A stretch of 64,000 bases of DNA from Streptomyces phaeochromogenes (GTDB lineage: Bacteria; Actinomycetota; Actinomycetes; Streptomycetales; Streptomycetaceae), in NCBI RefSeq assembly GCF_001418655.1, contig NZ_LIQZ01000003.1, positions 62,001 through 126,000 of the forward strand, given 5' to 3'. The position numbers and the translations under genes are program-made. Below the pieces are notes generated by a model. It saw nothing but the letters and a program-made list of their open reading frames with translations, was not told the origin of the DNA and did not search any database. Position 1 is the first letter of the stretch. Each line of letters begins with the position of its first letter. Positions 1-64,000 of the stretch are shown here, in pieces.

Positions 1-1096
1 CGAGGATCTCGACGCGTTCGCGCATGCCGGCCAGGCCGTGCCCCGACGCGGGCAGAGTGGGGTGCGGGCCGACCGGGCCGGAGTTGGCCACTTCCACCGA
101 CAGTTGGGTGTCGTCGACGTCCACAGTGGTTTCGACCTCGGCGCCGGGGCCGGCGTGCTTGAGCGCGTTGGTGAGTGCCTCCTGCACAACGCGGGCGGCC
201 GTCACCCGGAGCGTGAGCGGTGCCTCGACCGTGCCGTCGTCGAGGTGGGCGACCACGTGCAGTCCGGCGGTACGGCTGCGCTGGACCGCGTCGGCGATCA
301 TCTGCTCGGGGTCGACGAGGGACTCCTGCTCGGAGGGGTTTCGCAGCACACGCAGCAGGCTGCGCAGATCGACGAGGGCCTGGCCCGCGCTCGTGTGGAT
401 CGCACCCAACGAGTCGACGGCCACCCTCAGGCGCTGTTCGGGATCGGGCGCGTGAGTAGCCGCGTACTGAGCCGTGCCTGCTTGCAGCGCGATCGCGGAC
501 ACGTGGTGTGCCACCAGGTCGTGCAGATCCCCCGCGATCCGGGCCCGCTCGGCCAGCCGGATGGCCTGCATCTCGGCGTCCCGCCGCTGCTCGGCGTCGC
601 GGACCCGCTCCTCGGCGACGGCCGCGGCCAGGCGGACACCGGCGAGGTAACGCCCGAAGGCGACCGGCGCCGCCACCGACAAGGCCAGCGTGACGATCCG
701 CACCAGCCCGTCGACGCCCGTCAGCAACCCACCGTCGTCACTGCCGAACGCCACGAGGATCGTCGCGTACCCGACGAGGTACGCGGCAGCGATCGCGAGC
801 CAGCGGTGCCGGTACGCCACCGCTCCCAGCGCCACCACTCCGGCCAGCGGAGCGACATGGCTGCCCGCGGGAAGAGCGACGTCGCCGGCAAGGGTCAGGA
901 CCACCTCGACCGCGAAGACGATCAGGGGCACATGGCGTACGAGGCCGAGCGCCACGGCCGCCGCCCCGACCAGGACCCACTCCGTGGCCCCGCCGCCGGA
1001 CGGCGCACCGAGGACGATGCTCACCGCCCCGAGCCCGCCCGCGACGGCCACGATCGCGGCGTCGAGCCAGGACCATCGAGCACGGAATCTCTCCAC
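1..1096 (-). CDS. Two-component sensor histidine kinase, DesK/NarL-partner type (C-terminus cut by window edge)
   Basis: This frame runs off the left edge, so it is partial. The GTG at 1096 is chosen because an in-frame TAG lies just upstream and no better start follows. The first 150 or so residues are hydrophobic with several predicted membrane segments (for example IVAVAGGLGAVSIVLG and VALGAVAYRHRWLAIAAAY). Next come a short linker and a HisKA_3 dimerisation box, ERARIAGDLHDLVAHHVS, with the likely phospho-accepting His near residue 192. The ATPase part begins with VVQEALTNALKHAGPG (N box) and reaches GHGLAGMRERVEIL (G box) at the edge. Proteins of this type autophosphorylate and pass phosphate to a LuxR-type response regulator, usually the next gene; that would be left of base 1. 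The signal sensed cannot be told. Confidence 0.9.
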   Translation of the reverse strand, partial: MERFRARWSWLDAAIVAVAGGLGAVSIVLGAPSGGGATEWVLVGAAAVALGLVRHVPLIVFAVEVVLTLAGDVALPAGSHVAPLAGVVALGAVAYRHRWLAIAAAYLVGYATILVAFGSDDGGLLTGVDGLVRIVTLALSVAAPVAFGRYLAGVRLAAAVAEERVRDAEQRRDAEMQAIRLAERARIAGDLHDLVAHHVSAIALQAGTAQYAATHAPDPEQRLRVAVDSLGAIHTSAGQALVDLRSLLRVLRNPSEQESLVDPEQMIADAVQRSRTAGLHVVAHLDDGTVEAPLTLRVTAARVVQEALTNALKHAGPGAEVETTVDVDDTQLSVEVANSGPVGPHPTLPASGHGLAGMRERVEIL

Positions 1097-1276
1097 CTGG
1101 CCAGACTACGGCGGGACGCCGACGGCCCCCTCCTCCGACGGGTCGCCCCGTCTCCTCCTTCTGGCCGCGGATGCGGCCCCTGGCACGAAGCCGGCGGGCG
1201 TGCATCTCCATAGCGTCGATGCCCTGACCACCGTCGCCGCGTGTCTCGCGGCGGCCGTTCACGAAGGGCACGTGAC

Positions 1277-1852
1277 GTGACGTTTTTCGGGGAGTTCCTG
1301 CGCAGTCCGCTGACCGTGGGGGCGGTCGCGCCGAGCAGCGGCGCGCTCGCTCGGGTGGTCACGGCGCCGGTGCCGGGGAACGGCGATCCGGTGGTGGTGG
1401 AGCTGGGCCCGGGTACGGGCGCGTTCACCGGCGCCATTCAGCGCCGTCTCGGCGGCCGGGGCCGTCACATCGCCGTGGAGATCAACGAGCGGTTCGCCGC
1501 GCGGCTGGCGGCCCGGCATCCAGGAGTGGACGTTGCGCTGGCCGACGCCGGGAGCCTCGCCGGAGTGCTCGGCGAGCGTGGCATCGAGCGGGCCGATGTG
1601 ATCGTCAGCGGCCTGCCGTGGGTGGCGTTCGGTGAGAACGAGCGCCGTGACGTTCTCGCGGCGGTGGTGGACGGGCTGTCCGAGTCCGGAGCCTTCACGA
1701 CGTTCGCGTACGTGCATGCCCGCTGGGCGAGTCCGGCACGGCGACTGCTGCGGTCGTTGGAGGCGCGCTTCGACGAGGTCGTGGTGGGCCGGACGGTGTG
1801 GGGCAACCTGCCGCCGGCGCTGGTCTACCACTGCCGTCGTCCGGCCTGGTGA
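1277..1852 (+). CDS. Small SAM-dependent methyltransferase (phospholipid N-methyltransferase / KsgA-like)
   Basis: About 191 residues. The GTG at 1277 is preferred over the GTG at 1241 because GAAGGG (1263-1268) lies eight bases before it and the protein then begins TFFGEFLRSPLTVGAVAPSS, as small family members usually do. The SAM-binding motif I is VVELGPGTGAFTGAI, followed by an acidic residue at the end of strand two (HIAVEINERFAARL) and SGLPWVAFGEN in the motif IV position. This pattern is shared by phospholipid N-methyltransferases and rRNA dimethyladenosine transferases; the short length lacks the rRNA-binding C-terminal domain of KsgA, so a lipid or small-molecule substrate is more likely. 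It is followed 51 bases later by an MMPL transporter on the same strand and may be cotranscribed with it. Confidence 0.8.
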   Translation: MTFFGEFLRSPLTVGAVAPSSGALARVVTAPVPGNGDPVVVELGPGTGAFTGAIQRRLGGRGRHIAVEINERFAARLAARHPGVDVALADAGSLAGVLGERGIERADVIVSGLPWVAFGENERRDVLAAVVDGLSESGAFTTFAYVHARWASPARRLLRSLEARFDEVVVGRTVWGNLPPALVYHCRRPAW

Positions 1853-1903
1853 TCCCCGTTGGTCATGAGAAGTCCTGATGGCACGTCAAGGAGAGGGATT
1901 GTG

Positions 1904-4129
1904 ATGGCAGACATCGACGACCGGAGCCCGGTGGTGGGTCCGTTGGGCCGGCTGGGCCGGTTCGCGTACCGGCGTCGTGGCCGGGTGTTGCTGTTGTGGC
2001 TGGCCGGGCTGGTGGCGGCCGTGGCCCTGTCGGCGGCGTTCGCCGGTGAGTTCACCGCGGACTACTCGGCACCCGGATCGGACTCGAAGAAGGCCCAGCA
2101 GGTGCTGGAACAGCGGTTCCCGAGCCAGTCCAACGCCGTCGTCACCGTCGTGGTGCGGGCGGACGCCGGTGTGCGGGACGAGGGTGTCCGGCGCGAGGTG
2201 ACCGAGCTGCTGGACGAGCTGACGGCGGTGCCGCACGTGGCGGGAGCCAACGATCCGTACGCGACTCCGGGCGCGGTGTCCGACGACGGGCGCACCCTGC
2301 TGGCGAACCTGCGCCTGGACGTGGTGAACGCGACGGACATGCCGGTCGAGGACAGCACCCGGCTGATCGACGTCGCGGAGGAGAGCAGTACGGCCGGGAT
2401 GCGGGTGGCCCTGGGCGGGCAGGCGATCTTCCTGGCAGAAGGCGGCTCGGTCGGGTCGGAGGCGATCGGGCTGGCGGTCGCCGCCCTGATCCTGCTGCTG
2501 ACCTTCGGCAGCGTGGTCGCGGCCGGGCTGCCGCTGCTCGTCGCGGTGGCGGGGCTGGTGGTCAGCAGCGCGTTGACCGGTGTGGTGATCGCGTTCGTCG
2601 ACGCGCCCGAGTGGTCGACGTCGCTCGCGGCCATGCTGGGCATAGGCATCGGCATCGACTACGTCCTGTTGATGGTGACCCGGTTCCGTGAGTGGCGGGC
2701 GGCCGGGCTCGATCCGGAGGCCGCCACGGTGGCCACGCTCGACACGGCGGGGCGCTCGGTCGTGGTCGCCGGTGTCACGGTCGTCGTCAGCCTGCTCGGC
2801 CTGTTCGCCATGGGTCTGTCGTACATGCGTGGCGCGGCGCTGGTGGCGATCGTCGGGGTTCTGGTGGTGCTGGCCGCGAGTGTGACGCTGTTCCCGGCGT
2901 TGCTCGGCTATCTGGGTCGTCACGTAGACCGGTTGCGGTTGCCCGGTCGCCGCCGCGCGGCAGTGGTGAGCGCCGACGGACACATCAAGCCCAGCCGGGC
3001 CTGGCTGCGGTGGAGTGGGCTCGTCCAGCGACACCGGTATGTGGCGGGGGCGGTCGGCCTGGCCGCGATGCTCGCGCTGGCCGTACCGTTCCTGAACGTT
3101 CAGTTCGGCTTTCCGGACGCGGGCAACAACCAGGCCGAGACGACGACCCGGCAGTCGTACGACCTCATCTCCGACGGGTTCGGGATCGGCGCCAACGGGC
3201 CCGTCCGGCTGGCCGTCCAGCTTCCCGACGGCGACGACTCGGTCCTGACCCGGTTGAGTGCCGCAGCCACCGACACACCCGGCGTCGCGTCGGTCGCTCC
3301 CCCGCTGCTCAACCAGGCCGGTGACACCGCCGTCCTGACCGTCACGCCGACCACGGGCCCGCAGGACCAGGCCACGCAGGATCTGGTGCACCGTCTGCGG
3401 GACACCACCGTCCCGGCGGCCGTCGACGGGACGGACGCGACGGTCCTGGTCGGCGGGACCGCGGCGACGTCGATCGACAGCACCACCGATCTGGCGGGCC
3501 GCATCCCCTACCTGATCGCCGGGGTCGTCCTGCTGTCGATGCTGTTGCTGCTCGTCGCGTTCCGCAGCATCGCCGTCGCGGTCAAGGCCGCCGCGATGAA
3601 CCTGCTGTCCGTCGCGGCCTCGTACGGGGTGGTCGCCCTGGTCCTGCAGGGCGGCTGGGCAGGGCAGTTGATCGGCATCGACACCCCCACACCGTTGCCG
3701 CCGTTCGTCACCGTCCTCATGTTCGCGGTGCTGTTCGGGCTGTCCATGGACTACGAGGTCTTCCTCCTCAGCCGGGTGCGCGAATCGTGGATCCGCACCG
3801 GCGACAACGCCCGGGCGGTGACGGAGGGTCTCGCCGGTACCGGCCGGGTCATCACGGCAGCCGCCGCGATCATGATCGCGGTGTTCGTGGCGTTCGTGCC
3901 GAGCCCGGACGTGGTCCTGAAGCTCATCGGTGTCGGCATGGCCGCCGCCATCCTCCTCGACGCGACCGTTGTACGGCTCCTGCTGGTCCCGGCGGCGATG
4001 CACATGCTCGGCCGGTTCAACTGGTGGATCCCGCGCCGACTCGACCGCAAATTGCCGCAGTTGCACGTCGAGGGCCACCCGGAGCACCACGCCAAGGCCC
4101 CGTCCGGCCCAGCGCCTGTACGCGTCTGA
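1904..4129 (+). CDS. MMPL/RND-family membrane transporter
   Basis: About 741 residues. A strong ribosome site (AAGGAGAGGG, 1887-1896) allows GTG at 1901 or ATG at 1904; ATG is annotated. The protein has the MmpL/ActII-3 layout: one N-terminal membrane helix (VLLLWLAGLVAAVALSAAFA), a periplasmic loop, five more helices with MLGIGIGIDYVLLMVTRFREW, then a repeat of the same plan ending in LFGLSMDYEVFLLSRVRE and ITAAAAIMIAVFVAF. The paired acidic residue plus Tyr in the IDY and MDY motifs match the proton-relay positions known in the family. Such proteins export lipids, pigments or antibiotics using the proton gradient. The substrate is unknown; the methyltransferase just upstream could act on the same molecule. 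Downstream is a perfect stem-loop at 4153-4186. Confidence 0.92.
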   Translation: MADIDDRSPVVGPLGRLGRFAYRRRGRVLLLWLAGLVAAVALSAAFAGEFTADYSAPGSDSKKAQQVLEQRFPSQSNAVVTVVVRADAGVRDEGVRREVTELLDELTAVPHVAGANDPYATPGAVSDDGRTLLANLRLDVVNATDMPVEDSTRLIDVAEESSTAGMRVALGGQAIFLAEGGSVGSEAIGLAVAALILLLTFGSVVAAGLPLLVAVAGLVVSSALTGVVIAFVDAPEWSTSLAAMLGIGIGIDYVLLMVTRFREWRAAGLDPEAATVATLDTAGRSVVVAGVTVVVSLLGLFAMGLSYMRGAALVAIVGVLVVLAASVTLFPALLGYLGRHVDRLRLPGRRRAAVVSADGHIKPSRAWLRWSGLVQRHRYVAGAVGLAAMLALAVPFLNVQFGFPDAGNNQAETTTRQSYDLISDGFGIGANGPVRLAVQLPDGDDSVLTRLSAAATDTPGVASVAPPLLNQAGDTAVLTVTPTTGPQDQATQDLVHRLRDTTVPAAVDGTDATVLVGGTAATSIDSTTDLAGRIPYLIAGVVLLSMLLLLVAFRSIAVAVKAAAMNLLSVAASYGVVALVLQGGWAGQLIGIDTPTPLPPFVTVLMFAVLFGLSMDYEVFLLSRVRESWIRTGDNARAVTEGLAGTGRVITAAAAIMIAVFVAFVPSPDVVLKLIGVGMAAAILLDATVVRLLLVPAAMHMLGRFNWWIPRRLDRKLPQLHVEGHPEHHAKAPSGPAPVRV

Positions 4130-4152
4130 CCCGCCCCGCGGCAATGAGACAC

Positions 4153-4186
4153 CCGGTCGGCCATCACACGTCTGGTGGCCGACCGG
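4153..4186. terminator. Perfect stem-loop between the MMPL and reductase genes
   Basis: CCGGTCGGCCA (4153-4163) pairs fully with TGGCCGACCGG (4176-4186) around a 12-base loop, starting 24 bases after the MMPL stop. There is no T-run, as is common for streptomycete terminators. It is either the MMPL terminator or a leader structure in front of the 31-codon ORF. Confidence 0.6.
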
Positions 4187-4214
4187 TCAGCACCAGCAGG
4201 AAAGGACCGAAATC

Positions 4215-4310
4215 ATGACAGTGCAAAGAGCCAGGCAGGTCACCATGTCGCCGACCGCGGCGGGAACCACGTTCGGCCGCCTCGGCCGACCGACGGAGGA
4301 GGAGCAGTGA
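4215..4310 (+). CDS. 31-residue leader peptide ORF, translationally coupled to the downstream reductase
   Basis: An ATG at 4215 opens a 31-codon frame ending in TGA at 4308-4310, which overlaps the GTG of the next gene as GTGA. A good ribosome site (GGAAAGGACC, 4199-4207) lies seven bases before the ATG. The deduced peptide begins MTVQRARQVTMSP and ends GRLGRPTEEEQ; it is basic at the N-terminus and acidic at the C-terminus with no signal sequence. The GGAGGAGGAG that serves the next gene is read as the last Glu codons of this ORF, so ribosomes finishing it would restart on the reductase. It could be a coupling leader or a real small protein. I recognise no family. Confidence 0.5.
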   Translation: MTVQRARQVTMSPTAAGTTFGRLGRPTEEEQ

Positions 4311-5326
4311 CGGAGAAGGTGCTGGTCACTGGCGGCACGGGGTACGTCGCCGGCTGGGTCATCGTCGGGCTGCTCGAGCGCGGCTACGAGGTCCGCACGA
4401 CGGTGCGCAGCCCCGCCAAGGAGAAGGCGGTCCGCGACGCGGTGTCGACCGTGACGGCTCCGGGCGACCGGCTGAGCTTCGCCGTCGCCGACCTCACCTC
4501 CGATGAGGGGTGGGATGCCGCGGTGGCGGGTGTCGACCATGTGCTGCACGTGGCCTCCCCGCTGGGGGACGAGAACACGCGCGACGCCGAGGCGCTCATC
4601 GTCCCGGCCCGGGACGGTGCTCTGCGCGTGCTGCGGGCGGCGACGGCGGCCGGTGTGAAGCGGGTCGTGATGACGTCCGCGGCGAACGCCGCCAGCCCGT
4701 CCTCCTACACGGAGGAGGGCGTGACCGACGAGACGTTGTGGACCGACCCGGACGATCCGACGTTGATCCCCTACCGCAGGTCCAAGACGGTTGCCGAGAA
4801 GGCGGCCTGGGACTTCGTCGCCGACCACGAGGGCACGACCGCGCTGACGACGATTCTGCCCGGCGCCGTGTTCGGCCCGATCCTCACCACCCGCAACCTC
4901 GGATCGGTCCGGATCATCCAGCGCATGGTGGCGGGGAAGATGCCGGGCACGCCACGGATCGGGCTGGAGATCGTCGACGTCCGCGACCTCGCGGACATCC
5001 ACATCCGTGCGATGACCTCACCGGAAGCCGCGGGACAACGGTTCCTGGCCACGGGAGAGTTCACCTGGATGCGGGAGGTGGCTCAGGCGCTTCGGACCGG
5101 GCTCGGTCCGGCCGGGGCCAAGGTGCCCACGCGTCAACTGCCCGACTTCGTAGTGCGTTTCGCGTCACTGCTCGACCGGCCGCTTCGGGCGATCACCGTC
5201 TCGCTCGGGCGCCGCAACCGCCACAGCACGGAGAAGGCGAAGCGCGTCCTGGGCTGGCAGCCCCGGCCGGCGGCCGAGACCGTTGTCGCCTGCGCGAGGA
5301 GCCTCATCGACTGGAGGGTCGTCTAG
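4307..5326 (+). CDS. NAD(P)-dependent epimerase/dihydroflavonol-4-reductase-like extended SDR
   Basis: 339 residues. The GTG at 4307 is preceded by GGAGGAGGAG and overlaps the stop of the 31-codon ORF. The N-terminus VLVTGGTGYVAGWVIVGLLERGYEVRTTVRS is the extended-SDR cofactor motif (TGxxGxxG) with basic residues that favour NADPH. The family active site follows as RVVMTSAANAAS with YRRSKTVAEKAAWDF (YxxxK), then the usual LTTILPGAVFGP and IVDVRDLADIHIRAM. This pattern is that of dihydroflavonol reductase-like aldehyde or ketone reductases, which reduce a carbonyl on a small molecule; the substrate is unknown. No relation to the neighbouring exporter is proven, although the same-strand spacing allows a joint transcript through the stem-loop at 4153. 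Confidence 0.85.
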   Translation: MTEKVLVTGGTGYVAGWVIVGLLERGYEVRTTVRSPAKEKAVRDAVSTVTAPGDRLSFAVADLTSDEGWDAAVAGVDHVLHVASPLGDENTRDAEALIVPARDGALRVLRAATAAGVKRVVMTSAANAASPSSYTEEGVTDETLWTDPDDPTLIPYRRSKTVAEKAAWDFVADHEGTTALTTILPGAVFGPILTTRNLGSVRIIQRMVAGKMPGTPRIGLEIVDVRDLADIHIRAMTSPEAAGQRFLATGEFTWMREVAQALRTGLGPAGAKVPTRQLPDFVVRFASLLDRPLRAITVSLGRRNRHSTEKAKRVLGWQPRPAAETVVACARSLIDWRVV

Positions 5327-5389
5327 GGCCGGCTCAGGCCCGGGCCCGGCATCAGGCCCGGCATCGGCGGGTCAAGAGCCGGCGTTCTG

Positions 5390-5770
5390 TTGCACCGCGC
5401 CCATCGTCAGGTCGGTGAGCCGGTCGAGGTCGAAGCCTGGCGGACCATCACCTACGCCTTCTTCATCGGACTCTTCGCCCTGCTCGCGGCCAGGCCTCGC
5501 CAAGCGGCGGGCATCTGGGAACTGGCGCTCGCAGGCAAGACAGCCCTCGTCGTGTTCGCCGTGATAGTCGGTGACATCCCCGAGGCCCGGTTGGCCGGCA
5601 TGGTCGACTTCGCCCTTGTCGTGGTCGTCGCTCTGGCCTGCGTACTGACCCGGGGCTGGCTGGCCTGGCAACCCGGCACCACCGACCCGACCCGAGGAGA
5701 CACAGCTCTTGCCTCCGGAGACCGGACGTCGTCGCCCGCGCCGGACCTTCGACCTCCGGTCGCCGGATAG
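5390..5770 (+). CDS. Small membrane protein, probably N-terminally truncated
   Basis: The frame from TTG 5390 has no convincing ribosome site. Its middle reads as three membrane segments: TITYAFFIGLFALLAAR, ELALAGKTALVVFAVIVGD and MVDFALVVVVALACVL. The hydrophilic tail is rich in Pro, Thr and Asp. Codon bias is consistent with coding. Proteins of this appearance usually carry another membrane helix before the first one seen here, so the 5' end may be lost, or the true start may be an unrecognised upstream codon in the repetitive stretch at 5337-5389 (cccggcatc repeats). I recognise no function. A perfect hairpin follows at 5793-5821. Confidence 0.35.
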   Translation: MHRAHRQVGEPVEVEAWRTITYAFFIGLFALLAARPRQAAGIWELALAGKTALVVFAVIVGDIPEARLAGMVDFALVVVVALACVLTRGWLAWQPGTTDPTRGDTALASGDRTSSPAPDLRPPVAG

Positions 5771-5792
5771 GTCCTCAACCGCCTTGGCCCTT

Positions 5793-5821
5793 GGGGCCCG
5801 TGAGAAGGAGACACGGGCCCC
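5793..5821. terminator. Bidirectional hairpin terminator
   Basis: GGGGCCCGTG (5793-5802) pairs with CACGGGCCCC (5812-5821) across a nine-base loop. It lies between two convergent genes (5390-5770 plus, 5837-6310 minus), where a shared terminator is expected. Confidence 0.75.
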
Positions 5822-5836
5822 AGTCGGCCACCCTCG

Positions 5837-6310
5837 TTACCCGAACTGCCCGGGCTGGTAGTCCCCTGCGGGCTGCTGGACCATGACGTTCAGGCGGTTG
5901 AAGGCGTTGATGATGGCGATGATCGACACCAGAGAGGCGAGCTGCTCCTCGTCGTAGTACTTGGCGGCGTTCGCCCAGGCCTCGTCCGTGACCCCACCGG
6001 CCGCGTCGGCGATGCGGGTGCCCTGTTCCGTCAGTTCCAGGGCCGCGCGCTCGGCGTCGGTGAACACCGTGGCCTCACGCCAGGCCGCGACCAGGTTGAG
6101 GCGCACCGAGGTCTCCCCCGCGTGGGCCGCGTCCTTGGTGTGCATGTCGGTGCAGAAGCCGCAGCCGTTGATCTGGCTGGCCCGGAGCCTGACCAGCTCC
6201 TGGGTCGCGGCCGGCACTGTCGACTCCCCCAACACCTTGCCCGCCGTGACGATGTGCTTCAGGGACTTGACTGCGAGCGGGATCTCGAAAAGGTTCAAAC
6301 GGGCTTCCAT
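5837..6310 (-). CDS. Carboxymuconolactone decarboxylase / AhpD-like protein
   Basis: 157 residues from the ATG at 6310, which is preceded by GGCAAGGAG. The CMD fold signature is VRLRASQINGCGFCTDMHTKDA, giving Cys50-x-x-Cys53 and His57, the AhpD-type redox pair and proton relay. The C-terminal half (SIIAIINAFNRLNVM) is typical of the alkylhydroperoxidase-like subgroup. Such proteins reduce peroxides or act on small reactive compounds; a decarboxylase role is unlikely for the CxxC subgroup. It is a single gene, divergent from the VOC gene at 6452, with an ECF41-type promoter directly upstream (6349-6375). CMD-family genes are the classic targets of ECF41 sigma factors, so regulation by such a factor elsewhere in the genome is the best inference. 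Confidence 0.9.
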   Translation of the reverse strand: MEARLNLFEIPLAVKSLKHIVTAGKVLGESTVPAATQELVRLRASQINGCGFCTDMHTKDAAHAGETSVRLNLVAAWREATVFTDAERAALELTEQGTRIADAAGGVTDEAWANAAKYYDEEQLASLVSIIAIINAFNRLNVMVQQPAGDYQPGQFG

Positions 6311-6348
6311 GATGCACTCCTTGCCGTTGCTGGCGGATACACCTCTAC

Positions 6349-6375
6349 GACGGGCCGGCCCGGCGAGATGTGACA
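6349..6375 (-). promoter_or_regulatory. ECF41-type sigma promoter (TGTCACA-N16-CGTC)
   Basis: On the minus strand TGTCACA (6375-6369) is followed after exactly 16 bases by CGTC (6352-6349), the published ECF41 consensus as I recall it. A start site about ten bases later would leave a leader of about 30 bases before the CMD start at 6310. The -35 element also sits in the short palindrome GATGTGACATC (6367-6377). Confidence 0.65.
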
Positions 6376-6451
6376 TCGCCGAATGTGACGCGCGTCTCAG
6401 TAGGGGAGAATCGGGAGCACGTCCACTCTCGCCCGTCAGCAGGAGTCGCCC

Positions 6452-6799
6452 ATGTCCATCCGCCGAGTCATGCCCGACATCCGATCGGACGCCATGGAGG
6501 AGAGCCGCGACTTCTACGGCCTCCTGGGCTTCGAGGAGGTCATGAACCTGGGCTGGGTCATGACGCTCGCCTCCCCTTCCAACCCCACGGCGCAGGTCAC
6601 CTTCATGAGCCAGGACAAGAGCGCGCCCGTCGTGCCCGACATGAGTGTCGAGGTGGACGACGTGGATGCGGTCCATGCGGCGATGCGGGAGAGCGGCGCG
6701 GAGATCGTGCACCCGTTGCAGGACGAGGAGTGGGGAGTACGCCGGTTCTTCGTCCGTGACCCCAACGGCAAGGTGGTCAATGTGCTGAGCCACCAATGA
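6452..6799 (+). CDS. VOC (glyoxalase/bleomycin-resistance fold) protein
   Basis: 115 residues, ATG at 6452 after GCAGGAG. The chain shows the two beta-alpha-beta-beta-beta halves of a VOC domain: PDIRSDAMEESRDFYGLLGF at the start and DVDAVHAAMRESGAEIVHPL to RRFFVRDPNGKVVNVL at the end. The final RDPNGxxxNV segment is a family hallmark. Members bind metals or sequester drugs; here the expected N-terminal His ligand is replaced by an Asp, so a binding role is as likely as catalysis. It is divergent from the CMD gene and convergent with the SRPBCC gene 21 bases downstream. Confidence 0.85.
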   Translation: MSIRRVMPDIRSDAMEESRDFYGLLGFEEVMNLGWVMTLASPSNPTAQVTFMSQDKSAPVVPDMSVEVDDVDAVHAAMRESGAEIVHPLQDEEWGVRRFFVRDPNGKVVNVLSHQ

Positions 6800-6819
6800 C
6801 ACCATCCAGTGCCCCAGCG

Positions 6820-7329
6820 TCAGGACTGAGTGGCCGTTTCGAGCTCCCGCTTCAAGTTGCTCAGGGTCCTGTCGATGTTGCGCACCTGGAAGTCCGCGAA
6901 CGTGTGGCCTCCGGTGGCCACGCGGTCGAACACGTTGGTCACGAAGGTCGGCCAGGAGCGTCGGTCGTCGGTCCAGGTCTCGGTCACCCGCGTGCCATCG
7001 CCGTCCTGCTCGAAGCGGTACTCCCAGGTGGCGATCGGGGCTCTCAGGCGGGGGCGGTTGAGCCCGATGGCGTGCACCCGGAAGGCGAAACGGCTGCCCG
7101 GCTCTGCCGCCGTCACCGTGCATCGGGTCACCCAGCGGAAGGCGCCACGCTTGTTGCGCCCTTCGAAAGTCACCCCGAGTGAAGCCGATTCATCGGGCGC
7201 CGACACCGTCGCACCGAGGTTCTCCGGGCTCCAGCGCCCCATCAGGGCAGGGCGGCTGATCGCGTCGTACGCGACAGCCGGTGGCACCTCTATGAGGACG
7301 CTGCGGGACACGGTGAACGTACGGGCCAC
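6820..7329 (-). CDS. SRPBCC/START-fold ligand-binding protein
   Basis: 169 residues from the GTG at 7329, with AAAAGGAG ten bases upstream. The start TFTVSRSVLIEVPPAVAYDAISRPALMGRWSPE is the usual opening of SRPBCC (polyketide cyclase 2-like) proteins, followed by strands with WEYRFEQDGDGTRVTETWTDDR and a long C-terminal helix containing FVTNVFDRVATGGHTFADFQVRNIDRTL that closes the hydrophobic pocket. Family members bind lipids or aromatic ligands; no catalytic residues can be assigned. A possible operator (TTAC...GTAA, 7357-7370) sits 28 bases before the start, which suggests control by a TetR- or HxlR-type regulator that is not adjacent. Confidence 0.85.
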   Translation of the reverse strand: MARTFTVSRSVLIEVPPAVAYDAISRPALMGRWSPENLGATVSAPDESASLGVTFEGRNKRGAFRWVTRCTVTAAEPGSRFAFRVHAIGLNRPRLRAPIATWEYRFEQDGDGTRVTETWTDDRRSWPTFVTNVFDRVATGGHTFADFQVRNIDRTLSNLKRELETATQS

Positions 7330-7356
7330 GATGGACTCCTTTTCCCGGCACACTAA

Positions 7357-7370
7357 TTACTCGCCGGTAA
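7357..7370. promoter_or_regulatory. Candidate operator TTACTCGCCGGTAA
   Basis: An imperfect inverted repeat (TTAC and GTAA arms around a GC-rich centre) lies upstream of the SRPBCC gene at the position of a core promoter. AT-containing arms stand out in this GC-rich DNA. No regulator gene is beside it. Confidence 0.35.
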
Positions 7371-7422
7371 CCATCATGGCACAGGCTTCCACAACGGAGG
7401 GTGACGCCTATGAACTGGACTT

Positions 7423-8412
7423 TCAGGGGCGGCCGTCGGCCTCTGTCTCCCACTCGTGTGCCGGGAGGTCGAGGAGCCGTTTGATCCGGGCGGCGTCCGG
7501 CAGCGGGCCATGGTCACCCGTCACCTTGAGTGCCGACGCGGCCGTGATGTGTCCGAGCCGCAGCACGCGTTCCATCCCCCCGCCGCGCAGCAGGCCGGTC
7601 AGGAATCCGGCGGCGAAAGCGTCTCCCGCGCCGACGGGCTCCACCACCTCCGTGCGCAGGGCGGGCACGGTCCACGCGCCCTCGTCGCCGAAGGCGGTGG
7701 CCGCATGGCCGCCGTCCTTGACGACGAGGAGACGCGGATGCGGCAACAGTTTCCGTACGTCGGCCGGTTCGAGGTCGGCGCCCCAGAGTTCCTGCGCCTC
7801 GTCGAGGCCGACGAAGGTGATGTCGGCGCGGTCGGCCAGGTCGCGCAGCACGGCGGCAGCGGTCCTGGGCGGCCACAGGGCCGGGCGGTGATTGACGTCG
7901 AAGCTGATGGCGTACGGGCGCTCGGCGCGCGGGGTGGCGAGCGCCGCCACGACCAGGCTCCGGCAGGACGGGGACAGTGCCGGGGTCACGCCCGTCAGGT
8001 GGACGAGGGAGGCCGACCGCAGTCTCTCGTTGTCCAGTACGTCGGGTCCCAGGGCCGAGGCCGCCGAGTTGCCGCGGTAGTAGTGGACGCGGGTACGGGT
8101 GCCGGTCGGCTCCTTCACGAGCAGGCCTGTGGGCCGTTCCGGATCGGATCGTACGCCGCCGACGTCGACGCCCGCCGCGCCGACCGCGGCACGCACACGC
8201 CGTCCCAACGCGTCGTCGCCCAGCGCCGACAGCCAGGAGACGGGGATGCCGATGTCCGCCAGGTACATCGCCACGTTCGACTCGGCCCCGGCCACCGACA
8301 CACGCAGGTCCTCGGCGGTCTCCAGCGATTCGGAGGGGCCGGGAGCCAGGGCGGCCATGGTCTCCCCGATGCAGACCACCGGACCTTCGGCAGGCCTCCA
8401 GCCGTCCTTCAT
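7423..8412 (-). CDS. PfkB-family sugar kinase, probable 2-keto-3-deoxygalactonate (KDG/KDGal) kinase
   Basis: 329 residues; ATG at 8412 overlaps the lactonase stop by four bases (ATGA). The ribokinase/PfkB fold is clear: VVCIGETMAALAPG at the N-terminus, the first signature region VAGAESNVAMYLADIG, and the second signature VEPVGAGDAFAAGFLTGLL with the catalytic Asp in GAGD. VKDGGHAATAFGD is the usual ATP-site strand. In the operon it is last, after dehydratase, aldolase and lactonase genes, so phosphorylation of 2-keto-3-deoxygalactonate before the aldolase step is the best reading. Escherichia coli uses an unrelated kinase, DgoK, for this reaction. A role on KDG from another hexonate is an alternative. 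Confidence 0.88.
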   Translation of the reverse strand: MKDGWRPAEGPVVCIGETMAALAPGPSESLETAEDLRVSVAGAESNVAMYLADIGIPVSWLSALGDDALGRRVRAAVGAAGVDVGGVRSDPERPTGLLVKEPTGTRTRVHYYRGNSAASALGPDVLDNERLRSASLVHLTGVTPALSPSCRSLVVAALATPRAERPYAISFDVNHRPALWPPRTAAAVLRDLADRADITFVGLDEAQELWGADLEPADVRKLLPHPRLLVVKDGGHAATAFGDEGAWTVPALRTEVVEPVGAGDAFAAGFLTGLLRGGGMERVLRLGHITAASALKVTGDHGPLPDAARIKRLLDLPAHEWETEADGRP

Positions 8413-9392
8413 GACCTCTCCCCCGGGAGCGGAACCGATCCGTCATAGCGGTATGCAGTCGCCAATCGGCCCGGTACGTCGACTCGGGCGGTGAACACCG
8501 CGCCGTCGTAGGGGCCCGGCTCTGCGAGTCCCACACGGGCGGTCGTGATGTGGAGGAGGTCCTCCTGCAGGCACACACCGGCGGGCTGTCGTGCGGGCAG
8601 ACCCAGCGTGCGGTCGAGGCGGCCGTCCGGCAGATACCGGCGTACGGATCCCGTGCCCCACACCGCCACCCAGAGGGCGCCTTCGACGTCCACCACCATG
8701 CCGTCGGGGCTGCCGTCGTCGACGGTGACGAACACCTCCGGGGGCCCGAGTTCGGCGGTGGCCGGGTCGACCGGGTAGCGCCTGATGACTCCTCGGGCGC
8801 TGTCGGCCAGGTACATGGTGGCGCCGTCGGCCGTGAAGGCCGGCCCGTTCGGCACCGTGATGTCGTCGAGGACGCGGGTCACCGTGCCGTCGTGGTCCAC
8901 CAGGAAGAGGGAACCGGCTCCCTCGTCGGCGCCGTAGGACATGCTGCCCGCCCAGAAGCGGCCGAAGGGGTCGGTGGTCGCGTCGTTCATGCGCATGGGC
9001 CGTGCGGCATCCGCGTCGGGCTGTGCCAGCCACCGCGTCGACCCGTCGGGTTCGAGCAGGCAGATCCCGGTGCCCGCGGCGGCGATCCAGGTGCCGGGAG
9101 CATCGGCCACGGGGGCCACCGCGCCCAGGGGAACGGGCAGTTGGGCCAGTTGCCGCAGGGGGTCGGCGGGATGGCCGACGGCGGTGAGCAGGCGGCCGGC
9201 GAGGATGTCCACGAGCACGATGCCGCGGTCAGTCCAGCGGATGCCCTCGCCGAGCTCCAGACGGTCGGGGCGGAGAGCTTCGGCGCCTCCTCCTACCTTG
9301 AGTCCGGCTCCGACCCCGACCCCGACCCCGAGCCCGGCTCCGGCCGTCGCGCCCCCGGCTGGGCCTTCGGTGTGCGCTGCGGATCCGGTCAC
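8409..9392 (-). CDS. SMP-30/gluconolactonase family lactonase (probable galactonolactonase)
   Basis: 327 residues; GTG at 9392 overlaps the aldolase stop and the stop overlaps the kinase start, so translation is coupled on both sides. The six-bladed propeller family is shown by ELGEGIRWTDRGIVLVDILAG near the start (metal-binding Glu in EGI/EGP), MNDATTDPFGRFWAGSM, NGPAFTADGATMYLADSARGVIRRYPVD and DGSPDGMVVDVEGALWVAVWG. The DPFGRFWAG and SPDGM segments carry the conserved Asn/Asp metal ligands. Members hydrolyse sugar lactones; here the likely substrate is D-galactono-lactone made by the SDR of the operon. The first 40 residues are a Gly/Ala/Val low-complexity stretch encoded by short repeats at about 9297-9360, outside the fold. 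Confidence 0.88.
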   Translation of the reverse strand: MTGSAAHTEGPAGGATAGAGLGVGVGVGAGLKVGGGAEALRPDRLELGEGIRWTDRGIVLVDILAGRLLTAVGHPADPLRQLAQLPVPLGAVAPVADAPGTWIAAAGTGICLLEPDGSTRWLAQPDADAARPMRMNDATTDPFGRFWAGSMSYGADEGAGSLFLVDHDGTVTRVLDDITVPNGPAFTADGATMYLADSARGVIRRYPVDPATAELGPPEVFVTVDDGSPDGMVVDVEGALWVAVWGTGSVRRYLPDGRLDRTLGLPARQPAGVCLQEDLLHITTARVGLAEPGPYDGAVFTARVDVPGRLATAYRYDGSVPLPGERS

Positions 9393-10021
9393 GGCGTGTC
9401 TTTCCGTACGACGGTCAAGAAGGCGCGGGCTCGTTCGCGCAGCGCGGTCAGGCTGCCGCCGTCGGCGGCGTCTCCGATCAGCGGCGAGCCGACTCCGACC
9501 GCGGTCGCCCCGGCCGCCAGGTACGCCCGGGCGGCAGCCTCGTCGACACCGCCCACCGGAACGAACAACTCGTCCGGGAACGGGCCCCGCAGTGCCTTGA
9601 GGTAGGCGGGGCCGCCGGCCTCCGCGGCCGGGAAGATCTTCAGCGCGGCGGCACCGAGGGGGCGTGCGGCCACGATTTCGGTGGGGGTCATCACGCCGGC
9701 CAGGACGGGCAGGCCGAGTTCGTGTGCCGCGACGACGCCCTCACCGAGTGCGGGCGTGACGGCGAAGTTCGCGCCGGCCCGCTGGGCGGCGCGGGCGTCG
9801 TCGGCGGTCAGGACCGTGCCGGCGCCGAGGGGCCGGTCGGGGCCGAGCTCCTTGCGCGCCTGCTCGATGACGGACAGGGCGTCCGCGCCGGTCAGGGAGA
9901 CCTCGATCAGCTCGACGCCTTCCTCGGCGAGGGCCAGCACGGTGCGTACCGAGGCGTCGGGGTCGGTGCCGCGGATGATCGCGACCAGGCGGTGGGCGGC
10001 CAGGGCCGCTCGCAGATCCAT
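9389..10021 (-). CDS. KDPG/KDPGal-type aldolase (Eda/DgoA family)
   Basis: 210 residues, ATG at 10021. The class I aldolase fold of the Eda/DgoA family is visible: RLVAIIRGTDPDASV, the conserved Glu in EEGVELIEVSLTG, LGAGTVLTADDARAA, FAVTPALGEGVV, and the Schiff-base Lys at about residue 128 in ALKIFPAAEAGG, then VPVGGVDEAAARAYLAAGA with VGVGSPL. It splits a 2-keto-3-deoxy-6-phosphohexonate into pyruvate and glyceraldehyde-3-phosphate. Operon context with DgoD favours the galacto epimer, as in E. coli DgoA; sequence alone does not separate this from KDPG or 4-hydroxy-2-oxoglutarate activity. A 64-base gap without a gene separates it from the gene upstream. Confidence 0.9.
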   Translation of the reverse strand: MDLRAALAAHRLVAIIRGTDPDASVRTVLALAEEGVELIEVSLTGADALSVIEQARKELGPDRPLGAGTVLTADDARAAQRAGANFAVTPALGEGVVAAHELGLPVLAGVMTPTEIVAARPLGAAALKIFPAAEAGGPAYLKALRGPFPDELFVPVGGVDEAAARAYLAAGATAVGVGSPLIGDAADGGSLTALRERARAFLTVVRKDTP

Positions 10022-10085
10022 GGACGAGCTCTCCTTTTCACGCAGATTCAGACTGGTTCACACGCGTCGGTTCAGGCAGGTCGGT

Positions 10086-10904
10086 TCAGGTACAGCGGCA
10101 GTTCGCGGTCAGTGTCAGCCGCCACCGCACCTCGCCCGACTGGGGTACCCACGCAGCGTCGCCGGGGCCCGCCTCTGCGAGGTCGAAGACGCGGCCGAGC
10201 ATCGGTTCGACGCCCGTGCTGCGGTAGGGGTGCGCGGCGGGGAAGCCGCCCAGGTTGCGCCACAGGGCGATGGACACGGGCTGTCCGTCGGCTTCGAGGG
10301 CCAGCGACAGCCGGTCGGCCTGGTCGTGGACGCAGCAGCGGGCGGCGTCCACGACGGCTCCGACGGCGGTGCCGTCGTCCGGACCGAGCTGGTCGAGGCG
10401 CAGTCCGCAGGGTGCGGGCCAGTTCCCTTCGACCCAGGCGGCGCCTTGCGGCCATGTCCCCTCCAGCAGCGGTGCCGCCTCGGGGAAGAGGCGGGTGTTC
10501 GCTCCGTCGCGGATGTGCAGCGTCGCGCGGTCGGAGAGGTCGAGCAGGGCGTGCGCGGCCCACACGAAACGGAAGCCCGCGTCGGCCTTCAGCACGTAGT
10601 CCGCCTCGGCTCCCTCCGCGGTGCCACGGATCGTGCGGGTCAGGGTGAAGCGCTCGCAGTGGAGGACGTCGCTGTCACCGTCGCGTGTCCAGGGCCGTGA
10701 CCAGGCGTCACCGTGGTCGGGGGTGCCGCGGACCGTGGGGATGCACTCCTCCAGTCCGCCCGCGTCCACGAAGGTGTCACCCGGTGACACGTTCTGCCGC
10801 TCGGGTGCCTCGCGCCGCCAGAGCCATTCGCGCCCCGCGGTGCGCAGTGAGGTCCAACGGCCGCCGTGGGCAAGGTCGGTGACGATGTCCATCGGTGCGG
10901 TCAC
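10086..10904 (-). CDS. Aldose-epimerase/mutarotase-like protein
   Basis: About 272 residues. GTG at 10904 overlaps the DgoD stop (GTGA) and is chosen for coupling; ATG at 10892 is the alternative. The chain looks like a galactose mutarotase-like beta-sandwich: a Trp/Arg-rich start (GREWLWRREAPERQN), GGLEECIPTVRG with acidic residues where the family places its catalytic Glu, HCERFTLTRTI, then FRFVWAAHALLDLSDRATLHI and the end GRVFDLAEAGPGDAAWVPQSGEVRWRLTL. Such proteins interconvert sugar anomers or bind sugars. In this operon it could feed the beta-anomer of galactose to the dehydrogenase. Identity is by general appearance rather than a strict motif. Confidence 0.65.
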   Translation of the reverse strand: MTAPMDIVTDLAHGGRWTSLRTAGREWLWRREAPERQNVSPGDTFVDAGGLEECIPTVRGTPDHGDAWSRPWTRDGDSDVLHCERFTLTRTIRGTAEGAEADYVLKADAGFRFVWAAHALLDLSDRATLHIRDGANTRLFPEAAPLLEGTWPQGAAWVEGNWPAPCGLRLDQLGPDDGTAVGAVVDAARCCVHDQADRLSLALEADGQPVSIALWRNLGGFPAAHPYRSTGVEPMLGRVFDLAEAGPGDAAWVPQSGEVRWRLTLTANCRCT

Positions 10905-12046
10905 CACTCCGCGAAGGAACCGTCGGCGTGCCGCCACACAGGGTTGCGCCAGGCATGGCCGGTGCGGTCGGCGGCGCGTACGGCGTCCTCGTCGACAGTG
11001 ATACCGAGGCCGGGGGCGTCGCCGCGCGGGGCGTGACCGTCGACGAACCGGAACGGCTCCGGGTCGACCACGTAGGACAGCAGGTCGGCGTCCTTGTTGT
11101 AGTGGATGCCGCGGCTCTGCTCCTGGATCAGGAAGTTCGGGGTGGCGAAGGCTACTTGGAGACTGGCCGCGAGCGCGATGGGGCCGAGCGGGCAGTGCGG
11201 GGCGAGCTGGGCCCCGTAGGTCTCGGCGAGTGAGGCGATGCGGTGCACCTCCGAGATGCCGCCGGCGTGGGACAGGTCGGGCTGGGCGACCGCGATGCCC
11301 GCGGTGAGTACGGGCAGGAACTCGGCGCGCCCGTAGAGGCGTTCACCGGTGGCGAGCGGTACGGGACTGGCGGAGACCAGGCCGGCCAGCAGATGGCCCT
11401 GCTCGGGTACGACGGGTTCCTCGACGAACAGCGGGTGCAGCGGGGCGAGTTCGGCGAGGACGCGGCGGGCGCCCGCGGCGGTGAAGCGGCCGTGGAAGTC
11501 GACGGCGACGTCGCGGTCCGGGCCGAGTGCCTCGCGGGCGGCGGCAACTCGGCCTACGACCGCGGCGGTCTCGGCGGCGGTGGGGACCGGTGAGGTGGCT
11601 CCGGCGGCGTTCATCTTCACTGCGGTGAAGCCCGCTTCGACCTGGGCGGTTATCTGCTCGGTCAGTTCGGCGGGTTCGTCGCCGCCCACCCAGGCGTAGA
11701 CCCGGACGCGGTCGCGCACCGGGCCGCCGAGCAGGGCGTGCACGGGCGCGCCGTACGCCTTCCCGGCGATGTCCCACAGGGCCTGGTCGAGGCCGGCGAC
11801 GGCGCTGGAGAGGACCGGGCCGCCCCGGTAGAAGCCGCCCTTGGTGAGCACCTGCCAGTGGTCCTGGATGCGCAGCGGGTCCTGGCCGATGAGGTATTCG
11901 GCCAGGACGTCGATGGCGGCCCGGACGACTTCGGCGCGCCCTTCGACGACCGGTTCTCCCCAGCCGACCACGCCCTCGTCGGTCTCGACGCGGCAGAACA
12001 GCCAGCGGGGCGGGACCAGGAAGGTCTCGATGCGGGTGATCTTCAC
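10901..12046 (-). CDS. dgoD: D-galactonate dehydratase (enolase superfamily)
   Basis: 381 residues, GTG at 12046 overlapping the regulator stop. The protein follows E. coli DgoD along its length: FCRVETDEGVVGWGEPVVEG, YLIGQDPLRIQDHWQ, FYRGGPVLSSAVAGLDQAL, YAWVGGDEPAEL, DFHGRF (metal ligand Asp and catalytic His), HPLFVEEPV (Glu ligand), LATGERLYGRAEF, QPDLSHAGGISE, APHCPLGPIALAASL (catalytic His), IQEQSRGIHYNK and WRNPVWRHADGSFAEW at the C-terminus. Length is within one residue of the E. coli enzyme. It removes water from D-galactonate to give 2-keto-3-deoxygalactonate using Mg2+. Close homologues act on other sugar acids, but agreement in the IHYN and WRNP segments and the alpha-galactosidase context make galactonate the best call. 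Confidence 0.92.
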   Translation of the reverse strand: MKITRIETFLVPPRWLFCRVETDEGVVGWGEPVVEGRAEVVRAAIDVLAEYLIGQDPLRIQDHWQVLTKGGFYRGGPVLSSAVAGLDQALWDIAGKAYGAPVHALLGGPVRDRVRVYAWVGGDEPAELTEQITAQVEAGFTAVKMNAAGATSPVPTAAETAAVVGRVAAAREALGPDRDVAVDFHGRFTAAGARRVLAELAPLHPLFVEEPVVPEQGHLLAGLVSASPVPLATGERLYGRAEFLPVLTAGIAVAQPDLSHAGGISEVHRIASLAETYGAQLAPHCPLGPIALAASLQVAFATPNFLIQEQSRGIHYNKDADLLSYVVDPEPFRFVDGHAPRGDAPGLGITVDEDAVRAADRTGHAWRNPVWRHADGSFAEW

Positions 12047-12822
12047 TGGGAGCGGGAGCCTTCCACGGAATCGGAACCGGAACCGGAAACCGAGTCGGAG
12101 TCGGAGTCCGAATCGGAGTCGCCGACGCGGTCCAGGTCGCGGCCGGCCTGGTCGAGCAGGGCACGCATCGCGGCCTCTGCGGCCCCCGCGTCCCGGTCGC
12201 GTACGGCGTCCAGGACGGCGCGGTGGGCCGGGACCGGGTCCTCGCTGTGCGGGGAGCTGTGCACGATGCGGTCGCGGTGGGCCAGGCCGGACTCGATGAC
12301 CATCTCCATGCGTTCGAGGAGTTCGTTGTGGGTGGCGTTGAGCAGGGCACGGTGGAAGGCGAGGTCGGCCTCGACTGCGTGGGCGGCGCCGTTGTCCCGC
12401 TCCCCCATCGCCTCGATGGCGGCGTCCAGGGCGGCCAGGTCCTCGTCGGTGCGGCGCTCGGCGGCCAGACGCACGGCGGCGGGTTCGATGATGGCGCGTA
12501 CTTCGGCGAGATTGTGCAGCAGCGCCCGGTCGGACGCGTTGGTACGGCCGCCCTCGAACTGCCAGCGCAGCACGTCGGCGTCGAGCAGGTTCCACTCGGC
12601 GCGGGTACGCACGAAGGTGCCGCGCCGCTGGCGGGCGTCGACCATTCCCTTGGCGGCGAGCACCTTGAGCGACTCGCGCAGCGCGGTCAGGCTCACGTCC
12701 AGCTCGCTCTGCAGCGCCACCAGGTCCAGCGTGGCCCCCTCGGGGATCTCACCGCCCAGGATGCGGCGGGCGAGGAGTTCCACGGTCTGGCCGTGCACTC
12801 CGCGACGGGCATAGGGCGTCAT
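12043..12822 (-). CDS. GntR-family (FadR subfamily) transcriptional regulator, DgoR-like
   Basis: 259 residues from ATG 12822 (ribosome site AGAAAGG). The winged helix is HGQTVELLARRILGGEIPEG to VSLTALRESLKVLAAKGMVDARQRRGTFVR, and the FadR-type ligand domain follows with LRWQFEGG, LAEVRAIIEPAAVRLAAERR, ADLAFHRALLNATHNELL and HRAVLDAVRDRDAGAAE, where the His/Asp residues usually hold a metal. This group of regulators senses sugar acids such as galactonate. It is embedded in the operon directly before dgoD, so autoregulation is likely. The last 25 or so residues are a run of Asp-Ser dipeptides then Gly-Ser, coded by a six-base repeat at about 12050-12125; this tail is outside the fold and unusual. 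Confidence 0.9.
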   Translation of the reverse strand: MTPYARRGVHGQTVELLARRILGGEIPEGATLDLVALQSELDVSLTALRESLKVLAAKGMVDARQRRGTFVRTRAEWNLLDADVLRWQFEGGRTNASDRALLHNLAEVRAIIEPAAVRLAAERRTDEDLAALDAAIEAMGERDNGAAHAVEADLAFHRALLNATHNELLERMEMVIESGLAHRDRIVHSSPHSEDPVPAHRAVLDAVRDRDAGAAEAAMRALLDQAGRDLDRVGDSDSDSDSDSVSGSGSDSVEGSRSQ

Positions 12823-12856
12823 GTCGTACAGCCTTTCTGCTGGTGAGGGAGCGTGG

Positions 12857-13630
12857 TCATGCGGAGGCCTTGACGACGCTCCAGCCGCCGTCCACGACAA
12901 GACTCGTCCCGGTGATGTAGGAGGCTTCTTCGGCGCTGAGGAACGCGATGGCCGCGGCGACCTCCTCGGGGGAGCCGAAGCGGCGCACCGCGGTCTCGGC
13001 GACGCTGCGTTCCCGGTCCTCGGGCGGAAGCCTGTCCCAGGCGGCGGTCAGGATCGGACCCGGCACAACGGCGTTGACGCGCACTTCGGGACCGTATTCG
13101 ACGGCGAGTTGGGCGCACAGGGAGAGCAGGGCTCCCTTTGAGGCGGCGTAGGCGGGATGGCCTGGGATGCCCTTGTGGGCGTGGACGGACGAGGTCAGCA
13201 CGACCGCGCCCCGCCGGTCCCGCAGATCGGGCAGCGCCGCCCGGAAGCCGAGGAAGCTGCCGGTGAGGTTGACGTCGAGCTGCCGCTGCCACGAGGGAAG
13301 GGACATCTCGTGGGCGGGGGTGACGTCGACGGTGAAGGCGTTGCTGACGAGGACGTCCACGGGCCCGTAGCTGTGCGCCGCGGCGACCACCCGGGCCCAG
13401 TCCTCCTCGACGGCGACGTCGGCGGTCACGAACCGGGCCCGCCCGCCGTCCTTGCCGATCCGCTCCGCCACGGCCTCGCCCCGCTCCTCGGCCAGGTCGA
13501 CGAGCACGACGGCGGCTCCCTCCTCGGCGAGGCGTGCGGCCGTGGCGGCTCCGATGCCGGAGGCCGCTCCGGTGACCACGGCCGTGCGGCCGTCGAAGCG
13601 GGCGCCGTGCCGTCGTAGAGGCTGGTCCAT
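12857..13630 (-). CDS. Short-chain dehydrogenase, probable D-galactose 1-dehydrogenase
   Basis: 257 residues, ATG at 13630 with AAGGAG upstream. Classical SDR motifs are present: VVTGAASGIGAATAARL (cofactor loop, residues 18-34), VVLVDLAEE with an Asp that favours NAD+, the active site SSVHAHKGIPGHPAYAASKG with Ser147/148, Tyr161 and Lys165, and VRNVNAVVPGP-like VRVNAVVPGPIL. The usual NNAG segment reads SNAF, a mild deviation. In this operon the missing first step of galactose oxidation is a dehydrogenase giving galactonolactone, and this is the only candidate. The family is broad (also fucose or arabinose dehydrogenases), so the substrate is inferred from context. Confidence 0.82.
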   Translation of the reverse strand: MDQPLRRHGARFDGRTAVVTGAASGIGAATAARLAEEGAAVVLVDLAEERGEAVAERIGKDGGRARFVTADVAVEEDWARVVAAAHSYGPVDVLVSNAFTVDVTPAHEMSLPSWQRQLDVNLTGSFLGFRAALPDLRDRRGAVVLTSSVHAHKGIPGHPAYAASKGALLSLCAQLAVEYGPEVRVNAVVPGPILTAAWDRLPPEDRERSVAETAVRRFGSPEEVAAAIAFLSAEEASYITGTSLVVDGGWSVVKASA

Positions 13631-13701
13631 CGTGGGGTTCGACTCCTTCGCGGGCGTGGGACGGTTGATCGACCGCCTTAAGAACATATGCCGGACCGGG
13701 C

Positions 13702-15765
13702 TCACTGCCGTATCAGCACCACCAGTCCGGCGTCATGGCCGGCGCTCCACCGGAACGGCAGTCCGTAGTGGAGCAGATGGGATCCGCTGTACGTCGTCCC
13801 CGTCGCGGTGTCCCGGTAGTGCGCCGTCGGATCCATGCCCCGCAGCCGCAGCCGGTCGGGCCGCCCGGGCACGAGCGGGGCCCCGTCCAGGCGACCGGTG
13901 CCGAGGGCGGCGACGACCGTACGGTCGCCGAGGTCGTACTGCACGCCGCAGGTGCTGTCGTGCGGTGTGCCGAGAAGGCGGGCATCTCCCCGATGGACGA
14001 CGTCCCTCACCTTCTTGTACCGGGCGATCCACCCGGCGGCCTCGGCCCGCTCCTCCGGTGTCCAGGCTCGCAGGTCGGCGCCGATCCCGAGGACCCCACA
14101 GATGGCGTTGACGAAGCGGAAGGCGAGACTGCGGGGGCGCGGGTCGAAGATGCCGGGGGCGTCGGTGACCCAGGAGCTCATGACGTGCGGGGCGTGGGCG
14201 TGCAGGAACCCGTGTTGGATCGAGAGCCGGTCCAGGGGTGCTGTGTTGTCGCTGGGCCAGACGACGTCGGTGCGGGCGAGGGTCGCGTGCTCGATGCGGG
14301 CGCCGCCGCCCGCGCAGCCCTCGACGGTGACGTCGGGGTGGGTGGCGCGCAGGTGGTCCAGGACGCGCAGGTACCCGGCGACATGCTCCGCGTCCAGGTC
14401 GACAGGTCCGTCACCGGGGCGCCCGCGCTCGGTGGGCGGCCGGTTCATGTCCCACTTGACGTAGCTGATGTCGTAGGCGCCGAGCAGCCGGTCGAGCGTG
14501 CCGATCACGAAGTCCTGGACGTCCGTGCGGCCCAGGTCGAGCAGCAGCTGGTTGCGGACCAGGCGGGCGGGGCGGCCCTCGATCCGGTAGACCCATTCGG
14601 GGTGTTCGGCGTACAGGCGGCTGGCCGGGCTGACGGCCTCGGGCTCGACCCACAGGCCGAAGTCCAGCCCGAGCGCCCGGATGTCCTCGACGAACGGGCC
14701 GAAACCCTGCGGGAACGCCGCCGGGTCCGGGTACCAGTCGCCCAGTCCCCCGGTGTCGTCGCCACGGCCGGTGAACCATCCGTCGTCGACGACGAACAGC
14801 TCGGCGCCGATGTCGGCGGCCAGCTTGGCCAGTTCCAGTTGGCCGGCCGCGTCGACGTCGAAGCCGGTGGCCTCCCAGGAGTTGTAGAGCACCTTGCGGG
14901 GGCGGTGCAGTCGCTCGCCGGTCAGGTGGCGTTCGTAGCGGTGCCAGACGCGGGAGAGCCCGTCGAGGCCGTCGGGGCTGAAGGCGCAGGCGAGGCGGGG
15001 GGTGGAGAGGGTCTCGCCGGGGGTCAGGTGGACGACTCCCTCGTGCGGGACCCGCCCGGCGCGGACGCGCACACTGCCGCCAGGCTCTGCCTCGGCCGTC
15101 ATGTGCCAGTTGCCGGGCCATTCGAGGGCGATTCCATAAGCCGCCTCGGCCACTCCGTCCTGTACGGCGAGCCAGGGCGCGTACCCGTGTCCGGGTGCGC
15201 CCTGGAGGCTGCCCATGGTGAACGTGCCTCGTGTCAGGTCGAGTTGGGTGCGCTGGAACTCCTGGGACCACTGGCCGGTGAGGTAGGTCAGCCGTGCGGT
15301 ACCCGTGACGGGGATGTTCACGGCGGCCGAGTCGAGTCGCTCCAGGCGCAGTTCCTCCGTGGAGGTCAGTTCGGTCCAGCGGAGGATCACGTCCGTGCCC
15401 GGAACCGTCTCGTAGCAGAGGACCGTACGCAGTCCCAGGACGTCGTCGGTGAAGGTGAGCCGCAGGCTGCCTTCGCCCTCCTCCGCGCCGTCGAAGTCCC
15501 ACCACACGCCACGGTCCTGCCCCGGTCGTGCCGCGATCAGCTCGGATCCGGTGAACGGCCTTAGCCCGTACGGCAGATACTCGGCGGGCGCCGCGTCGGC
15601 GGGGGTGACGAAGTGGGTGCGACGGGACCAGTCGAGGGCGGAGGGGCCGTCTTCGACGCCGAGCGGGCCCCAGGCGTCGAGTTCGGCCCAGGGTCCGTCC
15701 GGGGACAGGCGGACGGTGTAGCTGCTGTGCTCGGTGCGCAGCGTCCAGCGCGGGTACGACGTCAC
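13702..15765 (-). CDS. Alpha-galactosidase, GH36 (cytoplasmic)
   Basis: 687 residues; the GTG at 15765 overlaps the permease stop (GTGA). No signal peptide, so it acts inside on imported oligosaccharides. After a beta-sandwich domain the (beta/alpha)8 barrel shows YNSWEATGFDVD, LFVVDDGWFTGRGDD, GDWYPDPAAFPQGF, FGLWVEPEAVSPAS, the nucleophile Asp439 in YVKWDMNRP, CAGGGARIEHATLARTDVVWPSDN with acid/base Asp506, and MSSWVTDAP. These are standard GH36 motifs. The enzyme releases galactose from raffinose- or melibiose-type alpha-galactosides. The ABC transporter genes immediately upstream fit import of these sugars; a 71-base gap containing an AT-rich patch (about 13680) separates it from the SDR gene and could hold an internal promoter. 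Confidence 0.95.
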   Translation of the reverse strand: MTSYPRWTLRTEHSSYTVRLSPDGPWAELDAWGPLGVEDGPSALDWSRRTHFVTPADAAPAEYLPYGLRPFTGSELIAARPGQDRGVWWDFDGAEEGEGSLRLTFTDDVLGLRTVLCYETVPGTDVILRWTELTSTEELRLERLDSAAVNIPVTGTARLTYLTGQWSQEFQRTQLDLTRGTFTMGSLQGAPGHGYAPWLAVQDGVAEAAYGIALEWPGNWHMTAEAEPGGSVRVRAGRVPHEGVVHLTPGETLSTPRLACAFSPDGLDGLSRVWHRYERHLTGERLHRPRKVLYNSWEATGFDVDAAGQLELAKLAADIGAELFVVDDGWFTGRGDDTGGLGDWYPDPAAFPQGFGPFVEDIRALGLDFGLWVEPEAVSPASRLYAEHPEWVYRIEGRPARLVRNQLLLDLGRTDVQDFVIGTLDRLLGAYDISYVKWDMNRPPTERGRPGDGPVDLDAEHVAGYLRVLDHLRATHPDVTVEGCAGGGARIEHATLARTDVVWPSDNTAPLDRLSIQHGFLHAHAPHVMSSWVTDAPGIFDPRPRSLAFRFVNAICGVLGIGADLRAWTPEERAEAAGWIARYKKVRDVVHRGDARLLGTPHDSTCGVQYDLGDRTVVAALGTGRLDGAPLVPGRPDRLRLRGMDPTAHYRDTATGTTYSGSHLLHYGLPFRWSAGHDAGLVVLIRQ

Positions 15766-16610
15766 TTCACCGCTCCCAGGTTGAGGCCGGCCACGAAGTG
15801 CCGCTGGAACCGCAGGAACACGATCACGGTGGGCGCGGCGGCGATGACCGAGCCGGCGGCGATCACGTTCCACATCGATACGTACTGTCCCTGAAGTCCT
15901 ATGAGAGCCGCGGTGATCGGCATCTTGGTGTCGCTGCGCAGCACGGTGATCGCCCAGAGCAGGTCGTTGAAGATCCAGGTGAAGGACAGGGCGCTGAGGG
16001 CGGCCAGGGCGGGGCGGGTGAGCGGGAGGATGATCCGCCAGAAGATCTGCCAGGGCCCTGCGCCGTCGACGACCGCCGCCTGCTGGATCTCCGCGGGTAT
16101 CCCGCGCATGAAGCCGTGCAGGACGAAGACGTAGAAGCCGACGCCGAAGCCGATCTGTACGCCGATCAGCGCGGGCAGCGTGTCGAAGACGCCCATCTGC
16201 TCGCTGAGCTTGGAGACCGGGATGAGCAGGATCTGCGGCGGAAGCAGGTTGCCACCGAGCATGAGCAGCAACAGGGAGCGCCGGAAGGGCATTTCGTAAC
16301 GGCTGAGCGAGAAGGCGGCCATGGCGGCGAGCGCGAGCGTCACCAGGACGCAGGGCACGGTGACCAGCAGGCTGTTGATGAGGGCGCGCTGCTGGCCACC
16401 GTCGTTCCAGGCCTGGCCGAAGTTGTCGAGGGTGAAGGACTGCGGCCAGCTGCCCAGGCCGTTCGCGGCGATGTCGTCGAAGGAGCGCAGGCTGGTCACG
16501 AGGACCAGGGCGATGGGCAGCAGCCACAGGAGGGCCAACGCCCCGGCGCCCAGGTGGAATCCGGCGGTCGCGGCCCGCTTGCGGCGCAGGGCCGTGGACG
16601 TGGCGGACAT
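15762..16610 (-). CDS. Sugar ABC transporter permease, MalG type
   Basis: 282 residues; ATG at 16610 overlaps the stop of the other permease by one base. Six membrane helices are visible (GALALLWLLPIALVLVTSL first). The cytoplasmic EAA loop reads EIQQAAVVDGAGPWQIFWRIILPLTRPAL, which docks to the ATPase. The C-terminus VFLRFQRHFVAGLNLGAVK is typical of CUT1 MalG-type permeases. It works with the permease at 16610-17545 and the lipoprotein at 17547-18836. No ATPase gene is present, so a shared MsiK-type ATPase encoded elsewhere is likely, as is usual in Streptomyces. Confidence 0.95.
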   Translation of the reverse strand: MSATSTALRRKRAATAGFHLGAGALALLWLLPIALVLVTSLRSFDDIAANGLGSWPQSFTLDNFGQAWNDGGQQRALINSLLVTVPCVLVTLALAAMAAFSLSRYEMPFRRSLLLLMLGGNLLPPQILLIPVSKLSEQMGVFDTLPALIGVQIGFGVGFYVFVLHGFMRGIPAEIQQAAVVDGAGPWQIFWRIILPLTRPALAALSALSFTWIFNDLLWAITVLRSDTKMPITAALIGLQGQYVSMWNVIAAGSVIAAAPTVIVFLRFQRHFVAGLNLGAVK

Positions 16611-17545
16611 CAGTCGGCCTCCCGGAACGCGCGGACGAGATAGGAGCAGATGACGCCGAAGGCCAGGACGAAGATGACGACGGCGAGTGCGGAGCCGTAG
16701 CCGAGTCGCAGGGACTGGAAGGCGGTTGAGTACATGTAGGTGCTCAGCAGCTCGGACGAGTGGTAAGGGCCGCCGCGGGTCAGCGACCACACGACGTCGA
16801 AGGAGCGCAGCGAGTCGATGACGATGACGGACAGGACGACCGCGTTGACGCTGCGCAGTTGGGGCAGGGTGACGTGGCGAAGGCGTTGCCAGGCGCTCGC
16901 GCCGTCGACCTTGGCGGCCTCGTACAGGGCCGGGTCGATGCCCTTGAGGCCGGCGAGGTAGAGGACCATGACGTAGCCGATCTGCCGCCAGAGCGCGGGC
17001 ACGATGACCGCGTACAGGGCGGTGTCCTGGTCGGCGAGCCAGGCGTGGCGCAGGTTGCCGAGGCCGACCGATTCCAGGAGTTGGTTCAGGACGCCGTCGG
17101 GCTGGTAGATCGCCTGCCAGACGAGGGCGGTGGCGACCAGGGAGAAGACGACGGGCAGGAACAGGGCCGCGCGGTAGAAGCCGACGCCGCGCCGCTCCTG
17201 CTGGAGCAGCAGCGCGGCGGCGAGGCCCAGCAGGGCGGACAGGCCGCCGAAGAGCACGAGCCACAGGACGGTGTGGCCGGCCGCGCTGCGGAAGACCTCG
17301 TCGTGGGCCATCTCCCGGAAGTTGTCCAGGCCGACGAACTGCGGTGGGGAGACTCCGTCCCAGCGGGTGAGGGCGAGGTAGAAGCCCTGCAGGGCGGGCC
17401 AGAACACCCATACCGCTTCGGCGAGGAGCGGGACGAGGACGAACGCGAGCACCAGCGGGGGTGTACGGCGGGGGCCCCCGGTCCGCCTGCCGCGGGGCGA
17501 CGGCGGGGCCGGGGACTTCCGTTCGGGCGCGGTCAGGACTGCCAT
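16610..17545 (-). CDS. Sugar ABC transporter permease, MalF/UgpA type
   Basis: 311 residues, ATG at 17545, one base after the stop of the binding-protein gene. Membrane helices include LVLAFVLVPLLAEAVWVFWPAL and TVLWLVLFGGLSALLGLAAALLL. WDGVSPPQFVGLDNF is the family segment after helix one and the EAA loop is DPALYEAAKVDGASAWQRLRHVTLPQL. It pairs with the MalG-type permease to import the sugar handed over by the lipoprotein. Confidence 0.95.
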   Translation of the reverse strand: MAVLTAPERKSPAPPSPRGRRTGGPRRTPPLVLAFVLVPLLAEAVWVFWPALQGFYLALTRWDGVSPPQFVGLDNFREMAHDEVFRSAAGHTVLWLVLFGGLSALLGLAAALLLQQERRGVGFYRAALFLPVVFSLVATALVWQAIYQPDGVLNQLLESVGLGNLRHAWLADQDTALYAVIVPALWRQIGYVMVLYLAGLKGIDPALYEAAKVDGASAWQRLRHVTLPQLRSVNAVVLSVIVIDSLRSFDVVWSLTRGGPYHSSELLSTYMYSTAFQSLRLGYGSALAVVIFVLAFGVICSYLVRAFREAD

Positions 17546-17546
17546 G

Positions 17547-18836
17547 TCAGGCGTTCCAGATCTTCTCGGCGTCGCGCTGCCAGCCGGTGAGAATGCTGCC
17601 GATCTCCTTCGGCTTGGCCAGGAACCTGGTCAGTGCGGTGTCCGCGGTGGGCTGGAGGGCGTCGCTGGAGTCCCGGTTGAAGAACTGGGTGATCTCGGCG
17701 GCCTCCTCGACGTGCGCGCGGCCCTTCTTCACCAGGGCGGTGCCGGCGTCCTTCGCCTTCGGGTTGCACGGCAGGACGGTGCCCGACGAGCCCTTGATGT
17801 AGATCTCCTGGGACTCGGCGGTGGCCAGGTAGCTCATCAGGTCGACGACCTGGTCGCGGCGGCCGGTGCGGGCGCTGGCGAAGTAGCCGTCGACCGGGGC
17901 CTCTTCGGCGAGCGGGATCTTCGGGTCGATGACGGGGAAGCGGAAGAAGTCGATGTCGTCGAGCGCGTCCTTGGGGGCGGCGTCGGCGAAGAAGGTGCCG
18001 ATGAGCATCATGCCGGTGCGGCCGTTGAGCAGGGCGGTCGTGGCGTCCTGGAAGGGGACGGCGTCGCCGTTCGGGTCGAAGTACGGCAGCACCTCCTGCC
18101 AGCGGTCGAAGACCTTGCGCACCTCGGGGTCGTCGAACCGGTGCTTCCCGGCGAGGAGTTCGCGGTGGTACTCGGCGCCGTTGATCCGGATGTCGAGGTA
18201 GTCGAACCAGGCCGAGGCCACCCAGGCGGTGTTGCCGCCCGCGCCGAGGCCTATCGGGTCGACGCCCTTGCTCTTGAGCTTGTCGCACAGGTCGAGGAAG
18301 TCGTCCCAGCTCTTGGGCTCGCTCACGCCCCACTTCGCGAAGTTGGACTTCCGGTAGAACATGCCCCACCAGTAGTAGGTGGCGGGGACGAAGACCTTCT
18401 TGCCCGAGGTCGCGGTGCACAGGGAGTTCAGTGCCTTGGAGTAGCTCTTGAGGTCGGGCGAGGAGCTCCAGACCTCACCGAGGTCCAGCAGCAGGTCCTT
18501 CTTCGCGTAGGCGTCCGCCACCGAGCCGGGGTACCAGGTGTACACGTCCGGCGGGTTGGCGGAGGTCAGGTAGGTCGGCAGCTGGGTGCGGAAGGTCTCC
18601 GCGGCGACCGTGTTGAGGCTGGCGCGCGCCGACCCCTTCTTGCCGTACGCGGCGACGAGGTCCTGCATCGCGGCCTTGGCCTGCGGTGCGGACACGTTGG
18701 ACTGGAGGGTCACCGCGCCCTTGGAGGAGCTCTTGCCGGAGGAGGTGGAGGTGACACAGCCGCTGAGCAGCGCCGCCGTCCCGGCGGCACCGAGTCCTGC
18801 GAGGAACCGGCGTCGGCCGGTCTGATGGTTCGTCAT
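17547..18836 (-). CDS. Extracellular sugar-binding lipoprotein of the ABC importer
   Basis: 429 residues from ATG 18836, with AGGGAG upstream. The N-terminus has twin Arg (GRRRFLAGLG) and a lipobox LLSGC, so the mature protein is lipid-anchored outside the membrane and may travel by the TAT route. The mature part follows the family 1 binding-protein plan: NPPDVYTWYPGSVADAYAKKDLLLDLGEVW, YYWWGMFYRKSNFAKWG, PKSWDDFLDLCDKLKSKG, ALLNGRTGMMLIGTFF. Aromatic residues in YYWWGMFY and TWYPG are the kind that stack on sugars. It is the first gene of the galactoside operon. A long perfect hairpin lies between its promoter and its ribosome site (18854-18903). Confidence 0.95.
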   Translation of the reverse strand: MTNHQTGRRRFLAGLGAAGTAALLSGCVTSTSSGKSSSKGAVTLQSNVSAPQAKAAMQDLVAAYGKKGSARASLNTVAAETFRTQLPTYLTSANPPDVYTWYPGSVADAYAKKDLLLDLGEVWSSSPDLKSYSKALNSLCTATSGKKVFVPATYYWWGMFYRKSNFAKWGVSEPKSWDDFLDLCDKLKSKGVDPIGLGAGGNTAWVASAWFDYLDIRINGAEYHRELLAGKHRFDDPEVRKVFDRWQEVLPYFDPNGDAVPFQDATTALLNGRTGMMLIGTFFADAAPKDALDDIDFFRFPVIDPKIPLAEEAPVDGYFASARTGRRDQVVDLMSYLATAESQEIYIKGSSGTVLPCNPKAKDAGTALVKKGRAHVEEAAEITQFFNRDSSDALQPTADTALTRFLAKPKEIGSILTGWQRDAEKIWNA

Positions 18837-18853
18837 GGATGGCTCCCTGTGGA

Positions 18854-18903
18854 TCCGCGCGAGCGGGGCGGCCCTCCTGACGGCCGGGCCCCGCTCGCGC
18901 GGA
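18854..18903 (-). promoter_or_regulatory. Long hairpin in the leader of the transport operon
   Basis: TCCGCGCGAGCGGGGC (18854-18869, plus strand) pairs perfectly with GCCCCGCTCGCGCGGA (18888-18903), with a further GGCC/GGCC inner stem. It lies downstream of the proposed promoter and ends a few bases before the ribosome site of the lipoprotein gene. It may end readthrough from the GH27 gene, act as an attenuator, or protect the 5' end of the operon mRNA. No T-run follows. Confidence 0.7.
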
Positions 18904-18906
18904 TAC

Positions 18907-18954
18907 AGATTCGCGTGGCACTCACGCCACGTCAAGAATAATTACTAATTTATT
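18907..18954 (-). promoter_or_regulatory. Promoter and operators of the alpha-galactoside transport operon
   Basis: Reading the minus strand: an 18-base AT-rich imperfect palindrome (18954-18937, plus-strand AATAATTACTAATTTATT), one base, then -35 TTGACG (18935-18930), 17 bases, and -10 GAATCT (18912-18907). The spacer region holds a second palindrome with CGTGGC and GCCACG arms (18914-18931). The AT-rich element contains the TAA stop of the GH27 gene and matches 15 of 18 bases of the element at 21233-21250, which has the same one-base offset to its -35. Confidence 0.65.
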
Positions 18955-21121
18955 TGAACTGGGTCCGGTGCACGTAGCCGTCGACTCCGCGGAACACCGC
19001 GTCGACCGTGCCGTCCGGCCCTGCCACCGCTCCGAGCGCGCCCTCGAAGGCCGCGCTGGGGAACTCCTGCCGCTTGGTCCAGCCCTGCCAGCCGCCGTTC
19101 TCGTACCGCTGCTGCCAGAGCGTGTAGTCGGAGGCCCGCGCGTACAGCACCACGGCGTCTCCCACGGTGACGAGCGTCGGGCTGCCGCTGACGGTCCCGC
19201 CGAGCGATGTCCACGGCGACCACTCCCCCGACGCCGACGCCTCCCTGGACCGCGTCCACACGTCGTCCGCCGCGGAGCGCACGGCCACGTGGACCCGCCC
19301 CTGGGAGTCGACGGCGGCGGACGGCCGCCCGTACACGGGCCGATCACCGGGCATGCCGAGCGAGGACCAGCCGGACGACGGGCCGCGCTGCACGACCTGT
19401 CCGTCGGAGCCGGTGGCGAACAGCGTCCAGTGGCCGGGGTCGGTGAACGCCACCGACGGCGCGTCGCTCACCCGGCCGCCCAGGTTCTGCCAGGTGCCCC
19501 AGCGGCCGTCGGCGAGGACCCGCCGGTACACCCGGGAGTCGGTGCCGCGAACGAAGACGTCGATCCGGCCGCCGGCCGAGGCGTACGCGGCGGGCTGGCC
19601 GAGGATCCTGCCCTTTGTCGGGCCGCCGAGGTCCCGCGGCCGGGCCCTGCCGTTGCCGTCGGCGGTGGCCGTGTGCTGGACGAGGGAGCCGTTCGGTCCG
19701 CGCAGGAACGTCGTGAGCGTGTCGCCGTCGCGCACCACTGCCGGGCTCGCCGTGGCCTTCTGGCGCAGGCTGGTGCCGGGCAGGGCGTCGGCGCCGGTCA
19801 GCTTCAGGAACGCGGTGCCGTGCGCGGGGACCTCGACCGTGTACGACTCGGCGTGGGAACCCCGGTCCGCCCTGGCCCGCAGGTCACGCACCTTCACCCC
19901 GCCGCCGAGCCCGACGTCGGAGAACTTGACCGTGCGCTCGACCGCCTTGTCGGAGCGGTTGAGCAGCACGACCGCGCGCCTGCCGTCACCCGCGAGGACC
20001 TTGCTGTAGACGTCGCCCACGGAGTCACTGGCCACCCGTACGCCCTGGATGGCGAGGGGGTCCTGGTCGACGGCGATGATCTCCGGGTTGCGCAGCGTCT
20101 CGATCATCGAGTCCGACAGGGTGCGCGGATCGGATCCGATGACCAGCGGCGAACCCATCTCGGCCCACATCACGAACTGCGTGGTGGACTCCTCCTGCGT
20201 CAGCTCCAGGGATCCGTCGCCCATGCGCCGCATGGGGATGAGGTAGTCCGGGTCGTTGTAGTGGCCCGGTCCCTGCGCCTCGGGGTGCCAGGCGTTCGCG
20301 TCCATGTTGCGCAGCACGTTGGGCCACTGTCCGGGGCTCGGGGTGCCCCAGGCGATGTCCGTGCCGGTGCGCCAGGAGTCGGCGATCGTCGGGGCGTAGA
20401 CGTACGAGTTGTGCGCGTCCTGCTCGGGCGTGTGCGGCAGGCCCCAGTCGTCGGTGAGCGGGTTGCACAGGTTGAGCAGCATCTTGCGGCCGGACTTGGC
20501 CACCGCGTCGCTGAACTCCTTGAACGCCGGGCCCGGGTCGAGCTTGGCGCCGATGCCGCACAGGAAGTCGACCTTGACCGCGTCGATCTTCCAGCCGGCG
20601 AACTGCCGGGCGTCCTCCTCGTAGTGGCCCCTGCTGCCGAGGCCGCAGGTCTTGCCGCCGTCGTAGGCGCCGGCGTCGGTGTAGATGCCCGCCTTCAGGC
20701 CGCGTTTGTGCAGGTAGGAGACCAACGCCGGGATACCGGAGGGAAAGCGGTCCGGATGGGCGGCCAACCGCCCCTTGGCGTCACGTGGGTTGTCGGCCTG
20801 CCAGCCTCCGTCCAGCCACACGATGTCGTAGCCACTGTCGCGCAGACCGCTGCTGACCAGCTTGTCCGCGACGGAGCGCACCGCCTGTTCGGTGGGTGCG
20901 CCGAGCCCGTAGTAGGTGTTCCAGCCCATGTAGGGCGTGGGCGCGAGACCACTGTCGTAGTACTCGGGCGCGCCCTGGTCGGCGGCGCCCCGATCGGTGC
21001 CGGTCTGCGCCGTGGCCACCGGGGCGGCGGTCACCGCCAGCACGGTTGCGATCGCGACCGCGGTGGCACGGCGCGTCAGTCTGGACGCCGCGGGTGTGCG
21101 GACCTGCGGGTGTGAAGTCAC
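18950..21121 (-). CDS. Secreted alpha-galactosidase, GH27, with C-terminal propeller-like domain
   Basis: 723 residues from GTG 21121 (GGGAGAGG upstream). A signal peptide with a basic start (RLTRRATAVAIATVLAVTAAPVATA) ends near AQT. The GH27 barrel begins TPYMGWNTYYGLG and shows DIVWLDGGWQ, GIYTDAGAYDG with TCGLGSRGHYEED, the nucleophile Asp185 in VKVDFLCG, and acid/base Asp290 in HYNDPDYL, then TTQFVMWAEMGSPLVIGSD. A C-terminal beta-sandwich follows (to about residue 440), and the last 260 residues are repeats with Trp and Gly (WGTWQNLGGRVSDAPS, WSPWTSLGGTVSGSPT), like the PLL/tectonin-type propellers that bind glycans. It would trim galactose from galactomannan or galactosides outside the cell. 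Family relatives include alpha-N-acetylgalactosaminidases. Confidence 0.93.
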   Translation of the reverse strand: MTSHPQVRTPAASRLTRRATAVAIATVLAVTAAPVATAQTGTDRGAADQGAPEYYDSGLAPTPYMGWNTYYGLGAPTEQAVRSVADKLVSSGLRDSGYDIVWLDGGWQADNPRDAKGRLAAHPDRFPSGIPALVSYLHKRGLKAGIYTDAGAYDGGKTCGLGSRGHYEEDARQFAGWKIDAVKVDFLCGIGAKLDPGPAFKEFSDAVAKSGRKMLLNLCNPLTDDWGLPHTPEQDAHNSYVYAPTIADSWRTGTDIAWGTPSPGQWPNVLRNMDANAWHPEAQGPGHYNDPDYLIPMRRMGDGSLELTQEESTTQFVMWAEMGSPLVIGSDPRTLSDSMIETLRNPEIIAVDQDPLAIQGVRVASDSVGDVYSKVLAGDGRRAVVLLNRSDKAVERTVKFSDVGLGGGVKVRDLRARADRGSHAESYTVEVPAHGTAFLKLTGADALPGTSLRQKATASPAVVRDGDTLTTFLRGPNGSLVQHTATADGNGRARPRDLGGPTKGRILGQPAAYASAGGRIDVFVRGTDSRVYRRVLADGRWGTWQNLGGRVSDAPSVAFTDPGHWTLFATGSDGQVVQRGPSSGWSSLGMPGDRPVYGRPSAAVDSQGRVHVAVRSAADDVWTRSREASASGEWSPWTSLGGTVSGSPTLVTVGDAVVLYARASDYTLWQQRYENGGWQGWTKRQEFPSAAFEGALGAVAGPDGTVDAVFRGVDGYVHRTQFK

Positions 21122-21202
21122 TTGCCTCTCCCGAGGGTTGGGAAGCACGAGGACGTGACGCGGGCCGCGCTGCGACAGGGGGCCACCGACGTCACGGCGA
21201 AG

Positions 21203-21250
21203 ACTGTGGCGTGCGGCCGAAACCCTGTCAATATTAATTCCTAATTTAAT
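21203..21250 (-). promoter_or_regulatory. Promoter and AT-rich operator of the GH27 gene
   Basis: On the minus strand an 18-base imperfect palindrome (21250-21233, plus-strand ATTAATTCCTAATTTAAT) is followed by one base and a perfect -35 TTGACA (21231-21226); a weak -10 CACAGT (21208-21203) lies 17 bases on. The same arrangement occurs at 18907-18954. The whole 21122-21503 interval has no gene; it holds this promoter and, on the other strand, the GH2 promoter. Confidence 0.6.
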
Positions 21251-21392
21251 AGAAAGAGGTCCGGTGGCGCCTCCCCCGCACCGGCGCCCGGGCAGCCACT
21301 TCGCCCTGCTCAGGCATCCGAGAGGGCTGCCCGAGGCGGGGTGCTACGCGGCCGGTCGAGGAGGCTTCAAGAGTCGAACTCCGCATCAGGGG

Positions 21393-21435
21393 TTGACAGA
21401 AACCCTCCCGCGTCACAGCCTTTGGCAACGTTGTC
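21393..21435 (+). promoter_or_regulatory. Promoter with LacI-type operator for the GH2 gene
   Basis: TTGACA (21393-21398), 17 bases, CAGCCT (21416-21421), then the palindrome GGCAACGTTGTC (21424-21435) at the expected start site, a position where a bound repressor would block transcription. The centre CAACGTTG is typical of LacI/GalR operators. Related sites lie at 35526-35537 and 35855-35866. Confidence 0.65.
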
Positions 21436-21503
21436 ATCCGTTGGCATCACGTGCCGTGTCCTACCCGGCCCGCACCGCTGTCTTTTGATGGGACATCACG
21501 CTC

Positions 21504-24500
21504 ATGACAGATCAGTCGAGCTCGCCACGCCTGTCGCGACGCTCCCTCGTCACCACGGGTTCCACCCTGCTGGCGGGGTTCGGACTTGGTTCCCTGTTGC
21601 CCGCGTCGACCGCCGCCGCGGCGGGCATCGACGCGTCGGCCGCGCCCTCCTCGCCTCGTGAGCTGGCGCTCTACCGCCCCGTCACGGTCTCTTCGACGGC
21701 CTACGCGCCCACTCCGGGCTCGTTCGTGGTCGACCGGCTCGCCTCACCGGGAGTTCGGGGCAGCGGCTGGCGGGCCGCGGCGGGCGACCCGCAGTGGATC
21801 TCGATCGATCTGCAGGCCGCCTGTGACGTCACGTGGATCCGCCTCACGTTCGAAGGCGACGCGAGCGACCCGGTGTTCACTCCCCCGACCACCGGAAATC
21901 CGGCCAGCGGCACCACGGGCAAAGAGATCCAGTCGAGCTACTCGGTCGAGTACGTGGTCGAGACATCCACCGACCGCGAGTCCTGGACCAGCGTCTACCG
22001 CACGACGGCCGGCACCGGCGGAGTGGTGAACATCCAGCTGCCGCGCCCCGCCACCGCTCGCTGGGTGCGGATGACCTCGCGCAAGCGCTCCAACCCCAAT
22101 CCCCTCGGCCTGAACGGCTTCGAGGTCTACGGCAGCCCCAAGGGGCACCGGCCGTCGGCCACCGGCTGGACGGACTGGGGCAAGCACTCCGGGCCCGCGC
22201 CCAAGCTCGTTGTGGCCGACGACGGCACGGTGCCGGTGGAGTCCGGCTGGCGGCTGACCCTCGACGACTGGGCCGACGCCGACGGCAAGGAGCTGTCGAA
22301 GACGACTGTCGACACCAGCGGTTGGCTGCCTGCCACCGTTCCCGGCACGGTCCTGGCCTCGCTGGTGGACCAGGGCAAGCTGCCCGACCCCGTCGCCGGA
22401 CTGAACAACCTGCATGTTCCCGAGGCCCTGTCGCGGCACGCGTGGTGGTACAAGCGGGACTTCGAGCTGCCGCGCGGTCTGCGCACCGGAGCCGGGCGGC
22501 GGATCTGGCTGGAGTTCGACGGCATCAACCACAAGGCCGACATCTGGCTCAACGGCAAGCAGGTGGGCGACCTGACGTTTCCCTTCGCCCGCTCGTCCCA
22601 CGACGTGACCAAGCTGCTCTCGACGGGCGAGGCGAACGCGCTCGCGGTGAAGATCACGCCGATGCCGGTGCCCGGCAGCCCCGGCGACAAGGGCCCCGCC
22701 GGCGAGGCCTGGGTGGACGCGGGCGCCAACCAGATGAACCTCAACTCGCCCACCTACCTGGCCTCTTCGGGCTGGGACTGGATGCCCGCGGTACGTGACC
22801 GGGCCGCCGGTATCTGGAACCACGTCCGGCTGAGATCCACCGGCCATGTCGTGATCGGCGATCCTCGTGTCGACACCCTGCTGCCGAAGCTGCCCGACGT
22901 GTCGGTCGCCGAGCTGACCGTCGTCGTCCCGGTCCGCAACGCCGACACCGCCGACCACAAGGTGACGGTCTCCGCGGCCTTCAACGGCGTACGGGTGTCC
23001 AAGGTCGTCACCGTGCCCGCGGGCGAGAACCTCGACGTCACGTTCACCCCCGACGCCTTCGGGCAACTCCGGCTGCGCGACCCGAAACTGTGGTGGCCCA
23101 ACGGGCTCGGTGACCCCGCCCTGCATGACCTCACCCTGGTCGCGTCGCTCGACGGCGCCGAGAGCGACCGCCGCACCACCCGGTTCGGCATCCGCCAGTT
23201 CGGCTACGAGTACGAGGTGCCACTGCCGTTCACCGCCTCCGAGGACGCCTACACCCAGTCCGTCCCCTTCGACCGGCAGCAGGCCCGTTACGTACGCATC
23301 AAGTGCCTGACCAGGGCCTCCGGTTGGGGCAACTCACTGTGGACGCTGGCCGTGTCCGACAGCGCACGCCCTTCCGTCGACCTCGCCCTGCACGCATCCG
23401 CCGACGCGTCGAGCAAGGACGGGGACGACCGCGGTCCGGCCAATGCGACGGACGGCGATCCCGCGACCCGCTGGTCCTCGTCCTACGAGGACGACCAGTG
23501 GATCCGGGTCGACCTCGGGTCCTCGCAGTCGTTCGACCGGGTCGACCTGACCTGGGAGCAGGCGTACGCGAAGACCTACCTGGTCCAGGTCTCCTCGAAC
23601 GACGCCGACTGGACCGATGTGGCGTCGGTGGACAACAGCGCGGTGCCGCTGCCCTTCAACAACGGCAACGCCAGCCTCCAGGTCGAGGACTTCGCTGCAC
23701 GCACCGCCCGCTACGTCCGTATCGCCTGCGGGGTACGCAACACCAGCTGGGGCAACTCCCTTTGGTCCCTCGGCGTCATCGACAGCACCAAACCCGGAAC
23801 CGACCTCGCCCTGCGCCAGAAGGCGACCGCCTCGACCGAGGAGTCCGACCACCCGGCCGCGCACGCCACCGATGGCGATACGGGAACCCGCTGGTCGTCC
23901 CAGTACGAGGACCAGCAGTGGATCCAGGTCGACCTGGGCGCCGCGAAGAGGTTCGACCGGGTGGCGATCGTGTGGGAGCCGGCCTACCCGAAGACCTATG
24001 TGATCCAGGTGTCCGACGACGGGGACACGTGGACCGACGTGAAGTCCGTGTCCAACACCCCCGACCCGCTCAAGATCAGCGTGAACGGCGTGCGGGTTCT
24101 TGCCCGCGGCGGCAACTGGGGCTGGGACGAACTGCTGCGCCGGATGCCGCCGGAGCGGATGGACGCGGCCGTACGGATGCACCGCGACATGAACTTCACC
24201 ATGATCCGCAACTGGGTCGGCACCTGCGACCGGGAGGAGTTCTTCGCCGCCTGCGACGAGCACGGGATCCTGGTCTGGAACGACTTCCCCAACGCGTGGG
24301 CCATGGACCCGCCGGACCACGACGCCTTCAACTCGATCGCGCGGGACACCGTCCTGCGGTACCGCATCCACCCCAGCGTGGTGATCTGGTGCGGAGCAAA
24401 CGAGGGCAACCCGCCCGCCGCCATCGACAAGGCCATGCGCCAGGCCGTCGAACAGCAGGCCCCCGGCATCCTCTACCAGAACAACTCGGCCGGCGGCATC

Positions 24501-25583
24501 ATCACCGGCGGCGGTCCCTACGGCTGGGTCGAGCCGGAGAAGTACTTCGATCCGTCCACGTACGGCAGCAAGGACTTCGGCTTCCACACCGAGATCGGTA
24601 TGCCGGTCGTCTCCACCGCGGCCAGCATCCGGAACATGACGGGCGAGGAGCCCGAGTGGCCGATCCGCGGCGCCTGGTACTACCACGACTGGAGCGAGCG
24701 CGGGAATCAGGCACCGCACACGTACAAGGCAGCCGTCGAGGCCCGCCTCGGGGAGACCGAGGACCTGGACGACTTCGCCCGCAAGGCCCAGTTCGTCAAC
24801 TACGAGAACACGCGCGCCATGTTCGAGGCGTGGAACGCGAACCTGTGGGACAACGCCAGCGGACTGATGCTGTGGATGTCCCACCCCGCGTGGCACAGCA
24901 CGGTCTGGCAGACCTACGACTACGACTTCGACGTCAACGGTACGTACTACGGGGCCCGCACTGCCTGCGAGCCGCTGCACGTCCAGGCCGACCCGAAGGG
25001 ACAGGTCCTGGCCGTCAACCACACGCGCAAGGACCTCAAGAACGCCACCGTCTCGGCGCGGTTGTTCGATCTGTCGGGCCGGCAGCTCGGCAAGACCAGG
25101 AGCGCACGGCTGGACGTGGCACCGGCCTCCACCGCGAAGGCGTTCACCAGCGCCTGGACCGACGATCTGCCCGACCTGCACCTGCTGCGCCTGACTCTGG
25201 AGAGCAGCGACGGCCGCGTCCTGTCGAACAACACCTACTGGCGCCATCGCACCGCGGCAGCCATGCGTGCGTTGACCAAGGCGCCGCAGACCAGGGTGTC
25301 CGGAACGGTGACGCGCCTGTCCCGATCCGGGGCCCGTCACGAACTGACCGCCACCATCCGCAACCACGGTCGGTCCGTCGCCGCCATGGTCCGGCTGTCC
25401 CTGCTCAACGACAAGACCGGCCATCGCGTGCTGCCGACGCTCTACAGCGACAACTACCTGTGGCTGCTGCCCGGCGAGTCACAGACCGTCACCTTGTCCT
25501 GGCCCGCCCGCGCTCTGCCCTCGCACCGGCCGCTCCTGAAGGTGGAGGCGTACAACAGCCGCTCCGCGACAGCGCGCCCGTAG
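21504..25583 (+). CDS. Secreted GH2 glycosidase (CsxA/beta-mannosidase-like) with discoidin domains
   Basis: 1359 residues, ATG at 21504 with a poor ribosome site. A TAT signal (SRRSLVTTGSTLLAGFGLGS) ends near AAAAG. Residues about 50-210 are a discoidin/CBM32 domain. The GH2 sugar-binding sandwich (about 245-440; WWYKRDFELP, WLEFDGINHKADIWLNG) and Ig-like domain (LWWPNGLGDPALHDL, FGIRQFGYEYE) follow. Residues about 565-855 are an insertion made of discoidin sequence in half-full-half order, then the barrel resumes at ISVNGVRVLARGGNWGWDEL. Acid/base Glu967 sits in WCGANEGNPP and nucleophile Glu1030 in GFHTEIGMP. The motifs resemble exo-beta-D-glucosaminidase and mannosylglycoprotein mannosidase; the substrate is not certain. 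It acts outside the cell and appears to be controlled by a LacI-type repressor. Confidence 0.9.
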   Translation: MTDQSSSPRLSRRSLVTTGSTLLAGFGLGSLLPASTAAAAGIDASAAPSSPRELALYRPVTVSSTAYAPTPGSFVVDRLASPGVRGSGWRAAAGDPQWISIDLQAACDVTWIRLTFEGDASDPVFTPPTTGNPASGTTGKEIQSSYSVEYVVETSTDRESWTSVYRTTAGTGGVVNIQLPRPATARWVRMTSRKRSNPNPLGLNGFEVYGSPKGHRPSATGWTDWGKHSGPAPKLVVADDGTVPVESGWRLTLDDWADADGKELSKTTVDTSGWLPATVPGTVLASLVDQGKLPDPVAGLNNLHVPEALSRHAWWYKRDFELPRGLRTGAGRRIWLEFDGINHKADIWLNGKQVGDLTFPFARSSHDVTKLLSTGEANALAVKITPMPVPGSPGDKGPAGEAWVDAGANQMNLNSPTYLASSGWDWMPAVRDRAAGIWNHVRLRSTGHVVIGDPRVDTLLPKLPDVSVAELTVVVPVRNADTADHKVTVSAAFNGVRVSKVVTVPAGENLDVTFTPDAFGQLRLRDPKLWWPNGLGDPALHDLTLVASLDGAESDRRTTRFGIRQFGYEYEVPLPFTASEDAYTQSVPFDRQQARYVRIKCLTRASGWGNSLWTLAVSDSARPSVDLALHASADASSKDGDDRGPANATDGDPATRWSSSYEDDQWIRVDLGSSQSFDRVDLTWEQAYAKTYLVQVSSNDADWTDVASVDNSAVPLPFNNGNASLQVEDFAARTARYVRIACGVRNTSWGNSLWSLGVIDSTKPGTDLALRQKATASTEESDHPAAHATDGDTGTRWSSQYEDQQWIQVDLGAAKRFDRVAIVWEPAYPKTYVIQVSDDGDTWTDVKSVSNTPDPLKISVNGVRVLARGGNWGWDELLRRMPPERMDAAVRMHRDMNFTMIRNWVGTCDREEFFAACDEHGILVWNDFPNAWAMDPPDHDAFNSIARDTVLRYRIHPSVVIWCGANEGNPPAAIDKAMRQAVEQQAPGILYQNNSAGGIITGGGPYGWVEPEKYFDPSTYGSKDFGFHTEIGMPVVSTAASIRNMTGEEPEWPIRGAWYYHDWSERGNQAPHTYKAAVEARLGETEDLDDFARKAQFVNYENTRAMFEAWNANLWDNASGLMLWMSHPAWHSTVWQTYDYDFDVNGTYYGARTACEPLHVQADPKGQVLAVNHTRKDLKNATVSARLFDLSGRQLGKTRSARLDVAPASTAKAFTSAWTDDLPDLHLLRLTLESSDGRVLSNNTYWRHRTAAAMRALTKAPQTRVSGTVTRLSRSGARHELTATIRNHGRSVAAMVRLSLLNDKTGHRVLPTLYSDNYLWLLPGESQTVTLSWPARALPSHRPLLKVEAYNSRSATARP

Positions 25584-25610
25584 GTTCCTGTCCGACGCAC
25601 CCCGGCCAGG

Positions 25611-25994
25611 TCAGAGGGGCTTGAGCCGGGTGTGCAGGAGGCAGAACTCGTTGCCTTCCGGGTCGGCCAGGGTGTGCCAGTTCTCGGTGCCGGTCTGGCC
25701 GACGTCGGCGGGCCTGGCGCCGAGGGCGAGCAACCGCTCCAACTCGGCGTCCTGGTCGCGGTCCGTGGCGTTGACGTCGATGTGCAGTGGGAGCTTCCCC
25801 CTCCGCGGGTCGCTGCTCGGGCTCAGGACGAGGGTGGGCTGCAGACCGCCGAAGCCGACATCGGGCGGCCCGATCTCGATGCTTCCGTCGTCCTCCCGGT
25901 CGAGTTCCACGTAGCCGAGGACCTCGCACCAGAATGCGGCGAGCCGCTCGGGATCGGCACAGTCGAGGACCAGTTCACTGATGCGGCATGCCAT
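25611..25994 (-). CDS. VOC/glyoxalase-like protein
   Basis: 127 residues from ATG 25994. It begins CRISELVLDCADPERLAAFWCEVLGY and ends TGTENWHTLADPEGNEFCLLHTRL, both hallmarks of the glyoxalase-like (Glyoxalase_6) subgroup; KLPLHIDVNATDRDQDAELERLLALGA forms the second half. No function beyond the fold can be given. It is convergent with the GH2 gene (27-base gap), with no clear hairpin between them. Confidence 0.8.
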   Translation of the reverse strand: MACRISELVLDCADPERLAAFWCEVLGYVELDREDDGSIEIGPPDVGFGGLQPTLVLSPSSDPRRGKLPLHIDVNATDRDQDAELERLLALGARPADVGQTGTENWHTLADPEGNEFCLLHTRLKPL

Positions 25995-26042
25995 GCCGGG
26001 GAGTGTACATAGACGGCCCGAGAGTCGGTCGTCGGCCGCGGC

Positions 26043-26072
26043 ATGAGCAACCGCCACATGAGCAACCGCCAC
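26043..26072 (+). repeat. Tandem duplication of a 15-mer
   Basis: ATGAGCAACCGCCAC occurs twice in a row, in the short intergenic stretch between the VOC and PadR genes. It is a perfect two-copy repeat of unknown meaning. Confidence 0.8.
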
Positions 26073-26093
26073 ATCGCGGCGGGGCGTACGCGG

Positions 26094-26684
26094 TCAGTCA
26101 CGTGCCTCACGTGCCGGGGAGGCGAGCGCCTCCGCGCGTTGCGCGAGCCGCTTGAGGGCCACCTCACCCCAGGTCAGGTTGTCCCGTTCGAGGGACAGCC
26201 CCCGCAGACAGGTGAGATAGGGCCCGATGCGATCGGCCGTGGTGAAGTACTCGTCCTCGGTACGTCCGGCCAGCAGCCATTCCCGTACCCGCTCGTAGCG
26301 CGCGATCTTGGTCGCGGCCAGCTCCATGCGCTGGGCGATGGCGGTTCGTACGGCTTCCGCGTCGCCGACGTCCACGCACTGGACCTTGACCAGCAACTCG
26401 TCCCGGATCGCGGTCGGTTTGGCGGGCGGTTCGGCGGTGTAGGCCCGTACGGCGGCAAGGCCCTCCTCGGTGAGCGAGAACAGCCGCTTGTTCGGACGGC
26501 GCTCCTGCTGTACGACGCGGGCGGCGACGAGGCCCTCGCCCTCCATACGTTCGAGCTCGCGGTAGATCTGCTGCGGTGTGGCCATCCAGAAGTTGGCGAC
26601 CGACGCCTCGAACCCCTTGGCGAGGTCGTACCCCGACGCCTCACCCTCCAGAAGCGCCGCCATCACCGCGTTGCGAAGAGCCAT
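26094..26684 (-). CDS. PadR-family transcriptional regulator
   Basis: 196 residues, ATG at 26684. The N-terminal winged helix is the PadR type: LRNAVMAALLEGEASGYDLAKGFEASVANFW, TPQQIYRELERMEGEGLVAARVV, RRPNKRLFSLTEEGLAAVRAY. The C-terminal half is helical (RDELLVKVQCVDVGDAEAVRTAI, RYERVREWLLAG), as in the Vir_act_alpha_C domain that dimerises. PadR proteins usually repress an adjacent gene and themselves. A palindrome AACAGCCTGTT at 26696-26706, 12 bases before the start, is a fitting autoregulatory site. The target is unclear; the SGNH hydrolase gene upstream on the same strand is one option. Confidence 0.9.
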   Translation of the reverse strand: MALRNAVMAALLEGEASGYDLAKGFEASVANFWMATPQQIYRELERMEGEGLVAARVVQQERRPNKRLFSLTEEGLAAVRAYTAEPPAKPTAIRDELLVKVQCVDVGDAEAVRTAIAQRMELAATKIARYERVREWLLAGRTEDEYFTTADRIGPYLTCLRGLSLERDNLTWGEVALKRLAQRAEALASPAREARD

Positions 26685-26695
26685 GAATCCAACCT

Positions 26696-26706
26696 AACAG
26701 CCTGTT
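26696..26706. promoter_or_regulatory. Candidate PadR autoregulatory operator AACAGCCTGTT
   Basis: Five-base perfect arms around one base, placed directly before the PadR start where it would overlap the promoter or leader. Confidence 0.4.
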
Positions 26707-26748
26707 GATTACTCAATGCGACGACGGTGAACGGGCCCTCACGAGGGG

Positions 26749-27537
26749 TCATTCGATGATCTGGGCCACCGGAAGCAGGGTGGGTCGCTTGGCTTCCCGG
26801 CCGTCGCCTGACGAGCGCCCGCGCAGGCGACGGGCGAGCCAGGGGCCGAGGAAGGAGCCCGCCCAGCGCAGCTCGGTCCCGACGGCGCGCAGCCTCGAAT
26901 GCCTGGGTGCGTCGTCGGACAGGGGCCGGATCCAGCTGTCGTCGCTTCCCGGTACGGCGAGTGCCTCGGCGACGGCAGCGGCGATCAGGGCATGTCCGCG
27001 CGGGCTCGCGTGCAGGCGGTCGGGACTCCACAGCCGGAGGTCGGTGACCACCGGGTGGGGCTCCGCGTCGGCCACCACGACACCGTGGCGTCGGGCCGCC
27101 TCGCGAATGCGGCTGTTCAGTGCGGTGACCCGGTGGGCGATGGGTCTGGCGGCCGGGACGATCCGCGCGAAGTCGGGGAAGGTCAGCGTCGCGACGCGGG
27201 CACCGCTCCCGGTGAGCGCGGCGAACATCGCCTCCAGGTGCTCGGCCACCTCGTCGGCGTCGAAACGGGGACGCAGCACGTCGTTGACACCGGCGACGAC
27301 CGTCGCCAGATCCGGGCGCAGCGCCAGCGCGGGCTCCAGCTGCTGCGAGCGCACCTCACCCGCGAGGCGCCCACGGACGGCGAGGTTGGCGTACAGGAGG
27401 TCGGGGTCGGTCCGCGCGATCTGCTCGGCGAGCCGGTCCGCCCACCCTCTCGGGTTCCCGGTGCCGTCGTCGTCACCGAGTCCCTCGGTCTGGCTGTCAC
27501 CCAGGGCGACGTACCGCGCGTAGCCACCGTTCGCCAT
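26749..27537 (-). CDS. SGNH/GDSL-family hydrolase
   Basis: 262 residues, ATG at 27537. Block I is YVALGDSQTEGLGDDDG (nucleophile Ser in GDSQ), block II NLAVRGRLAG (oxyanion Gly), block III VVAGVNDVLRP (Asn in GVND), and block V DRLHASPRGHALIAAAV (Asp and His of the triad). No signal peptide, so it is cytoplasmic or non-classically placed. The family removes acyl or acetyl groups from lipids, sugars or xenobiotics; the substrate is unknown. The tail of about 50 residues after the fold is basic. Two inverted repeats at 27592-27626 lie in its upstream region. Confidence 0.9.
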   Translation of the reverse strand: MANGGYARYVALGDSQTEGLGDDDGTGNPRGWADRLAEQIARTDPDLLYANLAVRGRLAGEVRSQQLEPALALRPDLATVVAGVNDVLRPRFDADEVAEHLEAMFAALTGSGARVATLTFPDFARIVPAARPIAHRVTALNSRIREAARRHGVVVADAEPHPVVTDLRLWSPDRLHASPRGHALIAAAVAEALAVPGSDDSWIRPLSDDAPRHSRLRAVGTELRWAGSFLGPWLARRLRGRSSGDGREAKRPTLLPVAQIIE

Positions 27538-27591
27538 GATCGCCCGCCTTCTCCGAGCTCGGCCCCCGCTGCCTGCAGAGCGGGAGCGGAT

Positions 27592-27626
27592 GACTAACTA
27601 GTCGGCTATTAAGATAGTTGACTATC
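27592..27626. promoter_or_regulatory. Two adjacent palindromes upstream of the SGNH hydrolase gene
   Basis: GACTAACTAGTC (27592-27603) and GATAGTTGACTATC (27613-27626) each have perfect arms around two bases and share a TAGT/ACTA core. Their centres are about two helical turns apart. AT-rich in GC-rich DNA, they look like a double operator, for example for a MarR or PadR protein. Confidence 0.45.
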
Positions 27627-27692
27627 CCAGGAAGTGCACATGCCGGTACGGGGCAAGACTCCGCCGAATTTCGGCACCGGTGGCCCTCTGCG

Positions 27693-28874
27693 TCACACCG
27701 AACGCGCCGTCTGGTGAGCAACGGCCGCTTCGGAATCAGTTGCTCCGCTCGCTCCGCGATCTGTCGGTTCGGGAACCGCCACTTCCCGGAGCGTCGGTTT
27801 GCGGATCAGGAGCAGTGCCGCGTCGTCGTGGAGCCGACCGCCGACATGGGCCAGCAGTTCGTCATGCAGTGCGGTGAGGGTGCGGGCCGGCTCGTCGGAC
27901 ACGTGGCGTGCCAGCCCTTCGGCGAGCTGGTAGAACTCACGTCCGCGGTCCCGGGCCTCGGTGACCCCGTCGGTGTAGAGCAGCAGCTGATCCCCGTCGG
28001 TGAACGGCACGACCTCCAGGGCGGGGGTGTGTTTCATGAGGGCGCGCAGGCCGAGGGGCGGGGCCGGATGCGTGGGCTCCACCAGCTCGACGCCTCCGGA
28101 GGCGCGTATCAGCAGCGGAGGCGCGTGCCCGCAGTTCACCACCTCCAGTTGCCCGGCCTGTGAGTAGCCGGCGACCACGGCGGTGACGAAGTCGTCGCAA
28201 CCGAGGTTGCGCGCCAGGCTCCGCTCGATCCTGTCTATGACGGTGAGGAGATCCGGCTCGTCGTAGGCGGCCTCGCGGAAGACACCGAGCACCAGCGCGG
28301 CCGTCCCCACGGCGGGCAGTCCCTTGCCGCGCACATCGCCGACGATCAGCCGCACTCCGTACGGGGTGGGTATCAGCGCGTAGAGATCCCCGCCGATACG
28401 GGCCTCGGCAGCCGCGGCGCTGTAGCGGACGGCCACCTGGAACGGGCCGACGGTCGCCGGTACGGGCTTGAGCAGCGCGTGCTGGGCGGTCTCCGCGACC
28501 GAGCGGACGGCGGCGAGCACCCGGTCACGACGCCCGCGCAGCACGCTTGCCAGGCCACTCGCCACGGTGACGGCGGCCAGGGCGGACAGTACGGCCGCCA
28601 GTTCACGGCCCGGAACGCCGTCCCGGGATCCGAGCGCCGCCCCGAGCACAGCGGCGAGGACACCCACGCACACGACACCGCGCGGCCCATTCGTGGTGGC
28701 GGCCAGCGCGGGCCCGGCCGCGAGCAGGGGCAGCCACACCATGCCCGCTCCGCCGACGAAATCGGCGAGCACGACGACGGAGACGATCAGCACGGGCAGT
28801 GCGTGCAGTACGGGCATCCCGACGGCCGGCCGCCCGGTGGCCCGGCCGCGTCCCGAAGCTCCGGGATCGGTCAC
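27693..28874 (-). CDS. Membrane-bound SpoIIE/PP2C-type serine phosphatase
   Basis: About 393 residues if the GTG at 28874 is used; the frame stays open upstream to 29069, so the start is uncertain. Membrane helices come first (VLHALPVLIVSVVVLADFV, MVWLPLLAAGPALAA, VVCVGVLAAVLGAAL), then a linker and the PP2C domain: AAEARIGGDLYALIPTPYGVRLIVGDVRGKGLPA with the two metal-binding Asp, NCGHAPPLLI, LLLYTDGVTEARDRGREFY and LHDDAALLLIRK. Such phosphatases act on anti-anti-sigma factors or similar partners in stress signalling. No sensor or kinase domain is fused here. The upstream extension of the frame carries three copies of an eight-residue HWSIRTLx repeat (28884-28955), which may or may not be translated. 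Confidence 0.85.
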   Translation of the reverse strand: MTDPGASGRGRATGRPAVGMPVLHALPVLIVSVVVLADFVGGAGMVWLPLLAAGPALAATTNGPRGVVCVGVLAAVLGAALGSRDGVPGRELAAVLSALAAVTVASGLASVLRGRRDRVLAAVRSVAETAQHALLKPVPATVGPFQVAVRYSAAAAEARIGGDLYALIPTPYGVRLIVGDVRGKGLPAVGTAALVLGVFREAAYDEPDLLTVIDRIERSLARNLGCDDFVTAVVAGYSQAGQLEVVNCGHAPPLLIRASGGVELVEPTHPAPPLGLRALMKHTPALEVVPFTDGDQLLLYTDGVTEARDRGREFYQLAEGLARHVSDEPARTLTALHDELLAHVGGRLHDDAALLLIRKPTLREVAVPEPTDRGASGATDSEAAVAHQTARSV

Positions 28875-28883
28875 GCGGTTCCC

Positions 28884-28955
28884 GAGTTTCCGTATGGACC
28901 AGTGATCGAGTGTCCGTATATGCCAGTGTTTGAGTGTCCGTATGGACCAGTGGGT
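28884..28955. repeat. Three tandem copies of a 24-base repeat
   Basis: Units 28884-28907, 28908-28931 and 28932-28955 share GAGTGTCCGTATGGACCAGT with a few changes. The length is a multiple of three, and the phosphatase frame stays open through it on the minus strand (HWSIRTLK, HWHIRTLD, HWSIRKLG). CCGTATGG is itself nearly palindromic. Confidence 0.85.
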
Positions 28956-29082
28956 GCCGCCATGATCACGGGCCTGACTCATACTTCGTCCGCTGTCCTC
29001 ACCTGTGCACGGCGCACATTCCTGAAATGCCGGTTTCATCCAGGAAACGGTGTCGGCCCCTGCCGTCACAAGGAGCGGATTT

Positions 29083-29841
29083 TCAGATAGTGAGCGACAG
29101 GCTCCTGGTCACGCGGTTCGCTGTCGGGATCAGCCGCTCCCGGATGTCCTGCAGCCGGGAGAGCCGGTCCACCGGCATCGAGACACCGAGCGAGCCGAGC
29201 GTGTCCCCGCTGTAGACGGGCACGGCGACGCAGACCGTGCCCAGGGCGTACTCCTCCAGGTCCGTGACGGCCGGGGCTACGGGTGAGGTGTCCAGGCGCC
29301 GGAGAAGTTCCGGCCTGCTGGTGATCGTCCGCGGTGTGAGGTCGGCGAGGTGGTGCCTGGAGAGGTAGTCCTTGCGGTCCTCGTCGTCCAGTTCCCGCAG
29401 CACGGCCTTGCCCAGCGCGGTGGCGTGGCCCGCGTCCTCGAATCCCACCCAGAGGTCGACGCGGGGCGCCCGGGGGCCGTCGACGATCTCGGCGACCCGG
29501 ATCTCGCCCTCCTCGTAGAAGGTGAGGTACGCGGCGGTCGTGAGCTCGTCGCGCAGCGCGGCGAGCGTGGGGCGGACACGGCTGAGCAGTGCCTGCCCAC
29601 GGCCCGTGCTCTGCATCATCTGCAGCTTGTCGCCGAGGACGAAGCCGCCGTCGTCCAGCTTCCGCAGGTATCCGTCATGGACCAGCGTCCGCAACAGGTG
29701 ATAGGCGGTGGCCAGGGGCAGGCCCGTCTCGCGTGCCAGCTGCTTCGCCGGCGCCCCGTTCTGGTGCGCGCTGACGGCTTCCAGGAGGCGGAAGGCCCGC
29801 TGGACGGACGTGATGAGGGTGGGGCCGTCGTGCTCGCCCAT
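29083..29841 (-). CDS. IclR-family transcriptional regulator
   Basis: 252 residues, ATG at 29841. The N-terminal winged helix reads TSVQRAFRLLEAVSAHQNGAPAKQLARETGLPLATAYHLLRTLVHDGYLRK, and the effector domain shows AYLTFYEEGEIRVAEIVDG, GHATALGKAVLRELDDEDRKDYL and VAVPVYSGDTLGSLGVSMPVDR. Typical length. IclR proteins control catabolic genes in response to small acids. No catabolic gene is divergent from it; RraA lies 48 bases upstream on the same strand. Target unknown. Confidence 0.92.
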   Translation of the reverse strand: MGEHDGPTLITSVQRAFRLLEAVSAHQNGAPAKQLARETGLPLATAYHLLRTLVHDGYLRKLDDGGFVLGDKLQMMQSTGRGQALLSRVRPTLAALRDELTTAAYLTFYEEGEIRVAEIVDGPRAPRVDLWVGFEDAGHATALGKAVLRELDDEDRKDYLSRHHLADLTPRTITSRPELLRRLDTSPVAPAVTDLEEYALGTVCVAVPVYSGDTLGSLGVSMPVDRLSRLQDIRERLIPTANRVTRSLSLTI

Positions 29842-29889
29842 GACACCAGCGTGCGCCGGACGGGCGACGGGAGCAAGGCGAGCAGAGCC

Positions 29890-30357
29890 CTATGCGCGAG
29901 TGACGAGGATCCCGTCGATGTCGCTGTAGAGGTGGCAGCCGGGCGTAAACGCCACTCCGCCGAACGAGACCTCGACGTCCCTGTCCCCGACACCCTCCTT
30001 GCGGCTCTTACGGGGGTTGGATCCCAGGGCCTTCACGCCAAGGTTGATCTTGGACAGTGCCTCGACATCACGGACGGCGCCATTGATGACGACACCCTCC
30101 CAGCCGCTGGACGCGCCCAGGTCGGCGATGAGATCCCCCATCAGAGCGGCGGCCAGCGAGCCACCGCCGTCGACGACGAGCACCCGGCCCGCACCGGGCT
30201 CACCGAGGGTGGCCTTGAGGATCACGTTGTCCTCGTGGCACCGCACGGTCGTGACGACGCCCTCGAACGACGTCCGGGCACCGAAGAGCCGGAACTGGGT
30301 GGTGCACGACTGGAGGTCGTCCCCGTGCTCGTCGTAGAGGTCGGCTGTGGGCTTCAT
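29890..30357 (-). CDS. rraA: RraA-family protein (RNase E regulator / HMG aldolase fold)
   Basis: 155 residues, ATG at 30357. Almost the whole family pattern is visible: TADLYDEHGDDLQSC, FRLFGARTSFEGVVTTVRCHEDN, VLVVDGGGSLAAALMGDLIADLGASSGWEGVVINGAVRD, and FTPGCHLYSDIDGILV. The motif G-x20-R-D in GAVRD is shared with 4-hydroxy-4-methyl-2-oxoglutarate aldolases. In E. coli RraA inhibits RNase E; the length and motifs match the ribonuclease-regulator annotation, but aldolase or oxaloacetate decarboxylase activity is also known in the family. No operon partner is evident. Confidence 0.9.
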   Translation of the reverse strand: MKPTADLYDEHGDDLQSCTTQFRLFGARTSFEGVVTTVRCHEDNVILKATLGEPGAGRVLVVDGGGSLAAALMGDLIADLGASSGWEGVVINGAVRDVEALSKINLGVKALGSNPRKSRKEGVGDRDVEVSFGGVAFTPGCHLYSDIDGILVTRA

Positions 30358-30470
30358 CGGATTCCCCTCGTTGAGACTCAGGTGCCCTGGGGCGGCTCGT
30401 CGGCGCTCGGCGATCCGCCGGCCAAAGCCTAAGGGGGCGTGGTGAGGGTGCCTGCGGGCAGGGCATTCCG

Positions 30471-31310
30471 TCAGCGGTCAACACCCTCGCGATGAGCAGG
30501 CACCCCCGCGACCGGCACTGTCCCTGAGGTCACGAAGAAGGTGACGGCGTAGGTGAAGTGTCCCGTGCGGACCGCCTGATCGAACTGGACGACGAACCGG
30601 TCGGCGTCAGCGGTGTCGAGATGTCCGCGAGCGGCAGCGGTGTGGGCCCAGCTCCGGAGTCCCATCACGTTGTCGACGGCTGTCGGGTCGCGGACGACGA
30701 GGGTGTGGGCCTCCACCGCAACGTCTTCCAGGGCGCGGGCGGCGAGCATGCCCGCATGTCGATGCGCCAGCGTGCCGTTTCGCAGGTTGACCTCGGCGCG
30801 GAAGCGCAGCACCTGGGCGGCGAGTTGCTGGTCCTCGATGTCGAGGACCTGGGTGGCGTAGTCGGGGTCGGCCAGCACGACCCGGCCGCCGGGACGGACC
30901 ACCCGGGACATCTCGTCGACCACCCGCGCCGGGTCCTCCACGTGCTGCAGCACTCGATCCGCACAGGCGCCGTCGAAGCACGAGTCCCGGAACGGGAGAC
31001 GGTGCCCGTCCGCCACGACGACGTGTCCGAGGCCCGCGCCCTTCATCACGGTGGCCATCGTCAGGGAACTGTCCGCTCCCACGACCTGTGCTCCCGATTC
31101 CGTACTCAGAGCCAGCGCGCCGTCTCCCGCTCCGGCGCCCACGTCGAGGAATCGGCCGCCGGGACCGGCTCGCAGAAGACTTCGCAGCCGTCGTTTGTAG
31201 GACTCGTAGAACGGCTCGGCGGTCAGCCGCTTCAGGACCTCGACGAGTTCGGCCGGCCGGGCTTGGCTGTCGACCGCGGTGAAGGCGTGTGGCACGTTGC
31301 GGCGGCTCAT
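30471..31310 (-). CDS. Class I SAM-dependent methyltransferase
   Basis: 279 residues, ATG at 31310. The Rossmann fold motif I is RFLDVGAGAGDGALALS, followed by VVGADSSLTMATVM, VVVADGHRLPFRDSCFDGACADRVLQHVEDPARVVDEMSRVVRPGGRVVLADPDY, a standard Methyltransf_11/25 pattern. The C-terminal lid with LRSWAHTAAARGHLDTADADRFV resembles menaquinone/UbiE-like and polyketide methyltransferases. The acceptor is unknown. The region between it and IcmF (31311-31644) has no gene but holds a long heptamer repeat and a palindrome. Confidence 0.88.
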   Translation of the reverse strand: MSRRNVPHAFTAVDSQARPAELVEVLKRLTAEPFYESYKRRLRSLLRAGPGGRFLDVGAGAGDGALALSTESGAQVVGADSSLTMATVMKGAGLGHVVVADGHRLPFRDSCFDGACADRVLQHVEDPARVVDEMSRVVRPGGRVVLADPDYATQVLDIEDQQLAAQVLRFRAEVNLRNGTLAHRHAGMLAARALEDVAVEAHTLVVRDPTAVDNVMGLRSWAHTAAARGHLDTADADRFVVQFDQAVRTGHFTYAVTFFVTSGTVPVAGVPAHREGVDR

Positions 31311-31396
31311 GGGTGAAAGCTAGCCCTGAACAGGGCAGTCGTGGCCCACTCCTCGGGCCGGCCGGATCGGTCGGGGTCCTCCCCGTGCCGTCCGCC

Positions 31397-31480
31397 GGTC
31401 GGCGGTCGGCGGTCGGCGGTCGGCGGTCGGCGGTCGGCGGTCGGCGGTCGGCGGTCGGCGGTCGGCGGTCGGCGGTCGGC
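31397..31480. repeat. Twelve tandem copies of a seven-base unit (GGTCGGC)
   Basis: 84 bases of perfect GGTCGGC repeats lie between the methyltransferase start and the IcmF promoter. Seven is not a multiple of three and no gene reads through, so it is non-coding. Such arrays are prone to copy-number change. Confidence 0.95.
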
Positions 31481-31586
31481 GAGCCTGTAGCCTGCGCGGC
31501 ACCCGACAGGGGAGCCTCAAGACGCCGAGCCGACTCGCGCGCTCCCTGTGCTTCTGCTCACACCACTGTCGCCTCCTGTAATTTAC

Positions 31587-31598
31587 TAGGACGTCCTA
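31587..31598. promoter_or_regulatory. Operator-like palindrome TAGGACGTCCTA upstream of icmF
   Basis: A perfect 12-base palindrome, flanked on both sides by AC or CT and AT-rich sequence (TTTAC before, CTATC after), 47 bases upstream of the IcmF start. It is where a TetR-type repressor of acyl-CoA metabolism would bind. No such regulator gene is adjacent. Confidence 0.5.
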
Positions 31599-31644
31599 CT
31601 ATCTAGTTAGTCAGCGTTCCCCTGACCTGTCTGGGAAGGCCCCC

Positions 31645-34600
31645 ATGAGCGACCTGCACCGCCCCGTGCACCCCATCCGTCTGGTCACCGCTTCGGCGCT
31701 GTTCGACGGGCATGACGCCTCGATCAACATCATGCGGCGGATCTTCCAGTCCCAAGGGGCCGAGGTGATCCATCTCGGGCACAACCGGTCGGTGCAGGAG
31801 GTCGTGGACGCGGCCCTTGAGGAGGACGCACACGGCGTGGCGGTCTCGTCCTACCAGGGCGGGCACGTGGAGTACTTCGAATACCTGGTCGACTCGCTGC
31901 GCCGGCAGGGAGCCGAGCACGTCCGTGTGGTGGGCGGCGGGGGCGGCGTCATCGTGCCCGAGGAGATCACCCGGCTCCGCAACAGCGGGGTGACCATCTT
32001 CTCCCCGGAGGACGGCCAGCGCATGGGCCTCGCCGGGATGGTCAACACGGTGGTGAAGGACTGCGACTTCGACCTCTGGGACGGCAAGCCTGCCGACACG
32101 GCCGCCGTACTCGCGGGCGACCGGTTCGCGATCGCCCGCGCCATCACCGGTGCGGAACTCGGCAAGCTGCCCCCGGATCTCCTGGAGCAGCTGCGTGCCG
32201 CCGGGGCCGTACGCAGCACGCCGGTGGTCGGCATCACCGGCACCGGCGGCTCGGGCAAGTCGTCGCTCACCGACGAGCTGGTGCGCCGGTTCCGTCTCGA
32301 CCAGCAGGACAAGCTGCGGATCGCGGTGATCGCGGTCGACCCGACGCGGCGCCGTGGCGGCGGTGCGCTGCTCGGTGACCGGATCCGGATGAACTCCCTC
32401 GACGGGAACCGGATCTTCTTCCGGAGCCTTGCCACCCGCGGCAGCCACGAGCTGCCCGCGCACCTGTCCGAGGTGATCGACGTGGTCAAGGCCGCCGGCT
32501 TCGACCTGGTGATCGTGGAGACACCGGGCATCGGCCAGGGTGACGCGGCGATCGTGCCGTTCGTCGACACCTCGATGTACGTGATGACGCCGGAGTTCGG
32601 CGCCGCCTCGCAGCTGGAGAAGATCGACATGCTCGACTTCGCCGACGTCGTGGCGATCAACAAGTTCGAGCGGCGCGGTGCCAAGGACGCGCTGCGCGAC
32701 GTGGGCCGCCAACTGGTGCGTAACCGCGAGGCGTTCGGGAAGCGGCCCGAGGACATGCCGGTCATCGGCACCTCGGCGGCCACGTTCAACGACGACGGTG
32801 TCACCGCGCTCTACCAGTACGTGAAGGCGGCGCTGGCCGAGCACGGGCTGCCGTTGTCCGAGGGCACGCTGGCGCCGGTCGACGTGCGCCACTCCTCCGG
32901 CATCCGGCAGGTGGTTCCGGCCGACCGGGTGCGCTACCTCGCCGAGATCACCGACTCGGTCCGCGGGTATCACGCCGCCACCGAGGTGCTGGCCGAGGCC
33001 ACCCGGCGGGTGCAGCGCCTGGAGGCGGTCGAGGGCGAGCTGGTCGCGGCCGGCTCCGAGGCGGGAAACGTCCAGTCGCTGCTCGACGGCGCCCGCAAGC
33101 AGCTCCCGCAGGACGTCAGGGAGCAGATCGCGAACTGGCCCGCCGTCGTGGCCTCGTACTCCGGCGACGAGCTGGTCGTGAAGGCGCGGGACAAGGAGAT
33201 CCGCACCCAGCTGACGCGCGAGTCGCTTTCGGGCAACAAGATCCCGCGTGTCTCGCTGCCCCGGTTCACCGACCACGGGGAGCTGGTGCGGTTCTGGCGC
33301 CGGGAGAACCTGCCGGGCCACTTCCCGTTCGCCGCCGGGGTGTTCCCCTTCAAGCGCGACGGTGAGGACCCGGCGCGGATGTTCGCCGGCGAGGGAGATC
33401 CGTTCCGCACCAACCGACGCTTCAAGCTGCTGTCCGAGGGCCAGCCGGCCACCCGGCTGTCCACCGCCTTCGACTCGGTCACCCTCTACGGCCGCGACCC
33501 GGACGAACGTCCCGACATCTACGGCAAGGTCGGCACCTCCGGCGTGTCGGTGGCGACCCTGGACGACATGAAGACGCTGTACGACGGCTTCGACCTGATC
33601 GCGCCGACGACCTCGGTGTCGATGACGATCAACGGCCCGGCCCCCACCGTGCTCGCGTTCTTCCTCAACACCGCCATCGACCAGCAGATCGACAGGTTCC
33701 GAACCGCCGAGGGCCGCGACCCCTCCCCCGAGGAGACGGACGTACTACGTGCGCACGCTCTGGCGAACGTGCGCGGCACGGTGCAGGCCGACATCCTCAA
33801 GGAGGACCAGGGGCAGAACACCTGTCTGTTCTCCACCGAGTTCAGCCTGCGGATGATGGCGGACATCCAGGAGTGGTTCATCGCCAACAAGGTCCGCAAC
33901 TTCTACTCGGTGTCCATCTCCGGCTACCACATCGCCGAAGCCGGGGCGAACCCCATCAGCCAGCTCGCCTTCACCCTCGCCAACGGCTTCACCTATGTGG
34001 AGGCCTACCTCGCGCGGGGCATGCACATCGACGACTTCGCCCCCAACCTGTCGTTCTTCTTCTCCAACGGCATGGACCCGGAGTACTCGGTCCTGGGCCG
34101 CGTCGCCCGCCGGATCTGGGCCGTCGCGATGAAGGAGAAGTACGGGGCCAACGAGCGCAGCCAGAAGCTGAAGTACCACGTCCAGACCTCAGGACGCTCC
34201 CTGCACGCCCAGGAGATGGACTTCAACGACATCCGCACCACTCTGCAGGCGCTCATCGCCATCTACGACAACTGCAACAGCCTGCACACCAACGCGTACG
34301 ACGAGGCCGTGACCACCCCCACCGAGGACTCCGTCCGACGGGCCCTGGCCATCCAGTTGATCATCAACAGGGAATGGGGCCTGGCGATGAACGAGAACCC
34401 CCTCCAGGGCTCGTTCATCATCGACGAACTCACCGATCTGGTCGAGGAGTCCGTCCTCCAGGAGTTCGAGCGGATCAGCGAGCGGGGCGGCGTGCTCGGC
34501 GCCATGGAGACCGGCTACCAGCGCGGCCGCATCCAGGACGAATCGATGCTCTACGAGCAGCGCAAGCACGACGGCACCCTGCCCCTCATCGGTGTCAACA

Positions 34601-34875
34601 CCTTCCGCAACCCGCACGCGGACACCGCCGAACCCGTCGTCATCGAGCTGGCCCGCGCCACGGAGGACGAGAAGCAGTCCCAGCTGGAGCGCGTACGCGA
34701 CTACCAGTCCCGCCACCGCGACCCGGCCCACGCGGCCCTGACCGCCCTCAAGGACGCGGCCGTCAGCGGCGACAACGTCTTCGCCGTCCTCATGGAGACC
34801 GCCCGAGTCTGCTCCCTCCAGCAGATCACCGACGCGTTCTTCGAGGTGGGGGGCCAGTACCGCCGCAACGTCTGA
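31645..34875 (+). CDS. icmF: Fused isobutyryl-CoA mutase (IcmF), B12-dependent
   Basis: 1076 residues, ATG at 31645 with GGGAAGG upstream. Three parts in IcmF order: a cobalamin-binding domain with DGHDASINIMRR near residue 22 and VVGGGGGVIVPEEI; a MeaB-like G-protein domain with P-loop GITGTGGSGKSSLTDEL near residue 197, ETPGIGQGD and NKFERRGAKDAL; and the mutase barrel from about residue 540, with RRFKLLSEGQPATRLSTAFDSVTLYGRDPD, GTSGVSVATLDDM, SVSISGYHIAEAGANPISQLAFTLANGFTYVEAYLARGMHIDDFAPNLSFFF. Length agrees with known IcmF. It interconverts isobutyryl-CoA and n-butyryl-CoA, linking valine breakdown to precursor supply, with the fused G-domain guarding the cofactor. No other B12 gene is near. 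Confidence 0.96.
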   Translation: MSDLHRPVHPIRLVTASALFDGHDASINIMRRIFQSQGAEVIHLGHNRSVQEVVDAALEEDAHGVAVSSYQGGHVEYFEYLVDSLRRQGAEHVRVVGGGGGVIVPEEITRLRNSGVTIFSPEDGQRMGLAGMVNTVVKDCDFDLWDGKPADTAAVLAGDRFAIARAITGAELGKLPPDLLEQLRAAGAVRSTPVVGITGTGGSGKSSLTDELVRRFRLDQQDKLRIAVIAVDPTRRRGGGALLGDRIRMNSLDGNRIFFRSLATRGSHELPAHLSEVIDVVKAAGFDLVIVETPGIGQGDAAIVPFVDTSMYVMTPEFGAASQLEKIDMLDFADVVAINKFERRGAKDALRDVGRQLVRNREAFGKRPEDMPVIGTSAATFNDDGVTALYQYVKAALAEHGLPLSEGTLAPVDVRHSSGIRQVVPADRVRYLAEITDSVRGYHAATEVLAEATRRVQRLEAVEGELVAAGSEAGNVQSLLDGARKQLPQDVREQIANWPAVVASYSGDELVVKARDKEIRTQLTRESLSGNKIPRVSLPRFTDHGELVRFWRRENLPGHFPFAAGVFPFKRDGEDPARMFAGEGDPFRTNRRFKLLSEGQPATRLSTAFDSVTLYGRDPDERPDIYGKVGTSGVSVATLDDMKTLYDGFDLIAPTTSVSMTINGPAPTVLAFFLNTAIDQQIDRFRTAEGRDPSPEETDVLRAHALANVRGTVQADILKEDQGQNTCLFSTEFSLRMMADIQEWFIANKVRNFYSVSISGYHIAEAGANPISQLAFTLANGFTYVEAYLARGMHIDDFAPNLSFFFSNGMDPEYSVLGRVARRIWAVAMKEKYGANERSQKLKYHVQTSGRSLHAQEMDFNDIRTTLQALIAIYDNCNSLHTNAYDEAVTTPTEDSVRRALAIQLIINREWGLAMNENPLQGSFIIDELTDLVEESVLQEFERISERGGVLGAMETGYQRGRIQDESMLYEQRKHDGTLPLIGVNTFRNPHADTAEPVVIELARATEDEKQSQLERVRDYQSRHRDPAHAALTALKDAAVSGDNVFAVLMETARVCSLQQITDAFFEVGGQYRRNV

Positions 34876-34923
34876 TCCGGCACCGGTCGCGTCAAGTCCC
34901 CCGTTACGCGGCCGGGTCGAGTG

Positions 34924-35469
34924 TCAGCCTGTGGTGGAGGGCGGGGTGGTGTCGCGTACGAAGACGGGCTTGAGGTGCTTTCCGGGTAGCACGTCGGGCA
35001 GTTGTTCCCAGTCGATGACGTGTGAGACGACGCGTTCGGGGGCGACCTTTCCCGAAGCGGCGAGTTCCAGGGCGTCGGCGATGTGGTTGCGTACGTTGTC
35101 GCGGGCTACGCGCAGGGTGACGCCGGTGAGGTACATGTCAAGCAGGGGCAGTTCGCCGGGGCGGAAGTGGTTGCCTGCCGACTCGCAGATGCCTTCGGGT
35201 GCGAGGGACTTGACGGCCAGGGCGAGCTGGTCGACGCGGCCGGTGGCCTCGACGGCGAGGTCGAAGGCGTGCGGCATGGGCTCGATGGCCTCGGCCGTGG
35301 TGGCGCCGTAGCTGCGGGCGAGGGTGCGGTGTTCGGGGTCCGGGTCGACGTACAGCACGGAGGAGGCGCCGAGTGCGCGGGCCATGTCGCACACGTACAG
35401 GCCGATGCTGCCGCGGGCGACGACGAGTACGCGGGCTCCGGGGCGGGCCTTGAGGATGGACTTCTTCAT
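34924..35469 (-). pseudogene. Truncated zinc-type alcohol dehydrogenase (cofactor-binding half only)
   Basis: 181 residues are left of a family normally near 350. The fragment begins just at the Rossmann domain (RPGARVLVVARGSIGLYVCDMARALGASSVLYVD) and runs to the normal C-terminus (VVSHVIDWEQLPDVLPGKHLKPVF). The catalytic GroES-like domain with its zinc ligands is missing; upstream DNA to 35880 does not encode it. The nucleotide motif GxGxxG reads ARGSIG, so even the remnant has lost a key glycine. The ATG at 35469 has no ribosome site. A LacI-type operator (35526-35537) remains upstream. Probably a deletion relic of a sugar or polyol dehydrogenase. Confidence 0.75.
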
Positions 35470-35525
35470 GGAGTCGCTGGGTTCGATGGGTTCAGCGGTG
35501 CGGAGTTCAGCGGCCGGAGCGTCAT

Positions 35526-35537
35526 GACAACGTTGCC
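35526..35537. promoter_or_regulatory. LacI-type operator GACAACGTTGCC
   Basis: This site, extended as ATGACAACGTTGCCA, is identical over 15 bases to the reverse strand of the site at 21424-21435. It sits 57 bases before the dehydrogenase remnant. The 35470-35812 stretch around it contains no gene that I can support. Confidence 0.6.
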
Positions 35538-35812
35538 ATCACACAGAGATACAGGAGCGAAGATCGCGCCATACGCGTTGCCGCCCAGGGACTCTCCATC
35601 AGGCGGGCAGCCGACATGGAGCGGGAGCGCGACCCAATGGGTCGCCTGGCGTGAACGACGGGTCCCAGCAAGCGCTTTCGCCTCCAGGAAACCTAAGTGG
35701 CGTTCGATCCGTCGGTCAACGGTGCTGCAGGAAATGCTTGATTGGGCCAGAGGTGCGCGTGCACCGATCGTCACGCATGACCCTCCGGGCATCACCAGGG
35801 GCGCCGAGAGCC

Positions 35813-35866
35813 TTGACGCGCGGAGGGGGCGACCGCAGAATGACCGCACACTCTGACAACGTTGTC
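35813..35866 (+). promoter_or_regulatory. Promoter with perfect LacI-type operator for the 35881 gene
   Basis: TTGACG (35813-35818), 17 bases, CAGAAT (35836-35841), then the perfect palindrome GACAACGTTGTC (35855-35866) between promoter and start codon. The layout copies that at 21393-21435, so the two genes are probably controlled by one repressor. Confidence 0.65.
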
Positions 35867-35880
35867 GAAAGGTTGCGTCC

Positions 35881-38800
35881 ATGTCGCAGCGCGCCGTGGG
35901 GTTCACACGCCGTCAATCCCTGCAACTCCTCGGCGCTTCCGGCATCGTGACCGGCCTCCCGCTCGCCCTGGGTTCGGGCCGGGCCTCCGCCGCGACAACC
36001 GCGGTGGCCCCCGGAGGGGACCCTGTCTCCGACACGTACTACCGCGTGCTGCTCTCCCACACCCGGTGGTCGGAACAGCAATGGGACCCGGCCCAGGGCC
36101 ACTACACCGACAAGGACTTCGGCTTCGCCGTCGTACTCGGCAACGCCGTACTGCTGACCCGGGGCCCGTACGACGCCGAGCGTGCCGGGGTCGACAAGGA
36201 CACCCTGCGTGCCAGGACCGTCGCCACCGTGAAGCACTTCGCTGCGTCCAACCGGCTGACCGGCGGCACAAAGTGGGGGCGGCGGCTGTTCTGGGACACC
36301 ACGTTCCAGTCGTACTTCGTGCTCGCGGCCCGCCTGTTGTGGGACGACCTCGATGAGGCGACACGCCGGAACGTCGACACCATCGCCCGCGAACAGGCCC
36401 AGTTCACCGCGCAGTTGGGGACGGGCGACGATCCCGACTCCGGCGGCTGGACCCCGCACGGCCTGAGCGGCGGATTCGAAGGCGACACCAAGTTGGAGGA
36501 GATGGGGGTCTACACCCAGGCACTGGCTCCCGGTCTGGCCTGGGCGAGCGACGATCCGCGGTACGAGGCGTGGCGCGCCGCCTTCGGCCACTGGAGCCGC
36601 AACGAGGCGGGGCTGCCGGCCGCGGACCTCGCCAACCCGGCCCGCGTGGACGGGGTCGCCGTCAGCGCGAACACCGCGCAGAACCTCTATGACACGTTCA
36701 TCGTCGAGAACCACGGTTCGTTCGGCCCGCACTATCAGGAAGAACTCTGGCGCACTTCGGGACGCAACAGCGCCCACTTCCTCGCCGCGGGCCGGGCTCT
36801 GCCCGAGGTGTTCACGGCACAGCCGAACGCCGGGCCGTTGTGGCGCACCCTGCTCGGCGTGATGAGCGACGCCGGCGAGCCCCTGATGCCGATGGTCGCC
36901 GATCGCGAGCACCTCTACGGGCGGGACGTCATTCCGCTCGCCTTCCTGGCCCAGGTCGTCGGCGACCGTGCGGCGGCCCGCTGTGAAGTGGCCCTGGCCG
37001 AGCGCCTGGAGGCGTATCAGGAGTACCCGCCGCAGTACCGCCTCGCGAAGTTCTCGGGCGAGTCCAAGTACGAGCCGGAGGCCCGGGCCGAACTGGCCAT
37101 CAGCTACCTGCTGCACGAGTGGCGGGCCCGATCGGGGCAAGCACCTGTGCGTCCGCTGTCGCAGCGCGAGCTCTTCGAGCAGGCCAGTGGCGTCACCGAC
37201 TACGGCCGGGGGCCCGGCCTCGTCTCCCATCAGTCACCGGGCGCCTGGTCCGGTGTCGTCAGCAAGTCCGGCTTCGTGAAGTTCGCCTGGCAACCGGCCC
37301 ACGACGACTGGCTGTTCGCACTCAGCGGTCCGACACCGATGTTCCTGCCCAGCACCGGCGCCAAGGTCACCGGACGTTCGGTCGTCACGTACTCGCGGAC
37401 GCGGGACGGGTTCGACGGCAGCGCGAGCCTGCTCACCCTGGACCGGGGGTACGCGGGGTTCACCACGCTGCCGTCCGGCGCCGTCGTGTACGCGACCTCC
37501 GGAACGGCGTACGGCGAGGGCCACTTGGAGGTGCGCAACCTGACCATGCCTGGCATGCCGGGGCTGGACGGGAAGCGCACCTATCGGGCGGCCGAGGGAA
37601 GCACAACGGTCGTGGCCGGGAGCGGTGGCACGACCGCCGGCCCACGCGTCGACGAACTCACCTTTCCGCGTGCCCAGTTCCGTCATCTGCGCATGCTCGG
37701 GGTGCGCCCCGACCCGTCGTACGGCTATTCGCTGTACGCCTTCGAGATACGTGACGGAGCCTCGGGCGGCGACCAGGCGCGCGAGGCCGGGGCGACAGCC
37801 TCCGCCTCCTCCTTCGACCCGGGCAAGGAGCCCAGGCTCGCCGTCGACGGCGTCGCCACAAGCCGCTGGGCGGTGTCGCGCGCGGACCGTCCACGGGCGG
37901 ACAGCTGGATAGCGGTCGACCTGGGCGCGTCCCGGGACGTGGACCGGGTGACGCTTCGCTGGGAGGCCGCGGCGGGCCGTGCGTACCGGATACAGGGATC
38001 GGTCGACGGGCAGCAGTGGACCGACCTGGGCGCCTGGCCGCGACCGGACCTCACCAGCCGCGGCGGATGGCTGGACATCGACGGCCGCGCGGGGCTCCTC
38101 GTACGAGGCGGCGCCAACCCGATCTCGGTGTACGGAGACACGGTCGTCCTCTCCGACGGACCGGCCGAGAGCGTGCTCATCGAGGCACTCCCCGGCGCAA
38201 CACCCGAGGAACTGCGTACCGCCGCCGCCCGCAAGACCCCCTCGACGCAGTCCGCTCAGGTGAAGGCGGCCCTCACCGACCACCACCTGAGCCTGTTCAA
38301 CCTCTCCTCGGACGCCGTGACCACCACCGTGACGATCCCGGGTTCGCCTGCCGCGGGAATCCGCCTCTACCAAGGCTTTCAGACTGTCACCGAATCGGGC
38401 ACGGCCTTCCACGCCGAGCTGGCCGCTGCCACTGCCGTCCTGGCGCCTGCGCGCATCGTCCTCTCCGGCGGTCGCGTTCCTGTCGGGCTCCGCGCCGAGG
38501 TACGCGACGGCCGCACCGTACGACTCACCGGCCCCTCCTGCCACGTGACCGTCTCGGCTCAGGGCAAGAGCGTCAATGCCACGGTCCGGGCAGGCCGGAC
38601 GACCACCGTCACCGTGCCGCGCGCCACTGCGTACCCCCTGGCCGACCTGGCACTCGGCCGCACCACCTTCCCGACCGCGCCGTTGCCACCTGGCATGACG
38701 GACCCCAAGGCCGCGGTCGACGGCGACGCGGGCACCGCATGGAAGCCCGGTCCCGACGGTCGCATGGTCGTCGACCTGGGCTCCGAACAGCACATCACCG

Positions 38801-39006
38801 AGATCCGGACCCAGTGGCGAGGCGGCCATACCCCCGCATCCCAGGTCGAGTTCAGCCTGGACGGGCGTACGTACAGTGGCGCGGCGCGACTGTCGGCGCG
38901 CGGCGTCCTGCGCACCGACCGCACCGCCCGCTACGTGGCACTGCGGGTCATCACATCAACCGCGCGCCCTGCCTCACTCGTCGCCCTCACTGTCGCGCAG
39001 GAGTGA
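35881..39006 (+). CDS. Large secreted protein with discoidin-like regions, probable polysaccharide-active enzyme
   Basis: 1041 residues, ATG at 35881 (GAAAGG upstream). TAT signal: FTRRQSLQLLGASGIVTGLPLALG, ending near ASA. Residues about 50-420 are helix-rich with many Trp and Tyr (FWDTTFQSYFVLAARLLWDD, YDTFIVENHGSFGPHYQEELW, EPEARAELAISYLLHEW), like the alpha/alpha toroid of lyases and unsaturated-sugar hydrolases, and then a beta-rich part. Residues about 590-740 and 920-1041 look like discoidin (F5/8 type C) domains (GVATSRWAVSRADRP with SWIAVDLGASRDVDRVTLRWE; AAVDGDAGTAWKPGPDGRMVVDLGSEQHITEI). I do not recognise the catalytic family. Shared operator with the GH2 gene suggests joint action on one polymer. 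Confidence 0.85.
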   Translation: MSQRAVGFTRRQSLQLLGASGIVTGLPLALGSGRASAATTAVAPGGDPVSDTYYRVLLSHTRWSEQQWDPAQGHYTDKDFGFAVVLGNAVLLTRGPYDAERAGVDKDTLRARTVATVKHFAASNRLTGGTKWGRRLFWDTTFQSYFVLAARLLWDDLDEATRRNVDTIAREQAQFTAQLGTGDDPDSGGWTPHGLSGGFEGDTKLEEMGVYTQALAPGLAWASDDPRYEAWRAAFGHWSRNEAGLPAADLANPARVDGVAVSANTAQNLYDTFIVENHGSFGPHYQEELWRTSGRNSAHFLAAGRALPEVFTAQPNAGPLWRTLLGVMSDAGEPLMPMVADREHLYGRDVIPLAFLAQVVGDRAAARCEVALAERLEAYQEYPPQYRLAKFSGESKYEPEARAELAISYLLHEWRARSGQAPVRPLSQRELFEQASGVTDYGRGPGLVSHQSPGAWSGVVSKSGFVKFAWQPAHDDWLFALSGPTPMFLPSTGAKVTGRSVVTYSRTRDGFDGSASLLTLDRGYAGFTTLPSGAVVYATSGTAYGEGHLEVRNLTMPGMPGLDGKRTYRAAEGSTTVVAGSGGTTAGPRVDELTFPRAQFRHLRMLGVRPDPSYGYSLYAFEIRDGASGGDQAREAGATASASSFDPGKEPRLAVDGVATSRWAVSRADRPRADSWIAVDLGASRDVDRVTLRWEAAAGRAYRIQGSVDGQQWTDLGAWPRPDLTSRGGWLDIDGRAGLLVRGGANPISVYGDTVVLSDGPAESVLIEALPGATPEELRTAAARKTPSTQSAQVKAALTDHHLSLFNLSSDAVTTTVTIPGSPAAGIRLYQGFQTVTESGTAFHAELAAATAVLAPARIVLSGGRVPVGLRAEVRDGRTVRLTGPSCHVTVSAQGKSVNATVRAGRTTTVTVPRATAYPLADLALGRTTFPTAPLPPGMTDPKAAVDGDAGTAWKPGPDGRMVVDLGSEQHITEIRTQWRGGHTPASQVEFSLDGRTYSGAARLSARGVLRTDRTARYVALRVITSTARPASLVALTVAQE

Positions 39007-39029
39007 CCGCACCGAACACCTCCGGGGGG

Positions 39030-39057
39030 GGTGGGCGAGGACGTTGCCTCGCCCACC
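39030..39057. terminator. Bidirectional hairpin terminator
   Basis: GGTGGGCGAGG (39030-39040) pairs perfectly with CCTCGCCCACC (39047-39057) around six bases, exactly between two convergent genes (stops at 39006 and 39059). Confidence 0.85.
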
Positions 39058-39058
39058 T

Positions 39059-40732
39059 TCAGCAACACCCGCCGTCGGCACCGCCGTTGACCGCTTCAAG
39101 GCGGCAGAAGCACGACGCCTCAACCACTACGTCCGCCAACGCCGTCGCGATCTTCAGTTGTTGGGCCACGATCTGCGCCTCCCTCGCCTTGCCCAGCCGG
39201 ACGAGGCATTCGTGGAAGCCGTGCAGGGCCCAGACGTTGCCGGGGTGCTGGAGGGCGCGCGGGAGTGTGTCGTCCAGGCCCAGGTCGGCCCGGTAGACGG
39301 CTTCGGCCTCCTCGACGCGGCCCTGTTCGAGGAGGAGGGCGCCGTACGCGTGGCGGGTGGGCTGCATCCAGCCCCACGGTTCGTCGTAGGGGAGGTTGTC
39401 GTCCAGTTCGATGGACCGTTCCAGGGCGGCGAAGGCGGCTTCGTGGTTGCCCTTGCGGTACTCCAGTTCGCCGTCGAGCATCGCCGACGCGATCGCGAGG
39501 ATGTCGGCGCAGGTGTTGTTGAACAGCATCCGCGTCTCGGGAACCCGGGTGACCGCCTCACGGAACAGTTCGCGTTCGGCCTCGGCCTCGGTCACCCGGC
39601 CGGTGGCCGAGAACGCGACCCCGCGCGCGTAGTGCAGCATCGCGGTCGTCGCGCAGTACAGCTTCAGGTCGGCGGGCAGCGGCAGTTCCACGATGTCGGA
39701 CCAGCGGCCGAACCGGATCAGCGCGTGGACCCGCATGGCGAGGAAGGCCTCAAGCCAGTCCGCCATGGGCGGACTCTGCACCCTCAACAGGTCCTCCGGG
39801 ATGGAGGCTTCGAGCTGGGCCGCGGTCTCCAGGGCCGTCTTGGACTGGCCGAGGAACATCGCACCGTAGATCTTGAAGTGGTAGTTGTGCGACCGGTACA
39901 GCGTGTAGAAGTTCATCGCGCCGGCCCGCGCTCGGTACTTCTCGTCGGCGACGATCGCCGTGCTGTTGTCGGACACCACGCGCCGGTAGTCGCCGCAGAG
40001 CACGTCCAGGTGTGTGGGCATGTGCTGCAGGTGGCCGGCGTCGGGAACAAGGCCGCGGAGCCGGTCCGCGACGGGCAGCGCGGTCTCGGGGACCGAGGAC
40101 ATCTCCATGAGGTGGATGTACATGTGCAGGATGCCCGGGTGGCGCGCCCCTGCCTCGGTGGCGATCGCCCGTTCCAGGACCGCCTTCGCGGCGAGCGTGC
40201 GCGCGCCCTCGGCCGGCTCACCGGTGCGCAGGTCCCACAGCTGCCACGGGGTGAGGTTCATCAGCGCGTCGGCGTAGAGCGTGGCGATGTCGAGGTCGTC
40301 GGGGGCGAGTTCGTACACGGCGCGCATGCTGTCGGCGTAGGGCTCGTTCCACACCGAGCAGTCCTCGACCGCCTCCGCCTGCGGATAGCGGGCCCGCAGC
40401 GCTCCGATCAGCGCCTGTTCGACGGGGGTGGCTCCGGCTGCCTTCTCCTGCGCGAGTTCCACGGCGGCGTGGGTACGGTCGACGGTACGGGCCAGGTCCT
40501 CGCCGTCGAAGAACTCCCAGGGCTTGTTGTAGTTGGGGCCCAGGGCGTAGGCGATGCCCCAGTGGGCCATGGCGCAGTCGGGATCCGCCGCCACGGCGGC
40601 CTCGAAGCAGGAGACGGCTTCCTCGTGGTGGAAGGCGTACGACCAGACCAGGCCGCGGTCGAACCACTTCTGGGCCTCGGGGGACGTTGTCGTCACGGGC
40701 CGGTTGTGGGTGCCGAGATCGTAGTAGTCCAT
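39059..40732 (-). CDS. Tetratricopeptide-repeat protein with Cys-rich tail
   Basis: 557 residues, ATG at 40732. TPR-like helical pairs span the protein (AQKWFDRGLVWSYAFHHEEAVSCFEAAVAADPDCAMAHWGIAYA; LEYRKGNHEAAFAALERSIELDD; LLEQGRVEEAEAVYRADLGLDDTLPRAL). The central part is rich in conserved-looking His (HPGILHMYIHLMEMS, GHLQHMPTHLDVLCGDY, YRSHNYHFKIYGAMF), which might hold a metal or heme. The C-terminus ends with Cys pairs (EASCFCRLEAVNGG and a final GGCC). No signal peptide or membrane helix. Members of this family are annotated only as TPR proteins; I assign no function. Confidence 0.85.
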   Translation of the reverse strand: MDYYDLGTHNRPVTTTSPEAQKWFDRGLVWSYAFHHEEAVSCFEAAVAADPDCAMAHWGIAYALGPNYNKPWEFFDGEDLARTVDRTHAAVELAQEKAAGATPVEQALIGALRARYPQAEAVEDCSVWNEPYADSMRAVYELAPDDLDIATLYADALMNLTPWQLWDLRTGEPAEGARTLAAKAVLERAIATEAGARHPGILHMYIHLMEMSSVPETALPVADRLRGLVPDAGHLQHMPTHLDVLCGDYRRVVSDNSTAIVADEKYRARAGAMNFYTLYRSHNYHFKIYGAMFLGQSKTALETAAQLEASIPEDLLRVQSPPMADWLEAFLAMRVHALIRFGRWSDIVELPLPADLKLYCATTAMLHYARGVAFSATGRVTEAEAERELFREAVTRVPETRMLFNNTCADILAIASAMLDGELEYRKGNHEAAFAALERSIELDDNLPYDEPWGWMQPTRHAYGALLLEQGRVEEAEAVYRADLGLDDTLPRALQHPGNVWALHGFHECLVRLGKAREAQIVAQQLKIATALADVVVEASCFCRLEAVNGGADGGCC

Positions 40733-40866
40733 CGGTCCGCCTCTCCTGTACTGCCTCCGTAGCCGAAGCCGGGAGGGACATCTCTACCACCGAGGCTAGA
40801 GGCGATACCTGACACGCCACAGCGACAGCGGGCGACCGGCACGTACGGCTGGAAGGTACGACGCGA

Positions 40867-40903
40867 ACGCCCGCCCGGACCATGGCTCGGTCCGGGCGGG
40901 CGT
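40867..40903. terminator. Strong hairpin after the M4 protease gene
   Basis: A perfect 15-base stem (40867-40881 with 40889-40903, arms rich in GCCCG) around seven bases, 17 bases beyond the protease stop codon. The TPR gene promoter lies on the far side. Confidence 0.85.
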
Positions 40904-40919
40904 GAGTGCGGGCGGTGCG

Positions 40920-43193
40920 TCAGGGAGTGATCCTCCACTGCTGGATGTAACCGACGTCGATCGACGCCACGTCACGGACCCGCAGCTTCCAGGTGCCGTC
41001 GACGGGCTGCGCCGAGGCGTCCACGACGAAGGTCTGGTTCACGTTGTCGGCCGAGCCGCCGCTGCGGTTCAGCAGCGAGTACACGGTCCCGTTGGGTCCG
41101 ACCAGATCGACCGTCAGGTCACCCCGGTAGGTGTGCACGATGTTGACGTACACCTCCGTGGTCGCCGAGGCGTTGCCCGGGCGGCCCGTGATGGTGATGG
41201 GCGACTCGACCGCGGCACCGACGTCGGGGATGTCGACCCGGGTCGAGTTGCCGTAGACGTACGCCACCCGCCACTCGAAGGTGTCCGACACGGTCGCACC
41301 CGTGCTGTCGGTCACCTTCACGGTGACGTCGCTGGTGCCGGTCGTGGTCGGGACCCCGGAGATCAGCCCGCTGTCGCTCGCGGTCAGGCCGTCGGGCAGG
41401 CCGGTGACCTCGTAGGTCAGCGTCGCGTCCGCGTTGGTCGTGTACGCGTCGATCTGCAGGGACACCTCCTGGCCGACGCCGGAGGTCTGGTCGTCGATCG
41501 GGGAGACGTTGACGCCCAGCGCTATGCGGTCACCGACGTTGATGCCCGCCCAGGCGGCGGCGACGGCGAGGTAGGTGTCGCTGTAGGCGCCGAAGAGGTC
41601 AGTCGCGGCCTGAAGGGTCGCGACCCTGGCGGCCGCGTAGTTGGTCGACGACGTCATGTACGTCGTCAGCGCGCGGTACCAGATCCGGGCCGCGTTCTCG
41701 ATGCCGATGCCCGCGACCGGGACGCCGTCGGCGGTGGGGCTGTCGTAGTTGACCCCGTTGACGGTCTTCGCTCCGCTGCCCTCGGACAGCAGGTAGAAGA
41801 AGTGGTTCGCGGGACCTGAGGAGTAGTGGACGTCGATGCCGCCCAGCGAGGCGTCCCAGTTGTCGCGGGACTGGCCGTCCTTGGAGGGCTTGTCCATGTA
41901 CCGCAGCGGGGTGCCGTTGCCGTTGATGTCGATCTTCTCGCCGACCAGGTAGTCGGGGACGTCGGCGTCCAGACCGGCGTTGAACTCCACCGCCGCGGCG
42001 AAGATGTCGGAGGTCGCCTCGTTCAGGCCGCCCGACTCCCCCGAGTACGTCAGGTTGGCGGTGGCGCTGGTGACGCCGTGGGTCATCTCGTGGGCCGCCA
42101 CGTCCAGCGAGGTCAGCGGCTTGGCGTTGCCCGACCCGTCGCCGTACGTCATGCAGAAGCAGGAGTCCTGCCAGAAGGCGTTGACGTAGTTGTTGCCGTA
42201 GTGGGCGCGGCTGTAGGCGGCGACACCGTCGTTGCGGATGCCGTTGCGGCCGTAAACGTTCTTGTAGTAGTCCCAGGTCGCCGCCGCCCCGAAGGCGACG
42301 TCGACACCGGCGGTCTGCCGGTTGCCCGGGGTACCGTCGCCCCAGACATCGTTGTCATCTGTGAAGAGTGTGCCGGTGCCGGAGGTTCCCTGGTTCAGGT
42401 CGTACGTGCGCTGGCCCGCGCGATCGCCGTCGACCATCTGGTACGACGAACCGGACGCCGTGGTGCCGACCGCGACCGAGCCGTTGTACTGGCCCGTGCC
42501 CGTGCCGGTGTGCACGCTCTCGTACTTGGAGGCGACCTTGCCGGAGGCCGCGTCGGTGACGACGTGCAGTTCGCTGGGCGTGCCGTCCTCCTGGAACCCC
42601 TCGACGACGGATTCCCAGGCCAGGACCGGCTTGGACCCGGCGGCGGCCCAGACGACGAGCCGAGGCTTGCCTTCGACCTCGGACCGCTCCACGTCGGCCG
42701 CCTTGCCGATCGCGAGCGCCTTGGTGGCGGCGCGGGCCGCGGTGATCTTCGGCGTGGTGGTGGGCACCGCGATGGTGGCGCGGGTGGCCTTGGACGTGGT
42801 GGTCCGGCCGTTCTTCAGGTGCAGCACCAGGTCACCGCCGAGGACCGGGAGTCCCGCGTAGGTGCGCTCGTACCGGGTGTGGGTCGTGCCGTCGGCGTCC
42901 TTGATGACGTCCTTGACGACGAGCTTCTCCCGGGCGCCGAGGCCGAGTTGATCGGCCGTGTCGCCGGCGTTGGCGGTCGCGCTCTTGAGGAGCGCGGTGC
43001 GCTTGGCGGGTGACAACTCGGTCTGTGCGGCACCGGCACGCGGCGTGGCGGTGATCTTCGAGGAACCGGGATCCGCGGGTGCGGCGGATGCGGGTCCGGC
43101 CTGGACTCCGAGGACGAGCATCGAGCTCGCGGTCGTGAGGGCCAGGGCCGCGGCGCGTCTGCGCCGGTGGGTGGAACGGTGATACCCGGACAA
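40920..43193 (-). CDS. Secreted M4 (thermolysin-family) metalloprotease with C-terminal P domain
   Basis: About 757 residues from TTG 43193, chosen because AGGAGGAG lies six bases before it and a basic signal peptide follows at once (HRRRRAAALALTTASSMLVLGVQAGPASA). A propeptide with FTP/PepSY parts comes next (TRYERTYAGLPVLGGDLVLHL, ARAATKALAIG). The catalytic domain has His368-Glu369-Met-Thr-His372 in VAAHEMTHGVTS and the third zinc ligand Glu in GGLNEATSDIFAA, plus HYSSGPANHFFYLLS with the proton-donor region. After it are an Ig-like putative-Ig repeat (VSLQIDAYTTNADATLTYEVTGLPDGL) and a proprotein-convertase P domain (YRGDLTVDLVGPNGTVYSLLNRSGGSADNV) of the type common in streptomycete exoenzymes. 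It is a secreted general protease. Confidence 0.93.
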   Translation of the reverse strand: MSGYHRSTHRRRRAAALALTTASSMLVLGVQAGPASAAPADPGSSKITATPRAGAAQTELSPAKRTALLKSATANAGDTADQLGLGAREKLVVKDVIKDADGTTHTRYERTYAGLPVLGGDLVLHLKNGRTTTSKATRATIAVPTTTPKITAARAATKALAIGKAADVERSEVEGKPRLVVWAAAGSKPVLAWESVVEGFQEDGTPSELHVVTDAASGKVASKYESVHTGTGTGQYNGSVAVGTTASGSSYQMVDGDRAGQRTYDLNQGTSGTGTLFTDDNDVWGDGTPGNRQTAGVDVAFGAAATWDYYKNVYGRNGIRNDGVAAYSRAHYGNNYVNAFWQDSCFCMTYGDGSGNAKPLTSLDVAAHEMTHGVTSATANLTYSGESGGLNEATSDIFAAAVEFNAGLDADVPDYLVGEKIDINGNGTPLRYMDKPSKDGQSRDNWDASLGGIDVHYSSGPANHFFYLLSEGSGAKTVNGVNYDSPTADGVPVAGIGIENAARIWYRALTTYMTSSTNYAAARVATLQAATDLFGAYSDTYLAVAAAWAGINVGDRIALGVNVSPIDDQTSGVGQEVSLQIDAYTTNADATLTYEVTGLPDGLTASDSGLISGVPTTTGTSDVTVKVTDSTGATVSDTFEWRVAYVYGNSTRVDIPDVGAAVESPITITGRPGNASATTEVYVNIVHTYRGDLTVDLVGPNGTVYSLLNRSGGSADNVNQTFVVDASAQPVDGTWKLRVRDVASIDVGYIQQWRITP

Positions 43194-43409
43194 GGTCTTC
43201 TCCTCCTGCGACAGCCGGCCCCTGGTGAGGGCCGACGGCGAGCGGACCGACTGGGTGCGGCCGGTCCGGAATGGGGGGTGGAGCGGGAAGGAGCACCGCA
43301 CGAGCCGACACGCGCAGGCATCCGAGGACGCGATGACGCGTGCGACGTGAGAGTGCGGGGATGTACGAGTGGGGGACGTGGGAGGTGTGACAGGTGTGGC
43401 GATGTGAAC

Positions 43410-43471
43410 GAACAGTGAATGTTCCACAGCAGAGTGACACCACTCGCACAGGGTTGTCATGGAAGTGACAA
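43410..43471. promoter_or_regulatory. Two perfect palindromes in the M4 protease upstream region
   Basis: GAACAGTGAATGTTC (43410-43424; GAACA and TGTTC arms) and TTGTCATGGAAGTGACAA (43454-43471; TTGTCA and TGACAA arms, six bases between). They lie 217-278 bases before the protease start, in a 450-base region (43194-43642) with no supported gene. Positions suit operators of a distal promoter with a long leader. Confidence 0.5.
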
Positions 43472-43642
43472 GACAACGGCTTGAATTGACCATTGCTTGC
43501 TGTGAGTTCATCAGCGCCGACGAACAGTTTCAGCCGCTGCGTGAAGGCTGATCCGCTCGGGGCAGGGCGATCACCGGCTCGGCCTTCGGCACGAGCACGG
43601 ACTTCGGCGCGGGTACGTGCCCGGCCGCGAGGCCGTGTCCTC

Positions 43643-43960
43643 TCAGAACTCGCTGTCGATTCCTGTCACGACCGCCTGCCCCAGCGGGGCGTCGTCCTCG
43701 GAGAATCCGCTGGCGCGCAGAGCCTTCGACACCAGCCCTACCGCCTCGCTCTCGGCGCTGGAGCGGTCCGCCGCCTCGACCTCGATCCTGGCCGAGAACA
43801 TGCCGCCCTCCTCGACGGTCAGCAGGCTCAGTTCCTCGCTCTCACCCAGGTCCGTGTTCTGCGGATCACGAGGCCGGAGCCTGTCCTCGATGTCGGAGCG
43901 CGCGGCGTCGGAGACGCTGCTGACGAACGTGCCGGGAACGGTGATGACGTACGTGGTCAC
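43643..43960 (-). CDS. Small hypothetical protein
   Basis: 105 residues; GTG at 43960 with AAGGAG seven bases upstream, so translation is likely. It starts TTYVITVPGTFVSSVSDAARSDIEDRLRPRDPQNTDLG and ends SKALRASGFSEDDAPLGQAVVTGIDSEF, an acidic alpha/beta chain with no membrane or signal segment. I recognise no family. It is divergent from the megasynthase gene, with the palindrome at 44146-44161 between them, so the two could share a regulator. Confidence 0.7.
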   Translation of the reverse strand: MTTYVITVPGTFVSSVSDAARSDIEDRLRPRDPQNTDLGESEELSLLTVEEGGMFSARIEVEAADRSSAESEAVGLVSKALRASGFSEDDAPLGQAVVTGIDSEF

Positions 43961-44145
43961 TGGAACTCCTTACGAGGATGCCCGGTCCGTCGGGGGCATC
44001 ACGAGCGGGACGGGCAGACGGCATGGCGCGTGCGCCCGACTCGTGTGTGGTGCTCCCGACTCCCATGCACTCCACGTTCCCCGCCTTCGGCCGGGAATGC
44101 GAACACATCATGCGCCCGGACAGTGGTTCGATACGGAACCCCGTT

Positions 44146-44161
44146 TGAGTATGCGTACTCA
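44146..44161. promoter_or_regulatory. Palindrome TGAGTATGCGTACTCA upstream of the megasynthase gene
   Basis: Six-base perfect arms (TGAGTA and TACTCA) around TGCG, 130 bases before the ATG at 44291 and 34 bases before the alternative ATG at 44195. It is the only strong inverted repeat in the divergent intergenic region. Confidence 0.5.
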
Positions 44162-44290
44162 TGAAACGAGACACAGGCTCCGGCAGGCTCCCCAATGAAC
44201 GAAAGTACGAGGTCAAGGGCCTTCGCCTCGCCACCTGCCCGGCCCACCGCTGTATCGGTTCACTTCACCCACGCACGAACGAACGGACCC

Positions 44291-47200
44291 ATGAAGACTG
44301 CATCGCTGTTTGACGTACTGCTGGACGCAGCCCGCCAGGCCCCTGATCAGGTCGTCGTACATGTCCGTGGGGACGGCAGCGAACTGGCGGTCACGTTCCG
44401 GGAGTTGCTCGACGAGTCCCTGCGCGTCGCGGGTGGCTATCGCGGTGCGGGCGTCGAGCCCGGCACCTGCGTGCCGCTGCTCGCGGACCGCAGTGAGGAC
44501 TTCCAGCCGATGTTCTGGGGCGCGCTCGCCGCCGGTCTGGTGCCGGTGCCGCTCGCGCCCGACGCGCGGCGGGTCGCCCCGGTGTGGGAGCACCTCGGCC
44601 GTCCGCCCGTCGTGGTGGACGCGGCCTGTGCGGGGGTGGCCGCCGAACTGCCCGACGGCGTACGGGTGTTGCGTCTGGAGACGCTGCGCGAGTGCGCCGA
44701 ACCGGTGTCGCCCGTCATGCCGCGCCCGGACGATCTGGCCTTCCTGCAGTTCTCCTCCGGAAGCACCGGATCACCCAAGGGGGTTGAGCTGACGCACGCG
44801 GCCGTCCTGGCGAATCTGGGGCAGATGGCCGCCGCTTCCGGGCTCAACGAGCAGGACGTCGTGGTCAGTTGGATGCCCTACTTCCACGACATGGGTCTCA
44901 TCGGCACCCATCTGGCACCGCTGGCCGTGCGGGCCAAGCAGGTGAAGATCGGTCCTCTGTCGTTCGCGAAGTCACCGCGCCTGTGGTTCGACGTGGCCGC
45001 CGCGCACCGGGGCACGGTGTTGTCGGCCGCCAATTTCGCGCTCGCCCTGACCGTCCGCCGCGTCCCCGACGAGGTACTCGCCGCTGTGGACCTGAGCGCG
45101 GTACGGCTGATGCTGGTAGGCGCCGAACCGATCTCGGCGACGGTGTGGCGGGACTTCGCGGCCAAGATGCGGCCGACCGGACTGGACCCCCGGGCGGCCA
45201 CGCCCGTCTACGGTCTCGCCGAGTCGACGCTGGCCGTCACCTTCCCGCCCCTCGGCGAAGTGGCGGCACCCGTGGCACTGGACCGGGCCGCTCTCAGTCG
45301 GGGCAGGGCAGTGGAGCAGGCGCCCGGCGGCGACGCCGTGGAAGTGATGGACGTCGGCGTACCGGTGCCCGGCTGCGCAGTGCGGATCACCGACGACCTC
45401 GGCCGTCCGCTGGGTGACCGGCGCGTGGGTCACATCGAGGTCGGCGGCCCGCAGATCGCGCGCGGCTACCACCGCCTTCCCGAGCCGACCGCACAGACCT
45501 TCGCGGACGGCTGGCTGCGCACCGGGGACCTCGGCTTCCTGCGGGACGGCCGACTGTGTGTCAGTGGCCGCCACAAGGATGTCCTCTTCCTCAACGGCCG
45601 TACCTTCCACGCCCCGGACATGGAGGAAGTGGCCGCCGCGACACCCGGGCTGCCTGCCGGCATCACGGCCGTGGTCGGCTCGACCGACCCGGTGACCGGA
45701 AGCGAGCGCGTGGTGGTCTTCGTGTCCTGGAGCCGGCCGCCGCGCACCGCGACGGAGGTACTGGACCAGGTCGCGCGGCGGGTTCGTAGGGCACTGGGCC
45801 ACGACGACGTGCACGTCCTCGCTCTCCCACCGTCCGCCTTCCCCCGCACCACGAGCGGCAAGCTGCAGCGGCAGCGGATGCGGGCCCGCTTCGAGGCGGG
45901 CTCGTACCGGCCCGCGGCCTCGTCCGGCCCGCTGCCCATGCCGATGGCTCCCTCGCCTCGCGTCCCGGCCTCCCACTCGGCTGTGGTCCCGTCCGCCGCC
46001 TCGACCTCGGCTCCGGCCCCGTCAGGCGCGGAGGCACGCGGGCCACGGCAACCTGACGACGTACGGCGCTCGACGCCACCGCGTTCGCGCGCCGACGTGC
46101 GGCAGCTGGTGCGCGACGTATGGGCGCGCGTACTCGCACGACCGGAGGCGTCCTTCACGGACCGGGACCGGTTCACCGATCTGGGCGGCACCTCACTCAA
46201 GGCGATGGAAGTGCTCGCCGAGCTGGAGCACGCCCTCGATGCCACGCTCGCCCCGTCCGTGATGCGCAACGACACCGTCAGCGCACTGACCGACCATCTG
46301 CTGGCCGCAGTTGACGACACGGCGGACCGGCGGTCGTACGCCGCCGATGGGCAGGTGTCGGTGCCCGCCCGAGCCGGCACACCCGGGACGGCGATCGTCG
46401 CGATGGCCTGCCGGTTCCCCGGCGCGAACACGCCGGAGGAGTTCTGGGACCTGCTGGCCACCGGGCGGGACGCCGTCACCACAGTGCCGCCGGGACGCTG
46501 GGACGGCACGCCCTCGGTGCAGGCGGGCGAGCAGATGTCGCCCGACTCCGGCGGACGCTGGGGGGCCTTCCTCGACGAACCGGCCGCCTTCGACGCCGGG
46601 CACTTCGGCATCGGCGAAGAGGAGGCCCGCACACTCGACCCGCAGGCACGGATCTTCCTCGAACTCGCCCACGAGGCACTGGAACGGGCGGGCTACGCCG
46701 GAACCCGCCGCCGCGGCCTGCGCGTTGGCGTGTTCGCCGCCGTCGGAGACAGCGGCTACCGGCAGATCCTCGCCGAGGCGGCCCCGGCCGGTACGCCACC
46801 GGCGGCCACGGCCCTGACCGGGAACCTGCCCAACCTGGTCGCCGCCCGTGTCGCGCACTGCCTCGACCTCGACGGGCCGGCGCTCGCCGTGGACACCGCG
46901 TGCTCCTCGGCTCTGGTGGCGCTGCACCTGGCCCGGCGCAGCCTCGCGGACGGCGAGTGCGACATCGCCGTGGTCGGCGGCGTCAACCTCCACCTCACGC
47001 CCGACGGCTACCAGGCACTGGAGTCGGCCCAGGCGCTGTCACCGACCGGCCGCAGCCGCGCCTTCAGCACCGCGGCCGACGGGTTCGTACCCGGTGAGGG
47101 CGGAGCTGCCCTCGTCCTGCGGCCACTTGAGGAAGCGCGCCGCGTCAACGACGAGATCCTGGCCGTCGTACGCGGCACCGCCGTCAACAACGACGGCACC

Positions 47201-50200
47201 TCCCTGAGCCTGATGGCACCCAATCCGCTGCGACAGCACGAGGTGATCGGCCGGGCGTACGAGGTCTGCGGCGTCGATCCCCGGTCGGTGACGTACGTCG
47301 AGGCCCACGGGACGGGTACGGCCGTCGGCGACCCCATCGAACTGCGGTCCCTGGCACAGGCTTTCCCTGCCCTTCAGGACGGGCGTCCGCGGCTGCTCGG
47401 TTCGGTGAAGACGAACGTCGGGCACCTGCTCAACTCGGCCGCCCTGCCCTCGCTGGTCAAGGTGGTGCTGGCTCTCGGGCAGGGTCGGCTGCCGGCCTCT
47501 CTGCACCACACGTCGCCCTCCCCCGCGGTAGAACGGTCCGGGTTCGCCCTGGTCACCGAACTGACCGACTGGGAGTCGCACGGTCCGCGCAGGGCGGGCG
47601 TCAACGCCTTCGGCTTCGGCGGCACGAACGCGCACGCGGTCCTGGAGCAGGCACCGCCGACCCCGGATTCCGCCCCCGCACCGCGCGCGGCGGCAGGCGG
47701 TCCCCACCTGCTGACCCTCTCCGCGCGCGGTGCGGACGGTCTGGCCGCCTTGACGTCCCGTCTCGCGGACCATCTGCGCGACCACCCGGAACTCGACGAG
47801 GGCGATGTCTGTCTGACGGCGGCCACTGCACGCGACGAGGGACCGCACCGCCTCGCCGTCGTGGCCGACGGAGACCTCCGGGAACGGCTCGCCGAGGCGA
47901 CGGCAGCGGGTGACGGCCGAGCGCCGGGAGTCGTCACCGGGACGGTGGCGAACCGGCCGCGGACCGTCTTCGTCTTCCCCGGCCAGGGCGCGCTGCGGCC
48001 GGGCCAGGGCCGTGCGTTGTACGCGACGGCACCGGTGTACCGCGACACGCTCGACGAGGCGTCGGCCCGCGCCGGCGCCCTGCACGGACGGCAGTTGACG
48101 TCCTGGTGCGTGGACGCCGAGGTCGATGCGCGAGCGCAGGCCGCCACCGAGGTGGCGCAGCCGCTGCTGGTCGCCCACGGGGTGGCCCTCGCCCGGCAGT
48201 TGATGGCCTGGGGCGTACGGCCCGACGCGCTCGTCGGACACAGCGTCGGCGAGCTGACGGCCGCCTGTGTCGGCGGGGCTCTGTCGCTTGCCGACGCGGT
48301 GGGGTTCGCGGCGGAACGCGGGCGGCTCATGGGCACGTTGACCGCACCGGGCGCGATGCTGGCCGTACGGGGAGCCGACGAACAGGACGTGGCGGCCCTG
48401 GTGGCCGCAGCACCGGGCGAGCTCGCGGTGGCCGCGTACAACGGTCCCGGCCGGCTGGTGATCTCCGGCAGCCCCGACGCGGTCGAGCGGGCGGCGGAGA
48501 AGCTCGCCGGGCTGGGAGCGGCGGTGCGCCCGCTGCGGGTGTCGCACGCCTTTCACTCACCGTTGATGGAGCCGGTCGCGCAGGCCCTGGCCGACGCGGC
48601 ACGCGGTCTCGACGCCACGGCTGCCGACGACCTGCCCGTGATGAGCACGCTCACCGCCGAGTGGCAGCCGCGCATGGACCCGGACCATCTGCGCGAACAC
48701 GCCCTGCGGCCGGTGCTGTTCGGCCGGGTCGTGGCACGGCTGCTCGACGAGGGCTACGACACGTTCGTCGAACTCGGGCCTGACGAGAACCTCGCGGGCC
48801 CGATCCGCGCGGCGGCGGCCCATCACCGGGCCGACGGCACGGACGGCAGTCCTGTGCTCGCCGTGTCCGCGCCCGGGAAGCCTGATCGTTCCAGCGGCGC
48901 CACGGACGGTACCCCGGGCGGGGCGCGGGAGTTGCTGGCGACGGTGGGCCGCCTATGGGCGCGGGGCGTGACGCTGGACCGTACGGCGCTCGACGCGGGC
49001 CGTCGGCGGGTGCCACTGCCGCCCTACCCCTATCAGCGGCGCCGGTACTGGCCCGCTGCTTCGGCGCACGGACTCCTGCACCGCGTCACGTGGCAGGCGG
49101 CGCCCCTGGCCGACGGCGCTCCCGCCGGACCCGTACTCGTGACGGGCGTGGACGCGACGGCGGTGCGCGAGCTCGCGTCACAGCTAGCGGGGCGGGGCGT
49201 GGCGGCGACCACGGACGCCGGAGTCGCTTCGGCGCAGACGGTGATCCTGCTCGCCGGGCCGGCCGAGCACGGCACGGTCGCCGAGTTCGAGCGGATGCAG
49301 CGCGGGTGGGTGACTGCGTTCCGGGAGGCGCTTGCGCTGTTCGACCGGACCGGGGCTCGCCGTCTGCTCGTCGTGACCGAGAACGTGCACGTCACCGGAC
49401 ACGGCTCCGAGCGACCGGACCCGGCGCAGGCCGTGCTGGGCGCGCTCGCTCTCGCCGTGCCCGAGGAGTTTCCCGGAGCAGTGGCGAACTGGGTCGACCT
49501 CGCGTCCCTCGACGACACCGGGGAACGGCTCCGGGCCGTCCTCACCGAGGCTGCGGCACCGCAGGCGGCCGGGGTGGTCGCCTGGCGGGACGGGCGGCGG
49601 CTGGTACGGACCGTCGTCCCGCAACCGGCCGAGACGCCCCTCGGCCGGGAGCGGCTGCCCGCCGACGGCACCTTCCTGATCACGGGCGGCTGCGGGGGCA
49701 TCGGTTCCGCTCTGGCCCGGGACCTCGCCGGCCGGGGCCGGCCGGTGGTCATCCTCACGGGCCGCTCCCCGCAGCCGCCCGAGGGCCTGATGGAGGAACT
49801 CGCGGCGCTCGGCGCCGACGCCCGCTACCACCAGGCCGATCTCGCGGCCCAGGACGATGTCGACAAACTCGTCGCCGAACTGCCCCCGCTGGACGGCGTC
49901 TTCCACGCGGCCGGAGTAGTGAGCCCCGGAAGCCTGCGCTCAACGGACGTACAGGAAGCGGTGGATGCGCTTCGGGCGAAGACGCTCGGCACGAGGCTGC
50001 TGGCGGAAGCACTGCACCGGCACGGTCAGCGTCCCGGGGTGTGTGTCGCGTTCTCCTCCGTGTCCTCGGTGCTGCCCGGACTCGCCGGTGCGCTCGGGGT
50101 CTACGCGGCGGCGAACGCCTTCCTCGACTCCTTCGCCGCCGCCGAGCGGCGGGCCGGACGACCGTGGCTGTCTGTGAACCTCGGGCCGTTCGCCGAGACG

Positions 50201-53200
50201 GGACTCGCCTCGTCGTTCGCCTCCTCGCTGCGCGCCGGCCCCGTTGCGCGCGCCGGAAGCATCCCGCTGGCGACCGCGCCCGCGCTGGCCGCGCTGCGTT
50301 CGGCGTGCGACATGGACGAGGCACAACTGGTACTCGCCGATCTGACGTCCGTGCGGGGGCCGGTCCTTGCCGACTCGCCGGGGCGGCCTGCGGCAATACC
50401 GCCGCAGCGAGCCGCTTCGCTGGCGGCACGTCGGCCCTCCGCCGCGGACGGGCCGACGTCCGTCCCCGTCTCCGGCTCCGCCCCCGTGCTCCGGGAGCTG
50501 CTCGCGCAGTCGCTGGGCGTACCGGTGTCGGCCGTCGACGACGACGCCCCGTTCCTGTCGGTCGGGCTGGACTCGCTGGGCGCCGTCGACCTCGTCAAGC
50601 GGCTGGAGCGCAGGACTGGACGGCCATGGCCCACCACGCTCTTCTTCGAGTACCGGACCGTGCGCGAGCTGGCCGCCCACCTCGACGCGCAGACCGCGGC
50701 GGAACCCGGCGCCGAGGCTGGTGCTGATGCCGCCGAGTCGGGGCGGGACGCTCACCGCGCCCCACTACCGCCCGCGACGCACGACGGCACGCCCTTCGCC
50801 CTCACCCCCGTACAACTGGCCCTGTACACCAGCAGCCGGCTGCACCCGGACGTCCCGGCCCGTGGCCATCTGCGCCTGACGATCCGCGGCCCGCTGGACA
50901 CCCACGTCCTCGGCCGGGCGTTGACAGCTCTGGCCGAGCGGCACGGCATGCTGCGGCTGCGTATCGACGGCGCGGGTGCCTCGCCGATGCAACGGCCGGC
51001 GCCGACGACGGCTCTGCGGACGTGGTACGAGGTCTGCGAGAGGTCTGCCCGGAGCGTGGCGGATGTCGAATCTGCCCTGTGCAACCGGCCTTTCGACCTG
51101 GCCGTCGAACCGCCGGTGCGGGCCGTCGTACTCCGTCAGGAACCGAACCTCGCGCACCTGCTGCTGGTGGTCCATCACGCGGCGGCGGACGGGTACAGCC
51201 TCAACGTCCTGGCCGAGGACCTGTGGGCCCTCTACACCTCACTCTGGCGCGGAGAACATCCCCAACTGGCCCCGCCGTCACTGGACTTCGCGACGTACGC
51301 GGCAGCGCACGTCCACTCCTCCGGTTCCAACAGCCCGGAAGACACGCGGCGTTACTGGGCCGAGCGTCTGGCCGGGCGGTGCGAACCGCTGCGGCTGCCG
51401 TACGACGGCGATCCCGACGCACCCCCGTCGGGCCCGCTCGTGCAGCACCACGGCGTACTCGACGCGGCCCTCACGGCCGGCTTGGAACGGTTGGCCGCCG
51501 CGCATGACGTATCGCTGTTCCACCTGTTGCTCGCCGCTTACGTACGCTGCCTGGTGCGGTGGACGGGCCGCCGGGACATCGCCGTGAACGTGGCCCGGGC
51601 CCGGCGCGAGGACCGGTTCGACGGGGTGGACCGGCTCGTCGGTCCGCTCGCCGACACGCTTCCGCTGCTGTGCGAGGCGGACCCGGAGGAGCCGCTCGTG
51701 GCATTGGCGGCGCGGCTGCGCGAGGCATGGCTGGAGAGCGAGCGACACGCCGGTCTGAGCAGCCTTGACCTGGCCGGGCTGTTGTCCGCCGACGGTGGCC
51801 CCCGCACGGCGAGTCCGGCGGGCTTCAGTTTCGCCCGCTTCCCGGCCCGCCTGGCGGCCGACTGCCCGGTGGAGGTACAGGCGACCGCGGCCGGCACCGG
51901 CTCGGCCGCGACCCGGCTGAGCCTGCTGTGCTGGGCGGACGGCCCGGTGCTGCGTATGTCGTGGAACTTCCCGCTGCCGCTCTTCGAGCGGGGGACGGTG
52001 GCGCGTCTGGACCGGGAGTACCGCGAGGAACTGGCCGCGCTGTGCGCCGTTCCCGCACCGCCTTCACATACGGCTGCGCCTGTTGCGGACCTCTCCCCCA
52101 CTTCCCTCGGGGCTTCCGTACCGCTCACCGGATCGGAAGGCGGCCCGAGCCTGGCCGCCCGGCTGGTCGACCGGTTCCGTGCCACGCCCAAGGCAACGGC
52201 GGTCGATGACGGAACGACGACACTCACCTACGCGGACCTCGACCACGCATCGGCTCTGCTCGCCACGCGCCTGCGTGCCCTCGGCGTGCGTCCGGGCGAC
52301 CTGGTCGGACTCCTCACCGAGCCTGGCCCGGAGACCGTGATCGGTGTGGTGGGCATCCTGCGGGCCGGTGCCGGCTGGGTTCCGCTCGACGCGGGCCACC
52401 CCACGGCACGGCTGGCGGATCAACTGGCCCGCACGGGTGCCACCGTCGTGGTGTGCCATGCGTCCACATCGTCAACTGCCGCCGCCCTTCATGGAGTTCA
52501 AGCCCTGGCCGTCGACGACCTGCCAACCGCTCCGGCCTCGACGAATGAGGACTCCGTACCGGTGGCGGAGGCCGAGGCGATCGCGTACGTCATCTTCACC
52601 TCCGGATCCACCGGACGACCCAAGGCGGTACCCATCACCCACCGGGCGATGGAGAACTACCTCGACTGGGCAGTCGCCACCTTCGGCTACGGCCCCCAGG
52701 ACCGCCTGGCCCAGACGGCGTCTCCCTGCTTCGACGCCTCCGTACGCCAGTTGCTCGCGCCCCTCCTGGTCGGCGCCACCGTGGTGACCGTGCCGCAGGA
52801 CCTGCGGCGGGACCCCGAACTGCTGCTCGCGTACGTGGAGCGGGCGCGAATCACCGTATGGAGCTCCGTGCCGACGCTGTGGGAACAACTGCTGTCCGCC
52901 GCCGAGGAGCAGGTTCGACACGGGGCGGGCCGACCGGACCTGTCGGCGCTGCGATGGGTGCACGTCGGAGGCGAGGCGCTGCCCGCCCCGCACGTACGCC
53001 GGTGGTTCGACCTGTTCGGAACCGGCACGCGGATCGCCAACCTGTACGGGCCCACTGAGGCGACCATCAACGCCACCTGCCATGTCATCGACGTCCGCCC
53101 CGACGACGACGTACAACTCTTGCCGATCGGGCGGCCCGTCGCCGGTACCGACCTGGAGGTGGTCGGCCCCGACGGCACGCCGTGCGGGCCGGGCGAGTTC

Positions 53201-56200
53201 GGCGAACTCCTCATCGCGGGTGTCGGGTTGACACCCGGTTACCTGGGCGAGCCGGACCTGACGGCCCACGCCTTCGCCGTACGCGACGGTCGCCGGTGGT
53301 ATCGCAGCGGGGACCGGGTACGGCGTGATGAGGGCGGCACGCTGGAGTTCCTGGGCCGAGTCGACGACCAGGTGAAGATCCGTGGGAACCGGGTGGAACC
53401 GGGAGAGGTCGAGGCGGCGCTCCAGACGCACCCCGGCATCGCACGGGCCGCCGTGACCGCGTACGAAGGGCGGCTGCTGGCGTTCGTGACCGTCCGGCCC
53501 GGTTCCGGCCGACCGGACACCCGCGACGTGCGCGGGCACCTGTCGGACATCGTGCCGCCGTACATGATCCCGGCGCGCATCACGGTCGTCGACGCGCTCC
53601 CGCTGACCGGTACCGGCAAGGTCGACCGGCGCGCGCTGTCCGACCGGGCAACGGCCCCGGTGGACCGTGCGGGCAAGGCATCGAGTGCACCGCCGATGAC
53701 CGCCGACCGTGGCACTCCCCCGGCGACACCGACCGAACGACGGCTGGCGACGATCTGGTCCGAACTGCTGGAGGCCGACCCGATCTGTCGGGAGGACGAC
53801 TTCTTCGACCTCGGCGGCGACTCGATGCTCGTCCTCCAGGTGTTCGCCCGGCTCGCGGAGCAGGAAGGGCCGCTGCCCAGGCCGACCGCGATCTACCGGC
53901 ACCGCACTCTCGCGGCGCTCGCCACGGCGGTGGACACGGCTGCCGGGCAAGCGTGTGGGACGGGGACGGCCGCGGGCTCTCGCCCGACGGGAGAGGACCA
54001 CGCTTCCCCCTTCCCCCTCACGCCGGGCCAGCGCGGATTCCTCCTCGCCGAGGAGCTCTCACCGGGCGGCGGTGCCTGGCTGGCGCGGCTGCGGTTGTCC
54101 GGCCCACTGGACCAGGAGGTCTTCCAGGCCGCGGTGGACCTGCTGGTGGAACGCCACGCGATGCTGCGCACCGTCTTCCCCTACGGCGCCCGTCCGCCCG
54201 TCCAGCAGGAACTGCCGCGCTCACTGCGGCTGCCGGTCGCCTTCGAGACGCTCCGCGACCGCGGTGACGTGGACGAGCGGGCCGCCGCCGAGGCCGGTCG
54301 CCGCTTCGAGCCGTGGACCTGGCCCCTGCTGCGACTCCGCGTGCTCACCCTGGCTCCGCACGAGCACGTCCTCCTCGTACACGCGCACCACCTCATCGGC
54401 GACGGGTACAGCGCCGCCCTGCTCATGCAGGAACTGACGGACGCGTACGACCTGCTGACCGCCGACCGCACAGCCGAACTGTCCACACCTCGCGCCACCT
54501 TCCGCGACCACTGCCTGCTGCTGGCCGAGCCAGGCGCCGAACACGAAGCGGAAGCCGGAGCCGAAGCGGGGGCCGGCTCAGCGCCGGACGCCGCGGAACG
54601 TCGAGCCCGGCTGAGTGCCCCGTACCGGCCCCCGGTGCTGCTCGCACCCGACGACGGCAGCAGCAGTACCGCGAGTGACTCCCCCACGTTCCACTCGGCG
54701 GAGTTCGTGCTCGACGCGACCCGTACGGCAGCGCTGCGCGCGCTCGCGGCAGAAGTCGGGGCAACCCTGTACGCGCCCCTACTGACCGCCTACTACGAGC
54801 AGTTGGCGGAGACGACCGGTCAGGCGGACCTGATCCTGGGGCTGGCGGTGAGCGGGCGGGACCGTCCGCTGCCGGACGTACACCGGATCTTCGGCCCGTT
54901 CGCCGCGGCCGTACCGGTGCGGCCGGGCGCCGCGGCGGGCCGGGAGTCAGCCCAAGGACACTTCGGCGACGCCCTGCGCCGGATCGTCGCCGAGGCCGAG
55001 GAGGCACGGACCCACGACGACGTCCTGCCGCGCCACGCCAACGGGCTGCCGGTGACGTCGCAGTTCTTCTTCACCTTCCTGGACTTCTCCGCGCTGGCAG
55101 CGCCCAACGGCGGCACGCTGACGGTGTCGTGGGAGGACGCGGACAGCGCGTTCGCACCGCCGTCGACGGCGACGGACGTGTTCATGGCGGTGCGGCCGGA
55201 CGGGGACGGGCTGCGCGTGACGCTCCGCGGATCCGCGAGGGCCTTCTCGCCACCCGCGCTCGACGGCTTCGCGCACTCGATCCGCGCCCGGCTGACGCGG
55301 GCATCAAGCCCTGAGCCCGCGGTTCGACGGCAGGGGCCTCGGGAGACGATGGACGCGGCGCTGGTCGGCTACCTGCCCGCCCCCGACCATCTGGCGCGGC
55401 TGGCGGGCCTGCCCGACGGGGCGCTGCCACGCGCCGAGTTGCGCACGATGCTGTTCCCCGACGGCGCGCCGCGCCTCCTGGAGACGGTGGAGACGCCGCT
55501 GGGCCGATCGGGCTTCGTCTGCGTGCCGCTCTTCGCCGACGAACTCGGCCGGGATCCCGGTCTCGTCCGGTATGCCGGCCGCGCGGTGTCGCTGGCTTCG
55601 TCGCTCGGCGCGCGCTGCGTCTCGCTGGCGGGGATGATCCCGTCGCTGACCGGTTACGGATTCGACGTGCTGCCCTCCGTCGAGGGGGCGGCGGCCGTGA
55701 CGACAGGCCACGCGGCAACCGTTGTGTCGGTGGTCAAGACGGTCCAGGCGGCCCTTGACGCCACCGGTCAGAAGCTCGCGGACCTCGATGTCGCGTTCGT
55801 GGGGCTGGGTTCGATCGGCTCCTCCTCGCTGGAACTGCTCCTCGCAGGGGCCACCCGTCCACCACGGCGGCTCATCCTGTGCGACGTACGCGGCAGCGGA
55901 CCGCGACTGACGGAACTGGCCCGGAACCTGCGTGAGCGAGGGCTGGCCGACGAGGTCGAGGTGGTGGAGTCCCGGCAGGCACTGCCGGAGGCGGTGTACG
56001 GGGCGGATCTGCTGGTGACGGCGATCAGCGGCAGCGCCGCGGTCCTGGACGTGGACCGGCTGAGGCCCGGCACCACGGTGATCGACGACTCGTTCCCGCA
56101 CTGCTTCGACACCGCCCGAGCACTCGCCCGGATGCGGGAACGGCAGGACGTACTGGTCCTGGGCGGCGGCCTGCTCCACATCGGCCGCACCCACCGTGAA

Positions 56201-56464
56201 CCCGCCGAGGGACTTCCCGCCGCAGCAGCCGCCGGCTACCTCGCGCAGCCCTGGATCGAGGACACCCTCGCCTCGTGCCGTACGGAGTCCCTGCTCCGAG
56301 CCGCGTTGCCCGAACTGCCGCTGGTGCACGGCTTGGTGGACCAGGAGACGGCTCACGCCTACGCCCGGGCGGTGGACCGGGCCGGGGTGACGGCGGCGCC
56401 GCTCCACCTGCTCGGGCACGTCGTCGGCGCCGACATGGCGGCTCGTGTGCCAGGGAAACGCTGA
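44291..56464 (+). CDS. Hybrid PKS-NRPS megasynthase: FAAL-ACP-KS-AT-KR-ACP-C-A-PCP-C-(AAR-like reductase)
   Basis: About 4057 residues from ATG 44291 (ATG 44195 also possible; neither has a good ribosome site). Residues 1-560 are a fatty acyl-AMP ligase (FSSGSTGSPKG near 155, SWMPYFHDMGLIG). ACP1 Ser635 in LGGTSL. KS about 697-1125: Cys871, His1006, His1045. AT about 1225-1520: Ser1318 in GHSVGE and HAFH at 1419, predicting malonyl-CoA. KR about 1790-1965 (ITGGCGGIGS, Tyr1938). ACP2 Ser2095 in VGLDSL. C1 about 2165-2610, HHAAADG at 2295. A about 2620-3120, Asp2815 in FDASV, so an alpha-amino acid; my reading of the code is D-A-R-S-V-V-L-I, which I cannot assign. PCP Ser3178. C2 about 3238-3675, HHLIGDG at 3366. 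Residues 3686-4057 resemble cyanobacterial acyl-ACP reductase (GLGSIGS at 3838, Cys3996). Expected core product: a beta-hydroxyacyl amino acid. Confidence 0.93.
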   Translation: MKTASLFDVLLDAARQAPDQVVVHVRGDGSELAVTFRELLDESLRVAGGYRGAGVEPGTCVPLLADRSEDFQPMFWGALAAGLVPVPLAPDARRVAPVWEHLGRPPVVVDAACAGVAAELPDGVRVLRLETLRECAEPVSPVMPRPDDLAFLQFSSGSTGSPKGVELTHAAVLANLGQMAAASGLNEQDVVVSWMPYFHDMGLIGTHLAPLAVRAKQVKIGPLSFAKSPRLWFDVAAAHRGTVLSAANFALALTVRRVPDEVLAAVDLSAVRLMLVGAEPISATVWRDFAAKMRPTGLDPRAATPVYGLAESTLAVTFPPLGEVAAPVALDRAALSRGRAVEQAPGGDAVEVMDVGVPVPGCAVRITDDLGRPLGDRRVGHIEVGGPQIARGYHRLPEPTAQTFADGWLRTGDLGFLRDGRLCVSGRHKDVLFLNGRTFHAPDMEEVAAATPGLPAGITAVVGSTDPVTGSERVVVFVSWSRPPRTATEVLDQVARRVRRALGHDDVHVLALPPSAFPRTTSGKLQRQRMRARFEAGSYRPAASSGPLPMPMAPSPRVPASHSAVVPSAASTSAPAPSGAEARGPRQPDDVRRSTPPRSRADVRQLVRDVWARVLARPEASFTDRDRFTDLGGTSLKAMEVLAELEHALDATLAPSVMRNDTVSALTDHLLAAVDDTADRRSYAADGQVSVPARAGTPGTAIVAMACRFPGANTPEEFWDLLATGRDAVTTVPPGRWDGTPSVQAGEQMSPDSGGRWGAFLDEPAAFDAGHFGIGEEEARTLDPQARIFLELAHEALERAGYAGTRRRGLRVGVFAAVGDSGYRQILAEAAPAGTPPAATALTGNLPNLVAARVAHCLDLDGPALAVDTACSSALVALHLARRSLADGECDIAVVGGVNLHLTPDGYQALESAQALSPTGRSRAFSTAADGFVPGEGGAALVLRPLEEARRVNDEILAVVRGTAVNNDGTSLSLMAPNPLRQHEVIGRAYEVCGVDPRSVTYVEAHGTGTAVGDPIELRSLAQAFPALQDGRPRLLGSVKTNVGHLLNSAALPSLVKVVLALGQGRLPASLHHTSPSPAVERSGFALVTELTDWESHGPRRAGVNAFGFGGTNAHAVLEQAPPTPDSAPAPRAAAGGPHLLTLSARGADGLAALTSRLADHLRDHPELDEGDVCLTAATARDEGPHRLAVVADGDLRERLAEATAAGDGRAPGVVTGTVANRPRTVFVFPGQGALRPGQGRALYATAPVYRDTLDEASARAGALHGRQLTSWCVDAEVDARAQAATEVAQPLLVAHGVALARQLMAWGVRPDALVGHSVGELTAACVGGALSLADAVGFAAERGRLMGTLTAPGAMLAVRGADEQDVAALVAAAPGELAVAAYNGPGRLVISGSPDAVERAAEKLAGLGAAVRPLRVSHAFHSPLMEPVAQALADAARGLDATAADDLPVMSTLTAEWQPRMDPDHLREHALRPVLFGRVVARLLDEGYDTFVELGPDENLAGPIRAAAAHHRADGTDGSPVLAVSAPGKPDRSSGATDGTPGGARELLATVGRLWARGVTLDRTALDAGRRRVPLPPYPYQRRRYWPAASAHGLLHRVTWQAAPLADGAPAGPVLVTGVDATAVRELASQLAGRGVAATTDAGVASAQTVILLAGPAEHGTVAEFERMQRGWVTAFREALALFDRTGARRLLVVTENVHVTGHGSERPDPAQAVLGALALAVPEEFPGAVANWVDLASLDDTGERLRAVLTEAAAPQAAGVVAWRDGRRLVRTVVPQPAETPLGRERLPADGTFLITGGCGGIGSALARDLAGRGRPVVILTGRSPQPPEGLMEELAALGADARYHQADLAAQDDVDKLVAELPPLDGVFHAAGVVSPGSLRSTDVQEAVDALRAKTLGTRLLAEALHRHGQRPGVCVAFSSVSSVLPGLAGALGVYAAANAFLDSFAAAERRAGRPWLSVNLGPFAETGLASSFASSLRAGPVARAGSIPLATAPALAALRSACDMDEAQLVLADLTSVRGPVLADSPGRPAAIPPQRAASLAARRPSAADGPTSVPVSGSAPVLRELLAQSLGVPVSAVDDDAPFLSVGLDSLGAVDLVKRLERRTGRPWPTTLFFEYRTVRELAAHLDAQTAAEPGAEAGADAAESGRDAHRAPLPPATHDGTPFALTPVQLALYTSSRLHPDVPARGHLRLTIRGPLDTHVLGRALTALAERHGMLRLRIDGAGASPMQRPAPTTALRTWYEVCERSARSVADVESALCNRPFDLAVEPPVRAVVLRQEPNLAHLLLVVHHAAADGYSLNVLAEDLWALYTSLWRGEHPQLAPPSLDFATYAAAHVHSSGSNSPEDTRRYWAERLAGRCEPLRLPYDGDPDAPPSGPLVQHHGVLDAALTAGLERLAAAHDVSLFHLLLAAYVRCLVRWTGRRDIAVNVARARREDRFDGVDRLVGPLADTLPLLCEADPEEPLVALAARLREAWLESERHAGLSSLDLAGLLSADGGPRTASPAGFSFARFPARLAADCPVEVQATAAGTGSAATRLSLLCWADGPVLRMSWNFPLPLFERGTVARLDREYREELAALCAVPAPPSHTAAPVADLSPTSLGASVPLTGSEGGPSLAARLVDRFRATPKATAVDDGTTTLTYADLDHASALLATRLRALGVRPGDLVGLLTEPGPETVIGVVGILRAGAGWVPLDAGHPTARLADQLARTGATVVVCHASTSSTAAALHGVQALAVDDLPTAPASTNEDSVPVAEAEAIAYVIFTSGSTGRPKAVPITHRAMENYLDWAVATFGYGPQDRLAQTASPCFDASVRQLLAPLLVGATVVTVPQDLRRDPELLLAYVERARITVWSSVPTLWEQLLSAAEEQVRHGAGRPDLSALRWVHVGGEALPAPHVRRWFDLFGTGTRIANLYGPTEATINATCHVIDVRPDDDVQLLPIGRPVAGTDLEVVGPDGTPCGPGEFGELLIAGVGLTPGYLGEPDLTAHAFAVRDGRRWYRSGDRVRRDEGGTLEFLGRVDDQVKIRGNRVEPGEVEAALQTHPGIARAAVTAYEGRLLAFVTVRPGSGRPDTRDVRGHLSDIVPPYMIPARITVVDALPLTGTGKVDRRALSDRATAPVDRAGKASSAPPMTADRGTPPATPTERRLATIWSELLEADPICREDDFFDLGGDSMLVLQVFARLAEQEGPLPRPTAIYRHRTLAALATAVDTAAGQACGTGTAAGSRPTGEDHASPFPLTPGQRGFLLAEELSPGGGAWLARLRLSGPLDQEVFQAAVDLLVERHAMLRTVFPYGARPPVQQELPRSLRLPVAFETLRDRGDVDERAAAEAGRRFEPWTWPLLRLRVLTLAPHEHVLLVHAHHLIGDGYSAALLMQELTDAYDLLTADRTAELSTPRATFRDHCLLLAEPGAEHEAEAGAEAGAGSAPDAAERRARLSAPYRPPVLLAPDDGSSSTASDSPTFHSAEFVLDATRTAALRALAAEVGATLYAPLLTAYYEQLAETTGQADLILGLAVSGRDRPLPDVHRIFGPFAAAVPVRPGAAAGRESAQGHFGDALRRIVAEAEEARTHDDVLPRHANGLPVTSQFFFTFLDFSALAAPNGGTLTVSWEDADSAFAPPSTATDVFMAVRPDGDGLRVTLRGSARAFSPPALDGFAHSIRARLTRASSPEPAVRRQGPRETMDAALVGYLPAPDHLARLAGLPDGALPRAELRTMLFPDGAPRLLETVETPLGRSGFVCVPLFADELGRDPGLVRYAGRAVSLASSLGARCVSLAGMIPSLTGYGFDVLPSVEGAAAVTTGHAATVVSVVKTVQAALDATGQKLADLDVAFVGLGSIGSSSLELLLAGATRPPRRLILCDVRGSGPRLTELARNLRERGLADEVEVVESRQALPEAVYGADLLVTAISGSAAVLDVDRLRPGTTVIDDSFPHCFDTARALARMRERQDVLVLGGGLLHIGRTHREPAEGLPAAAAAGYLAQPWIEDTLASCRTESLLRAALPELPLVHGLVDQETAHAYARAVDRAGVTAAPLHLLGHVVGADMAARVPGKR

Positions 56465-56557
56465 CCGGCACGGGGCGGTGGACACCGCTCCGCGACGGCC
56501 CTCGGTTCCCGTACGGGCCGGTCGAGTGGCCGCTCCCGTACGCGCTGGTCAAACGGC

Positions 56558-56592
56558 CGGGCCCGCCAGAGCGGAAAGCTCTCGCGGGCCCG
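56558..56592. terminator. Hairpin terminator between megasynthase and small membrane protein genes
   Basis: CGGGCCCGC (56558-56566) pairs with GCGGGCCCG (56584-56592), and an inner AGAGC/GCTCT stem continues around GGAAA after one mismatch. It serves convergent genes ending at 56464 and 56625. Confidence 0.85.
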
Positions 56593-56624
56593 TGCCGAGG
56601 AGCGCCTCGGTGGTGTTCTGCTGC

Positions 56625-57065
56625 TCAGAGACGGCCGCCGCTGAGGCGGGAGAGCGGTCCACGCCGACGCAGACCGGCACGGCGGCCCAGCGTGTAGGAG
56701 CAGAGGACCACGGTGGCGGTGCCCGCTCCGGCGGCGACCGCCAGGACCTTCCTGGCCTTCAGGAGGGTCCATGCCATGCCGGCCTTCCCGATCGTCTGCT
56801 GGGCGGCCGAGGAGACGGTGCCCTGCACTGTCCTGGCCGCTTCCCTGGCCTTCTCCGACGCCGCACCGCCGAGACTCACCACGGCTTCCTTGCTGCCGCG
56901 TCCCACGGCGGTGGCCGCTTCTCCGGCGCTCTCCGCCGCCTGGGCGGCAGCCCGCTGCGACTCCTTCGCCGGCGCCGCGGCGCCTTCGGTCACGGTCTTC
57001 TTCGCCGCTCGTGCGCTCGCGGTCGGCGACTGTCCGTTCGTCGTCTTGTCACTTGCTCCAGCCAT
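56625..57065 (-). CDS. Ala-rich hypothetical protein with one C-terminal membrane helix
   Basis: 146 residues from ATG 57065. The first 95 residues are very rich in Ala, Ser, Glu and Lys with heptad-like spacing (AAKKTVTEGAAAPAKESQRA, EKAREAARTVQGTV), suggesting a long amphipathic helix like LEA or phasin-type proteins. Then comes a membrane segment, VLAVAAGAGTATVVLCSYTLG, and a basic tail (RRAGLRRRGPLSRLSGGRL). No motif identifies a function. It could coat a membrane or lipid surface. It is read toward the megasynthase, so it is not in the same operon. Confidence 0.6.
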   Translation of the reverse strand: MAGASDKTTNGQSPTASARAAKKTVTEGAAAPAKESQRAAAQAAESAGEAATAVGRGSKEAVVSLGGAASEKAREAARTVQGTVSSAAQQTIGKAGMAWTLLKARKVLAVAAGAGTATVVLCSYTLGRRAGLRRRGPLSRLSGGRL

Positions 57066-57146
57066 GCGCGTCGGGTATCCAGCCCCACGGTCGGCAAACA
57101 GCAACCCTCGGCGGTCATCAGAACGGCATGGTCGCCCTCCCCACGA

Positions 57147-58361
57147 TCACCAGGTGACGGGAAGTCGCGAAACGCTGCAGACCCGGCTTCCGCCGGTCCA
57201 GGTGAGTTCCTGGGCGCTGCCCGCGAGCGCGAGGCCGGGGAATTCGCGGATCAACGATCCGATGGCGACTTGCAGTTCGACGCGCGCGAGGTTGGCGCCC
57301 AGACAGAAGTGCGGACCGTGTCCGAAGGTGATGTGCTTGTTGTCGGCACGCCGGACGTCGAACGTGTCCGGGGCGGGGAAGTGCTGGGGATCGAAGTTCG
57401 CGGCCACGACCGGGGCGAGAACGCCCTGTCCTTGGCTGACAGTTCCCCCTGACGGCAGCGACACGGTTTCGGTGGCAACCCGCAACAGTCCTCCGTGGCC
57501 GGGGACCTCCATGCGGAGGATCTCCTCGACGGCGACGTTCAGGAGCGCTGGATCGTCGCGGATCACGGCGAGTTGGTCCGGGTGCCGCAGGAGCGTGAGG
57601 ATGCCGCGGCCGATGACGTTGCCGGTGGTCTCGTGTCCCGCGATGATCAGCCCTCGAACCATGCGGGCCAGCTCGACTTCGTTGAGCCGGTCGTCCGTGT
57701 CGTGGGCGCTGATGAGGGCGTCGAGCAGATCCTCACCCGGGGCCCGGCGGCGCGCGGCGATCAGGTCGTCGACGTACGCGGCGAACTCCGCGCCGGCTTT
57801 GGCACGTTCCGGTGCGTCGGCGGTGCTCGTGGACAGGAACAGGTCCGACCAGCCGCGGAAGTGAGGGCTGTCCTGCGCCGGGACGCCGAGCAGCGCGCAG
57901 ATGATGTCGATCGGCAGTGGAAACGCGAAGGCCGTCATCAGGTCTGTCGGGCGTGAGCCGCCACGCATCTTGGCGAGGTGCTCGTCCGCGACGGTCTGAA
58001 TGCGTGGGCGCCAGCTCTCGGCCCGCCGAGGGGTGAAGGCCGCCTGAACGATGCGCCGCAGCCGCGTGTGTTCGGGCGGATCCATGTTGACCAGCGCGTT
58101 CGGATCGTCGGAGAAGTCGGCGGCAGCCAGCATGCGCGGCGCGCCCTCGTAGCGCAGATTGCGGCTGAAACGCAGGTCTCCGAGAACCGCACGCACGTCG
58201 TCGTACGTCGTCGCCAGGAGCGCTTCGTCCCCGCTGGGCAGGACCACGGGGGCCAGCGGGCACGCACTCCGCCTGCTGCTGTAGTCCCGCGGCGGGCCGC
58301 CGTGAGGCCCCGGCGGGAAGGGAAACGTCGTCCCGTCATGGGGTAACTCGTAGTCCGGCAC
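57147..58361 (-). CDS. Cytochrome P450
   Basis: 404 residues, ATG at 58361. All P450 landmarks are present: NMDPPEHTRLRRIVQAAFTPRR (C helix), the I-helix oxygen motif AGHETTGN, the K-helix ExxR in VEEILRM, FDPQHFPAPDTFDVRR, and the heme loop FGHGPHFCLGANLAR with Cys353 as thiolate ligand. Length and motifs fit soluble class I bacterial P450s (CYP105/107-like), which need a separate ferredoxin; none is adjacent. It could oxidise the lipopeptide-like product of the nearby megasynthase, but it lies in the opposite direction with its own operator (58402-58414), so this link is only a possibility. Confidence 0.95.
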   Translation of the reverse strand: MPDYELPHDGTTFPFPPGPHGGPPRDYSSRRSACPLAPVVLPSGDEALLATTYDDVRAVLGDLRFSRNLRYEGAPRMLAAADFSDDPNALVNMDPPEHTRLRRIVQAAFTPRRAESWRPRIQTVADEHLAKMRGGSRPTDLMTAFAFPLPIDIICALLGVPAQDSPHFRGWSDLFLSTSTADAPERAKAGAEFAAYVDDLIAARRRAPGEDLLDALISAHDTDDRLNEVELARMVRGLIIAGHETTGNVIGRGILTLLRHPDQLAVIRDDPALLNVAVEEILRMEVPGHGGLLRVATETVSLPSGGTVSQGQGVLAPVVAANFDPQHFPAPDTFDVRRADNKHITFGHGPHFCLGANLARVELQVAIGSLIREFPGLALAGSAQELTWTGGSRVCSVSRLPVTW

Positions 58362-58401
58362 CCTTGAACTCCTCTCTCGACAGCGCTCGATCCGACGCTA
58401 C

Positions 58402-58414
58402 TGACGGATCGTCA
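58402..58414. promoter_or_regulatory. Operator-like palindrome TGACGGATCGTCA upstream of the P450 gene
   Basis: Perfect five-base arms around GAT, 41 bases before the P450 start, followed by AATTACC. TetR-type repressors often bind sites like this at P450 genes. Confidence 0.55.
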
Positions 58415-58484
58415 ATTACCTTCGAGAGTCCTCAGGTTCACGGAGATCGTCAAGGCTGGGGCGGCTGACGCCGGCAGGGGCCGG

Positions 58485-60413
58485 TCAGGCCCGCTCCGGC
58501 TGTGCGAACGCGTCCGCTCCTCCTTCCACCCACACACGCACATGGGAGGGGCGTTCGGCATCCATGTGCACAGTGTTCGCGGCCACGGCGGTGCGGCGGG
58601 CTGCGGCCTCCGGTTCGCCGGTGTTCGTGTTGACGTCGAAGCGGGGGAAGTTGCTGGAGGAGATGTCGAGCCGGATGCGGTGGCCGGCGGCGAAGCGGTT
58701 TGCCGTGTCGGGGGCGGTGACCTCGATCTCGTACACCTCGCCAGGAGTGAGCAGCTCCGGCTTCTCGTAGGAGCGGTGGAAGCGGCAGCGGACGATGCCG
58801 TCGGTGAGGTTCATGGCGAAGCCGTGCGGATAGTCGGGGTTGGGCGGGTGGACGTCGATCAGCTTGATGGTGAAGTCGGTGTCCCGAGCGGTGGTGGAGA
58901 TGTGGAGCCGGGCCGAGACCGGGCCGGCCAGCACCACGTCCCGCTGGAGCGGTGGTGTGGTCAGGCTGATCACGTCCGGGCGGGAGTCCAGCGGCAGGTA
59001 CGGCTCACGCGCGCCGTACACCCGGGCGTCCGGGGCGTTCTGGTCGTACGCCCCGCCGGTCATCACCGGCTCGCCCGAGGTGACCTGGCCTCCCATGGTG
59101 GGTACCGGGTGGTGCGGGTCGAAGTCGTAGGTCACCGACGCGGTGGCCGTGGTGGGCGGGTCGAGGGTGAGGGCGCCTTCGGTGGTGAGGTAGAGGGCGA
59201 CGGGGGCCGTCGACGTCGGCGGCCACCGGGTGTCGGTGCGCCATGCGCCGCCGTGCCGCATCCGCCCTGCCGCATCCCGTCGGCCGTCACCGCCGCCCAT
59301 CAGGAAGTACTGGACAGCGGGAAGGTCTCCGCGCTCCGCACTCCCCTCGTCCTCCCGGCCCAGCGCGCGGTCGAACCAGCGGCGGCGGAATTCCAGGTAC
59401 GACGGGGCGAGGTTGCCGTCCAGTGTCGCCCGCGGACCGAAGTCCACTTCTCCGGCGTGCGTCTCGCAGCGGTGCCCGTGCGTCCAGGGGCCCATGACCA
59501 GGTAGGAGGGCGCCGCCTTCAGTTCCCGCAGGGCGGTGAAGTTCTCGATGGTGGAGCGGACGTAGGGGTCGTACCAGCTGCCCATGTGCAGGCTCGGCGC
59601 GTCCGGGAATCGCCCGTAGAAGCCCCGCCCGTAGAGCGCCGGGGTGCGGTAGTAGTCCCCGAAGGTGTCCTGCCGCCACTGCTCAAGCAGGAAGTCCTCG
59701 TACGCCGACAGGTGCCGCAGCGGCGTGCAGCCCGGCCGCCACGGCATCGCACCGAACCAGCCCGGCACGTCCACCCGCAGCAGTGCCTCGCGCAGCACCG
59801 GATCCGCCGCCGCCTCCGGGCTCTGCACCGCGTGCCGCAGTGCCCAGGTCACCTGCTTCAGCTCGAAGGCGCCGCCCATCCGCATCCCCGCGTCGTACGC
59901 ACAGGAGAAGCCGCCCGAGTCCTGGAACATGGCGGCGAGCCCCCGGGCTCCTTCGGCAGCCGCAGCCGACTGGACGTGGGCCGAGTAGGAGACCCCCGTC
60001 ATCACGACCCTGCCGTCGCACCACGGCTGGTTCCTGAGCCAGGCGATCGTGTCCGCGCCGTCCGGGCCCTCGCCCAGGTACTTCACGAACGTTCCCTCGG
60101 AGTCGCCGCGGCCCCGGCAGTCCTGCCGCACGACGTGGTAGCGGGCTTCGGTGAAGTGCCGGGCGATGTCCTCGGGCCGCGGGACGGGCGCGTCGCTGCG
60201 GTCCTGGTCCGAACCGCGCTGGGTGCGCCGGCCGTACGGCGTGCGCTCCAGGAGCACGGGAAGCACGGTCGCCTCCGGCTCGGGTGAGGCGGAGTACAGG
60301 TCGGCGGCGAGACGGACGCCGTCCCGCATGGGGACGTGCAGGGTGCGGCGCCACAGGGCCCCGTCCTGGAGGGGTTCGGGCGGGCAGGCGTGGGGGGTGT
60401 CGTACGAGATCAC
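58485..60413 (-). CDS. CocE/NonD-family hydrolase (S15 X-Pro dipeptidyl-peptidase-like)
   Basis: 642 residues, ATG at 60413. The N-terminal alpha/beta hydrolase domain begins LHVPMRDGVRLAADLYS and LLERTPYGRR, with RQDCRGRGDSEG and the nucleophile Ser142 in MTGVSYSA. The acid Asp is probably in HMGSWYDPYV and the His in VMGPWTHGHRCETHAG. The C-terminal beta-jellyroll (LDSRPDVISLTTPPLQRDVVLAGPVSARLHISTTARDTDFTIKLIDVHPP to RLDISSSNFPRFDVNTNTG) is the PepX_C domain. No signal peptide. Members include cocaine esterase, acylases and X-Pro peptidases; an ester or amide hydrolase is the safe call. Possible cleavage of amides made nearby is speculation. Confidence 0.92.
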   Translation of the reverse strand: MISYDTPHACPPEPLQDGALWRRTLHVPMRDGVRLAADLYSASPEPEATVLPVLLERTPYGRRTQRGSDQDRSDAPVPRPEDIARHFTEARYHVVRQDCRGRGDSEGTFVKYLGEGPDGADTIAWLRNQPWCDGRVVMTGVSYSAHVQSAAAAEGARGLAAMFQDSGGFSCAYDAGMRMGGAFELKQVTWALRHAVQSPEAAADPVLREALLRVDVPGWFGAMPWRPGCTPLRHLSAYEDFLLEQWRQDTFGDYYRTPALYGRGFYGRFPDAPSLHMGSWYDPYVRSTIENFTALRELKAAPSYLVMGPWTHGHRCETHAGEVDFGPRATLDGNLAPSYLEFRRRWFDRALGREDEGSAERGDLPAVQYFLMGGGDGRRDAAGRMRHGGAWRTDTRWPPTSTAPVALYLTTEGALTLDPPTTATASVTYDFDPHHPVPTMGGQVTSGEPVMTGGAYDQNAPDARVYGAREPYLPLDSRPDVISLTTPPLQRDVVLAGPVSARLHISTTARDTDFTIKLIDVHPPNPDYPHGFAMNLTDGIVRCRFHRSYEKPELLTPGEVYEIEVTAPDTANRFAAGHRIRLDISSSNFPRFDVNTNTGEPEAAARRTAVAANTVHMDAERPSHVRVWVEGGADAFAQPERA

Positions 60414-60648
60414 TCCGGTGACGCTAGGCAGTTGCCCACGTCATGGCGATCACTTGACGTGATGAGGTCAACTGTTCCGCAGGACGGTGACGGGACCGGA
60501 CGCGGGACCTACTGTGCAGCGCAACCCGGCAAACACCCCGCGTGCCGTCGCGACGGATCGTGCGCGGCCCTGGGTCCCCGTTTCCCACACAGCGCCCGCG
60601 ACGCGGTCGCGTCGTGCCCTCGTTCCACCGTCCTCACAGGAGTCCGCC

Positions 60649-62223
60649 ATGAGCACACCCGACAGCCGCACCCAGGAGGTGCAGGCCGACGAGCCCGACG
60701 AGGGGGGCCGTGGCTCCCGCCTCCTCGACCTGGTCGAGCGTGCCGGAAACGCACTGCCGCATCCGTTCTGGCTGTTCTGGATCCTGGGCGGGGTGGTCGC
60801 CCTCGTCAGCTGGGCCCTGAACGTCTCCGGCCTGCGGGTCGAGGACCCCTCGTCGGGTGACCTGGTCGGTGTGCGCAGCGCCCTGTCGGCGGACGCCGTA
60901 CGGGATCTGATCACCGGCGCCGAGGAATCCTTCGTCACCTTCGGCCCGCTCGGCACCGTGCTCATGGTGATGCTCGGCGTCGCGGTCGCCGAGCGGTCGG
61001 GGCTCTTCGAGGCGCTGGCCCGCCGCATGCTGTCGGGTCTGTCCCCGCGTGCCGTCGTGCTGGGCGTGGCCCTGGGCGGCGTACTGGGGAAGTTCCTGTC
61101 GGACTCCGCGTACGTGGTCCTCATCCCGCTCGGGGCGGTGGCCTTCCGCGCCGTGGGCCGCTCCCCCATGCTCGGCATGATCGTCGCGTTCGTCTCCATC
61201 AACGCCGCGGGTGACGCCAACCCGCTGATCGCCCCCGGTGACGCCCTGTTCGCCTCCGTCGCCACCGAGGCCGCACAGCTCGTCGACAAGGACGTGGTGG
61301 TCCGTGCGACGGACAACATGTACTTCACCACCGTCTCGGCGTTCGTGCTGGCCGGCACGATCGCCCTGGTCGTGGACAAGATCCTCGCCAAGCGCGAGCA
61401 CCACCTGCTCCCCGACGCGGACCTGGAGGCCGCCGCGGCACAGCAGGTCGTCGCCGCCGAGGTCGACGACGCCACCGAGGTACGGGCTCTGCGGACGACC
61501 GGTCTTGCCGTGCTCGGCTACGCCGCGCTGATCGTGCTCGCGATGATGCCCACCTCGTCGCCGCTCCGCGGTGAGGGCGGCGCGATCGTGGAGTCCACCT
61601 TCATGAACGCCATCGCCGTCTTCCTCACCGTCTTCTTCCTGCTCATCGGCGCGGTGTACGGGCGGCTCACGGGGCGGATCAGGGGAAGCCGCGCGATACC
61701 GGAGTTCATGGCGGAGGGAGTGCGTTCCATCGCTCCGCTGCTGGTGCTCTTCTTCGCCGTGTCCCAGTTCCTCGCCCTGTTCAAGTGGACCAACATCGCC
61801 ACCGTCGTCGCGGTCGAAGGCGCAGACTTCCTGGAGCGGTTGGGCGCGCCCACGCTGGTGCTGTTCTCCCTGCTGATCCTCACGGTCGCGCTGATGAACC
61901 TCCTCATCACCTCCGGCTCCGCCCTGTGGGCCCTGGTGGCCCCGGCACTGGTGCCGATGCTGATGCTGCTCGGCACCAGCCCGGCCACCACCATGGCCCT
62001 GTACCGCATCGCCGATTCCTGTACGAACTCCATCACCCCGATGAGCACCTCGTTCATGCTCTGTGTCGGCTATCTGCAGACCCTCCGCCGCAAGGCCGGC
62101 ATCGGCACCCTGGTCTCCTTCACCCTGCCCGTCGCCGCGATCATGCTGGTGGTGTGGGTGCTGCTGTTCTTCCTCTGGTATCTGCTGGGCATCCCGCTCG
62201 GTCCGGGCGCGCCGGTGCGATGA
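60649..62223 (+). CDS. AbgT-family transporter
   Basis: 524 residues, ATG at 60649 with CAGGAG upstream. The opening DLVERAGNALPHPFWLFWILGGVVALVSW is the family start, and GVAVAERSGLFEALARRML, LGKFLSDSAYVVLIPLGAVAFRAVGRSP, INAAGDANPLIAPGDALFASVA and TSGSALWALVAPALVPMLMLLG followed by DSCTNSITPMSTSF are conserved AbgT segments lining the sodium/substrate path. About twelve membrane segments are visible. E. coli AbgT takes up p-aminobenzoyl-glutamate; related proteins export sulfonamides, and direction cannot be read from sequence. An ArsR-type regulator starts 21 bases after its stop. Confidence 0.93.
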   Translation: MSTPDSRTQEVQADEPDEGGRGSRLLDLVERAGNALPHPFWLFWILGGVVALVSWALNVSGLRVEDPSSGDLVGVRSALSADAVRDLITGAEESFVTFGPLGTVLMVMLGVAVAERSGLFEALARRMLSGLSPRAVVLGVALGGVLGKFLSDSAYVVLIPLGAVAFRAVGRSPMLGMIVAFVSINAAGDANPLIAPGDALFASVATEAAQLVDKDVVVRATDNMYFTTVSAFVLAGTIALVVDKILAKREHHLLPDADLEAAAAQQVVAAEVDDATEVRALRTTGLAVLGYAALIVLAMMPTSSPLRGEGGAIVESTFMNAIAVFLTVFFLLIGAVYGRLTGRIRGSRAIPEFMAEGVRSIAPLLVLFFAVSQFLALFKWTNIATVVAVEGADFLERLGAPTLVLFSLLILTVALMNLLITSGSALWALVAPALVPMLMLLGTSPATTMALYRIADSCTNSITPMSTSFMLCVGYLQTLRRKAGIGTLVSFTLPVAAIMLVVWVLLFFLWYLLGIPLGPGAPVR

Positions 62224-62244
62224 CCTCCGCCGTACGCTGACGGC

Positions 62245-63336
62245 GTGAGCATCGTTCTCGACCTCGGAGGGCTCGGCCCCGCGGACCTGGCGGCAGGGCC
62301 CTCCCCGCTGTCGGAACTGATGGCGGGCCTGCACGTGCTCGCCGAACCCGAGCACCATCCGGAGGCCACCGGCTGGGCGTCCGGCGCCGTCGCCTCGGCA
62401 CCTGAGCTGCGCGACGAGTTGGCCACGTTCGCTCCTCTGTGGGCCCGCTTCCGCTGCCGCCTGTTCTTCCCCCGTACGTTGCCGCTCGCGGCGAGCCTCG
62501 ACGAGGAACTGGCGTCGATCGCGGAACTGCGGGCCGAGGACTTCCTCGAACTGGTGGCGCCCGGAGTCCTCGGCACCAACGCGCAGACCCTGCCGCCGGT
62601 TCGCGAGTTGCGCGCCGGCACCGCCGCCGCGGAGGACTACGTACGCAGCTGCCAGCGCCGCTCCTACGCCCGGGGCGAGCTGGCACGACAGCTGGTGGCG
62701 GCACCGCTCGATCTGCGGGACCGGCTGCTGGCGGTGCTGCGGGCCGCCGACACCGCGTTCTTCGCCGAGGACTGGCGCATCCTGCGCCCGGCCCTGGAGG
62801 AGCACGCCCGGGAGGTACGTCGCCGGCTGGCGGCCCGCTCCCCAGCGGATGTGCTCACCGAACTGCTGCCGACCGCGGCCCGGGTCGGACCGGGGGAACG
62901 GGTACGGCTGGACAAGCTGCAGATCGACGAGGTCAAGGTGGCCCCGCGCCCCCTCGTCCTCGTGCCGTCCGCCCGGGTGTGGCCGCATCTGACCGTCAAG
63001 CACGAGCACCCGTCGTGCGTGGTGGTGCAGTACGCGGCGCGCGGCACCACCCCGACCGCGGACCTGACCGTACGGGATCTGCATCAGCGGCTGATGGCGC
63101 TCACCTCGCCCGCCCGGATGGAGCTGTGCCGCCATCTGCTGGGCGAGCCCATCACCACTTCGGAGCTCGCCACCCGACTCGGTTCCAGTGAACCCCAGGT
63201 CTCACGCGCCCTGCGGACTCTGCGCGACGCGGGCCTGGTGCGCTCCACCCGGGACGGCAAACTGGTCCGCCACCGGCTCGCCACGGACGTCATCCAGCGG
63301 CTGGGCCACGACGTCCTGGCAACCGTGGCGCGGTGA
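62245..63336 (+). CDS. ArsR/SmtB-type transcriptional regulator with large N-terminal domain (DUF5937-like)
   Basis: 363 residues, GTG at 62245, 21 bases after the transporter stop. The first 265 residues form an unassigned domain common in actinomycete ArsR-like proteins (SPLSELMAGLHVLAEPEHHP at the start, LDKLQIDEVKVAPRPLVLVPSARVWPHLTVKHEH in the middle). The C-terminal winged helix reads TSPARMELCRHLLGEPITTSELATRLGSSEPQVSRALRTLRDAGLVRSTRDGKLVRHRL. The Cys-based metal site of classic ArsR proteins is absent, so a non-metal signal is expected. Position suggests it controls the AbgT transporter. Confidence 0.87.
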   Translation: MSIVLDLGGLGPADLAAGPSPLSELMAGLHVLAEPEHHPEATGWASGAVASAPELRDELATFAPLWARFRCRLFFPRTLPLAASLDEELASIAELRAEDFLELVAPGVLGTNAQTLPPVRELRAGTAAAEDYVRSCQRRSYARGELARQLVAAPLDLRDRLLAVLRAADTAFFAEDWRILRPALEEHAREVRRRLAARSPADVLTELLPTAARVGPGERVRLDKLQIDEVKVAPRPLVLVPSARVWPHLTVKHEHPSCVVVQYAARGTTPTADLTVRDLHQRLMALTSPARMELCRHLLGEPITTSELATRLGSSEPQVSRALRTLRDAGLVRSTRDGKLVRHRLATDVIQRLGHDVLATVAR

Positions 63337-63364
63337 ACCCGGTCGTCGGCTAAGGCTGCGCGGT

Positions 63365-63406
63365 GCCGGATGCCGGATGCCGGATGCCGGATGCCGGATG
63401 CCGGAT
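63365..63406. repeat. Six tandem copies of a seven-base unit (GCCGGAT)
   Basis: 42 perfect bases plus a partial copy, between the convergent ArsR-type and APH-like genes. It is non-coding and, like the array at 31397-31480, has a seven-base period. Confidence 0.93.
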
Positions 63407-63443
63407 GCCGCGAACGCACTCACAGCAGCGGGCGCGCGCAGCC

Positions 63444-64000
63444 TCACATCCGGGATCTCAGCACGTCGACCTCACAGCCCGGCGCGAACGCATCGAAGCC
63501 GTGCTCGACCAGCCAGCGAACCCCCAGCAGGCTTCGCAACGACCACCACGCGCGGATCACGTCGAGGTCGACGTCAGTGCCGTAGCCGGCGATGACGTCA
63601 CCGACGTGCTCCTCGTGTCCGAGCGTGAGGGTGGCGAGGTCGAACAGGGCATCACCCCGGCCCGCCTCGGACCAGTCGATGATGCCCGTGACCTCGTCGC
63701 CGTCGACGAAGACGTGATCGATCTGCAGGTCGCCGTGCGTGAACGCCGGAGTCCACGACCGGAGCGCGGCCTCGGCGACCTGGCGGTTGCGGGTGACCAG
63801 GTCGGCGGGCAGGACACCGTTCGTCACGAGCAACTCGCACTCACCGTCGAGTTCCGCCGCCAACTCGTCGGGATTCCTGCGGCGCCTGCCGGTCCAGGGC
63901 GGCAACGGCGCGTCGTGCAGCTTCCGGATGGCGGCGCCCGCCGCGGCCCATGCCGCCGGGGACGCGGTCGACGGCTCGCCGAGGCGGCCGAGAGCCGTCC
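63444..64000 (-). CDS. Aminoglycoside phosphotransferase (APH)-family kinase, N-terminus beyond window
   Basis: The frame is open to the right edge, so only the C-terminal 185 or so residues are seen. The end of the N-lobe/linker includes AAIRKLHDAPLPPWTG. The catalytic region is FTHGDLQIDHVFVDGDEVTGIIDWSEAGRGDALFDLATL, giving the Brenner motif (HGD) and the metal Asp in IIDW. The residue usually Asn in HGDxxxxN is His here. Helices with DVIRAWWSLRSLLGVRWLVEHGFD close the fold. Members phosphorylate aminoglycosides, macrolides or small metabolites; resistance should not be assumed from fold alone. Confidence 0.85.
   Translation of the reverse strand, partial: TALGRLGEPSTASPAAWAAAGAAIRKLHDAPLPPWTGRRRRNPDELAAELDGECELLVTNGVLPADLVTRNRQVAEAALRSWTPAFTHGDLQIDHVFVDGDEVTGIIDWSEAGRGDALFDLATLTLGHEEHVGDVIAGYGTDVDLDVIRAWWSLRSLLGVRWLVEHGFDAFAPGCEVDVLRSRM

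Follow-up and report, generated by a model that had tools for sequence, protein, structure and literature searches.

A 64,000-nt stretch of the Streptomyces phaeochromogenes genome, referred to here as the window, contains two near-identical, AT-rich elements, O1 and O2, associated with an operon for galactoside utilization. We consider it probable (roughly 70%) that these elements are operators of a galactose regulon, each coupled to a sigma-70-type core promoter and repressed by the DgoR-like GntR/FCD protein that the operon itself encodes.

The operon lies on the minus strand, and its first gene is within an ORF for a GH27 α-galactosidase (18950–21148; Pfam Melibiase_2) whose start codon is probably internal to the ORF, near 21121. 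It is followed by the ORF of a solute-binding protein (SBP; 17547–18935; Pfam SBP_bac_1; start probably at 18836), two ABC permease genes (16610–17545 and 15762–16610), a GH36 α-galactosidase gene (13702–15750, within an ORF of 13702–16527; Pfam Melibiase), an SDR dehydrogenase gene (12857–13705) whose product is presumed, from an inferred substrate, to be a galactose dehydrogenase, the gene of the DgoR-like GntR/FCD regulator (12043–12900), our candidate for the protein that binds O1 and O2, and a galactonate dehydratase gene (10901–12060, within an ORF of 10901–12595). The distal part comprises a gene that matched neither Pfam nor NCBIfam (10086–10937), and members of the KDPG/KDPGal aldolase (9389–10021), SMP-30-type lactonase (8409–9392) and PfkB sugar kinase (7423–8412) families. 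Because the dehydratase scored 574.7 bits against an NCBIfam equivalog cut-off of 311, we identify the pathway as De Ley-Doudoroff galactose breakdown, the enzyme set of which is present, with the substrates of the PfkB and KDPG aldolase family members inferred. The gene at 10086–10937 accompanies the pathway in many relatives.

Both elements are on the minus strand. The putative operator O1 (ATAAATTAGTAATTATT) occupies 18937–18953 and the putative operator O2 (TTAAATTAGGAATTAAT) 21233–21249. As a preliminary description of this DNA had claimed, the 18-mers at 18937–18954 and 21233–21250 agree at 15 of 18 bases, in each copy one base separates the element from a minus-strand TTGAC, and the GH27 stop codon (18950–18952) sits within O1. 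The palindrome reported there was borne out as a dyad, although its length is 17 bp around a single-base centre (18945 and 21241, respectively) and not 18 bp. Pairing between the arms is imperfect, with 6/8 and 5/8 complementary pairs in the two window dyads, and among 60 unique window-type sites from the named set of loci described below, the symmetry was matched by 69 of 1000 column shuffles, so that taken alone it is not significant. It is more evident among the diverged, CATTAAATATGAATTAATG-type sites. Aligned across sites, the operator core reads AATT-AGT-AATT, without GT/AC.

Each element would be joined to a core promoter of the form TTGACR, 17 bp, nAnnnT. For the SBP promoter the −35 box is TTGACG (18930–18935) and the −10-like box GAATCT (18907–18912); for the GH27 promoter they are TTGACA (21226–21231) and CACAGT (21203–21208), with a 17-bp spacer in both cases and all boxes on the minus strand. 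From this geometry, transcription is predicted to start near 18900 and 21196, which would place the dyad centres near −45. The same arrangement recurs in the named set, in which nAnnnT was found 17 or 18 bp past TTGAC at 118 of 118 sites (97 at 17 bp and the other 21 at 18 bp), these sites being reducible to 60 unique 19-mers and hence not independent. The corresponding counts at 14, 15 and 16 bp were 0, 2 and 1, and 30 and 5 sites also fitted 19 and 20 bp. At three loci (those of G011 and G193, and L130) the SBP start codon occupies the position expected for TTGAC beside O1, and the internal promoter therefore seems to have been lost there.

Several other features were observed around these promoters. 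An inverted repeat, GTGGC-N6-GCCAC (18915–18930, minus strand), lies between the −35 and −10 boxes of the SBP promoter, is kept in various relatives and is a possible second control site. The segment from the SBP −10 box to the start codon (18850–18905, minus strand) forms a very strong predicted hairpin (−52.7 kcal/mol for 80 nt); a hairpin there is strong, with varying sequence, in several relatives and not in others. An alignment of 20 sequences gave four consensus pairs and no two-sided changes, and we therefore do not claim a conserved RNA hairpin in the SBP leader. Upstream of GH27, a divergent GH2-type gene (21504–25583, plus strand) is preceded by a separate TTGACA at 21393 and, at 21423–21436, by a palindrome, TGGCAACGTTGTCA, resembling LacI-family operators. 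Given this resemblance, the GH2-type gene may answer to another regulator.

The preliminary description had also held that an AT-rich sequence conserved at exact spacing would be strong evidence for function, and conservation was indeed found. When AAATTAGKAATTAWTMTTGAC (the element with its TTGAC) was searched for with up to three mismatches in a sample of the genus, 71 matches were obtained in 39 of 199 genomes, compared with one match in 1 of 199 for the reversed control. A frequent layout is that of the window, with two copies ~2.26 kb apart on either side of GH27. Sixty-six of the matches fell within 40 fetched loci; the other five comprise the pair in the window, two in G150 and one in G153 (C97). 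For 61 of the 66, the next homologous gene was GH27 (29), SBP (28) or SDR (4). Two others face sugar-ABC binding proteins (L037 and L042, the Pfam scan of the target having been made for L042), and the matches in G049 and G080 adjoin a dehydratase fragment and no evident target gene, respectively. The match in L071 has a GH42 gene on one side and the SDR-GntR genes on the other. A three-mismatch match, CTATTAGTAATAAATCTTGAC, lies ahead of a YceI-family gene (L035:19100, minus strand, in G196) and may possibly belong to a different regulator; G153 has a similar match on another contig. Six of the 199 genomes contain a second GH27 gene, 84–100% alike, and in every one of them this gene has the site too. 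It is remote from the operon in G131, G153 and G196 and adjacent to it in G027, G132 and G189. It was unusable as a regulator-free negative control, since all six genomes carry both the regulator and the site.

A named set of 80 loci, from Streptomyces, Actinacidiphila, Streptacidiphilus, Wenjunlia and one unclassified bin, was scanned with a motif matrix trained on 43 unique sites of the genus sample, with some genomes being shared between the two sets. A motif match was present in 77 of the 80 loci, and in 73 a match abutted TTGAC. Two loci without a match (L159 and L166) end at contig ends, and in L142, where no element was found, no GH27, SBP or permease match was found either. The next homologous gene after the 125 matches was SBP in 55 cases, GH27 in 53, SDR in 10 and GntR in 7, a distribution biased to the regulator locus because the loci were fetched around the regulator gene. 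TTGAC directly followed the element in 118 of the 125.

The position of the elements upstream of −35 bears on their mode of action, and the preliminary description had preferred an activator or a UP-like element. Under the former, a GntR/FCD dimer at about −45 would recruit RNA polymerase to promoters with poor −10 boxes; the one-base spacing to TTGAC, the non-consensus −10 sequences and the centre near −45 are all consistent with this. The arrangement found beside diverged regulators argues otherwise. Eighteen loci whose regulators are mostly 55–62% alike (69–70% in L202 and L203) were scanned, and 14 of them contain an element like CATTAATTATGAATACATC or CATTAAATATGAATTAATG. With up to four mismatches, 25 diverged sites were obtained, of which 8 adjoin TTGAC, 12 fall between TTG (−35) and TTTAAT (−10) boxes separated by 17 bp, and 5 do neither. 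TTTAAT belongs to the palindrome arm itself, and the independent observation at these 12 sites is the TTG exactly 17 bp away. They precede SDR or dehydratase genes (11) or an MFS transporter gene (1), and two GH35 genes are found downstream of TTGAC-type sites. A protein bound between −35 and −10 should block transcription, and DgoR of Escherichia coli, the nearest solved relative of the window regulator (7c7e, 107 bits), is a repressor. Extended by homology from the diverged class to O1 and O2, these observations point to repression and make activation unlikely; together with the concentration of the element at galactoside genes, they led us to abandon the earlier preference. In four loci of the diverged class (L113:10650–11927, L116, L117 and L118), a 'cellulase-like sugar-binding' gene stands behind an operator-TTGAC unit, divergent from the diverged GntR gene; it matches PF12876 in L113 and has similar N-termini in the other three.

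The preliminary description had named the operon's GntR protein as a candidate binder, a proposal that gained support. The window regulator matches PF00392 (46 bits) and PF07729 (86.1 bits), both over the cut-off, and this domain test is decisive in placing it in the FadR (FCD) subfamily of the GntR family. Thirty-three of the 199 genomes encode an orthologue at least 79% alike; the site is present in 32 of these, as against 7 of the 166 others (Fisher test, without correction for phylogeny); much of this co-occurrence is expected from joint inheritance, as regulator and sites are mostly at one locus. In five of the seven (G002, G092, G105, G161 and G180), a GntR/FCD relative 54–70% alike is present at the fetched site locus, and where regulators are 70–74% alike (G037, G047, G156 and G184) the sites differ by more than three mismatches. 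A regulator encoded elsewhere might instead bind the elements, with the operon GntR controlling some other target. G049 and G080, which have a site and no close regulator, fit such an arrangement, as does the reverse case of G007 and G008, in which the regulator is present and no site was detected; the 5′ portion of the locus is missing from G007, where SBP starts at residue 257, and G008 has the SDR-GntR genes. We nevertheless regard a foreign regulator as quite improbable in view of the 32/33 co-occurrence, the seven matches of 125 that lie directly ahead of GntR itself, and the alteration of the operator beside diverged regulators.

The recognition helix of the regulator is also unusual. 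At the position equivalent to FadR Arg45, set from an alignment with a FadR segment, the window protein and all listed relatives down to 64% have Leu. The diverged class mostly has Leu as well, with Gln in L042 and Lys in L037 and L118. Of 84 GntR HTHs found in the window's own genome, 50 were examined; 39 of these have Arg at this position and two, including the window protein, have Leu. We also looked for a residue-level correspondence of HTH position 28 with the centre of the operator, which was inconsistent across classes and was dropped.

Two further explanations were weighed. An AT tract directly upstream of −35 could be a UP element that strengthens the promoter through the α subunit of RNA polymerase only, and both the composition and the position of O1 and O2 would suit it. 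A generic UP element is not specific to a class of genes, however, and a scan of the 10.9-Mb genome for the element with TTGAC one base downstream, as proposed in the preliminary description, returned O1 and O2 only: AAATTAGKAATTAWTMTTGAC had exactly two matches with up to three mismatches (mean of 0.00 in 100 shuffles of the window), and the dyad alone (ATWAATTASTAATTAWT, same tolerance) matched the same two places, each on both strands, with one match for its reversed control. Since, in addition, 61 of the 66 fetched matches are at GH27, SBP or SDR, the specificity of sequence extends to the central G, and the diverged class is often downstream of −35, we consider a UP element very improbable. 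The named-set controls were initially less clear, with 89 matches for the reversed motif against 125 for the true one, because an AT palindrome read in reverse still coincides with the true sites. When the controls were rerun after masking these sites, with the threshold unchanged, one match was obtained with the reversed motif and two in all with 20 column-permuted motifs (the true motif's zero after masking is circular and was not used). That the elements reflect chance or inherited similarity and have no regulatory function is suggested by the imperfect dyad and nothing further, and is practically dismissed by their uniqueness in the genome, 39/199 genomes versus 1/199, the −10 spacing and the permuted and reversed controls.

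Repression by the operon's GntR/FCD protein can be set beside known systems. According to PMC12288454, DgoR represses at inverted repeats overlapping its own promoter, one of which, IR1, contains TTGT-AGT-ACAA. Like DgoR, the window regulator belongs to the FadR subfamily of the GntR family, is encoded alongside a galactonate dehydratase and a member of the KDPG aldolase family, and would act at an odd-length dyad at a promoter. The DgoR metal triad (D146/H150/H195) is retained in the alignment, and among the 11 pocket residues given in PMC7674646, 5 are retained and 6 changed; with only 5 of 11 kept, the effector may not be galactonate. The window system differs from DgoR in the flanks of its operator core, which lack the GT/AC of IR1, in the Leu that replaces the recognition-helix Arg, and in the addition of α-galactosidases and an ABC importer to the operon. 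More generally, the FadR-subfamily operator consensus is TKGT-N3-ACMA, with FadR Arg45 contacting G, as stated in PMC4494728. O1 and O2 share the A/T-rich palindrome and 3-nt centre and, if they are the regulator's sites, depart from the consensus in having no GT/AC boxes. BioR and NanR are listed as exceptions in that paper, and the window regulator would therefore not be alone in having an off-consensus operator. The BioR operator, TTATMKATAA in that source, is comparable by description in being AT-rich and off the GT/AC consensus, and is of even length, different in sequence and associated with biotin genes. Among the open-licence papers listed in our literature searches were some on DgoR and on GntR motifs, and none that gave an earlier account of the regulon.

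For repression by the GntR/FCD protein we propose the following sequence of events. O2 would drive the operon starting at GH27, and O1 would be an internal promoter for the transport and catabolic genes from SBP onward. A GntR/FCD dimer on the 17-bp dyad, one base from −35, would exclude sigma from the −35 box until it was freed from the operator by galactonate in the cell or by some other acid of the pathway. Galactosides would in this way switch on the genes for their own import and catabolism, and expression of the regulator would be subject to negative feedback. Of this scheme, computation has established the sites, the geometry of the promoters, their targets, the conservation and the tie to the regulator, and binding, repression, the effector and the two transcription starts are predictions.

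Beyond the window, we suggest tentatively, at a little under even odds, that a branch of DgoR-like repressors widespread among Streptomyces and their relatives recognizes operators whose arms are entirely A/T, with no GT/AC core, by means of an Arg-to-Leu change in the recognition helix, that operator and −35 box form a repressible cassette for galactoside genes, and that the operator changes together with the regulator. Galactoside use in many Streptomyces would then have a named regulator, operator and regulon. The regulator-operator pairs would be material for studying how specificity for DNA shifts in GntR proteins that lack the usual Arg-G contact, and high-GC hosts would gain a compact promoter that responds to sugar.
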